A stretch of DNA of 39,447 nt from an uncultured Bacteroidales bacterium (GTDB lineage: Bacteria; Bacteroidota; Bacteroidia; Bacteroidales; Bacteroidaceae), in the NCBI GenBank assembly GCA_902779165.1, contig CACZAN010000031.1, positions 1 through 39,447 on the forward strand, read 5' to 3'. This document shows positions 1 through 39,447 of the stretch, piece by piece. The first letter of the stretch is position 1. Every line of letters starts with the position of its first letter. The notes beneath the pieces are model-generated. The model was not told where the DNA came from. It was given only the letters and a program-made list of their open reading frames with translations, and ran no database searches. Made by a program: the position numbers and the translations under genes.

Positions 1-1
1 C

Positions 2-164
2 CGCCCACATGGCGGTAATAGGCCTGCTGGCCCGTTGCTTCCAATAACCGTGAGGTCGGCAACTTCCCTTGTTCAACGAGTTTATAGACATACTGACGGG
101 TACAGCCTAAAAGTAAACTCTCGACACCCTTTGTCAACTTTCGCCACGCTATAACTATCCTCAA
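2..164 (-). CDS. Partial helix-turn-helix (excisionase-like) protein, runs off the window edge
   Basis: A leftward reading frame opens after a stop at 183-185 and is still open at the window edge. It contains ESLLLGCTRQYVYKLVEQGK, which has the pattern of a HTH_17/excisionase-type helix-turn-helix (helix, TRQYVYKLVEQGKLP recognition segment, then a basic stretch). No ATG is present in frame. TTG at 164 or TTG at 137 are possible starts, so the true N-terminus is uncertain. A good leftward promoter lies just upstream (277-308), which supports real expression. It could equally be a fragment of a larger DNA-binding protein or a decayed gene. The family call is from motif pattern only. Confidence 0.35.
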   Translation of the reverse strand, partial: MRIVIAWRKLTKGVESLLLGCTRQYVYKLVEQGKLPTSRLLEATGQQAYYRHVG

Positions 165-276
165 AATAGGTTCAGGATTCTGTCAACTCTTCTATCCCTT
201 TGGCAACCATTGTCAACTATGTCCACGATGTGGCAAAAATAAAGCCTCGTAAATTCCCTGCGGTAGAAATACGTCG

Positions 277-308
277 CAAATTTATAGGAATTTTCCGAAG
301 CAACCAAA
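277..308 (-). promoter_or_regulatory. Bacteroidetes-type promoter reading left
   Basis: On the minus strand a TTTG (305-308) is followed after 20 nt by TAAATTTG (277-284). This fits the Bacteroidetes primary sigma consensus TTTG-N19/20-TAnnTTTG well. Transcription would start near 270 and run toward the helix-turn-helix frame at the window edge. Confidence 0.5.
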
Positions 309-415
309 AACGACTTCCGAAGTGTTAAAATCTAAAAGTAGCTGTAATACAACGATTTAAGTTTGATTAGTATTCGTTATTCATGGTAGTTTAGAGGTCT
401 CTAAATACAGCCTTG

Positions 416-536
416 GAACGCTCTTCTTCCAATGCTCATAACGCTATTGGGAATGGTAACGGAGGTAAGGTTTGAACAACCATAGAACGCATAATCTCCA
501 ATGTTTGTCACGCTGTTTGGGATGGTGATGGAGGTA
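416..536. repeat. Degenerate 69-bp tandem repeat in a long gene-poor stretch
   Basis: The blocks beginning at 416 and 485 align at a constant offset of 69 nt. Shared words are GAACGC, TCCAATG, ACGCT, ATGGT and GGAGGTAAG. Identity is only moderate, roughly 60 percent by eye over about 52 nt. The unit is divisible by three and one frame stays open for a short distance, so it may be the remnant of a repeated coding segment. Beyond this repeat and the leftward promoter, I see no convincing gene between 165 and 799. Confidence 0.4.
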
Positions 537-799
537 AGATTAAAGCAGTTTTCGAACATGCCCGATTCTATGCTACTTATACTGCCAGGGAGAGTTATTG
601 ATGAGAGTTTTGAACAGCCAGAGTATTTTCAACTTACTGTGTGTCAGTTAGTTTTGGCTAAAACGGTAGAAAAGTGGTGTCGACGATTCTGTAGACGACG
701 AAAAAGATGAAGATTTAACGTTTTTAACTTTTTTACATCTCAAAAACGGTTACTTTGTGCTTTTTTTGCAAATACAAGGATTATCAACCCTTTCGGCAA

Positions 800-2284
800 T
801 TAGAGTCGTTCCAAAAGTTCTCTGCCCTTGTTGGTCAGATAGTATGACTGCATTGGATGGTTTGGAGATTCAGGGTAGAGCATGGCTATATAACCTTCTG
901 CCAAATTGGGGGCTATGTAGGTGTTTACAAAACTCGACCTGTTGCGCAAGTCCATATCATCCATCAACGCCTTTAGATTTGCGCCATTTTCACCAATAGC
1001 CATCAAGAATTTCTTTAAACGCTTATTTTTAGCTTGCTCCTTTGAGGTTGTATGGTGAACTTGTATGGTTGTATGGTTGTATGGTGAACTTGTATGGTTG
1101 TATGCATTGATAGTTGTACGCTTGAACGTAACCCATACGAATGCTGCATTCTGATTGAATTCGGGTTCAGGGAGGTTCGCTTCACGACAAGCATCAACCA
1201 TACGACCTACACCACTGCCCCAGTTCTCCAAGAACGTGGTTTTGAATAGTACGTCAGCAATGGTTGGGTTCTGAGGGAATGAATGATGAGACTGCTTGAT
1301 GGTTTCAACCGTCAACTCATCTGGTAAATGACCAGTGTTTTCAATCTCCACACGGTCATCATATATGGCGATACCCACAGAACTACTTGTATTATGGAAC
1401 TGTCTGTGACAAAGGGCATTCGTCAAGGCTTCACGCAGAGCCTCAGCAGGAATTTCCAGTTTTTCTTCTCTCGTAAAGCCTACTATCTTGCCACTAAGGG
1501 AAAGATGCTTGAAGAAGAACGCCATGCCAGCATCAAGCAGAGTGAAAAAGTTGCCGTATGCACGTTGGTTGTCAATAAACTCAGTTTTGTCATTTCCCCG
1601 GAATCGAGCCATACGGAGCAAAAATTGGGGAAACTGACTGGTATCTCGAAGGAATAGAGCTGCTGCAGCATTCTTTAGTCCGCCATCTGTCGTAAGTTTT
1701 AGCTTTCCTACAAGGCTTTCTGTTGACTCCATTAGAGAAGATTCTGGCATTCGGCCTCGTTCAACACCGAGACGGACACCGCCACGAATACGCTGTTCCT
1801 CCAGATCGGCAATTGTGATGCCTTCGCAGATTTGGTCTTCCCATTTATGAAGATTTGTCTTGCTACGCATCAATCGATCCTCAAAGATATCACGAGGCAT
1901 GACTACGGTAGTACTCTCTATTCGCATATAGGGCTTGTTGTCGTATGTATAAGGCGCATCCCAATATGACGGTGCATCCAGATGTAGCGCTATGACCTGA
2001 CAACCAGGTCGATCAGGCACATCTATGTATTCAACAGGAAGGTCTATCAGCGGTTCCACTTTTGCTACCTCTCTCGCAATCTCTCTACGTGTGCTGTCTG
2101 TCACCTCCTGTCCCAGAATCTTTAATGTGATAGGAGCAATACCAAAGAACAGCCAGCCACCAGCTGTGTTAAGGAAAGCACATGCGGAGCGCATACCATC
2201 CTTCAACTCACCCGTTGTTTTCTTCACTTCCAATGTGCGGGTTTCATCTCCTTGTATGATTGCCTTAACATCCTCTATTGTCAT
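800..2284 (-). CDS. AlbA_2 / GHKL-ATPase type ATP-binding putative transcriptional regulator
   Basis: A 494-residue protein with the architecture of the widespread 'ATP-binding protein / putative DNA binding' regulators. Residues 15-135 form an AlbA_2 (Schlafen-like) domain: LEVKKTTGELKDGMRSACAF, then NTAGGWLFFGI. Residues about 270-390 look like a GHKL ATPase (HATPase_c_4): EALREALTNALCHRQ is the N-box region and ENWGSGVGRM a glycine box. A C-terminal winged-helix-like segment follows (430-494, ending YYLTNKGRELLERL). Between the ATPase and the C-terminal segment is a low-complexity stretch rich in YNHTT/VHHTT (394-413), encoded by a perfect DNA repeat. Family members often sit in accessory regions and are suspected regulators or defence-associated proteins; the actual role here is unknown. 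It has a TACCTTTG promoter element just upstream. The start at 2284 is a clean ATG. Confidence 0.8.
   Translation of the reverse strand: MTIEDVKAIIQGDETRTLEVKKTTGELKDGMRSACAFLNTAGGWLFFGIAPITLKILGQEVTDSTRREIAREVAKVEPLIDLPVEYIDVPDRPGCQVIALHLDAPSYWDAPYTYDNKPYMRIESTTVVMPRDIFEDRLMRSKTNLHKWEDQICEGITIADLEEQRIRGGVRLGVERGRMPESSLMESTESLVGKLKLTTDGGLKNAAAALFLRDTSQFPQFLLRMARFRGNDKTEFIDNQRAYGNFFTLLDAGMAFFFKHLSLSGKIVGFTREEKLEIPAEALREALTNALCHRQFHNTSSSVGIAIYDDRVEIENTGHLPDELTVETIKQSHHSFPQNPTIADVLFKTTFLENWGSGVGRMVDACREANLPEPEFNQNAAFVWVTFKRTTINAYNHTSSPYNHTTIQVHHTTSKEQAKNKRLKKFLMAIGENGANLKALMDDMDLRNRSSFVNTYIAPNLAEGYIAMLYPESPNHPMQSYYLTNKGRELLERL
1046..1103. repeat. Two perfect 29-bp tandem copies inside a coding sequence
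   Basis: The tract reads as an ordered mosaic of an 8-bp unit (ggttgtat) and a 13-bp unit (ggtgaacttgtat): 8+13+8, twice, with no mismatch. It lies in the 3' third of the AlbA_2/GHKL gene. Neither 8, 13 nor 29 is a multiple of three, so gain or loss of one unit would shift the reading frame before the C-terminal 80 residues. Confidence 0.85.
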
Positions 2285-2312
2285 AGATGACTTATAATTG
2301 TCAATGTGTTTG

Positions 2313-2320
2313 CAAAGGTA
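2313..2320 (-). promoter_or_regulatory. -7 element TACCTTTG for the AlbA_2 gene
   Basis: TACCTTTG on the minus strand fits TAnnTTTG, 28 nt upstream of the ATG at 2284. A clear TTTG -33 box at the right distance was not found. Confidence 0.4.
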
Positions 2321-2436
2321 CTACTTTTTCTCGAAATGGGAGCATAAAATCATCGTTTCGCGCGTAATTTAAGCAAATTTAGTCTAAAACAAGGCTGTGG
2401 TATAACAAAAAGAAACGATTTGTGTTGAAAAATGAT

Positions 2437-2444
2437 TAACTTTG
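2437..2444 (+). promoter_or_regulatory. -7 element TAACTTTG upstream of the Crp/Fnr stump
   Basis: TAACTTTG matches TAnnTTTG 18 nt before the truncated Crp/Fnr reading frame. A TTTG at 2419-2422 is closer than usual (14 nt). The promoter appears to have outlived its gene. Confidence 0.35.
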
Positions 2445-2461
2445 TACCCACAAATCAAAAA

Positions 2462-2608
2462 ATGACGAATATGACCCACCAACAGAACAAGCAATTCAAC
2501 ACTTACAAGGAGGGGCTGGACCTGGAGTTCCTGCGGGAGTACTGCATGGAGCACGGGGAGCTGCGCGTGATGGAGCGCGGCGAAATGCTGGGGAGACGGG
2601 CGAGTTGA
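2462..2608 (+). pseudogene. N-terminal stump of a Crp/Fnr-family transcriptional regulator
   Basis: A 48-codon frame (alternative ATG at 2471) containing EGLDLEFLREYCMEHGELRV followed by ERGEMLGR. This is the typical opening of Bacteroidetes Crp/Fnr proteins: a helix, then the first strand of the cyclic-nucleotide-binding fold with the RGE motif. It stops exactly where the beta-roll would continue; family members are normally about 190-230 residues. The coding style is GC-rich compared with the AT-rich sequence after it. I read it as a truncated gene whose 3' part was lost in a rearrangement. The assignment rests on pattern recognition over fewer than 50 residues. Confidence 0.5.
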
Positions 2609-2617
2609 CCAGAATGA

Positions 2618-2728
2618 TTGACTTACCCTATTTCCCCAATATTTGTTGCCCGATATGAGTTACAGCTGCCAAGCAAAGAAAAGATTCGGAAATTCTTGAT
2701 GCAAGAGAATGGGAATACGAAGAAATGA
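2618..2728 (+). pseudogene. Possible C-terminal stump of a YhcG/DUF1016-type PDDEXK nuclease
   Basis: A short open frame with IFVARYELQLPSKEKIRKFL and then MQEN before a stop. YhcG-family (DUF1016) nucleases end with a segment of the form 'xxSKYxLYLPSxEELxxEL', which this resembles. There is no start codon context and no nuclease core. It directly follows the Crp/Fnr stump, as if a deletion had joined the head of one gene to the tail of another. Low certainty. Confidence 0.3.
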
Positions 2729-2760
2729 GTAGAACACAACTATTTATAATAAGGTAATAG

Positions 2761-2794
2761 AAGGTCGTTTGAGAGATATCAAGCGACCTTTTTT
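2761..2794 (+). terminator. Rho-independent terminator
   Basis: Arms AAGGTCGTTTGA (2761-2772) and TCAAGCGACCTT (2779-2790) pair with one G-T, with a 6-nt loop and a run of six T. It insulates the decayed region from the ECF operon that begins about 90 nt later. Confidence 0.75.
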
Positions 2795-2880
2795 CGAGAC
2801 TTGATAGGGCCAATTTACAGAATAAGCAAAAAATGTTGATTTTAGAGTAGCGTTTTGGGGAGGTTCGGTGTATTATAAGT

Positions 2881-3414
2881 ATGGAACGTCAAAAGTACAT
2901 ATCGTTGGTAGTGGAGCTGCGACAGATAGCCGTGGCGAAAGCATTGACACTGCTTGACGATCATGATACAGCAGAAGACGTGGCCGGAGAGGTCTTGCTG
3001 AGATTGTGGGAAGGACATAATGACTTGCACGATGACGCAGACAAAGTGAAGCACTTGGCCAGCCTGATGGCGAGGAATCTCTCACTGAACCTTTTACGTC
3101 AGCGGCGACGACATCCCATAATGAGAATCTTCCATCGACGGGAGAAGGACGATGTCGAGACATTCAACATACTCGACGTACCCGAACCGTTCACCCCTCA
3201 GCAGTATGTGGAAGACAAAGAAACTGGTGACATCGTTCATCGTGCCATGAGCCAGTTACCTTACAACTGGCGGAAAATTGTTGAAATGCGGGAATATGAT
3301 AAGATGAGTTTTGCGGAGATTGCCGCAGTGCTTGGAACCACCGAATCCTCCTGCCGAGGTCTGATGTCGAAAGCCCGGTCAAGATTACTTCAAATATTAA
3401 ACAGAATAACATGA
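2881..3414 (+). CDS. ECF (extracytoplasmic function) RNA polymerase sigma factor
   Basis: 177 residues, normal length for the sigma-70 ECF family. Region 2 lies at about residues 10-80: DHDTAEDVAGEVLLRLWEG is the core-binding/-10 recognition part and ARNLSLNLLRQRRR the end of region 2. Region 4 lies at 120-175: AMSQLPYNWRKIVEMREYD, then MSFAEIAAVLGTTESSCRGL, the helix-turn-helix that reads the -35 element, then MSKARSRLLQIL. The stop overlaps the next gene's start by 4 nt (ATGA), so the two are translationally coupled. It heads an operon of an anti-sigma-like protein, an exported unknown and two outer-membrane barrels, so it probably controls this operon in response to an envelope signal. No TAnnTTTG promoter is evident upstream, which would fit autoregulation through an ECF-type promoter. 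Confidence 0.92.
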   Translation: MERQKYISLVVELRQIAVAKALTLLDDHDTAEDVAGEVLLRLWEGHNDLHDDADKVKHLASLMARNLSLNLLRQRRRHPIMRIFHRREKDDVETFNILDVPEPFTPQQYVEDKETGDIVHRAMSQLPYNWRKIVEMREYDKMSFAEIAAVLGTTESSCRGLMSKARSRLLQILNRIT

Positions 3415-3980
3415 TGACAGAGAAAGAATACATACAGAAGTTGCTTGACAGCTACTTGGCTGCTGAGACGACGCGAGAAGAGGAAGACCTGCTTGCCGAT
3501 TATTTCTGCACACATCGGGATGTTCCCGCTGAATGGCGGAACTTCTCTATTCTGTTCAGAGGCCTCAGACAAGGCAGGCCCAAGTCCGTCTCACTTCACA
3601 AAAGATATGTGCTTAAGTGGTGCGCTGCTGCGGCTGTTGTTGCCATCATTTTTGGCACAGGGTTGTTCTTCATGCACAAAGAAGAAAGTGTTGAGTCGAA
3701 CAAGTCTGTTGCAGTTGCTGTAAGTCCAGCCCAGCAAACGGATAAGATAGAACATAAGCCACAAGCAGAAGAGTGTATTCAGACGGCACATGCATCACTT
3801 CCCAATAATATGGAACGGCAAATAATAAAGACTGACAAACCAGTAGTGACCAAGAAATCAAAAAGTAAGAACATTCCTACAGAATCCATCGAATTGCAGG
3901 AAGACGTCTGTATCGATTGTGAATTGCAGACGATGGAAGACAAGATGCTGGCGATGGTGAATGAATTTGAAAACATGTAA
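3411..3980 (+). CDS. Single-pass membrane protein, probable anti-sigma factor
   Basis: 189 residues. The N-terminal about 60 residues are charged and helical (KEYIQKLLDSYLAAETTREE, then EDLLADYFC), the usual cytosolic sigma-binding type of domain. One membrane segment follows (about 68-88, WCAAAAVVAIIFGTGLFFMH), then an extended polar periplasmic region. This is the layout of short Bacteroidetes anti-sigma proteins; it lacks a recognisable FecR domain. Overlap of 4 nt with the ECF sigma gene supports the pairing. Function is inferred from position and topology, not from a conserved signature. A pair of cysteines near the C-terminus (VCIDCEL) could be redox-sensitive or structural. Confidence 0.7.
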   Translation: MMTEKEYIQKLLDSYLAAETTREEEDLLADYFCTHRDVPAEWRNFSILFRGLRQGRPKSVSLHKRYVLKWCAAAAVVAIIFGTGLFFMHKEESVESNKSVAVAVSPAQQTDKIEHKPQAEECIQTAHASLPNNMERQIIKTDKPVVTKKSKSKNIPTESIELQEDVCIDCELQTMEDKMLAMVNEFENM

Positions 3981-3993
3981 AGTAGCAACAGAT

Positions 3994-5361
3994 ATGAAAC
4001 GACTATTTCCCCTTATCATCAGTCTCGTCATTCCTCTTGGCATGGCGGCACAAAGCCAGACGGACAAGACCGTGGAAGCTATTGCCGAGTATCTGAATGA
4101 GCATTGTCTCGAAGGTGCCGTGACTGATGCCGTTTGTGGTCGTAACCACACGATATACGGTAGTTATGTGGTCAATAACGGCCCGCTTCACGCTACTGCC
4201 ACGCTTCTTGACGGCATCGCACCACTCATCAACCGTCTGCCTCACAAGCATCGCATGACCGATGAACAGGCAGATGAGATTTTCAAGGGCCGCATTGCCA
4301 TGCGTCTGCACCCAGAGCAAGGAGACACCTCTGCCTTCTTCCTTATGGATTATAACCGTACAATGGTAAGTTTCCGCTATGGCGTGAACAGCCCCAAGAG
4401 CATCAATATCGTCACGGAGCTAGCCTCAGATGTAAAGCCGAACTTCAACTATCGTGATCTGCCCAAGGACAGTGTGGCAGCCATTGCCAACCTGCTGAGA
4501 CAGATGGAGCAGAGAAAGGAAGCACTGGTGATTGACACCGTATTCTGCTATTCTGAGAATGAGAATTACGATTGGTGGATGGGCGCAAAGGGCGACGCCA
4601 GCCGCACACCAGCCCACGTCGTACTCCTGCAAGGCGTGCAGCAGCACGACTTCCTTGCATGGACGGAAGCGCTTGCTCCATTAAGTGGAAATCCCGATGT
4701 CACCATATATAAAAGCTCCAAATACAAGGATGGCAACTTCTTGCAGCTCGGGGCCACCATCTCGTTCTGCACAGGAGGATCCTTCAGCCTCTATCACGCG
4801 GTCTTTTATCATGACTGCCTCTGCGTGGTGCGCGTCGTTGTGCCAACGTGGAAGCATTGCAACACGGTGCCAGATACCAGAGAACTCATAGACCACCTGC
4901 GAGGCCAGGCAAAACACGCACAGCCGATGAATGACATCTCTCCTGAACTGAATCAAGAACTGAGGACTCTCATGGAAACCATGCGCGGTCGTAGTGACGC
5001 TCAAGTCGTTGATACCCTCTTCGTCAGCAACGACCACGAGGGACACGAATGGTGGATGGGATTAAATGGGCCGTGTCCGACAAAAGCCCAAATCGTGCGC
5101 ACCCGCTGCCCACGAGAGGAATACCAGGCGTTGAGTGCTCGTCTGCTGACTTTAAGCAATGTGGAATCTGGTAGCGACGAAAAATTAAGTCCAAACAGAA
5201 CCGTGCTCCGCTGGATGGACGGCAAAGGTTGCTACCACGCCTTCTACCTTTACTATTTTATTCACCAGCAACTACTCGTTCTGGAGCGGGCTGATGGTCT
5301 TGAGCCATATTCCATCTGCATCCCACGTTCCAGTCTTTCACTGCCAGAAATGAAGAAGTAA
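3994..5361 (+). CDS. Exported protein of unknown family with an internal duplication
   Basis: The frame is open from 3961, but ATG at 3994 gives a proper signal peptide (MKRLFPLIISLVIPLGMAAQ), so I choose 3994 (455 residues). I do not recognise the family. Two related blocks are visible: one around 4530-4690 (ALVIDTVFCYSENENYDWWM, then GAKG) and one around 5005-5165 (AQVVDTLFVSNDHEGHEWWM, then GLNG), each followed by about 35 residues ending in a 'LAPL' or 'LLTL' helix. It has no lipobox and no membrane segment after the signal, so it is probably periplasmic or exported. It sits between the anti-sigma gene and the two barrel genes with small gaps (13 and 18 nt), so it is part of the operon. 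It could be a ligand-binding or sensing partner; that is a guess from context. Confidence 0.7.
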   Translation: MKRLFPLIISLVIPLGMAAQSQTDKTVEAIAEYLNEHCLEGAVTDAVCGRNHTIYGSYVVNNGPLHATATLLDGIAPLINRLPHKHRMTDEQADEIFKGRIAMRLHPEQGDTSAFFLMDYNRTMVSFRYGVNSPKSINIVTELASDVKPNFNYRDLPKDSVAAIANLLRQMEQRKEALVIDTVFCYSENENYDWWMGAKGDASRTPAHVVLLQGVQQHDFLAWTEALAPLSGNPDVTIYKSSKYKDGNFLQLGATISFCTGGSFSLYHAVFYHDCLCVVRVVVPTWKHCNTVPDTRELIDHLRGQAKHAQPMNDISPELNQELRTLMETMRGRSDAQVVDTLFVSNDHEGHEWWMGLNGPCPTKAQIVRTRCPREEYQALSARLLTLSNVESGSDEKLSPNRTVLRWMDGKGCYHAFYLYYFIHQQLLVLERADGLEPYSICIPRSSLSLPEMKK

Positions 5362-5366
5362 GCTCC

Positions 5367-5513
5367 ACACATAAACATTATGAAATACAGACTTCTCCTG
5401 CTGACCGCATTGGTCAGCACAGCCCTCACCGTGTCTGCGCAAAAAGCACCTGTGAACTTCAACGGCACCATTGTGGATGCTTTCACGCGCCAAGCCATCA
5501 AAGGCGAAGTGAC
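5367..5513 (+). repeat. Leader repeat, copy 1 (shared with the next barrel gene)
   Basis: About 147 nt covering the ribosome-binding region, signal peptide and first domain start of the 979-residue barrel. It is nearly identical to 8354-8500. The 90 nt from 5411 to 5500 match exactly, at a constant offset of 2987 nt. Similarity stops abruptly after the GEVT codons. Confidence 0.85.
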
Positions 5514-8319
5514 TTGTTCGTTACTCAGGCCAGACAGCACTGTGGTAATGACCACCAAAAGCTATGAGCACACGGACCGGGGCAACGGCACCGTCCGCAC
5601 ATTCTTCAAGTTTGATGTTCCCTGGCAGCCAGACGGCCATTTCCTCGTGAAACTGGAGGCCAAGGGGTATGAGACCGTCTATAAAACCACCAAATTGGTG
5701 TGGAAATCGAAGCCGATTGAGGTTTCTCTCTGGAATGTTCCCATGCGCCGCACTTCACAAGCAACAGACGAGGTGCAGTTGAACGAAGTCACTGTGAAAG
5801 CCACCAAGATTAAGTTCTACACGAGAGAAGACACGCTGGTCTATAACGCCGATGCTTTCCAACTGCAAGAAGGCTCGATGCTCGACGCGCTCGTAGCGCA
5901 ACTACCAGGTGCAGAACTGAAGCCCGACGGGCGCATCATGGTGAACGGTAAGTTTGTGGAGAGTCTGCTGCTCAACGGGCGTGACTTCTTCAAGGGAGAC
6001 AACACCGTGCTGCTCGACAACCTGCCAGCCTATATGGTGCATCAGGTGAAAGTATATACAGAAGAGAGCGAGACGAGCCGACTGCTGGGGCGCAAGGTGG
6101 ACGACGGCCGGTTTGTGATGGACGTGGTGCTGAAACGGCAATACGCCATCGGTTGGCTGGCCAACGCAGAAGCAGGATATGGCACAGAGGATCGCTACCT
6201 TGCCCGCCTCTTTGCCATGCGCTACACACCGCAGTCGCGCCTCTCCCTCTTTGGCAACCTCAACAATGTAAACGATCGCCGCAAGCCCGACGGCAACGGC
6301 GGATGGGGCGACTTTGACGTATCGGGCGGACTGACATCCACAAAGCGCGGTGGCTTAGACTACTCCGTGTTCGACAAGCGCGACCGTTTCCAGTTGTCCG
6401 GCAACGCAGATGTTACCTATACCGACAACGAGAACGCATGGGGCGGCAACTCAACCAACTTCCTCCCTGGCGGCGATGTCTTCAATGTCACGTCAAGCCA
6501 CACGAACAGCAACAACCTCTCCATAAGCACACAGCACGACCTGAAATTCAACTTCCTGCAGAAACACCACGCATTCAGTCTCACCCCAGCCTTCAAATAT
6601 CAAAAGAGTGATTACAACAGTAACTTCCTGAACGGAACATTCGGTGTGAGCCCGGTCGGCGATTATGCCTCCGTGCTCGACAGCCTCTTCTCGCCTGACT
6701 GGACTACCACCGTGCGCCATCTCATCCGCCGCAACGGAGAGCAAGCCGTGGCGGGCAGCCGCACGACGAACGGCAGCCTGTCCTTCTGGAGCTTCTTCAA
6801 AATTCCTTATTCGCAGGACGGCGTGTCGGTGGACGGCAACCTTTCCTACAACGACAAGCGGCAGAACGGCTTCAACCATTTCCTCTACAACCACTGCGAG
6901 GGCGGAGCGCTACAGACCGATTGGCGCAACCGTTACGACGAATCGCCACAACGTGACTTCGGGGCACAGGTGCGAACGAAGTACTTCTGGCATTGGAATC
7001 AGGAAATCATGCTCAACCCCAGCTACACCTTTAATTATAAGTACGAGTCGGGCGACCGTATGCACTATCGCCTCGACGTGCTTGACGAAAGTGCAGACCA
7101 GCCTCTCGGTTGGCTCCCTTCCGAAGCCGCCATGCTGATGCAGGCTCTTGATTCGGACAACAGTTACGAGGGACTGCTGCACCGCTATCGTCACGATCTG
7201 ACGCTCGACTGGCAATGGCAACACTACAGCAAGACACCGCAAGGGCGACGCACGTCGGGCTGGAACGTGCAGTTCCGTCCGTCCGTTACACTGGAGGACA
7301 ACCGATTCCGATTCACGGACTACGTCGTGGGGAAAAATGAACAGCAGATTCACAAGACCTACGTGCTACCGCATGCCCGTTTCAGTCTAAAGCGCAACAC
7401 GCAGGAGTTCCGTCATGAGCTGAACTTCGTGGCAACGCTCAACAGCAGTTCGCCATCCATGACAAATCTGGTCAACAAGACCTTTGCGGCCGACCCGTTG
7501 AACGTGACGCTGGGAAACCCGGACCTGAAGCAGCGCACCGATATAGACCTCTCTTTCAACTACAAATCCGACCGCTGGCTGCAACACCAGGAGCGGCAAC
7601 TCTACGGCAATGCCGGGTGGCACTGTGCCGCGAATGCCATCTCTGTCAGTTACGTTTACGACAAACAGACGGGCGTGACCACCAGCCGCCCCGTCAACGT
7701 CAGCGGCAACTGGAACGCCTGGCTCAATGTGGGCTATGTCACTCCGCTGGACAAGGCGCGTCGCCTGACACTCACCACCAACACGGCGGCCAACTACTAC
7801 CACCTCGTTGACTTCTCCGGGAGCAATCCCGCCGCCACGCCCCTGCGCAACACCACACAAACCGCCGTGCTCAGTGAGACGCTTCGGTTAAACTACCGCT
7901 ACCGGAAAGTAAACGTGGGTGTGAAAGGAAACGCGGCCTGGAACCATGCCACCGCCGAGCGCAACGATTTCGTGAATGCCAACACTTGGAACATCCACTA
8001 CGGAGCCAACGCGGTAATCGACCTGCCGTGGGCGTTCCAACTATCCACCGAACTGACCATGTTCACCCGCCGGGGCTACGAATCTTCCACCATGAACCGC
8101 GACGACTTGGTGTGGAATGCGCGCCTCTCGAAGGGGGTCATGAAGAATCGCCTCAATCTGATGCTCGATGCCTGGGACATCCTGGGCAACCTCTCCAACG
8201 TCAACGCCGGCATCGACAGCCGAAGCCGTTGGGAATACTACACCAACGTCATCCCGCGCTACGTCATGCTGCGCCTCGTGTATCGATTTGACAAGCAACC
8301 CAAAACCAAAAGAGACTGA
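5380..8319 (+). CDS. TonB-receptor-like outer-membrane beta-barrel protein (first of a pair)
   Basis: 979 residues. The signal peptide is followed by a carboxypeptidase-regulatory-like domain (about 25-115, VNFNGTIVDAFTRQAIKGEV). A plug-like region follows (about 130-240): LNEVTVKATKIKFYTREDTL, then LPGAELKPDGRIMVNGK, then LLDNLPAYMVHQVKVY. The rest is a long beta-barrel rich in alternating aromatic residues and Asn/Asp turns, of the 'outer membrane beta-barrel' (OMP_b-brl) type found in Bacteroidetes. It differs from SusC proteins in plug wording and lacks an adjacent SusD, so it is probably a stand-alone receptor or transporter. ATG at 5380 follows an 18-nt gap after the exported unknown protein; it belongs to the ECF operon. 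Substrate unknown. Confidence 0.85.
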   Translation: MKYRLLLLTALVSTALTVSAQKAPVNFNGTIVDAFTRQAIKGEVTCSLLRPDSTVVMTTKSYEHTDRGNGTVRTFFKFDVPWQPDGHFLVKLEAKGYETVYKTTKLVWKSKPIEVSLWNVPMRRTSQATDEVQLNEVTVKATKIKFYTREDTLVYNADAFQLQEGSMLDALVAQLPGAELKPDGRIMVNGKFVESLLLNGRDFFKGDNTVLLDNLPAYMVHQVKVYTEESETSRLLGRKVDDGRFVMDVVLKRQYAIGWLANAEAGYGTEDRYLARLFAMRYTPQSRLSLFGNLNNVNDRRKPDGNGGWGDFDVSGGLTSTKRGGLDYSVFDKRDRFQLSGNADVTYTDNENAWGGNSTNFLPGGDVFNVTSSHTNSNNLSISTQHDLKFNFLQKHHAFSLTPAFKYQKSDYNSNFLNGTFGVSPVGDYASVLDSLFSPDWTTTVRHLIRRNGEQAVAGSRTTNGSLSFWSFFKIPYSQDGVSVDGNLSYNDKRQNGFNHFLYNHCEGGALQTDWRNRYDESPQRDFGAQVRTKYFWHWNQEIMLNPSYTFNYKYESGDRMHYRLDVLDESADQPLGWLPSEAAMLMQALDSDNSYEGLLHRYRHDLTLDWQWQHYSKTPQGRRTSGWNVQFRPSVTLEDNRFRFTDYVVGKNEQQIHKTYVLPHARFSLKRNTQEFRHELNFVATLNSSSPSMTNLVNKTFAADPLNVTLGNPDLKQRTDIDLSFNYKSDRWLQHQERQLYGNAGWHCAANAISVSYVYDKQTGVTTSRPVNVSGNWNAWLNVGYVTPLDKARRLTLTTNTAANYYHLVDFSGSNPAATPLRNTTQTAVLSETLRLNYRYRKVNVGVKGNAAWNHATAERNDFVNANTWNIHYGANAVIDLPWAFQLSTELTMFTRRGYESSTMNRDDLVWNARLSKGVMKNRLNLMLDAWDILGNLSNVNAGIDSRSRWEYYTNVIPRYVMLRLVYRFDKQPKTKRD

Positions 8320-8353
8320 CGGCTATGAGATACTTTATAACTTTATACGTTAC

Positions 8354-8500
8354 ACACATAAACATTATGAAATACAGACTCCTACTGCTGGCTGTCGTGG
8401 TCAGCACAGCCCTCACCGTGTCTGCGCAAAAAGCACCTGTGAACTTCAACGGCACCATTGTGGATGCTTTCACGCGCCAAGCCATCAGAGGCGAAGTGAC
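8354..8500 (+). repeat. Leader repeat, copy 2
   Basis: The second copy of the 147-nt leader, spanning ATG 8367. The exact 90-nt match is 8398-8487. Both copies are in the same frame relative to their own ATG, so a crossover would give an intact hybrid gene. Confidence 0.85.
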
Positions 8501-11360
8501 CGTGCAGTACAAACCGAAAGAGGACGTCAACTACGCCGTAAACGGCTTTATCCGCGACTCTTTCACGCATGAAGATTTAGACTCCGTGCTGCTGACGTTC
8601 ATGGACGAGGACAGCGTGCCGCGCCAGTCGTTTCTCTCCACCGACCACCGCATGGGATGGTGGCAGTTCAATGACGTTGTGGCATACCATCCTGGCAAGA
8701 CCATCATCCGTTTCGAAAAAGCAGGCTATGAAACCGCCTACACCACGATGACCATGCACTACCATCGTTTTCGCAAGACGGGCGGCACCTTCGGCGAGGT
8801 ACTGATGACGCGGAAACCACGGCGGCATGAACATACGTTGCGTGAGGTGACGGTTACGGCCACAAAGATCAAGATGGTGATGCACGGCGACACGGTGGTC
8901 TATCACGCCGATGCCTTCGAGTTGCAGTCGGGGTCCATGCTCGACAAGCTCATCGCCATGCTGCCAGGCGTGCGACTGGAGGCCGACGGGCAAATCTTCG
9001 TCAATGGCCGCAAGGTGGAGAGCCTGCTGGTCAACGGCGAAGATTTCTTCAAGGGTGACCCCAAGGTGGCACTCGACAACCTGCCCGCCTATATGGTGCA
9101 GGACGTGAAAGTCTATGAACGGACACCCGAGCGGCTGACCATGACGGGCATGACTCCCGAGGACTTCAACCGCATCGAGCGGCAGCTGGCCATTGACGTG
9201 ATACTGAAACGGCAGTACAGCATCGGATGGATTGCAAATGCCACGGCGGGCTACGGCACCGACAACCACTACAACGCCCGTGCCTTTGCCTTGCGCTTCA
9301 CGCCGCAGTCGCGCATCGCCCTCTTCGGCTACACGAACGATGTCTATGGCAACAGCTACTACGACCACAACGGCAACTGGCAGAACCCGGGCAATGCGGG
9401 ACGAATGTCGATACAGGAAGTCGCCAGCTTCGCACTCGTCAACGATAAATACAAGCGCTACAAGGTGGAGAATGACCTGACCTTCAAGCGTACCAAACAG
9501 CAGAACGATGAGTACCAATCGACTGTCAACTACTTCGACGACGGGCGTACCGTCTATGGTCGCAACCGCAACCTGTCGGAAACCCGCGACTGGTATGTCC
9601 GCGACAAGGCCGAGCTTTCATGGACACCGCGCGGACAAGGGCAGGGCTTGCTCTTCGAGCTGAAACCCAACCTGCAATACCGCAGCTATCTCAACAGAGG
9701 TCACCGACAGAGCGCAGAGTGGAGCCGCGAACAGACTGAGGGCTATATGGGCGAGGCGCTGGACAGCCTTTTCTACGGCGATGCCGCTGGACGCTACCGC
9801 ATGAATCTCATCAGCAGCCTGGCCCGCGAGAACACCTACGAGTGGAACAGCCTCAGCGGCGATGCCCGCGCATCGGGGGACATCCGTCTGACTCCCGACG
9901 GTCTGACCTTCGACCTCGGTGGCAGTTTCCGCCACGACTTCCGCCTTCATTCTCTTGACCACTCCCGCGATGCCGATGACGGTGCACGTCAGGACCGCTA
10001 TCAGAGCAGTCCCAGCAACCGTTACAGCTACGACCTTGGTGCTGCCTACAATTACCGACTGAATATGCCGCGCGTCACCATCAACCTCATGCCTGCCTAC
10101 CGCTACAAACAGAGCTACGACAGCGGACGTCGCAGTTACTATGAATTGGAAGGAAGCACGGCGGCGACGTGGAACATCGACCGTCTGGCATCGACAAAGG
10201 ACGCGCTGACACAGTACATCGACCTTTCCAACAGCTACCACTCCACGCTCTTGAACCGCACGCACATCATGGCCGTGGAACTTAGCGGATGGCACTGGAA
10301 CGAGCAGAAGCGGCGCAACACCAGCCTCGTCCTCAACCTGCCCCTACGCCACACTGCCGACCGCATCAACTACCAGCGTGCTGCTATCGACACCCTCGCC
10401 CGCCGCAGGAGCCTCCTCTTCGAGCCGAGTCTGGAATTTCGCATCGACAACAACTGGAACGGGACAAGCGAGAGTCATTTCCGCCTCAATTATCAATACA
10501 CCACCGCCACGCCCGACTTCGTTCAAACCATCGGCTGGCGCGACGACAGCACACCGCTCATCGTCCGCCTCGGCAATCCCGACCTCAGCAATGAGCACAA
10601 GCACGAGGCCACAGCTTTCTACAGCCACGCCCAGCAGCCCAAACAGCGCTACCTCAACACCACCCTGCGCTATACCCTCTGGCAGAACGCCTTTGTACAA
10701 GGCATGACCTACGATGCTGCCACGGGCATCCGCACCTACCGCCCTGACGGCATCGACGGCAACTGGAACCTGAACGGCAACATCTCCTACCGTCTGCCGC
10801 TCGACAAGAAGAAGCGCATCAACCTCTCCACCAACACCACTGCTGACTACCGCAACAGCGTGGACTTGCTCGCCCTCGCCGCGGAGCCGCAAAGCGTCCG
10901 AACCGTTGTTCACCGTACCATCCTCCGCGAAAACCTCAGCCTCGGCTACACCCACGGTCTCTACCGCCTCACCGCCACCGGAGGCCTCGAATGGACGCAC
11001 TCCAAGAGCGACCGCTTCCAAACCCTCAACGCCCTTACCTTCAGCTACGGGCTCAACGGCACCACGCCCCTCCCGTGGGGTTTCCACCTCACCAGCAGCC
11101 TCACCGTCTATAACCGCACGGGCTACACCGACGCCAGTTTCAACACCACCCAGCCCATCTGGAACGCCACCCTCTCACGCAGCATCCTCAACGGCCACGT
11201 CAATCTCCAGCTCGAAGCCTTCGACCTCCTCAACCGTATGTCAACCTACAGCTACACGATGAATGCCCAGCAGCAAGTAGAGTCCTACCGCAACGTCCTC
11301 CGTCGCTATGTGATGCTCAATGTGACATGGCGCATGAACAAGGAGCCGAAGAAGAAATAA
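8367..11360 (+). CDS. TonB-receptor-like outer-membrane beta-barrel protein (second of a pair)
   Basis: A longer frame opens at 8325, but ATG at 8367 starts the same signal peptide and the same upstream sequence as the first barrel, so 8367 is the likely start (997 residues). The order is signal peptide, carboxypeptidase-regulatory-like domain with a divergent second half, plug-like region (LREVTVTATKIKMVMHGDTV, then LPGVRLEADGQIFVNGRKVE, then LDNLPAYMVQDVKVYERTPE), then a long barrel ending in RYVMLNVTWRMNKEPKKK. It is a clear paralogue of the gene 47 nt upstream; the plugs are similar, while the barrels have diverged strongly except at their C-termini (RRYVMLN and PRYVMLR). This suggests duplication followed by specialisation on different ligands. 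It is the last gene of the ECF operon. Confidence 0.85.
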   Translation: MKYRLLLLAVVVSTALTVSAQKAPVNFNGTIVDAFTRQAIRGEVTVQYKPKEDVNYAVNGFIRDSFTHEDLDSVLLTFMDEDSVPRQSFLSTDHRMGWWQFNDVVAYHPGKTIIRFEKAGYETAYTTMTMHYHRFRKTGGTFGEVLMTRKPRRHEHTLREVTVTATKIKMVMHGDTVVYHADAFELQSGSMLDKLIAMLPGVRLEADGQIFVNGRKVESLLVNGEDFFKGDPKVALDNLPAYMVQDVKVYERTPERLTMTGMTPEDFNRIERQLAIDVILKRQYSIGWIANATAGYGTDNHYNARAFALRFTPQSRIALFGYTNDVYGNSYYDHNGNWQNPGNAGRMSIQEVASFALVNDKYKRYKVENDLTFKRTKQQNDEYQSTVNYFDDGRTVYGRNRNLSETRDWYVRDKAELSWTPRGQGQGLLFELKPNLQYRSYLNRGHRQSAEWSREQTEGYMGEALDSLFYGDAAGRYRMNLISSLARENTYEWNSLSGDARASGDIRLTPDGLTFDLGGSFRHDFRLHSLDHSRDADDGARQDRYQSSPSNRYSYDLGAAYNYRLNMPRVTINLMPAYRYKQSYDSGRRSYYELEGSTAATWNIDRLASTKDALTQYIDLSNSYHSTLLNRTHIMAVELSGWHWNEQKRRNTSLVLNLPLRHTADRINYQRAAIDTLARRRSLLFEPSLEFRIDNNWNGTSESHFRLNYQYTTATPDFVQTIGWRDDSTPLIVRLGNPDLSNEHKHEATAFYSHAQQPKQRYLNTTLRYTLWQNAFVQGMTYDAATGIRTYRPDGIDGNWNLNGNISYRLPLDKKKRINLSTNTTADYRNSVDLLALAAEPQSVRTVVHRTILRENLSLGYTHGLYRLTATGGLEWTHSKSDRFQTLNALTFSYGLNGTTPLPWGFHLTSSLTVYNRTGYTDASFNTTQPIWNATLSRSILNGHVNLQLEAFDLLNRMSTYSYTMNAQQQVESYRNVLRRYVMLNVTWRMNKEPKKK

Positions 11361-11421
11361 CACGCCAGTTTCTATGATTGCGTGCCTCCACGCTTGCTCG
11401 GAAATCGGGCAGCGGAGCCTA

Positions 11422-12105
11422 TTAAATCCAATGGAAATACACATAAAATGCAATCTCCAACACAATAGTTATAAATGACAGCAGGGAAAGAGAGCAGACA
11501 ATGTAGAACAAACTTTGTGACAGCCAGATACCTTCGTTGTTCCTCACAATGTCCGTGAGTCTGTGACTTTGCTTCTGCCATAGCATTTCCTGCTGTTTGT
11601 ATTGGTCGGCAAGCATCTGTTTCTCCTGTTCCATCCATTGGGTATGGAGTTCTTGCATCTTCTGCCAGTCAGCATCACATACTGTTACGGTCACCTTCAA
11701 CTTTGTGGGTGCATCTTCCATAACTTGGCCGATGTGCTTGTCGATTGTGTCAACCTTGTCGCTGATGGCATTCACAGCAGCACCGAGCACTCCTTCTTCA
11801 CGCTGGGTTTGGCGGATTGAAGATTCCAAGGACAGCTTGGCATTGATGACGGCAGTTGTTGCCTTGTCAATGTTTTCACTCAACTTCCTAAGATCAGAAG
11901 TACGGTTGATTACTTCGTCCTCGGCATCCTTCTCCTGTATTTCCTTCTGAACTTCGTTGAACATTACATCGAAGTCAGGCTTATTCTCATTGTTCTTACT
12001 TTTTTTATTGCTGTCCGCTAAAAGTTGAAAAGCGAAAAAACATGTGTCCGCAGTGCCGATAAACAGGCATTGCGGACTTGTTTTTGAAAAAGTAAGCCCC
12101 CTCAA
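11422..12105 (-). CDS. Coiled-coil protein with a C-terminal membrane anchor, function unknown
   Basis: The open frame gives 227 residues from a TTG at 12105. The first 37 codons run through a strong hairpin (12046-12077) and a T-run, so translation may instead start downstream, for example at ATG 11964 (180 residues, VMFNEVQKEIQEKDAEDEVI region). The visible protein has a long helical, charge-rich segment with heptad character (residues about 48-180, including LRKLSENIDKATTAVINAKL and WMEQEKQMLADQYKQQEMLW). One membrane segment lies near the C-terminus (SQSLFYIVCSLSLLSFITIV) before a short tail. I recognise no catalytic domain. It lies alone between the ECF operon and priA, and looks like accessory cargo. 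A structural or mobilisation-associated role is possible but unsupported. Confidence 0.55.
   Translation of the reverse strand: MRGLTFSKTSPQCLFIGTADTCFFAFQLLADSNKKSKNNENKPDFDVMFNEVQKEIQEKDAEDEVINRTSDLRKLSENIDKATTAVINAKLSLESSIRQTQREEGVLGAAVNAISDKVDTIDKHIGQVMEDAPTKLKVTVTVCDADWQKMQELHTQWMEQEKQMLADQYKQQEMLWQKQSHRLTDIVRNNEGIWLSQSLFYIVCSLSLLSFITIVLEIAFYVYFHWI
12046..12077 (-). promoter_or_regulatory. Strong leader hairpin, possible attenuator (or bidirectional terminator)
   Basis: Arms 12046-12057 (GTCCGCAGTGCC on plus) and 12066-12077 (GGCATTGCGGAC) form a 12-bp stem with one G-T pair and an 8-nt loop. Read leftward it is followed within 10 nt by TTTTTT; read rightward it is followed by TTTTT. 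A third copy of the arm core GTCCGC at 12013-12018 could compete for pairing with the distal arm, giving an alternative structure. Confidence 0.6.
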
Positions 12106-12210
12106 TCAAATAACGTCGGCTCAGGAGGTGATACTTCCGTCTCTACTCCGCCGACGAGGAAGGGAGTGTATATTAGGGATGGGAAGAAGGTGGTGGTGAA
12201 GTGTGAATAG
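12088..12210 (+). pseudogene. C-terminal stump of a secreted protein (T9SS-type tail)
   Basis: A short frame without a start ends in KGVYIRDGKKVVVK plus CE and a stop. Bacteroidetes T9SS-type sorting tails commonly finish as 'kGvYiv.ngkKvvvk', so this looks like the very end of a lost secreted protein. It sits between the leader hairpin and the priA stop in the opposite orientation. Too short for a firm family call. Confidence 0.35.
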
Positions 12211-12219
12211 GGTTGCGAT

Positions 12220-14250
12220 TCAGAGGGGGTCGACATCGAAATAGATTTGTGCAGAGCTATAGGGCTTCATGGCCAATAGCTCTGTCTTCATCTGAAGCAG
12301 ATACTCACGGGCTTTGCCAATGGGCAGAGTGGGTTCCAGTTTCAGCATTGCGCGCCGGATATAGAGGCTCTGGATGCGGGCCACGGGCGGCTCGTCGGGT
12401 CCGAGTGCTCGCACTCCGAAGATACTCTTGAGGCGCAGCATGGCTTCGCGTGCAAGATGTTCGACGGTGTCGGAGGATTTATGTTTCATGTAGATGAAGA
12501 TGAGGCGGCAGAAGGGAGGGTAGGAGAATTGGCGGCGGTCGAGCATCTGCTCCTGATACATGGCATCGTAGTCGGCATCGACGATCTGGCGGACGAGGGG
12601 TAGGGCGGCATCCATGGTCTGAAGAATGACGCGTCCGCGCTGCTGGCGGCGACCGGCACGTCCTGCTACCTGCGACATCATCTGGAAGGAACGTTCGTAG
12701 GCACGGAAGTCGGGTTGGTTCAACATGGTGTCGGCAGAGAGGATACCAACGACGCTGACGTGCTCGAAGTCCAGTCCCTTGGTGACCATTTGTGTGCCGA
12801 CAAGGATATCTGTCTTTCCAGCAGCGAAGTCTTCGAGGATTTGTTCATAGGCTGTGCGGGTGCGGGTGGTGTCGAGGTCCATTCGCGCCACACGAGCCTC
12901 GGGGAATTCGCGTTGTATGTCTTCCTCGATGCGTTCCGTGCCGAAGCCGTGTTGGTGTAGCTCAGGATTCTCGCAGTTGGGGCACCGGGGAGGAATGTCT
13001 GTGGTGAAGCCGCAATAGTGGCAGGTCATGCGGCCTGTGCGGGCATGAAGTGTCAGCGAGACGTCGCAATGCGGACAGCGAGGCACCCAGCCGCAGACGC
13101 GGCATTCGATGTGCGGGGCGTAGCCGCGGCGGTTTTGGAAGAGAATGACTTGCTCGTGGGCGCTGAGGGCTTGGCGCATCTTCTCCAGAAGCTGGGGCGA
13201 GAATGTGCCGCTGACCAGACGTTTGCGCCGCAGTTCTTTCATATCTACAATCTCCACTTCCGGCAACTGCACCTGGCCGTAGCGCTCTGTGAGACGGACG
13301 TAGCCGTACTTGCTGAGCCGGGCGTTGTAGTAGCTGTCGAGCGAGGGAGTAGCCGTGCCGAGGAGCACGTGAGCTTTGGCACGAGTGGCCATGAGGATTG
13401 CGACATTGCGTGCGTTGTAGCGGGGCGCTGGGTCTTGCTGCTTGAAGTTCACTTCATGTTCCTCATCGACAATGACGAGTCCCAGCTTATTGAAGGGTAA
13501 GAAGATACTGGAACGCACGCCTACAATGATGTCATAGTGCTGTTCGGAGAGCTGGCGCTGCCATACTTCGGCTCGTTGGGTGTCGTTGAACTTGCTGTGA
13601 TAGACTCCGAGGCGGTTGCCAAAGACTGCCTTCAGCCGGTCGGTCAGCTGACTCGTCAGCACGATTTCTGGCAGCAGGTACAGCACCTGTTCCCCACGTT
13701 CGATAGCTTGTGCGATAAGATGGATGTAGATCTCAGTCTTGCCGCTGGAGGTGACGCCATGAAGAAGGCAGACAGCGTGGTGCTCCCATTGCTGTTTCAC
13801 GGCCTCCAAGGCGGTGGATTGGGCCGTGGAGAGGGTGGGAAGATTATCAGATAGAGATGAAGAGAGTTGAGGGAGAAGACTCGATTGCACAAGGCTCTCT
13901 TTTTCTTTCCCTTGTTTCTTTTTTATCTGTTTCATCTTTGCTGGCAGCGCGGCCTTGAAGACTTCGCCAATGGAGCAGAGGTAATAATCAGACATCCATT
14001 GCCAGAGGCTGAGCTGACGGGGAAGTACAACGGGTTGCTCGTCAACTAGTTCCAGTATTTCCTTTACTTCGATGCCTGCCGGCTCCTCATCGTGAAGCCG
14101 GGCGATGAGTCCTATTTGCGTTTTCTTGTTGCCGAAAGGTACCACCACACGCGAGCCTGCCTGCGCCCTCAAAGAGAGGTCCGCAGGCAGGGAGTAGGTG
14201 AAGAGCCCCTGAAGAGGGACTGGTAGGATGATGTCGGCAAAGCGGGACAT
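12220..14250 (-). CDS. priA: Primosomal protein N' (replication restart helicase PriA)
   Basis: 676 residues, shorter than many Bacteroidetes PriA proteins but with all core parts. The N-terminal DNA-binding domain is at 1-105 (FADIILPVPLQGLFTYSLP). A basic, Ser-rich linker follows at 106-140. Helicase motifs include Walker A GVTSSGKT at 165-172, DEEH at 262-265, LLGTATPS near 297, and the C-terminal motifs QMVTKGLDFEHVSVVG and QVAGRAGRR. Eight zinc-binding cysteines lie at 383, 386, 392, 395, 410, 413, 423 and 426. PriA is a 3'-to-5' helicase that binds abandoned forks and reloads the replisome. It follows gldN by 55 nt in the same direction and may be transcribed from the T9SS promoter or from a local one not identified. 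Confidence 0.95.
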   Translation of the reverse strand: MSRFADIILPVPLQGLFTYSLPADLSLRAQAGSRVVVPFGNKKTQIGLIARLHDEEPAGIEVKEILELVDEQPVVLPRQLSLWQWMSDYYLCSIGEVFKAALPAKMKQIKKKQGKEKESLVQSSLLPQLSSSLSDNLPTLSTAQSTALEAVKQQWEHHAVCLLHGVTSSGKTEIYIHLIAQAIERGEQVLYLLPEIVLTSQLTDRLKAVFGNRLGVYHSKFNDTQRAEVWQRQLSEQHYDIIVGVRSSIFLPFNKLGLVIVDEEHEVNFKQQDPAPRYNARNVAILMATRAKAHVLLGTATPSLDSYYNARLSKYGYVRLTERYGQVQLPEVEIVDMKELRRKRLVSGTFSPQLLEKMRQALSAHEQVILFQNRRGYAPHIECRVCGWVPRCPHCDVSLTLHARTGRMTCHYCGFTTDIPPRCPNCENPELHQHGFGTERIEEDIQREFPEARVARMDLDTTRTRTAYEQILEDFAAGKTDILVGTQMVTKGLDFEHVSVVGILSADTMLNQPDFRAYERSFQMMSQVAGRAGRRQQRGRVILQTMDAALPLVRQIVDADYDAMYQEQMLDRRQFSYPPFCRLIFIYMKHKSSDTVEHLAREAMLRLKSIFGVRALGPDEPPVARIQSLYIRRAMLKLEPTLPIGKAREYLLQMKTELLAMKPYSSAQIYFDVDPL

Positions 14251-14305
14251 AGCAAAAGAGGATGACGGATGATTCCGCCGGGAGTGGGGGGGGTAGAGGA
14301 GGGGA

Positions 14306-15448
14306 TCAGCGGCGCTGGCGACGGGCTGAGACGCGTGGTGAAGAGCTGCCGCTGTCGCGCTTGCTTGCTGCTGCAGCAGAGGATTTACTGCGGCGTGAGT
14401 CGGTGCTGCTGCTCTTCTTGCTCTTGCGTTTGCCGTCGTCGGCAGGTTTCTGAGCTGCGATGCTGTCGAGGCTGTCCTTTGGCGCGTGCCAGATGTTCTC
14501 CTCGAAGTCCTTCAGCTGTTGCTCGATACGCTTCTGTTCGCGAACGCGAGTGCTGTCGGCCGGAAGGACACGGCCCTGAAGGTTGTTGGTCTTATAGATC
14601 TGACCCTCGTAGTGGTTCAGGGTGAAATAGTCGTCAGCCGTCATGTTGGTGACGTTGTTCAGATTCGAGGCCATCAGAGGCAGACGTGAGAGATAGGCTG
14701 CTATGTCCTCATACTTAACCCAGAAGAGAGGATAAGGGGTGGCCTGTTCCTCAGGATTATCGAAGTTGGCACCTCGCATCAGTACAGGACAGAGAGCGGT
14801 GACGCGTGTCTTGTAGGTGGCCGAACGCTGGTCGAAATAGCTGGACTCCTTGATGTAGTAGCGTGTGACTTCTGCAGACGGGATATCGCTCTCAGGAACA
14901 TTTACCTTGCCGTCCTTCTCCTCGTAATAGATGGAATAGCGGTCCAGCAGCTCCTTCACTTCTGCCTTGTCCTTGGCATCGAAGGACTCGTTGCCGTCGA
15001 GCTTGTACTGATAGGCGCTGATGCGCCCCGTCAGCCAGAGGCGGAAGATATAGGTGAAGAGGTTCTGCTCCTTGCCGTGGGGTTCCACAGGATAGTACAG
15101 CGGTGCGTTGGCATCCTTCAGCAGGTCGAGCTGGCGATAGATGTCGCGACGCCAAACGACGTCCTCGGGCATTTCTGCCGATGTGGGGAACATCAGTGCT
15201 GCGCGGTCTGCTTTTTTCTCGGCAGCAGGCTTCTTGGCAGCTGCAGTGCCGCTTTTCTTGGCTGCAGGAGTCCTTTTGGCTTGAGGAGTAGGGGTACTAC
15301 TGGCTTGGGGAGCAGGGGTACTACTGGCTGGTTCTGCTGGCGTACTACTTGCTTTTGCCACTGGCGTTACAGTGCGACGCTTGGCCGGCTGTGCGCTGCA
15401 GAAAATGCAGAAATTAAAACATATAAGAATTAAGAATATTCGCTGCAT
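14306..15448 (-). CDS. gldN: Type IX secretion protein GldN (PorN)
   Basis: 380 residues with a signal peptide (ILICFNFCIFCSA). A long Ala/Pro/Ser/Thr/Lys-rich stretch (about 20-80, with repeats such as ASSTPAPQ and ASSTPTPQ) precedes the conserved GldN domain at about 85-310. Key stretches are DVVWRRDIYRQLDLLKDANA, then LYYPVEP, LFTYIFRLWLTGRISAYQY, YYIKESSYFDQRSATYKTRV, TALCPVLMR, and YPLFWVKYEDIAAYLSRL. The tail (335-380) is very rich in Ser, Lys and Arg. PorN forms the periplasmic ring of the T9SS with the PorK/GldK lipoprotein. Both low-complexity ends go beyond the conserved domain and are unusual. It is the last gld gene of the operon, 34 nt after gldM. Confidence 0.93.
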   Translation of the reverse strand: MQRIFLILICFNFCIFCSAQPAKRRTVTPVAKASSTPAEPASSTPAPQASSTPTPQAKRTPAAKKSGTAAAKKPAAEKKADRAALMFPTSAEMPEDVVWRRDIYRQLDLLKDANAPLYYPVEPHGKEQNLFTYIFRLWLTGRISAYQYKLDGNESFDAKDKAEVKELLDRYSIYYEEKDGKVNVPESDIPSAEVTRYYIKESSYFDQRSATYKTRVTALCPVLMRGANFDNPEEQATPYPLFWVKYEDIAAYLSRLPLMASNLNNVTNMTADDYFTLNHYEGQIYKTNNLQGRVLPADSTRVREQKRIEQQLKDFEENIWHAPKDSLDSIAAQKPADDGKRKSKKSSSTDSRRSKSSAAAASKRDSGSSSPRVSARRQRR

Positions 15449-15482
15449 ATGCTTTTAATTTTTCAATGTTCACTATTCAATT

Positions 15483-17048
15483 TTAATTGACGATGACCTC
15501 CATAGAGGCATCGAGCTTGCGTTCTACGCCATCAGGTCCCACGGCGCGGATTTCGCTGATGTAGAATCGCTTGCCACGTCCGAGGCTGCGGAACATATTC
15601 TTCTGGCGATCAGTGAATTGTGCGGAGTTGGACACTTCGGGCACTACGTTACCCATATTGTCGAAGAAGTTGGTCTGGAAGCCCAGCACGCGGAACGGGA
15701 TGTTCAGCAAGCCGTCATCCACAGCAGCTCCTATGCCATCGGCATTCATCAGGATCTGCTTCTGCAGTTTGCCGCTCTTGAAGCGGTTTTCGCCGCCTTG
15801 GCCGTCGGGATATGCGATGAAGGCTGCGGGATCGGGTAACTTGCGTACACGGAAGGTAAACTTACCCATTTCCTGCACTCGGCCTTCGGTTCTTGCGGCT
15901 ACCGTGATGATGGCTTCGCCACCGGGGGATGCCGGATGAGCTATGTATCTGCCTTCTCCTGTTGAGGTCAGGTTGCCGCCGCTCATACTTACTTGTAGTT
16001 GGTTGGCAGCCACACCGGGTACACTGACTGACATCGGGTTGTCATAGCCGGCATACAGGACGTTCATCAGGTCGGCAGAGACGGTGGCGGACGGGGCCAC
16101 GACGGTATATTTCTGTTCGAAGTTACGGCGCACGAGTTCGCCCTGTGCATTCATCATCTCTATATAGCCCACGAGATTGAAGTCGCCCGTGCGGGAGCAG
16201 ACGGTCTCGTAGATGCCGCGATCGCTTTTGAATTCCTTGCCGCCAATATAGATGGTCGGACGGTTAGTCGTGTCGACGGCTGCCATGAGGATTTGTGCAG
16301 TGAATTTTCCACCTTGCACGACCGTCTGTGAACTGGGAATCACATAGGCATTCAGTTCATTGACGCGGATATCCTTCACACCGATATTCGATGCCAGTCC
16401 GTGCAGTACTTCGCCTTCTGCGTAGCGCACATCGCTCTGTAACTTGGTGAGCAGAGTGACAGCTGCTGCCGTAGGCATGGATTCGAACATATATTCTTGC
16501 CAGTTCTTGCCGAGGGTGCGGACGTTCGTGGGGACTTCTGTCGAGAGGTTGCTGGCGATGATGCGGCGCTGGGCGCTGTCGGTTACCATCTGGACGATGC
16601 GTTCGCGGTAGTTATTGATACCATTGTAGAGCTCACCGCCGCGTCCCGTGCCGGGTGCCAACATGACGCTGGTGGCAGCTTCGAGGTCTTCGCGGTTTTT
16701 GATATCGGTGACATCGCCATCCTTACCGTCGCTCTTGCGAACGATGAGGATCTTCAGTTCCTCAGCCAGATTGAAAAGGGAGTCGGACATCTGGCGTACC
16801 ACTTGTGCCTTGTCGTACCATTCCTTCACCTTCTTCGGATTGGCTTGCATCTGTTCGTCGAAGTCATCATAGATGCCTTGGTTGACCTCGCTGGCGTTCT
16901 TCGTGGTGGTTTGCAGACTCTTGTCGACCAGCGAGAAGCCATTGAGTACGTCGCTCGACACGTTGAGTGCGAGCATTGCCATCAGGACGACGTACATCAG
17001 GTTGATCATCTTCTGGCGAGGAGAGACTGGTCTTTTCTTAACGGGCAT
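15483..17048 (-). CDS. gldM: Type IX secretion / gliding motor protein GldM (PorM)
   Basis: 521 residues, the usual size. A single N-terminal membrane helix (about 13-35, MINLMYVVLMAMLALNVSSD) is preceded by the basic KKRPVSPRQK. A large periplasmic part follows: a helical D1 domain (up to about 220), then Ig-like beta domains (AYVIPSSQTVVQGGKFTAQI, then ILMAAVDTTNRPTIYIGGKE) and a C-terminal domain (LLNIPFRVLGFQTNFFDNMG). GldM and GldL form the proton-driven inner-membrane motor that powers type IX secretion, with GldM spanning the periplasm to the GldK/N ring. The acidic or polar residue pattern of the helix should be compared with known motors. Located between gldL and gldN. Confidence 0.95.
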   Translation of the reverse strand: MPVKKRPVSPRQKMINLMYVVLMAMLALNVSSDVLNGFSLVDKSLQTTTKNASEVNQGIYDDFDEQMQANPKKVKEWYDKAQVVRQMSDSLFNLAEELKILIVRKSDGKDGDVTDIKNREDLEAATSVMLAPGTGRGGELYNGINNYRERIVQMVTDSAQRRIIASNLSTEVPTNVRTLGKNWQEYMFESMPTAAAVTLLTKLQSDVRYAEGEVLHGLASNIGVKDIRVNELNAYVIPSSQTVVQGGKFTAQILMAAVDTTNRPTIYIGGKEFKSDRGIYETVCSRTGDFNLVGYIEMMNAQGELVRRNFEQKYTVVAPSATVSADLMNVLYAGYDNPMSVSVPGVAANQLQVSMSGGNLTSTGEGRYIAHPASPGGEAIITVAARTEGRVQEMGKFTFRVRKLPDPAAFIAYPDGQGGENRFKSGKLQKQILMNADGIGAAVDDGLLNIPFRVLGFQTNFFDNMGNVVPEVSNSAQFTDRQKNMFRSLGRGKRFYISEIRAVGPDGVERKLDASMEVIVN

Positions 17049-17121
17049 AATCGTAATTTACAATTTGACGATTTACGATTTACAATGTGCAATTAGATAT
17101 TTGCGATTATCGGTTTACGAT

Positions 17122-18201
17122 TTAAACCTGCGGTGCCTTGGGCATGTTGACGGTGAGGGCCTCTATCATGCGGGCATACACCGCGTTGAGTTCTTCGATC
17201 TGACGGGCCATCTTGCGTGTTTGGTCGTTGATCTGGTCAATCGTACCCACCTGCTGGCTGATGCTCTTCAGCTGCATCTCATAGATGGTGTTAATACCTG
17301 TGAGAGTGCGGTTGAGGTTCACCATTTCCTCGCTGTCCTGTGTCATGCGGCTGGCTTGCTCGCGTACCTTGCCCAGTACTTCTGTGAGTTGCTGCAGCTG
17401 GTCGACATATGCCTCAATGGCATCTTCCACCTCAGGCGCATTGGCAGCCTGTGCGTTGGTGAGCAGGTTCTGTGCTTCTTGTCCGAGCGATGCGGCGCTG
17501 GCAGCAGCCTGTGCGGCAGCTGCGAGGTTGGCAGCATCTTCGGCAGAGAGGCCTGGGCCACCGCCTCCGATGACTCCACCGCCACCGCTGATGACGGTTC
17601 CGCCACCGCTGATGACGGTTCCGCCACCGCTGATTTTGCCTTCTTCTCCAGCGGGCACTCCGCCCCCTACGGTTCCACCGCCGATGACGACTGTTCCTCC
17701 AGCGGGTGCTCCGCCACCACCGATGATGACGGTTCCACCGCCACCACCTCCGATGACTCCACCACCCGTGACAATAGTGCCTTCGCCGCTGGCAGCGACG
17801 GGTGCTCCACCACTGATGACGGTTCCACCGCCACCGCTGATAACAGTACCTCCGCCACCTCCGACTACTACAGGTTGACCGTTTCCTGCTCCTGCTTCTG
17901 CAGCAGCCTGGGCGGCAGCCTTCAGGGCTTCCATCTCATCGAGTCTCACGAATTCTTCATTCAGCTCGGTTTCGCCTTTCGCATCGAACGGACGGTCGAA
18001 ACCTGAGATGAAGAAGACGAAGACCTCGGTGCCCATACCGATGAACAGCATCAGGTTGGCACCAGGGATATGCGTCAGCTTGAAGAGTGTACCGAGGATA
18101 ACGACGGCAGCACCCCAGCTGTAGGCGTAGTTCATAAATGTCTGGCCCGGCACGGAATCCATCCAGTGCTGTAAGCGGGCTATAAGTGAGAACTTTGACA
18201 T
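17122..18201 (-). CDS. gldL: Type IX secretion motor protein GldL (PorL) with an extended Gly-rich linker
   Basis: 359 residues, clearly longer than typical GldL/PorL (roughly 210-310). Two N-terminal membrane helices (about 24-42, AYSWGAAVVILGTLFKL; about 47-67, GANLMLFIGMGTEVFVFFIS) are followed by the conserved GFDRPF. A cytosolic Ala-rich helix comes next (90-106), then about 110 residues of glycine-rich repeats with TVISGGG units (about 107-220). The conserved C-terminal helical part contains YVDQLQQLTEVLGKVREQAS and MARQIEELNAVYARMIEALT. GldL forms the pentameric stator around the GldM dimer. The Gly-rich region sits in the cytosolic part and is encoded by minisatellite-like DNA. Confidence 0.95.
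   Translation of the reverse strand: MSKFSLIARLQHWMDSVPGQTFMNYAYSWGAAVVILGTLFKLTHIPGANLMLFIGMGTEVFVFFISGFDRPFDAKGETELNEEFVRLDEMEALKAAAQAAAEAGAGNGQPVVVGGGGGTVISGGGGTVISGGAPVAASGEGTIVTGGGVIGGGGGGTVIIGGGGAPAGGTVVIGGGTVGGGVPAGEEGKISGGGTVISGGGTVISGGGGVIGGGGPGLSAEDAANLAAAAQAAASAASLGQEAQNLLTNAQAANAPEVEDAIEAYVDQLQQLTEVLGKVREQASRMTQDSEEMVNLNRTLTGINTIYEMQLKSISQQVGTIDQINDQTRKMARQIEELNAVYARMIEALTVNMPKAPQV
17541..17883. repeat. Minisatellite-like GC-rich repeats encoding the GldL glycine linker
   Basis: On the plus strand a 21-bp unit (gccaccgctgatgacggttcc) is repeated exactly at 17581-17601 and 17602-17622 and partially after that; degenerate relatives continue to 17880. Unit length is a multiple of three, so copy number can change without breaking the gldL frame. 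Confidence 0.8.
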
Positions 18202-18206
18202 ATTTT

Positions 18207-18238
18207 GATTTGACGATTTGACGATTTGACGATTTGAT
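18207..18238. repeat. 8-bp tandem repeat (gatttgac x4) between gldK and gldL
   Basis: Three exact and one near-exact copy of gatttgac lie in the 111-nt gap between gldK and gldL, with further single copies at 18253-18260. Related words recur in the gldL-gldM gap (17050-17120) and in the PUL gap at 32251-32270. Confidence 0.8.
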
Positions 18239-18312
18239 GATTTTCGACCTTCGATTTGACGACCTTACTATGTTATTGTGAAATGGTGAAACCGTCAAAT
18301 CGTGAAATAGGT

Positions 18313-19764
18313 TTATTTCTTTCCTTTATTCTTTATACCGCTGGCATCGCGCACCATACTGCGCACACAACGGAAGCCAATGTAAGAACGGGGCTGGTTC
18401 TGATACTCATAGGAGCGCCATGCGGAACGAATCATGCTTTCGGGGTCTTTCCACGAGCCGCCGCGCACGCTCTTTTTCTTCAGGCGGTAGGGGTCTTCCT
18501 TGGCGGCGTTGTAGCGGAGCTCCGGGTTCATGTCGCTCATGGCTTGAACGCCAGCTTCAGTATACACCGTGCTGGTCCATTCTGCCACGTTGCCTGCCAT
18601 GTCATAGAGTCCGTTGGAGTTTGCTGAGAAGATGCCACATTTTGAGGTAATGAGTGAGCCGTCCTGCGTGTAGTTGCCACGATCGGGCTTGAAGTTTGCG
18701 AAATAGCAGCCATTGTCACTCTTCACGGCTTTGTCTTCCCAAGGGAAGGGGTTGCCCTCCTTGCCACGGGCAGCGTACTCCCATTCGATCTCTGTGGGTA
18801 GGCGGTATGGCTGGATTTCGGCTGCGTTCTGTCCGAGACCTTTGGCCAAGAACTCGGTGCGCCAGCGACAGAATGCCATAGCCTGCTCCCACGATACGCC
18901 CACCACGGGATAGTCATCGTAGGCGGGGTTGGAGAAGTACAGGCGCAGGTAGCGTTCGTTCTCTGCGTTTTGGAAGTCGTTGACCCAGCAGGTGGTGTCG
19001 GGATAGATGTTGATAATATAGGTGTTCAGGAAGTCCCACGGTCCAGAGAGCGGACGTGAGATAGTCTGGCGCACGATTTTTCCTTCATCATCGATATAGG
19101 CGGTGTCCTTGGAGATCATCACGTCGTCGGTGCTCACCTCATGGTCTGTGTTCAAGTCTCGCTCTTCTGCATTCAGGCGGAACCTGCGCTGAGCTGCTGC
19201 AGCATAGTCATACACCTCATAGCGATAGTTCATCTGGCTGGCATCTAACATCTTAGTGCCATCGATGGGGTGAATGACATAGACGCTTTCTATGGCTCGC
19301 TGCTCGTCTTCTGTAGCCTTTCGCCAAGGAATAGCCTTGTTCCAGTTCAGTCGCGGAGTGATGGGGTTGCCTTCCTTGTCCTCCTCTATCTTGAAGGTTT
19401 CGTCGCCACCAAAGGCGGGGTCTGCCAAACGCTCGCGGATGATGCTGTCGCGCACCCACATCACGAACTGACGATACTTGGCATTGCTGACTTCCGTCTG
19501 GTCCATCCAGAAACCATCGACACTGATTTCGCGGGAGGGGAATCCTGCCCCCCACAGCGTGTCGTTCTCTTGAAGACCAATTCGCAGCGAACCTTTTTGT
19601 ACGGCCACCATTCCGAACGGTGTGGCTTCGCCCATAGCAGTGCCGCGAACTCCCGTCACCTCACCGCCTGTAGCCATAGCATTGGATTTAGCACCGGCGC
19701 AGGAAGCTACCGCTACGGCGGAAATCAGAATTAGAAAATAATAGCTTATCTTCTTCATATCCAT
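18313..19764 (-). CDS. gldK: Type IX secretion lipoprotein GldK (PorK)
   Basis: 483 residues. It has a lipoprotein signal peptide with lipobox (LISAVAVASC, Cys at about residue 22; start ATG 19764 or the in-frame ATG two codons later). The body is a formylglycine-generating-enzyme/sulfatase-modifying-factor type fold used structurally in GldK: EISVDGFWMDQTEVSNAKYR, then QFVMWVRDS, YPVVGVSWEQAMAFCRWR, YRLPTEIEWEYAARGKEGNP, GLYDMAGNVAEWTSTVY, and VRGGSWKDPESMIRSAWRSY, then IGFRCVR. GldK/PorK is an outer-membrane lipoprotein that builds the periplasmic ring with GldN/PorN. It lies 58 nt after porP and 111 nt before gldL, the canonical order. Confidence 0.95.
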   Translation of the reverse strand: MDMKKISYYFLILISAVAVASCAGAKSNAMATGGEVTGVRGTAMGEATPFGMVAVQKGSLRIGLQENDTLWGAGFPSREISVDGFWMDQTEVSNAKYRQFVMWVRDSIIRERLADPAFGGDETFKIEEDKEGNPITPRLNWNKAIPWRKATEDEQRAIESVYVIHPIDGTKMLDASQMNYRYEVYDYAAAAQRRFRLNAEERDLNTDHEVSTDDVMISKDTAYIDDEGKIVRQTISRPLSGPWDFLNTYIINIYPDTTCWVNDFQNAENERYLRLYFSNPAYDDYPVVGVSWEQAMAFCRWRTEFLAKGLGQNAAEIQPYRLPTEIEWEYAARGKEGNPFPWEDKAVKSDNGCYFANFKPDRGNYTQDGSLITSKCGIFSANSNGLYDMAGNVAEWTSTVYTEAGVQAMSDMNPELRYNAAKEDPYRLKKKSVRGGSWKDPESMIRSAWRSYEYQNQPRSYIGFRCVRSMVRDASGIKNKGKK

Positions 19765-19822
19765 TATTTTGCTGAATTATATCTCTTGTATTGATATCTT
19801 AATATATGTCTTTTCTCTTTTC

Positions 19823-20770
19823 TTACAGGAGTCTCACACTTTGGTGTTTGTTCCTCCCCTTCTTGAAGAGGTCCAGATTGGTGATGTATCCGAGGCTGAT
19901 TTCGTGGGTGCCTTGTAGGGCACCAACCCCTGAAGTATAGATCTCATAGCAGTATCCCAGCTGTATGCCTTGGAAGGTGCCTCCGATGAATACTGATGTG
20001 GAGATCGTGGGGCTGTAACCCACACCTGCGTACATCTTTCCTTTGGGGCCGTCGTAGAGGAGTCTTGCCGTTATGTCGCCTCTCCAGGCGGACAAGTCAG
20101 AACGCACAATAGCTGAGGTCTGCATTTTAAATAACGGATTTTTAAACCGAATATTGTATCCACCCGTTAAATAAAATGTCGCAGGCACTTTATATTCGTT
20201 CGCTTTTGTGTCTCCGAGGGTTACCATGGGTGATAAAGTATGCAGCATAGAGAAGCCTGCATACCACACCTTGCCATCGTAGCGAAGCCCTGCATCGAGG
20301 TCGAAAGCTGTGCCGTTGACATCAGAGGAGGGAAATGCATTGTCACCAGGGGTTTCAAGCTCCAGACCAGAACCTTTGAAGCCTTCGGCAAGCATTGCCA
20401 CACGCACTCCAGCACTTAATCGTCCGCCCCATAGATTATGGTGGTAGGCGTACTGAGCATAGAACTTTTTGTGCTCAAAAAGACCGATTTTATCGTTTAT
20501 GAATCCAGCTCCCACGCCATGCGCCGGGCTGATCATCCAAAGGGGAATATCGGCCGTGATAATCATGGTGGCAGGAGCGTGGGTGTAGCCCAACATCTGC
20601 AAGGCGTAGCCGCCGTGAACGTCCAACTGTCCTTCTAATCCGGATGCTGCAGGGTTATAGAACGACTGAAACGCCCAATAGTGGTTGAACGACGGGTCAT
20701 ACTGTGCCTGTGCAGGAATAGCCAGGCAAAGCACGAAAAAGGCGGTAGAAAGAATCTTTGAACAGCTCAC
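19823..20770 (-). CDS. porP: PorP/SprF-family type IX secretion outer-membrane protein
   Basis: The open frame extends to 20830, but that upstream part overlaps a near-consensus promoter (20800-20831), so translation must begin further in. GTG at 20770 gives SCSKILSTAFFVLCLAIPAQ, a good signal peptide, and a product of about 315 residues. The mature part has the PorP/SprF hallmarks: YDPSFNHYWAFQSFYNPAAS, then GYTHAPATMIITADIPLWM, GVGAGFINDKIGLFEHKKF, YDGKVWYAGFSMLHTLSP, and a barrel ending in GTHEISLGYITNLDLFKKGR. PorP-type proteins help to attach or secrete T9SS components at the outer membrane. It is the first gene of the porP-gldKLMN operon. Confidence 0.9.
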   Translation of the reverse strand: MSCSKILSTAFFVLCLAIPAQAQYDPSFNHYWAFQSFYNPAASGLEGQLDVHGGYALQMLGYTHAPATMIITADIPLWMISPAHGVGAGFINDKIGLFEHKKFYAQYAYHHNLWGGRLSAGVRVAMLAEGFKGSGLELETPGDNAFPSSDVNGTAFDLDAGLRYDGKVWYAGFSMLHTLSPMVTLGDTKANEYKVPATFYLTGGYNIRFKNPLFKMQTSAIVRSDLSAWRGDITARLLYDGPKGKMYAGVGYSPTISTSVFIGGTFQGIQLGYCYEIYTSGVGALQGTHEISLGYITNLDLFKKGRNKHQSVRLL

Positions 20771-20799
20771 TGTGCGATGTTTACCCTTAAAATCGACCG

Positions 20800-20831
20800 C
20801 AAAGGTAGGAAATATCAGTGGATGTGCCAAA
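20800..20831 (-). promoter_or_regulatory. Main promoter of the T9SS operon
   Basis: On the minus strand TTTG (20828-20831), 20 nt, then TACCTTTG (20800-20807): an excellent match to the Bacteroidetes consensus. Transcription would start near 20794, leaving a short leader before GTG 20770. Confidence 0.75.
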
Positions 20832-20881
20832 AAAAATGAAGATTTCTCTTAAAAAACGCATCGTCGTATGTTGATTTTACT

Positions 20882-20889
20882 TATCTTTG
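20882..20889 (+). promoter_or_regulatory. -7 element TATCTTTG for the adenosyltransferase gene
   Basis: TATCTTTG fits TAnnTTTG, 45 nt upstream of ATG 20934, divergent from the T9SS promoter. The two divergent elements are about 75 nt apart. No clear TTTG at -33. Confidence 0.45.
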
Positions 20890-20933
20890 TCCCCCAAAAT
20901 TACAAAACACACCTTAATATATATATATAGAGT

Positions 20934-21506
20934 ATGAACAAAAGTCATCTTTACACACGAACGGGCGACGATGGCACAACCAGCCTCGTCGGAGGGCAGC
21001 GCGTAGCGAAAACCCATGCCCGTCTCGAGGCTTATGGCACCGTCGATGAACTTAATTCCCAGCTTGGTTTGCTGTTGACCTACATTACCGATGAAGCCGA
21101 CCGCGCCACGCTTCTTGCCATCCAGAACCAGCTCTTTGTCATCTGTTCGGAACTTGCTACGGCTGACGAAGACTTGCGTGCCCGTCGTTCCAGTGTTACT
21201 GAGGACGATGTGCAATGGATAGAGCATGCTATCGATGCAGCTGAAGAAGGTCAGCCTGGTTGGCGTGGATTCATCCTCCCTGGCGGAACGCGCGGGGCTG
21301 CTGTAGCTCATGTCTGTCGCACCGTCTGTCGGAGGGCCGAGCGCCGCATCCACGTCGTTGCACAGGAATCCGAGGTGAACCCACTCTTGCTCGCTTATGT
21401 CAATCGTTTAAGCGACTATCTTTTTGCATTGGCCAAGAAAATCAACCTCCAAGCGGGAAAAGAAGAGAATTTTTGGCGTAAAATTGAAAAAAAAGCTAAA
21501 TCCTAA
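20934..21506 (+). CDS. PduO-type cob(I)alamin / corrinoid adenosyltransferase
   Basis: 190 residues, the family's normal length. The N-terminal loop YTRTGDDGTTSLVGGQRVAK binds ATP and GTVDELNSQLGLL follows on the first long helix. The conserved block RAERRIHVVAQESEVNPLLL and LSDYLFALAK near residue 165 forms the active site with a bundle of helices. The enzyme transfers the 5'-deoxyadenosyl group of ATP to reduced corrinoid, making adenosylcobalamin in the cytosol. There is no other cobalamin gene nearby, so it probably serves salvage for enzymes such as methylmalonyl-CoA mutase, which many Bacteroidales use for propionate. Divergently transcribed from porP. Confidence 0.93.
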   Translation: MNKSHLYTRTGDDGTTSLVGGQRVAKTHARLEAYGTVDELNSQLGLLLTYITDEADRATLLAIQNQLFVICSELATADEDLRARRSSVTEDDVQWIEHAIDAAEEGQPGWRGFILPGGTRGAAVAHVCRTVCRRAERRIHVVAQESEVNPLLLAYVNRLSDYLFALAKKINLQAGKEENFWRKIEKKAKS

Positions 21507-21528
21507 CGCGAAAATCAAAAAAGTATTG

Positions 21529-21536
21529 TATCTTCG
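21529..21536 (+). promoter_or_regulatory. -7-like element TATCTTCG before the DUF2795 gene
   Basis: TATCTTCG is one base from TAnnTTTG, 83 nt upstream of ATG 21619, and follows the stop of the adenosyltransferase gene by 23 nt. Confidence 0.35.
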
Positions 21537-21618
21537 CACTCAAAATAGGCGATAATATCCCTAAAACACTTCAAAAACAAATAAACCTAAATAATAACAC
21601 TTAATTATTCATCACAAA

Positions 21619-21840
21619 ATGTATTGGACCCTAGAACTTGCATCAAAATTGGAAGATGCTCCCTGGCCTGCAACTAAAGAGGAACTTATCGACTACGCTG
21701 TTCGCAGTGGAGCTCCTCTTGAAGTCATCGAAAACCTACAGGAGATAGAAGATGAGGGGGATATCTATGAGAATATCGAAGACGTCTGGCCTGACTACCC
21801 CACCAAAGAAGACTTCCTTTTCAACGAAGATGAGTATTAA
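21619..21840 (+). CDS. DUF2795 family small protein
   Basis: 73 residues, very acidic (pI clearly low), no signal peptide. It contains ASKLEDAPWPATKEELIDYA and SGAPLEVIENLQEIEDEGD, ending VWPDYPTKEDFLFNEDEY. This small cytosolic protein is strongly conserved in Bacteroidetes and is annotated as DUF2795; function is unknown. It stands alone between the adenosyltransferase gene and the PUL. Confidence 0.85.
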   Translation: MYWTLELASKLEDAPWPATKEELIDYAVRSGAPLEVIENLQEIEDEGDIYENIEDVWPDYPTKEDFLFNEDEY

Positions 21841-21930
21841 AGACGGCCTTTTCTTTCATTATTAAATAAATTTATTGATGGAAGGGCAAAGGGTGAGTTT
21901 CTGTTAAATAGTCTCTCAAATTTGTCATTT

Positions 21931-21957
21931 TGATACATTTGTTAACGTATGATACAT
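21931..21957 (+). promoter_or_regulatory. Candidate regulator site: direct repeat TGATACAT
   Basis: TGATACAT occurs at 21931-21938 and 21950-21957, 19 nt apart, about two helical turns, upstream of the presumed PUL promoter. The first copy also overlaps a TACATTTG word. The 225-nt gap between the DUF2795 gene and susC otherwise holds only AT-rich sequence and the promoter below. Confidence 0.35.
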
Positions 21958-22007
21958 AATTTAAAATATTTGAAACACTTGTTGTAGTGACGAATTTAGT
22001 ACCCCCA

Positions 22008-22015
22008 TACATTTG
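22008..22015 (+). promoter_or_regulatory. -7 element TACATTTG of the PUL promoter
   Basis: TACATTTG fits TAnnTTTG and lies 50 nt before the first susC ATG. No good TTTG box at the normal distance is seen, which would fit an activator-dependent promoter. Confidence 0.5.
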
Positions 22016-22065
22016 CCCTCAAAAACTAATAAATTTTATTAAATAATACTATAAAAACGTAGCTT

Positions 22066-25000
22066 ATGAGTCAAATTCTGTCAAAATCGAGGCACCTTAA
22101 TCAGCTGATTAGACAGGCCTTATCCGCTATTTTGATGCTTTTTGCATTCAGCTCTGTGCTGTATGCTCAAGAAGGCATCACTGTTCGGGGTACTGTCATC
22201 GACGATACAGAGGAACCTTTGATAGGTGCTTCGATTAAAGTGAAAGGAAAGACTGGAGTGGGTACTGTAGCCGACATGGATGGTAATTTCCAACTGACGG
22301 TGCCCTCAGAGCAGTCAGTACTGGTGTTTTCCTATGTAGGTATGTCCTCCAAGGAAGTGAAGGTTGGTAAGCAGCGCAACTTCAAGATTACGCTCGAAGA
22401 CAACACCCAGATGGAAGAAGTCGTCGTTGTGGGTTTCGGCCAGCAGAAGAAGGTTTCCGTAGTGGGCGCTATCACACAGACTACTGGCGAAGTCCTTGAA
22501 CGTTCCGCGGGTATTGGTAGTGTCGGTGCAGCCCTCACAGGTAATCTTCCCGGTGTTGCTACTATCGCATCATCAGGTCAGCCCGGTGAAGAGGATCCCC
22601 GCATCTATATTCGTGGTGCGTCGGCTTGGAACCAGGATGCACAGCCTCTGATCCTTGTCGATGGCGTCAAGCGTGACATCAAGTCCGTGGATATCACCTC
22701 AGTAGCTACAATCTCCGTGCTAAAGGATGCATCCGCCACCGCCGTGTACGGTGTGGAAGGTGCTAACGGTGTTATCCTTATCACGACGAAACGTGGTGTG
22801 GAAGGCAAGGCCAGAATCGATGTCGGTTTCAACGCCACATTGAAGGCTGTTTCCAAGCTCCCGCGCAAGTACGACTCTTATGATGGATATATGCTACGCA
22901 ATCAGGCTATCGAGCATGAACTTGCCCTCGGTGGCGATGCTTCCTGGGCGTTCTATCGTCCGCAATCCTTCATCAATAACTTCCGTAATCAGGATTACAC
23001 CGTGAAGCCTCAGTATGATGCCAGCGGCAGCTATCTTGGTGACTACAGTCAGGCGGAGCGCTATCCAAACGTAGACTGGCAGGACGAAATGTTCAAAACG
23101 ACCGCCATGTCATACAATGCGAATCTCAATCTGTCTGGTGGTACGAATTTCGTGAAGTACTTCGTAGCCTTCGACTTCCAGAACGAAGGTGATATGACCC
23201 GCATGTGGGATAACCACCAAGGTTATGAAGGTGGTTATGCTTATAATCGTTTGAATGTACGTTCGAACTTAGACTTCCAGATAACGAAGACGACCCAGTT
23301 CAAGGTGAATCTGGCAGGCTCTAATGCCCAGCAGAAGACCCCACGTTATTATTGGGGTAACGGTAATAGTGGTGATCAAACAAAGGACATGTTCTTCCAG
23401 CAGCAAAAATGGTCTGGTGCCTATAAGATGGCGCCCAACCTCTTCCCCGTTCAGTTCTCCGACGGTTCCTGGGGTTATTATCCTTTGGTTTCCAACATTG
23501 AGAACTCTCCTCAGAGTGTTGCAACGTGTGGTTATGAGCTGAAGACCATCACTCGCGTTTACACCGACTTCGCACTTGAACAGAAACTGGATTTCATCAC
23601 GCCCGGACTTGTCGCACGCGGTACGGTCTCTTGGGATAACCAGTTCAATGAGGGGTCTCGCGGTATTACTGACCAGCATACTCCTAAGAGAGCTTATATG
23701 ATTCCTGAGGACGGTCAGATGATGCCTGAAAACCTGATTGATGCTAAGACGGGATTCGACTTCTACGAAAGTCGCGACTGGGATGATGTGGCAGGTAGTG
23801 TTAGTTATACGGGCCGTGCTACCGAAGTCTCCCTTCAGCTCTATTGGGGCCGTCAGTTCGGCGATCACAATGTATCGGCTATGGGTAACTGGAAACGCCG
23901 TACCAACGCAGGTGGCACCGAGTTGGAGAATCGCCGTGAGGACTGGGTGTTCCGTACCACTTATGACTTCAAGAGCCGCTACTTTGCTGAATTCAATGGC
24001 GCTTACAACGGTTCCCAGAGGTTCTCGCCGGATAACCGTTTTGCCTTCTTCTGTTCTGGAGCTGTCGGTTGGATGCTCTCGGAGGAGAAATTCATGAAAT
24101 GGTTCCGTGACAAGGGAATCATTGATATGTTCAAGATCCGCGGTTCTATCGGTGAAATCGGTGATGACAGTGCGGGTAAACGCTTTGCTTACCTGACAGA
24201 GTGGAAAGTGGTAGGTCCCTTTAAAGTGACTGTTGACAATTCCAACAGCCCGTTTACGGGATACCAGGAATCGGGTATTGCAATGCCTGATCTTCGCTGG
24301 GCTACTGTGTCGAAGAAGAATATCGGTGCAGATTTCGCCTTCCTGGGCGGTATGATTGCAGGTAGCTTCGACTGGTTCCGCGATGACCGTTATGATATCT
24401 TTATTTCCGGTGTCGAACGTTCTGTACCTTCCTTCTACGGTGTTTTGACTACTCCCGATATCAATAAAGGTAAGATCAAGAACTCTGGTTTCGAATTAGA
24501 GCTCCGTTTCAACAAGGTGTTCAACAACCGCATGCGTTTATGGGCAAACGGCAGCTACACGTACGCGCACAATACCATTATTACTAAAGATGACCCCGAA
24601 TTGATTCCAAGTTACCGTAAGGCTCAGGGTTATTCCAATGGCCAGTACCATTCGTATATCGACAACGGCTTTATCGGTTCTTACGACCAACTCTACAGTA
24701 CTCCTGAACGCGAGAAGGACGACAACCAGGTGCTCATCGGAGACCACTACATTGTAGACTTCAATGGTGATGGCAAGGTAGACGAGACCAACGACCAGGC
24801 TCCTTATGGCTACACGGGAACTCCGGAGCACACTTACAATGCCACCATCGGTTGGGAGTGGAAAGGATGGAGCATTTTCGCTCAGATGTATGGTGTAACG
24901 GGTGTTACGCGTGATGTCACGCTCACCACGTTCAACGATAAGCTTCTCACCGCATACGATACAGGTAACTGGTGGAATCCTGCAGATGGGACAGGTGAAG

Positions 25001-25287
25001 TTGTTGTACCACGCTACACGACTCAGGTTTCATACAACAATGGTACCCAATTCCTCTACGACGGCTCCTATTTCCGTTTGAAGAATGTGGAAGTCGGTTA
25101 CACTTGGACTAAGGGTTGGATCCGGAGACTCGGTTTCACAAGCCTGAAGCTTTACCTGAATGCAAACAACCTCTTCCTCATCACCAAGATGCCTGACGAC
25201 CGCGAGAGCAACTATGGCTGGAGCGGCAGCGGCGGTGCTTACCCCACAGTTAGGCGTTATAACTTCGGATTTAAGCTTTACCTTTAA
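22066..25287 (+). CDS. SusC/RagA-family TonB-linked outer-membrane transporter (PUL pair 1)
   Basis: 1073 residues. Signal peptide (LSAILMLFAFSSVLYAQ, cleavage at about residue 35), then a carboxypeptidase-regulatory-like domain at about 38-115 (GITVRGTVIDDTEEPLIGAS, then YVGMSSKEVKV). A TonB-box-like stretch with MEEVVVVGFG follows. The plug at about 120-240 includes LTGNLPGVATIASSG, IYIRGASAWNQDAQPLILVD, and VLKDASATAVYGVEGANGVI, then LITTKRG. The 22-strand type barrel includes DFNGDGKVDETNDQAPYGYT and ends in YNFGFKLYL. SusC proteins import glycan oligosaccharides across the outer membrane with the SusD lid encoded 11 nt downstream. First gene of the PUL operon, preceded by TACATTTG. By gene order it corresponds to xusA in Prevotella xylan loci; the substrate assignment is inference. 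Confidence 0.95.
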   Translation: MSQILSKSRHLNQLIRQALSAILMLFAFSSVLYAQEGITVRGTVIDDTEEPLIGASIKVKGKTGVGTVADMDGNFQLTVPSEQSVLVFSYVGMSSKEVKVGKQRNFKITLEDNTQMEEVVVVGFGQQKKVSVVGAITQTTGEVLERSAGIGSVGAALTGNLPGVATIASSGQPGEEDPRIYIRGASAWNQDAQPLILVDGVKRDIKSVDITSVATISVLKDASATAVYGVEGANGVILITTKRGVEGKARIDVGFNATLKAVSKLPRKYDSYDGYMLRNQAIEHELALGGDASWAFYRPQSFINNFRNQDYTVKPQYDASGSYLGDYSQAERYPNVDWQDEMFKTTAMSYNANLNLSGGTNFVKYFVAFDFQNEGDMTRMWDNHQGYEGGYAYNRLNVRSNLDFQITKTTQFKVNLAGSNAQQKTPRYYWGNGNSGDQTKDMFFQQQKWSGAYKMAPNLFPVQFSDGSWGYYPLVSNIENSPQSVATCGYELKTITRVYTDFALEQKLDFITPGLVARGTVSWDNQFNEGSRGITDQHTPKRAYMIPEDGQMMPENLIDAKTGFDFYESRDWDDVAGSVSYTGRATEVSLQLYWGRQFGDHNVSAMGNWKRRTNAGGTELENRREDWVFRTTYDFKSRYFAEFNGAYNGSQRFSPDNRFAFFCSGAVGWMLSEEKFMKWFRDKGIIDMFKIRGSIGEIGDDSAGKRFAYLTEWKVVGPFKVTVDNSNSPFTGYQESGIAMPDLRWATVSKKNIGADFAFLGGMIAGSFDWFRDDRYDIFISGVERSVPSFYGVLTTPDINKGKIKNSGFELELRFNKVFNNRMRLWANGSYTYAHNTIITKDDPELIPSYRKAQGYSNGQYHSYIDNGFIGSYDQLYSTPEREKDDNQVLIGDHYIVDFNGDGKVDETNDQAPYGYTGTPEHTYNATIGWEWKGWSIFAQMYGVTGVTRDVTLTTFNDKLLTAYDTGNWWNPADGTGEVVVPRYTTQVSYNNGTQFLYDGSYFRLKNVEVGYTWTKGWIRRLGFTSLKLYLNANNLFLITKMPDDRESNYGWSGSGGAYPTVRRYNFGFKLYL

Positions 25288-25298
25288 TAGTAAATATT

Positions 25299-27341
25299 AT
25301 GAAAGATTTTAAGAACATAAAATCCCTTTTATACGGTTCGCTTCTCCTGCTGGCCTGCGGTGTATGCTTTACTTCCTGTACCTCTTGGCTTGATAAGGAT
25401 CCGGATTCTATCGTGGCAGAGGATGAGGCTTTCAAGAACTACCGCAACTTCCAGGGATATCTCGAGGAAATCTATGACTGCATCCCCAACAAGGAGATGG
25501 CCAACTATTGTACATCCTGGAACTGGGGAGACGACGCTGTTCACAACCCCGAAGGTTATGCACACATGGATCACCAGGTGGACCTGGGCAACTACCGTAA
25601 CTGGTGGGATAATGGTCAGTGCTGGCTGAATGGTGCCGGCAAAGACGGTTCTTGGGCAAATAAGTATTCCCTTTGGAAAGGTGCATGGTACAGTATCCGT
25701 AAGTGCAATTTGGGTCTTGCGAACATCAAGTCCCTCGTTGGAACAGATGAAGAGCGCGACCTGCTGCTCGGACAGATGTATTTCTTCCGTGCTTGGTGGC
25801 ATTTCGAGCTGATATGCTACTTCGGCGGTCTTCCTTATGTGGACGAAGCTTTCGAAGCTTCCAATATTCCAGAACTCCCTCGCCTTTCTTTCCAAGAATG
25901 TGCAGACCGCTGTGCACAAGACTTCGAGCGGGCCTACGATCTTCTTCCATATGACTGGGACGAGACCCTGGCCGGTATGCAGACTTCAAGCCAGAATGAG
26001 CTGCGCGTGAATAAGTTTATGGCACTTTGCTACCTCGGCAAGTGCTACCTCTGGGCAGGCTCTCCGCTTATGAAGGAGTTCGAGAAGACCAAGAACGGCG
26101 GCGTGGCCCAGCTGTTAGGTGCCAGTTCCAACGGCAAAACCTACGATTATGATGAGGCATATTGCAAGTTGGCTGCAGAGAAGCTTGGTAAGGCACTGGA
26201 TCTGGTCAAGAAAGGAACGGTACGCTACAAACTTGCAGAATTCAAGTACTCCAACCTCTACGACCACACGAAGGAGGAGTCAGCAGAAGATTGCTACTCC
26301 GACCTCTTCTATACCGTTAAGCAGAGCTGGAAGCAGCCTGGTGCTTCAGAGGCCATCTTCCGCGGCCTGTCCCAGACTGACGACTGTAACTGGAACTGCT
26401 CCAAGATTTTCGGTCCCAAGGTTTTGGGTATTGTGCCTCACGACAACATTATCCACCACCCGACAGCCAACCTCATCGACCAGTACGGAATGGCCAACGG
26501 TCAGCCCATTTATCTTGTCAAGAACGGTGTCTATGTGCTGAACCCTGCTGCTGGTTTTGATCCTGAACATCCCTATAAGAACCGCGACCCGCGATTCTAC
26601 CATGATATCGTGTTCGACGGTTTCCACTATGTGCTCAACACCGAGAATTTCACCGATGCCCAGAAGAAGCTGAATCTGGACTACTGTTCCCTTTATTCCG
26701 ATGGCGCCATGCGTGATATCGACCACGGAAGCAGCACCGGTTATTTCATTCAGAAACTGGTGCCCCACCAGTGTAACGAATTAGACCGTTGGTGCTATGG
26801 ATGGGAAGGCAGTAACTTCCACTGCTATCTCTCCTACATGCGTCTGGCTGACATCTATCTGATGTATGCAGAGGCAAGGGCCGCTATTGCTAAGAGTGCT
26901 GCTGAATTGAAGGATAAGCCTGAATATTGCCCGTCATTATCTGCCGTTGACGCCATCAACGTCCTCCGCGACCGTGTCAACTGCGAAGATTATCCCATGG
27001 AACATGTTCAGCCCAACCTCATGGACACCCGTGAGCACTTCATCGATGAAGTACGCCGCGAGCGTGCCGTAGAGCTCTCCTTCGAAGGCTTCCGCTGGTG
27101 CGACCTTCAGCGTTGGTTGCTCCTGACCGAGCCTCCCTACACGGTGAAGTACTCTCATGAATTCGAGCGTCTGGAGACTAATGACTGGTTCAAGACCCAC
27201 GATCCGAAGGATGCAAAGGTCGGTAACTTCCACAAGAAAGACCTTATTACCCGTCGTTTGGAATCCAAGCACTATTGGTTCCCGCTTCCAGACAAGGATA
27301 CCTACCTCTACCCAGGCTTCCCCCAGAATCCAGGATGGTAA
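25299..27341 (+). CDS. SusD/RagB-family glycan-binding lipoprotein (PUL pair 1)
   Basis: 680 residues, somewhat long for SusD. Lipoprotein signal with lipobox CFTSC (about residue 27), followed by acidic TSWLDKDPDSIV, as expected for surface-exposed lipoproteins. SusD hallmarks are helical TPR-like segments (GQMYFFRAWWHFELICYFGG, then LPYVDEAF; NKFMALCYLGKCYLWAGSPL) and the C-terminal signature NVLRDRVNC, REHFIDEVRRERAVELSFEG, FRWCDLQRWLL. It forms the extracellular lid of the SusC transporter encoded upstream and binds the polysaccharide. Aromatic-rich surface loops (SWNWGDDAVHNPEGY; RWCYGWEGSNFHCY) are candidates for glycan contact. Confidence 0.95.
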   Translation: MKDFKNIKSLLYGSLLLLACGVCFTSCTSWLDKDPDSIVAEDEAFKNYRNFQGYLEEIYDCIPNKEMANYCTSWNWGDDAVHNPEGYAHMDHQVDLGNYRNWWDNGQCWLNGAGKDGSWANKYSLWKGAWYSIRKCNLGLANIKSLVGTDEERDLLLGQMYFFRAWWHFELICYFGGLPYVDEAFEASNIPELPRLSFQECADRCAQDFERAYDLLPYDWDETLAGMQTSSQNELRVNKFMALCYLGKCYLWAGSPLMKEFEKTKNGGVAQLLGASSNGKTYDYDEAYCKLAAEKLGKALDLVKKGTVRYKLAEFKYSNLYDHTKEESAEDCYSDLFYTVKQSWKQPGASEAIFRGLSQTDDCNWNCSKIFGPKVLGIVPHDNIIHHPTANLIDQYGMANGQPIYLVKNGVYVLNPAAGFDPEHPYKNRDPRFYHDIVFDGFHYVLNTENFTDAQKKLNLDYCSLYSDGAMRDIDHGSSTGYFIQKLVPHQCNELDRWCYGWEGSNFHCYLSYMRLADIYLMYAEARAAIAKSAAELKDKPEYCPSLSAVDAINVLRDRVNCEDYPMEHVQPNLMDTREHFIDEVRRERAVELSFEGFRWCDLQRWLLLTEPPYTVKYSHEFERLETNDWFKTHDPKDAKVGNFHKKDLITRRLESKHYWFPLPDKDTYLYPGFPQNPGW

Positions 27342-27391
27342 ACCGATGGCAATAGAAACTTGATAATGGATCATTGAAAATCGACAAGTAT

Positions 27392-30382
27392 ATGAAAAGA
27401 ATAAGAACAAACATATTTCTCTTTGCCATGTTGGCAGCTTCGCCGGTTACGGTCGATGCCCAGTCCACCGCCGATGCTGACTCCGTTCTGGCAATAAAGA
27501 AAGTCCATGTTGCTTTCCGCGACAAGGATGCCGACCAGCTGCTTGGAGGTATCTCCTATGTGGACATGGAAGAGCTGCAGAAGAAGGATTACACGATGGG
27601 TAGTCTCGATGACCTGTATGCTCTGGTTGGCGGTTGGACCGGCAACAACCTCTGGGGTATGGACAATGAGCGTCTCGATAATAACGACAACAACAACATG
27701 CCGCTCGTGATTATCGATGGTGTGAAGCGCCCCTCCAACAACGTGCTTCCTTCAGAAATCGAGCAGGTGACTTTCCTCAAGGGTGCACAGGCTGTGGTGC
27801 TCTATGGTGCTAAGGCTGCCAAGGGTGCTATCCTTATCACCACCAAGCGCGGTAAGGTGGACGGCCTTCAGATTGTGGCCAACGCCAACACGGGCTGGCA
27901 CGTGGCAAAGGAATATCCCGAATATCTCGGTTCTGCAGAGTACATGACACTCTACAACGAAGCCCTTGCCAACGATGCACGTGCCTTAGGCAATCCCTAC
28001 GCTCCGAAGTATACTCAGCAGGATATCTACAATCATGCTTCCGGACAGAACCCCTATCGTTATCCGAATGTGAACCACTATTCCAACGAGTATATTCGCA
28101 AGGCTTACAACCGAACCGAAGGTACGTTGGAGATTCAGGGTGGCGGCTCCCGTGCCCACTTCTATACGAATGTGAACTACTATCGCATCGGCGACCTCCT
28201 CAACTACGGTGTGGCAAAAGACAACTACACCGATCGTTTCAGCGTTCGTGGTAATGTAGACCTCGTCATCAACGAGTATATTAAAGGTTTTGCCAATGCA
28301 AGTGCTACCTTCTACAATGCCAACAAGAACAAGGGAGACTTCTGGGGTGAGGCTGCTACCATGCGTCCGAACTTCCCCGAGAACGCTGCTCCGTTGATTC
28401 CCATTGATATGGTAGACCCCAACGCCAGCAAGGCTCTTGCCATTCTCGCCAAGTCCCTGAACCTGCTCGACGGCAAGTATTTCCCTGGTGGCACCAAGAC
28501 CACGCAGACCAATGCGATTGCCAGTGGCTACTTCGCTGGTAGGAGCCGCGACATCAGCCGTCAGTTCCAGTTCGATGCCGGCATCATCTACGACATGAAC
28601 AAGTTCGTAAAGGGCTTGTCCTTCAAGACCCAGTTCGCTATTGACTATGCAGCGAACTACAACCTCCAGTACGACAACAAATACGCTGTGTTCATTCCCA
28701 CTTGGAGTAACTACAACTCAAAGGATGTCATCGTAGGTCTTACCCAGCAGAACGATGAAATCGTGACAGGTAATATGACGATGGATAATGCTTCTACCAA
28801 CTATCGTCAGACCATCAGCTGGAACGGTCATTTCGACTACGACCACACCTTCGGTGGCAAGCACCACGTCACGGGAATGCTGCTCGCAAATATGTTTACT
28901 ACCACTTCCAGCGGTCAGTACCACCGCTACGCCAATGCCAACCTGGGCCTGCAGGCAGGCTACGACTTCATGGGCCGTTACTTTGCCGATGTGACCTTGG
29001 CCGGCGTTCATTCCGCCCGTCTTCCCAAAGGCCATCGCAATGCCATCTCTCCCTCTTTCACCCTCGGTTGGAACATTGCCAAGGAGAGCTTCATGGAAGG
29101 AAGCCACATCAGCGACCTGATGCTCAGCGCCTCCTACAGCAACCTGAACGAGGACATTGATGTATATATGGGTGATAAATATTTCTATCTCTACGAGCCC
29201 CAGTGGTCAACAGGCGACGGTAGCTTCGTATGGAACGAATCTACGAACACGAATATCACCTATTCCACCAGCGGTAGCAACCCCGCCCTCGACTTCGTTC
29301 ATCGCAAGGAATTCTCTCTTAGCCTGCGCGGCTCGTTCTTCGACAGGCTGCTCTCTGCAGAACTCACCTTCTTCAATACGAATCTGGACGGCTTCATCAT
29401 TCAGAACCCGACCTCCTTCCCATCGTACTTGCAGAGTGGTCTCGTCACCGGAGCTACCTTCAAGCCAGCCATCAACAATAACATTCAAAACCGCAAGGGT
29501 CTTGACTTCAGCATTAAAGCCCGTAAACAGTTTGGTGAGGTTTACGCCGAATTAGGATTTGTAGGTACATATTTTACGACAGAGTGGAAAAAGTATGATG
29601 AAACCTTAGATCCTGCCGCACCCAACAAATACACTGAGGGACAAGCCCTTAATGCTCTCTGGGGTTACAACTGTTTAGGCTTCTACTCTGAAGACGAGTT
29701 CGACAAGGATCCCACCACAGGTAAGCTCACGCTGAAGGCCGGTCTCCCCAGCTCGAAGATTGGCGGTACCATCCAGCCGGGTGACCTGAAGTATGAGGAT
29801 GTTAATGGCGATGGCATCATCAATAACCAAGACATGATCGTCATTGGCAAGTCGGATCGCGTTGTCGTTTTGGACAAAAACGGTAATCCGGATTACAGCA
29901 CTGGCTTGGGCAGAATTGGTTCTCCTTTCACGATGGGTATCAACCTCACGCTTAAGTACAAGAACTTCACCCTCTTCCTTATCGGAAATGGCCAGTTCGG
30001 TGGCTACGGATTAAAGACGGACTTGGGTAATTACTACTATATGAGTGGTGATAACAAGTACTCTGTCAATGCACTTGGCCGTTGGACGGCAGAGACCGGC
30101 GATGCGGCTACTCATCCTCGTTTGAGTGCTCAGGGTTCGGCTCATAATGCTGCTGCATCCACCTTCTGGTTGTACAGCACCAACCGTTTCAACCTCCGCA
30201 AGATACAGCTTACCTACGACTTCCCGAAGACGTTGATGGGTAAGGTTGTCAAGGATCTCTCCATCTATCTGAATGCCAACGACCTCTTCACGATAGCCTC
30301 GGAGCGTAAGCTTATGGAGACAAACATCGGTTCCGCCCCGCAGACCCGCTTCTATAATCTCGGTGTGAAGGCCACCTTCTAA
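27392..30382 (+). CDS. SusC-family outer-membrane transporter lacking the N-terminal regulatory-like domain (PUL pair 2)
   Basis: The frame opens at 27374, but ATG 27392 (MKRIRTNIFLFAMLAASPVT) starts the signal peptide; 996 residues. After the signal peptide there is only a short segment, with no carboxypeptidase-regulatory-like domain, before the plug. The plug includes DLYALVGGWTGNNLWGMDNE, then PLVIIDGVKRPSNNVLPSEI, TFLKGAQAVVLYGAKAAKGA and ILITTKRG. The barrel contains DVNGDGIINNQDMIVIGKSD and ends RFYNLGVKATF. It pairs with the SusD encoded 36 nt downstream of its stop. Missing the N-terminal domain may change how TonB engages it or how it associates with partners. In the xus layout this is the xusC position. 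Confidence 0.93.
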   Translation: MKRIRTNIFLFAMLAASPVTVDAQSTADADSVLAIKKVHVAFRDKDADQLLGGISYVDMEELQKKDYTMGSLDDLYALVGGWTGNNLWGMDNERLDNNDNNNMPLVIIDGVKRPSNNVLPSEIEQVTFLKGAQAVVLYGAKAAKGAILITTKRGKVDGLQIVANANTGWHVAKEYPEYLGSAEYMTLYNEALANDARALGNPYAPKYTQQDIYNHASGQNPYRYPNVNHYSNEYIRKAYNRTEGTLEIQGGGSRAHFYTNVNYYRIGDLLNYGVAKDNYTDRFSVRGNVDLVINEYIKGFANASATFYNANKNKGDFWGEAATMRPNFPENAAPLIPIDMVDPNASKALAILAKSLNLLDGKYFPGGTKTTQTNAIASGYFAGRSRDISRQFQFDAGIIYDMNKFVKGLSFKTQFAIDYAANYNLQYDNKYAVFIPTWSNYNSKDVIVGLTQQNDEIVTGNMTMDNASTNYRQTISWNGHFDYDHTFGGKHHVTGMLLANMFTTTSSGQYHRYANANLGLQAGYDFMGRYFADVTLAGVHSARLPKGHRNAISPSFTLGWNIAKESFMEGSHISDLMLSASYSNLNEDIDVYMGDKYFYLYEPQWSTGDGSFVWNESTNTNITYSTSGSNPALDFVHRKEFSLSLRGSFFDRLLSAELTFFNTNLDGFIIQNPTSFPSYLQSGLVTGATFKPAINNNIQNRKGLDFSIKARKQFGEVYAELGFVGTYFTTEWKKYDETLDPAAPNKYTEGQALNALWGYNCLGFYSEDEFDKDPTTGKLTLKAGLPSSKIGGTIQPGDLKYEDVNGDGIINNQDMIVIGKSDRVVVLDKNGNPDYSTGLGRIGSPFTMGINLTLKYKNFTLFLIGNGQFGGYGLKTDLGNYYYMSGDNKYSVNALGRWTAETGDAATHPRLSAQGSAHNAAASTFWLYSTNRFNLRKIQLTYDFPKTLMGKVVKDLSIYLNANDLFTIASERKLMETNIGSAPQTRFYNLGVKATF

Positions 30383-30418
30383 TTCGAATGGACAATGGAT
30401 TATTGCAAATTGAATATT

Positions 30419-32239
30419 ATGAAGACAAGAAATATTTTAATGCTTTTCATCGGGGTTCTCGCATTCTGCTCCTGCGACGATATGTTCGTTCCGGCAGATG
30501 AGAACAACCGACAGACAGAAGATATGACCGAGGAGTCGAAGTATGCCAATGGTCTGCTGATGTACGCCTACGACCGTCTTCCCTATCAGACGGTCACCGT
30601 GACGGACGTTGCCACCGATGATGCTGTCACCAACGTGAAGAACAGCAATTATCTGTATATGGCAACAGGTTCATGGTCCGCCGACAACAACCCGATGTCT
30701 CAGTGGGACAACTGCCGGGATGGCATCCAGTATGTCAATCTTTTCCTCTCCATCGTGGAGGATGTCAAGTGGGCTCCCAGTGCCGTTTCCAAGCAGCAGA
30801 TGTTTGTCGATCGCCTGAAGGGCGAGGCACTTGGCCTGCGTGCACTCTTCTATTACTATCTGTTGCAGGCTCATGGCGGTTATGCCGACGATGGCAAGCT
30901 CTATGGTGTGCCCCTGCTCACGAAGCCTGAAGACGGTAGCTCGGACTTCAATCAGCCCCGTGCCCTCTTTGCCGACTGCGTGAAGCAGTGTTTTGCCGAC
31001 TGCGACAGCGCTATGGCCCTGCTGCCGTTCGATTATGTGGACGTCGACACTATTAGTGAAATTCCTACAAAGTATCTGAATCTTGGTGCCCAAAAGACCG
31101 GTTACAATCTGGTATTCGGTGCCCGTTCTTCAGGTCTGTTCTCCGGAAAGGTTGCTGAGGCTCTCAAGGCTCAGATTGCCGTTCTTGCTGCCAGCCCTGC
31201 CTTCCGCGATGACAGCGGAGTATCTTCCGAGGACGCCGCAGCGCTCTGTGCTGCTGTGCTCAAGCGCATCGGCGGTATGGCCGGATTCGACAAGACCGGA
31301 AACATCTGGTACAAGAATAAGACCAAGTTGGAGCCGGGTGCCGCCGAGATGCCCGAAATCCTGTGGCGCGAAGGGCGTTCTGGCAAGGATTCCCGACAGG
31401 AACTTACCAACTTCCCGCCGTCGCTGTATGGTAACGGTGAGGTCAATCCCTCTCAGAACCTCGTAGATGCCTTCCCCATGCGCAGCGGTCTTCCTATCAG
31501 CGATCCCAACTCCGGCTACGATCCCAACGATCCTTATGCAAACCGCGATCCGCGTCTGGCAGACAATGTCCTCTACAACGGCACCGTCTTCCGTAAGGCT
31601 CAGATCATTACTGGAAATTATCCAAGTGATGATAAGGAGACGGAGGACAGCCTTAACGCCACCGATAAATCCACCCGTACGGGCTATTACCTGAAGAAGC
31701 TCCTTCGCGATGATGTGAATCCCCTGGCCAGCAATCAGATTGCACAGTACCACATCTTCCCTCGCATCCGCTACACAGAGATCTTCCTGGATTATGCAGA
31801 GGCTGCCAACGATGCCTGGGGACCGAAGCTTGACCCGAAGGGCTTTGGCTTCACCGCCTACGACATCATCAAGGCCATCCGCGAGCGTGCCGGCTTAGGT
31901 ACCGACGCCATCGGAATGCCCCTTCCTCAGGGCGATGCCTATCTCGAGGCTTGTGCCGCAAACCAGGCTCAGATGACCACTCTGATCCGCAACGAGCGCC
32001 GCCTGGAGCTCTGCTTCGAGAACAAGCGTTTCTGGGATATGCGCCGATGGATGCTGCCACTTAACGAATCGGTGAAGGGTATGCGAATCAATCGCGATGA
32101 GACCACCAAGGCGCTCTCCTATTCAATTTTTATTGTGGAGGATCGCAACTTCGACAGTTCCTACCAGTGGTACGGACCTATTCCAAAGAGCGAAGTGCTC
32201 AAGTGGAGCAAGCTCGTGCAGAACAAAGGTTGGAAGTAA
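30419..32239 (+). CDS. SusD/RagB-family glycan-binding lipoprotein (PUL pair 2)
   Basis: ATG at 30419 is preferred over 30395 because it gives a compact lipoprotein signal (NILMLFIGVLAFCSC, Cys at about residue 18) followed by acidic DDMF; 606 residues. SusD features are KGEALGLRALFYYYLLQAHG, then GYADDGKLYGVPLLTKPED; FPRIRYTEIFLDYAEAANDA; IKAIRERAGLG; and TLIRNERRLELCFENKRFWD followed by MRRWMLPLN. It pairs with the upstream SusC. A 41-nt gap with aaatcgt-type repeats separates it from the next gene. Xus position: xusD. Confidence 0.95.
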   Translation: MKTRNILMLFIGVLAFCSCDDMFVPADENNRQTEDMTEESKYANGLLMYAYDRLPYQTVTVTDVATDDAVTNVKNSNYLYMATGSWSADNNPMSQWDNCRDGIQYVNLFLSIVEDVKWAPSAVSKQQMFVDRLKGEALGLRALFYYYLLQAHGGYADDGKLYGVPLLTKPEDGSSDFNQPRALFADCVKQCFADCDSAMALLPFDYVDVDTISEIPTKYLNLGAQKTGYNLVFGARSSGLFSGKVAEALKAQIAVLAASPAFRDDSGVSSEDAAALCAAVLKRIGGMAGFDKTGNIWYKNKTKLEPGAAEMPEILWREGRSGKDSRQELTNFPPSLYGNGEVNPSQNLVDAFPMRSGLPISDPNSGYDPNDPYANRDPRLADNVLYNGTVFRKAQIITGNYPSDDKETEDSLNATDKSTRTGYYLKKLLRDDVNPLASNQIAQYHIFPRIRYTEIFLDYAEAANDAWGPKLDPKGFGFTAYDIIKAIRERAGLGTDAIGMPLPQGDAYLEACAANQAQMTTLIRNERRLELCFENKRFWDMRRWMLPLNESVKGMRINRDETTKALSYSIFIVEDRNFDSSYQWYGPIPKSEVLKWSKLVQNKGWK

Positions 32240-32280
32240 ATCGCAATTCCTAAATCGTCAAATCGTAAACTATTATTACA

Positions 32281-33468
32281 ATGATGAAACTCAAGAAATA
32301 CATATTCGGAGTAGCTCTGGGAACGCTCTCTCTCACGATGGTTTCCTGCTATAATGCAGATACCGACTTCCCAGACTTTGAAGGGGGCACCACAGCTTAC
32401 TTCGCATACCAGGACCCAGTACGTACTGTCGTTCTTGGTAACGATGTCTATGACAACTCGCTCGACAAAGCCCATAAGATCCAGATCTGGTCTACTATGG
32501 GCGGAGCCTACGGTGGCCGCGATGCAACCGTCAGTTTTGTCGTCGACACCACCCTCTGCAACAACCTCTACTTCGTGGATGAGGGCGGCAACCCCGCAGG
32601 CAAAGTGACCCCAATGCCGCAGAAATACTACAACCTCGCGTCGGATGTCATTACCTACAACGGCGATCCTCGCGGCTATGTGGAAGTGCAGCTCACCGAT
32701 GCATTCTTCGCTGACCCCAAATCCGTCGAAAACACCTATGTCATTCCTCTCTTGATGACCGATGTGAAGGGCATCGACCATATTCTTCGAGGCACCCCGC
32801 GCGAAGGCCTCAATCCTTCACGCACCAACACCGAGGACTGGGATGTACCGGCCAAGGACTATGTGCTGTACTGCGTGAAGTATATGAACCCCTGGCAGGG
32901 AAAATACATCCGCCGCGGTGCTGACCAGGTGACGGAGAACGGTGTCACCACCACCATCCTCCGCAAGGACACCACCTTGGTGAATACCGATGTCGAGCAC
33001 TACAAGGAGAACCCTGTGAACCATAAAGATGAGATCTGCGGCATCACCACCAAGAACATGACCCAGTCGATCTTCTCCGTTTCCGTCCGCCGTGCTGCCA
33101 ACAAGGCTTCTGTGCCCTGCAAGCTCACCCTCACATTCGATAACAACAAGTGCACCATCTCCTCTGATGATACCGATGTGACTGCTACAGGTACCGGTGA
33201 ATTCATCGAAAATGGAAGCGGACTGCCCGCATACAAGGACTATCAGTGGGCTGGTGTCGGTGAGCCTGACAAGCGCGACATCCTGCGTCTGGCTTACACC
33301 GTAAACATCAACAAGGGCAAGGTCATCGGTAAGGATGACAAGGGCAACGACATCCTCCTCGAGAACGACATCCAGGTGACCACTGCCGACACCCTGGTTA
33401 TTCAGACCCGCGAATCCAACAAGCGTGAGTTCTTCTCACCCAAATACGTAACCCCTGCAAACCCTTAA
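32281..33468 (+). CDS. Surface lipoprotein of the DUF1735/DUF5627 type (SusE/XusE-position glycan-binding protein)
   Basis: 395 residues (ATG 32281 or the adjacent ATG). Lipobox LTMVSC followed by YNADTDFPDFEGG. The N-terminal half reads like a DUF1735 (BT_3987-type) domain: DKAHKIQIWSTMGGAYGGRD, then VVDTTLC and VTPMPQKYYNLASD. The second half has VPAKDYVLYCVKYMNPWQGK and YIRRGAD, which fits the DUF5627-like families found in PULs. Such lipoproteins follow susCD pairs and act as surface glycan-binding proteins. It is in the position of xusE. I assign the domains from memory of their wording, so the exact Pfam boundaries need checking. Confidence 0.7.
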   Translation: MMKLKKYIFGVALGTLSLTMVSCYNADTDFPDFEGGTTAYFAYQDPVRTVVLGNDVYDNSLDKAHKIQIWSTMGGAYGGRDATVSFVVDTTLCNNLYFVDEGGNPAGKVTPMPQKYYNLASDVITYNGDPRGYVEVQLTDAFFADPKSVENTYVIPLLMTDVKGIDHILRGTPREGLNPSRTNTEDWDVPAKDYVLYCVKYMNPWQGKYIRRGADQVTENGVTTTILRKDTTLVNTDVEHYKENPVNHKDEICGITTKNMTQSIFSVSVRRAANKASVPCKLTLTFDNNKCTISSDDTDVTATGTGEFIENGSGLPAYKDYQWAGVGEPDKRDILRLAYTVNINKGKVIGKDDKGNDILLENDIQVTTADTLVIQTRESNKREFFSPKYVTPANP

Positions 33469-33483
33469 TAGGAGGCTAAGAAT

Positions 33484-35166
33484 ATGAAAACAAGTTTCAA
33501 TTTTTCGACTTTCAACTTGAAAGCAGGTCTCTTCGCGTTGGCCGTAGGAGCGCTCATGGCTTCCTGTGCCGACTATAATGTGACAGATGATTTCAAAGCC
33601 GAGCCGGATCCCACCTTCGTGGAGCCCTACAAGGACTATGGTACCGTCAAGTCATACCTCAACCGCGAGGCCTATCCCAATATGTCACTCGGCGCACAGC
33701 TTAAGGTGGCAGAGTTCAACAAGCAGGAGCTGGCCCATGCTGTCGCTATCACCAACTTCGACGACCTCGCATTCGGCACGACTCTGATGTCTGGAACCAT
33801 CGTCAATGCCAAGGGTATCATGAACTTCCTCGATATGAAGGATCTTCTCGACCACGTTCAGGAAATCGGAGGCAAGGTGTTCGGCAGTCCTATCGTGGCC
33901 AATGCCAACCAGGCCGACGACTGGTTGAATATGCTCACGGCTCCCATCGAGATCCCTGTGGATTACGTCGAAGGCAAGAGCGTGAACTTCAACGATATGA
34001 GTGTTGGTCCCTACACCGGTACGGCAGAAAAGGGCACTCCCACCATTGAGAAATACGACGACCAGAATACCCTCAAGATTCCCCTGTTGGGCAGTGTCAA
34101 CATCATCGAAGGCTTCGAGGTCGACTCCCTTGCCACCTATACCATCACCTTCTGGGCAAAGGCCGACAAGGACGCTACATTCAACATCACCTTCTCCGGC
34201 AACAAGGTCAACGGTTCCGGTCCTAACGGAGCCTGGACGTTCAAGTCTGGCAAATGGACCAAGATTGTTGTAGAAGCCAAGAGTGCCGGCGGCGTCACCG
34301 ATGGTTACCTCCGGGTAGAGAACACCCGTTCTGCTGTATTCTACATCCAGAAAGTGGAGGTCGGTTACTATCCCGACAACCACCGTGCCCAGACCGAACA
34401 GGAGCTGAAGGACACCATCAACTACGCCCTCAACGCGTGGTGCGATGGTCTGATGAAGATCAACGAAGGCCGCATCACCTCCTTCGACCTCATCGACGAG
34501 GCTATCGACACCAAGGCCACCCTGGCGAGCAACGGCCTCTATGACCTCAAGCACTCCACCGACAAGATCTTCTGGCAGGACATCCTGGGCAGCGAGCGCT
34601 ATGCTCCCGAGGTTTCGAGAGTGGCCAGCGCCGCCTACAAGACCCACGGCGGCGACCCCGAGAAGCTGAAGTTCTTCATCAGCGAGTCCGGTCTCAATGA
34701 GCAGAAGAAGTTCGAGAGCCTGAAGTACTGGATCGAGGTGTGGGACAAGAATGGAGCCAAGATCGACGGCATCAATGCCAAGCTGAACCTCACCTACAGC
34801 GAGGATGCCGCCACGCAGGCCGCCACCGTTGCCTCGCTCAACACCCTCCTCGAGAACCTGGCTAAGTCCGGCAAGCTCATCCGCCTCTCCAACTTCGATA
34901 TCAAGTATCAGGATGCTGATGGCCTTCCTGTTGCATCAGACAAGATCACCGCCGCCCAGCGCCAGAAGCTGGCAGACTTCTATGGTGAGGTCATCACGGC
35001 CTACATGACCAAGATCCCGCACGAGAAGCAGGCCGGTATCTGCAAGGGCAACATGGCCGACACGAGCGATCCCGTGGGCCTCTGGAGCATCGACAGCAAG
35101 AGCAAGGACTGGGTGCGCAATGCCACCTACAAGGCCTTCTGCGATGCGCTGCAAGGAAAGAAGTGA
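33484..35166 (+). CDS. GH10-fold surface lipoprotein with degraded catalytic motifs and an inserted CBM-like domain
   Basis: 560 residues, lipobox LMASC near residue 28. GH10 landmarks are present but altered. Residues 91-102 NFDDLAFGTTLM stand where GH10 has NxxTPGNEMK. Residues 134-148 GSPIVANANQADDWL stand for YGHTLxWHxNQ, so the His and Trp are lost. SFDLIDEAID (333-342) matches the acid/base motif DVVNEA but with D in place of the Asn. IDGINAKLNLTY (428-439) replaces IDGIGxQMHI. IRLSNFDIKY (466-475) replaces ITELDI, so the nucleophile Glu is Asn470. A jelly-roll, CBM4/CBM22-like insertion spans about 155-300 (VNFNDMSVGPYTGTAEKG; TYTITFWAKADKDATFNITF). GH10 enzymes with a CBM inserted in the barrel are known in Bacteroidetes xylan loci. 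I infer a non-hydrolytic glycan-binding protein on the cell surface. Confidence 0.75.
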   Translation: MKTSFNFSTFNLKAGLFALAVGALMASCADYNVTDDFKAEPDPTFVEPYKDYGTVKSYLNREAYPNMSLGAQLKVAEFNKQELAHAVAITNFDDLAFGTTLMSGTIVNAKGIMNFLDMKDLLDHVQEIGGKVFGSPIVANANQADDWLNMLTAPIEIPVDYVEGKSVNFNDMSVGPYTGTAEKGTPTIEKYDDQNTLKIPLLGSVNIIEGFEVDSLATYTITFWAKADKDATFNITFSGNKVNGSGPNGAWTFKSGKWTKIVVEAKSAGGVTDGYLRVENTRSAVFYIQKVEVGYYPDNHRAQTEQELKDTINYALNAWCDGLMKINEGRITSFDLIDEAIDTKATLASNGLYDLKHSTDKIFWQDILGSERYAPEVSRVASAAYKTHGGDPEKLKFFISESGLNEQKKFESLKYWIEVWDKNGAKIDGINAKLNLTYSEDAATQAATVASLNTLLENLAKSGKLIRLSNFDIKYQDADGLPVASDKITAAQRQKLADFYGEVITAYMTKIPHEKQAGICKGNMADTSDPVGLWSIDSKSKDWVRNATYKAFCDALQGKK

Positions 35167-35233
35167 ACAGAAAAGTATTCCAAAAACATACTTTATTAAC
35201 TATCCTTTTTTATTAACTAAAAATTTATTCATT

Positions 35234-37429
35234 ATGAAGAAATTCTTTACTCTGATTGCTCTCCTGGCAATGACCATGGGAGCAAGTGCAGCCGGAGAAT
35301 GGGTACAAGACTACAAGATTGACTACTCATCCAACACCGGCTTCCCGTTCTACGTAATGGGTTATGTGCCCGAATGGTTCGACGGCGTAATGACTGACTT
35401 CGGTGCCAACTACAAGTACGTTGCTACTGTCGATGACAAAGGTAATCCTGCTGAAGAGACCAGCGACGTCATCGTCAAGACCCAGGGTGGTGTCGAGTAC
35501 TACAAGATTGGTCCGCTCGACGAACCCGCATGGCACCAGTATTTCATCGCCGACGGTATCCCCACCGAGCTCGACGGCGCCTACACCGTGAAGGCGATGG
35601 TTAAGGCTTCCGAAGCTTGCACCATCACCGTTAACATGGGTTGGAGCTGGAGCGAGGATCCTAAGAGTGCTCAGGTGGCTATCGGCACCGATTGGGAAGA
35701 GATCGAATGGGAGTACAGCGGCATTGGTGGCGCTTCCTGCAACCTCGTTGCCCAGCCCGGTACCACTACCGCTACCATCGAGTGGAAGTATGTCATCGTA
35801 GGTCACGTCCAGAAGGAACAGCGCCCCGTTGAATGGATCGAGGATCTGGTCAATGGTGATGCTGAGAAGAGCTGGGAAGAGCTCGGCCTTGCTGACGTTG
35901 CTTATAACGACATGGAGAACAACTTCAAGATCTGTGCTTGGGGCAAGGAGAAAGGCCACAACATGGACGAAAATGGCGAAGCTTGGAATCCCTTCCCCGC
36001 TACCATCGGTGAAGAAGAAGTCAATGGCAAGATCAACCACTTCTTCATTGTCAAGGGTCAGCCCGCTACCACCGAGGGCGACGCTTCTTCATGGGACAAC
36101 CAGTTCTGGATCCAATCTCCGAAGGCTTGGAAGGCCGGCACACAGCTGAAGATTCACTTCCGCTACAAGGCTTCCGCTCCCGTCAGCTCCACCGACACCC
36201 AGATCCACAAGCAGACTCCCTCTGACTACCTCATCTGGCACGCTATCGGCAACATCGCCTTCACCGAGGAATGGCAGGAGTTCGATGGCACCATGACCAT
36301 TGCTGACGATATGGCTGAAGGCTGGTCCATCGCATTCAACCTGAACAGCGTTGTCAAGGATGCCGTTGACTTCTACTTCGACGACCTCTCTTGGCAGCAC
36401 ATGAAGCTCGACGAGGGCCTCTTCATTGCCGCTTCCAACACCGAGACCGGCATCGAATATGACTTCGACAACGCTGAAGCATTGGTCTATGATGATGCCG
36501 TTCAGGCTTACACCGCTACCGTTGGTACCAAGGGCGATAAGTCCTCTTGGGTCAATGAAATCATGATCTCCACCGTCCGCGGTAACGATGCTGCCTTCAA
36601 GGGCGCTACCCTGAAGCCCTCTGGCGATTATATCGGCGAGGACAACTGGGGTAACTACACCGCATCCAACCTCGCTAAGATCAAGCTGCCCGCAGCTGGC
36701 GTCTGGACGGTCTATGTCGACACCGAGAACCTCCAAATCAACATCATCAAGATTGAAGGCGACAAGGAGAAGGAACCCATCCAGATCGATCCCAACCCGA
36801 CTGTTGTTGTCGTCAACGGTCAGGAGCGCGACTGGCTCTCTGCAGGTGGTGATGGCAATCCTCGTGAAGACGAAGTCGGTACCGGTGAAACCTGGGACAA
36901 CCAGTTCTTCATCGTTGCCAACCGTGTCCTCGATGCCGGCGAAGTCACCATCCTCGAATTCGACTATGAGAGCTCTGTCGAGGCTAAGACCACCACTCAG
37001 TGCCACGCTATGCCTGGCGGCTACATCCACTGGGGTTGCATCGGCGACGTGAACTTCACTCCCGAATCGCAGCACTTCACCTATACCTTCACCATCCCCA
37101 ACGAGTGCGCTGGCAAGGATATGAAGACCATCGCCTTCAACATGGCTGAGATCAAGGGCGCTTGCGAATACAAGATCTCCAACATCGTTTGGAAGCTCGA
37201 AGACGAGACCGAATCCCTCATCGACCAGACCGGTTCCAAGAACTTCTACGTCAAGGAAGGTGCAGGCACCGATCCTCACGTGTTTGGTGCTGATCCTGGT
37301 GATGCTGTTCTCAGCATCGCTGCTGGCAAGGCTGCTTCCACCGTCACCTACAACCTCGCTGGCCAGCGTGTTACCAGCAACTACAAGGGCATCGTGGTTA
37401 AGAACGGCAGCAAGTATCTCGTAAAGTAA
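35234..37429 (+). CDS. Exported multi-module (CBM-like) protein with a T9SS-type C-terminal tail
   Basis: A frame opens at 35120, but ATG 35234 gives the signal peptide (MKKFFTLIALLAMTMGASAA) after an AT-rich spacer; 731 residues. No catalytic domain is seen. Module 1 (about 22-195) is a jelly-roll-like domain. Module 2 (about 198-392) carries WDNQFWI and YLIWHAIGNIAFTEEWQEF. Residues about 393-510 resemble a SusE/SusF-type domain. Module 3 (about 520-656) repeats the module 2 signature as WDNQFFI and YIHWGCIGDVNFTPESQHF. The end (VTYNLAGQRVTSNYKGIVVK and NGSKYLVK) resembles Prevotella T9SS sorting tails. Last gene of the PUL; probably binds polysaccharide at the cell surface or outside. High use of C-ending codons suggests strong expression. 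Confidence 0.75.
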   Translation: MKKFFTLIALLAMTMGASAAGEWVQDYKIDYSSNTGFPFYVMGYVPEWFDGVMTDFGANYKYVATVDDKGNPAEETSDVIVKTQGGVEYYKIGPLDEPAWHQYFIADGIPTELDGAYTVKAMVKASEACTITVNMGWSWSEDPKSAQVAIGTDWEEIEWEYSGIGGASCNLVAQPGTTTATIEWKYVIVGHVQKEQRPVEWIEDLVNGDAEKSWEELGLADVAYNDMENNFKICAWGKEKGHNMDENGEAWNPFPATIGEEEVNGKINHFFIVKGQPATTEGDASSWDNQFWIQSPKAWKAGTQLKIHFRYKASAPVSSTDTQIHKQTPSDYLIWHAIGNIAFTEEWQEFDGTMTIADDMAEGWSIAFNLNSVVKDAVDFYFDDLSWQHMKLDEGLFIAASNTETGIEYDFDNAEALVYDDAVQAYTATVGTKGDKSSWVNEIMISTVRGNDAAFKGATLKPSGDYIGEDNWGNYTASNLAKIKLPAAGVWTVYVDTENLQINIIKIEGDKEKEPIQIDPNPTVVVVNGQERDWLSAGGDGNPREDEVGTGETWDNQFFIVANRVLDAGEVTILEFDYESSVEAKTTTQCHAMPGGYIHWGCIGDVNFTPESQHFTYTFTIPNECAGKDMKTIAFNMAEIKGACEYKISNIVWKLEDETESLIDQTGSKNFYVKEGAGTDPHVFGADPGDAVLSIAAGKAASTVTYNLAGQRVTSNYKGIVVKNGSKYLVK

Positions 37430-37442
37430 TCACCGCTCCCCC

Positions 37443-37545
37443 CACTCTCTGATACCTTCTGAGAGTGCATCATAACCTCGTGCGTCACGTTCCGGCAACC
37501 CCGCAGCAACGTGGCGCACGAGCCATTTCACCGAATATTTTTTTA
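37443..37545 (+). terminator. Terminator region of the PUL operon
   Basis: Two hairpins: CACTCTC/GAGAGTG (37444-37467), and a strong 15-bp stem with arms 37477-37491 and 37508-37522 (CTCGTGCGTCACGTT with its near-perfect complement, one G-T), followed by a run of seven T at about 37538. Confidence 0.75.
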
Positions 37546-37670
37546 TTCTTCGCGGCCTAATGACCGGTTGGGGTTAAACCTTCCACCCTTTCGCGCGTCA
37601 TAGAGCTATAGAACCACCAGTTGGTTGAATTAAATTGTTGTTTAGACCTAAGGCTAACCAATTGGAATAG

Positions 37671-37924
37671 AAAGCCCCAGCGGGGCTTAATAGAGGTAGC
37701 CAGCCATTTCCGCTCGGCGCTCTGCGACGCTTCACGCTTGAAGAATGGCTGGTACACAAGAAAAAAAATATGCGTGCCTTTAGGTACGCGACATTAAATC
37801 CCTATCGCGTACCTACGGCACGCATTCCTTTAACGACCACATTTTCCAGCCAATGAATTGGCTGGCCGCTCGGCGCTTGCGACGCTTGACACTTCAAGAA
37901 CCAATATCAGATGCCTACGGCATC
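37671..37924. repeat. Cluster of palindromes and a direct repeat (REP-like intergenic region)
   Basis: In about 250 nt there are: a hairpin AAGCCCC/GGGGCTT (37672-37688); a direct repeat of about 35 nt (cgctcggcgct, tgcgacgctt, cttcaagaa) at 37711-37745 and 37866-37900; a long imperfect palindrome with about 20-nt arms at 37771-37791 and 37805-37824 (TGCGTGCC/GGCACGCA outer, TACGCGA/TCGCGTA inner); the palindrome CCAGCCAATGAATTGGCTGG (37846-37865); and GATGCCTACGGCATC (37910-37924). No supported gene lies in 37430-37960. Confidence 0.75.
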
Positions 37925-37960
37925 AATCGTGAGAACAACCTCTTAATTCATCCAACTATT

Positions 37961-38920
37961 ATGATGGACTTTTCTCTTCGGAAATTCGTATTATTCCTTT
38001 CATTATGTGCCCTCGCGGGCTGGACACACGCACAGCTGCCCAACGAGAAATTCGGCAAGCCATCCTCGATGGAATGGGAGTTTTTCGGCTGGGGCGATGC
38101 CCTCGATGCCGACGCCCTCATCCTCTGCAAGACAATGAAGGTGACCTACAAGCTCTCCGACCAGGTTGCCAACTACAACCGCTCCGAGTCTGCCATCAGC
38201 TCCGATAACTTCACCGACTTCGGCAAGAACCAAATCGACCCCAACAGCATCATCGTCAAGCACGAGTTCCGCCTCCGCACCAAGATCCTGAAGCCCGAGG
38301 GCGCCCGTCACGCCAACATCGACATCACCTACTACGACACCGACTTTGGCAAGAGCGACTACAACGATGAACTCAACGACCTGAAGATCCGCGTCTTCAC
38401 CAAGAACGAGAAAGGAAAAGTCGTCAAGCGCAGCGTCGATACCAAAGGCTTTGCCCGCGAACGCATCAACGAAAACTACGTCGTGCTCCACGTCGAAGTA
38501 CCCGATGTGCAGGCCGGAAGCATCATCGAATACCAGTACGACATCTCCAGCACCCGTCCCGGCTTCCTCTACGACTGGGTCTTCCAGGACAGCATCCCCA
38601 CCGTCTTCACCAAGTGTGACATCGACATCCCTGCCATCCTGCAGTTCAACATGAACGTGCCCATCCACCGCCTCATCCGCTCCGGAGTGGAAGTAGGGCG
38701 ACTGAACTACGACACCAACCGTCCCGACATGAAGAAGGGCAAGTCCTGCCCCACCAACCACTACACCGTCATCGGCGAGTACATCGTCCCCGAGGGCCAT
38801 CCCCTCAAGAACAACACCACGGCCGACAAGATTGCACCCTTCACCAGCCAGATCATCACTCCCGGCATCACTCCTCCCCCAGCCCTGCCGGCAGGTTCCA
38901 CACACCTGAAGATTCAATAA
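37961..38920 (+). CDS. DUF3857-domain exported protein
   Basis: An upstream in-frame ATG at 37853 lies inside a palindrome, so the real start is ATG 37961 or 37964, giving a signal peptide (FVLFLSLCALAGWTHAQ) and about 319 residues. The body matches DUF3857: DPNSIIVKHEFRLRTKILKP; VFTKNEKGKVVKRSVDTKGF; and the hallmark VLHVEVPDVQAGSIIEYQYD, then ISSTRPGFLYDWVFQDSIP. Most DUF3857 proteins continue into a transglutaminase-like domain; this one stops after the DUF3857 part with a Pro-rich tail, so it is a short form or a truncated one. Probably periplasmic. The stop codon lies inside the first unit of a tandem repeat. Confidence 0.75.
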   Translation: MMDFSLRKFVLFLSLCALAGWTHAQLPNEKFGKPSSMEWEFFGWGDALDADALILCKTMKVTYKLSDQVANYNRSESAISSDNFTDFGKNQIDPNSIIVKHEFRLRTKILKPEGARHANIDITYYDTDFGKSDYNDELNDLKIRVFTKNEKGKVVKRSVDTKGFARERINENYVVLHVEVPDVQAGSIIEYQYDISSTRPGFLYDWVFQDSIPTVFTKCDIDIPAILQFNMNVPIHRLIRSGVEVGRLNYDTNRPDMKKGKSCPTNHYTVIGEYIVPEGHPLKNNTTADKIAPFTSQIITPGITPPPALPAGSTHLKIQ

Positions 38921-39016
38921 CCCAGGCATCCCCAGCAGATTCAATAACCCCTGGCATCCCCCAGCAGATTCAATAACCCCTGGCATCCCCAGCAGATTCA
39001 ATAACCCCTGGCATCC
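38911..39016. repeat. 27-29-bp tandem repeat, about 3.8 units, starting inside a coding sequence
   Basis: Units begin with gattcaataaccc at 38911, 38938, 38967 and 38995 and end cccagca; lengths are 27, 29, 28 and a partial unit. The first unit carries the last codons and the TAA of the DUF3857 gene, so every unit repeats the sequence of the gene end including its stop. Confidence 0.85.
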
Positions 39017-39052
39017 GAGGAGTCCTCTCAAAACACAAGTACAAAACAATAC

Positions 39053-39089
39053 AGCTCCGCAGCGTCCCTTCGACACTGCGGAGCTTTTG
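39053..39089. terminator. Terminator after the DUF3857 gene
   Basis: AGCTCCGCAG (39053-39062) pairs with CTGCGGAGCT (39076-39085), a perfect 10-bp stem with a 13-nt loop, followed by TTTTGG. Between this and the next gene only the palindrome below is seen. Confidence 0.7.
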
Positions 39090-39146
39090 GTTTCACGTTT
39101 AGTTTAAAGTTTCAGGTTCCAACATTTCCACGTTTCAACCCCATCT

Positions 39147-39164
39147 CCCCTCCCCGGGGAGGGG
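39147..39164. repeat. GC-rich perfect palindrome
   Basis: CCCCTCCCCGGGGAGGGG is self-complementary and is followed by a G-rich stretch (ctgggggtggg). It lies just past the stop of the leftward micro-gene and could act as its terminator or be a dispersed intergenic element. Confidence 0.5.
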
Positions 39165-39178
39165 CTGGGGGTGGGCTC

Positions 39179-39289
39179 CTACCGCACGATTCCAGCGGCA
39201 TGAGCACTCAGCGTGGTGATGAGTGCCGTCAGCACCGCAATCACGATGTCAATGACGCGCTTCAGCGTCCTCTTCGTACTTTCTGTCAT
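39179..39289 (-). CDS. Smalltalk-like micro-protein, 36 residues
   Basis: The leftward frame encodes ESTKRTLKRVIDIVIAVLTA then LITTLSAHAAGIVR: a basic N-terminus and one hydrophobic helix. This is the layout and wording of the Bacteroidales 'smalltalk' micro-proteins, which are usually encoded next to an HU-like DNA-binding protein. An unusually strong purine-rich ribosome-binding site (AGGAGGAGG) lies a few bases before the ATG, which is uncommon in this phylum and supports translation. The partner gene would lie beyond the window's right edge. Function unknown; probably inserted in the inner membrane. Confidence 0.65.
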   Translation of the reverse strand: MTESTKRTLKRVIDIVIAVLTALITTLSAHAAGIVR

Positions 39290-39354
39290 ATCCTCCTCCT
39301 TTCTTTTTGTGGTTCTTTAATTCTTGTATTTTTTAATTTTTTAATTTACCAACT

Positions 39355-39405
39355 GAATCCGAGTGAGGGCACACGGCCCTCAACTCGGTTCAGCTGCCCG
39401 GATTC
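39355..39405. repeat. Nested inverted repeat upstream of the micro-gene
   Basis: Outer arms GAATCC/GGATTC (39355-39360 and 39400-39405) enclose an inner stem CCGAGTGAGGGC/GCCCTCAACTCGG with one bulge. It could end the transcript of a gene to the right or separate that gene from the micro-gene. Confidence 0.55.
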
Positions 39406-39447
39406 AACTCGTCAACTTGTCAACTCGTTAACTTGTCAACTCGTTTA
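39405..39447. repeat. 16-bp tandem repeat at the right edge
   Basis: caactcgtcaacttgt (39405-39420), caactcgttaacttgt (39421-39436) and a partial third copy to the edge. All leftward frames have early stops here, so it is not the end of a coding sequence. Confidence 0.7.

Follow-up and report, generated by a model that had tools for sequence, protein, structure and literature searches.

BACOVA_03431 of Bacteroides ovatus, encoded in PUL-XylL, is an inactive GH10 protein of the cell surface, which lacks the nucleophile and the -2 subsite and binds glucuronoxylan and corn xylan (Rogowski et al., PMC4491172). Its neighbour BACOVA_03430 (PDB 3N91) did not bind (PMC4491172). BACOVA_03431 was the only proven inactive GH10 that our searches of the open PMC literature brought up. 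According to a 2024 review, a Phocaeicola GH10 is possibly inactive as well (PMC11610566), and in Segatella copri NQ544_12655 is listed as a 'truncated GH10-encoding gene' after a SusC/SusD pair, in a second xylan PUL (PMC11784079), which makes it a candidate for a further case.

Xylan loci have also been described in which the genes follow the order xusA-E/xyn10C. The CBMs of Xyn10C are placed between beta-3 and alpha-3 of the barrel, and a use of Xyn10C to mark xylan degradation has been suggested (PMC7848910). In Pm25, a termite Xyn10C homologue, the inactivated barrel without CBMs failed to bind wheat bran, whereas the CBMs bound (PMC7848910). BT1284, a GH18-like pseudoenzyme of an N-glycan PUL, gave no measurable glycan binding, and proteins of its type, with substituted catalytic residues, comprise 85 sequences in at least 20 Bacteroidales species (PMC11180146). 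In the levan system, a GH and an SGBP are lipoprotein subunits on SusC (PMC7618045).

Here we describe a GH10-like gene, named pGH10, from a relative of Prevotella. It lies on a draft-genome contig of 39 kb, the whole stretch of 39,447 nucleotides being referred to as the window. The original prediction had read its product as a xylanase fold turned into a surface glycan receptor. pGH10 is almost certainly a catalytically dead descendant of Xyn10C-type enzymes and, by analogy with BACOVA_03431, most likely acts as a xylan-binding subunit of an outer-membrane uptake apparatus. It is not the first dead GH10, BACOVA_03431 being already known, and the idea has a measured precedent, because BACOVA_03431 binds xylan and the XusE-slot protein of the window matches its neighbour BACOVA_03430 (3N91).

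A GH10-like lipoprotein in a xylan locus

The window carries a block of genes in the order SusC-SusD-SusC-SusD-XusE-like-pGH10-p769, which matches the order described for xylan loci (PMC7848910). It opens with a SusC-like transporter (22066..25287, + strand; TIGR04056, 749.6 bits) and a SusD-like lipoprotein (25299..27341, +; Pfam SusD_RagB), followed by a second SusC-like transporter (27374..30382, +; TIGR04056, 397.7 bits) and a second SusD-like lipoprotein (30395..32239, +; Pfam SusD_RagB). The XusE-slot lipoprotein (32281..33468, +), with the Pfam domains BT_3987-like_N and DUF5627, is a homologue of BACOVA_03430, its sole PDB match being 3n91 (E 2.2e-58). pGH10, an open frame of 560 aa (33484..35166, +), lies directly after it, in the slot of Xyn10C-type enzymes, and is followed by p769 (35234..37429, +), which has 731 aa when read from 35234, its ORF being listed from 35120. 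p769 is presumably secreted and contains several CBM-like sandwiches that are akin to the inserted CBMs of Xyn10C-type enzymes. This arrangement is stable among relatives: all 80 loci have p769 after pGH10, and a XusE-like gene could be located upstream in 77 of them, the other three corresponding to two contig starts and one ORF-calling conflict with an opposite frame. The relatives make up a large clade and come mostly from Prevotellaceae/Bacteroidaceae records, nearly all of them MAGs and many named after ruminants.

The GH10 profile PF00331 matches pGH10 with 44.7 bits (cut-off 22.1, E 1.3e-11), and the predicted structure is a (beta/alpha)8 barrel of the GH10 fold. By barrel and sequence profile, pGH10 fits GH10 as a homology family. 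A phmmer search of PDB with pGH10 gave no match up to E 10, and its tie to solved structures is by the predicted fold only. Between beta-3 and alpha-3 of the model sits an insert rich in beta strands, a CBM-like sandwich (residues ~160-298, 33961..34377, +), whose assignment as a CBM is weak, since CBM_4_9 scores 21.8 bits (E 2.5e-4) and thus below the curated cut-off of 25.9. The protein begins with a putative signal peptide (33484..33567, +) up to Cys28, presumably the lipobox cysteine, a residue kept in 82 of the 83 aligned rows. pGH10 thereby shares with SGBPs the trait of a lipoprotein encoded in a SusC/SusD locus, here one with two SusC/D pairs.

In these respects the original prediction held: it had claimed a GH10 barrel with an inserted CBM as in Bacteroidetes xylanases, a lipoprotein, and the slot of a xus locus otherwise held by the active enzyme. 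The last point is borne out by other members of the window's family, since in 13 of the 15 loci read from them a GH10 whose motifs are intact comes after this SusC-SusD-SusC-SusD-XusE block. pGH10 thus resembles the Xyn10C / BiXyn10A-type xylanases described (PMC7848910) in fold, insertion point and slot after XusE. Unlike them, it lacks the nucleophile, has its subsite residues replaced and carries one divergent CBM-like insert.

Catalytic residues and conservation of pGH10

We aligned 83 pGH10 rows (the window, the loci of 80 relatives from genome contigs, L006 and L007), among which about one is a duplicate, L007 and L025 being probably the same contig. The controls were 37 GH10s, 36 interrupted and one uninterrupted (L192_716), none of them selected by motif; one control fragment of 39 residues gives gaps, so that some columns hold 36 residues. 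The uninterrupted GH10 L003 was misaligned and left out of the controls.

In GH10 enzymes, the catalytic nucleophile is a Glu after beta-7. pGH10 reads S-N-F-D at 469-472 (34888..34899, +), and its Asn470 is found at that column in 83 of 83 rows, against Glu in 37 of 37 controls, so that neither chance nor a sequencing error accounts for it. The Asn-Glu acid/base motif expected after beta-4, present in all 37 controls, is D338-E339 in the window (34495..34500, +). Position 338 is Asp in 79 rows and Glu in four, position 339 is Glu in 77, Lys in four, Gly in one and Asp in one, and the Asp338-Glu339 pair is kept in 74 of 83. The subsite motifs are gone as well. The former NxMK of the -2 subsite reads TTLM (99-102, 33778..33789, +), with Met102 in all 83 rows, at a column where each of the 36 controls that have a residue shows Lys. 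The former HTLxWH of the -1 subsite reads SPIVAN (135-140, 33886..33903, +), with Ser135, Pro136 and Asn140 in 83 of 83 rows and Ala139 in 81, whereas its His, Trp and His are present in 37 of 37 controls. Lys433 (34780..34782, +) stands for the Gln of QMH; both the Gln and the His of this motif are found in every control, and the rows have Lys (78), Glu (4) or Gln (1) at 433 and Asn (68), Ser (11) or Asp (4) at 435. Within K521-G522-N523 (35044..35052, +), position 522, the place of the conserved Trp of active GH10s (Trp305 in Cellvibrio numbering), is Gly in 77 rows, Ala in four and Ser in two, whereas all 36 controls that have a residue there keep the Trp. Three further sequences agree with this picture: L257 and L259 (the latter and L066 probably being one contig) carry the same altered signature, and L258 has Asn470, preceded by Tyr, and Arg at the acid/base position.

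Substitutions thus affect the nucleophile, the acid/base surroundings and the residues of subsites -2, -1 and +1, and most of them are fixed in the clade, so that pGH10 is almost certainly catalytically dead. The original prediction had named SNFD with Asn470, Asp before the acid/base Glu and the loss of both subsite motifs, and had proposed a catalytically dead enzyme; each of the residues it named was recovered here. Of the checks it had proposed, a structure prediction returned the GH10 fold, and comparison with the GH10 alignment placed Asn470 and E339 at the two catalytic Glu positions.

Column 433 showed the highest normalised coupling to 339 (0.80; third by raw mutual information). At 339/433, 77 rows combine Glu with Lys, one has Asp-Lys, four have Lys-Glu (L092, L094, L095, L096) and one has Gly-Gln (L046); L258 has Arg-Glu. 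Because the Lys-Glu rows included in the tree and L258 share one clade, the charge swap would be one event; with Gly-Gln as the second, the changes appear to represent about two events, not six. This covariation is most simply explained by a salt bridge spanning the former active site, in which the old acid/base residue would be locked with residue 433.

The genes are intact and under purifying selection. All 80 relatives have open frames, of 519-578 aa (the shortest ended by the contig end), and dN/dS lies between 0.04 and 0.21 over 10 pairs, similar to the SusD and XusE neighbours, with dS >0.9 in five of the ten. pGH10 is therefore not a pseudogene. Its least conserved part is the CBM-like insert (mean majority frequency 0.67 versus 0.78-0.83 in the other segments), for which the CBMs of the control GH10s offered no convincing match (best E 0.01). 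Positions at which pGH10 is fixed for another residue than the controls were not significantly enriched on the catalytic face (8/20 versus 96/374 barrel positions, p 0.18), nor was the clustering of all conserved positions there significant (37/120, p 0.13). For this reason we do not claim the old cleft as a binding site.

Origin of the altered GH10s after XusE

A GH10 tree rooted with other GH10s, from which the fragment ACT_L167_39 had been removed, included 27 of the 83 pGH10 rows and grouped these as one clade (100/100) on a long stem, inside interrupted GH10s with intact motifs and sister to a Prevotella-type Xyn10C group (94/80). Descent of pGH10 from an active interrupted GH10 is thus supported, as is the enzyme ancestry that had been proposed for it.

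Among the places read from other members of the window's order, a GH10 follows XusE at 38, namely the 15 above and 23 of 49 places with a XusE-like gene examined later, at the other 26 of which, some at contig ends, no GH10 was detected. Motifs are intact at 31 of the 38 places (including the near-copies L191/L305/L306, L252/L304 and L311/L312) and altered at seven, a proportion that is not a rate, because the places came from search matches and some were chosen as unusual-looking. The nucleophile is replaced by Gly in L247, by Asp in L256, L308 and L309, by Ala in L279 and, according to an alignment at 27% identity, by Asp in L303; in L285 it is kept and the acid/base Asn-Glu has become Ser-Asp.

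L256 served as a stand-in for BACOVA_03431, and the comparison uses its sequence. Its genes run SusC-SusD-SusC-SusD-3N91 type-altered GH10-GH30-like, followed by a PF00756 esterase, and its XusE-slot protein scores 489 bits against 3n91. pGH10 resembles BACOVA_03431 as described (PMC4491172) in being a GH10-like lipoprotein with the nucleophile and the -2 subsite lost, two SusC/D pairs and a 3N91-type neighbour. It differs from L256 in having Asn rather than Asp at the nucleophile position, and in its size, 560 aa followed by p769, against 738 aa. With L256 as stand-in, the two losses are apparently separate on the tree of transport genes described next.

In the XusE tree (46 rows: 31 intact, nine of the window clade and six altered, L309 being left out as no XusE frame was found in its stretch), six label changes were counted, five of them forced by well-supported branches. 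With five concatenated transport genes, grouping the window clade with L256 was rejected (AU p 0.005), as was grouping all inactive forms (AU p 2.7e-5); the neighbour-gene results presuppose that GH10 and block have moved together, and would be weakened by gene swaps. The window clade together with L247 was unrejected (AU p 0.10), so these two may share a loss. The GH10 sequences themselves are less decisive. In a tree with all inactive forms (18 pGH10 rows and L257-L259), one branch (88/92) had every active row on the same side. A single loss would be compatible with this topology, which is unrooted, with long branches meeting and a bootstrap that had not settled. Trees of single lineages with an outgroup placed L247 (85/93) and L256 (90/99) among active enzymes and left the place of the window clade among them unresolved; in both kinds of tree some near-identical active rows were omitted.

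There is support, though no final proof, for a repeated conversion at this slot. We lean slightly towards a reading in which the GH10 slot after XusE has repeatedly turned from enzyme to receptor, with about six losses by lineage, p769 providing xylan-type binding modules in trans and the acid/base residue being salt-bridged in the window clade. The proposed separate losses are the window clade, the BACOVA_03431 type (L256/L308/L309), L247, L279, L285 and L303. Such parallel losses, all at the same locus, would offer a way to find out which features are required of a receptor and not of an enzyme. Two loci show GH10s side by side: in L285 another GH10, which keeps NxMK and HTLxWH and is truncated by the end of the stretch, comes after the altered GH10 of the slot, and L283 has two intact-motif GH10s in tandem. 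From these, tandem duplication may have preceded the loss of activity.

Proposed function and genome context

The putative uptake apparatus would consist of the two SusC/SusD pairs, the XusE-like protein, pGH10 and p769. pGH10, presumably anchored in the membrane at the cell surface, a location reported only for BACOVA_03431 (PMC4491172), would hold decorated xylan (glucurono- or glucuronoarabinoxylan) beside the transporters and separate xylanases, the cutting being left to other enzymes. Xylan binding is proposed because BACOVA_03431, in the same slot, binds xylan. The SGBP BACOVA_04391 shares this presumed role and location with pGH10 but is described as three linear beta-sandwich domains, not as an enzyme-derived barrel (PMC4491172).

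Other enzymes are at hand. In L057, L058, L069 and L082, a CBM-insert GH10 with intact motifs lies just past p769, two genes after pGH10 (that of L057 ends with the contig, past the nucleophile), and some cells therefore carry both. A further PF00331 match, as a profile match only, was present in 30 of 30 genomes with pGH10 (28 of the 80 loci plus G055 and G018; G051, the 31st genome of this count, is without pGH10), and the window's own genome has three other GH10s. Two GH10 genes are adjacent in another contig of that genome (L101, G000:C3:28000-46000), possibly a second xylanase cluster. Ten proteins downstream of pGH10, one per locus, were scanned and comprised GH43-CBM6, GH3, GH30-like, GH10, SASA and PF00756 esterases; of L257 and L258, also scanned, the latter has GH115 as well.

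pGH10 could instead bind no glycan and, as a structural pseudoenzyme, fill the dock of the enzyme in the SusCD utilisome and organise the XusE-like protein, p769 and the separate enzymes. SusC2, SusD2, XusE and p769 are constant neighbours in nearly every locus within contig reach, the barrel is better conserved than the insert, and both the lipoprotein subunits on SusC of the levan system (PMC7618045) and BT1284 with its lack of measurable binding (PMC11180146) would suit such a role. Like BT1284 as described, pGH10 is a TIM-barrel glycosidase relative in a PUL, although of another family. We consider this role unlikely, as BACOVA_03431 in the same slot binds xylan (PMC4491172), and keep it in consideration because xylan holding is called into question by the Pm25 barrel result, by an insert that is poorly conserved, by a catalytic face that shows no significant enrichment and by the BT1284 precedent.

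Two readings would retain catalysis or deny function. Adjacent Asp-Glu pairs occur in glycoside hydrolases with substrate-assisted catalysis, such as GH20, and the conservation of Asp338-Glu339 in most rows next to Asn470 might suggest this or another chemistry on a different substrate. Yet residue 339 has become Lys, Gly or Asp in six of 83 rows and Arg in L258, with 433 altered to match in all but the Asp row, and the neighbours scanned are mostly of xylan-type families. Substrate-assisted catalysis was set aside on these two grounds, and a changed chemistry is very improbable. The retention of E339 and the Pfam score above cut-off could also reflect an ordinary active GH10 misread through alignment, and a decaying gene might be imagined. 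The clear alignment with 37 controls, the intact motifs of GH10s in the same loci, the open frames in 80 of 80 loci and the low dN/dS make this the least credible of the readings. Binding of xylan by a dead GH10 thus remains the preferred interpretation. As pGH10 still passes the Pfam cut-off, it could be counted as a xylanase, and the catalytic residues of a GH10 in the slot after XusE need checking before it is used as a marker of xylan degradation.

The xylan PUL is immediately preceded in the window by a gliding/type IX secretion cluster (14306-20830, - strand) with GldN, GldM, GldL, an FGE-sulfatase-domain protein, which we assume to occupy the place of GldK, and PorP/SprF. The short C-terminal tail of p769, NLAGQRV...NGSKYLVK, resembles the tails of several GH10s; it may serve as a sorting signal, in keeping with the type IX genes nearby. 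Elsewhere in the window (800-2284, - strand), a gene encodes a protein with AlbA_2 (Schlafen), HATPase_c_4 and Fic-like C-terminal domains.
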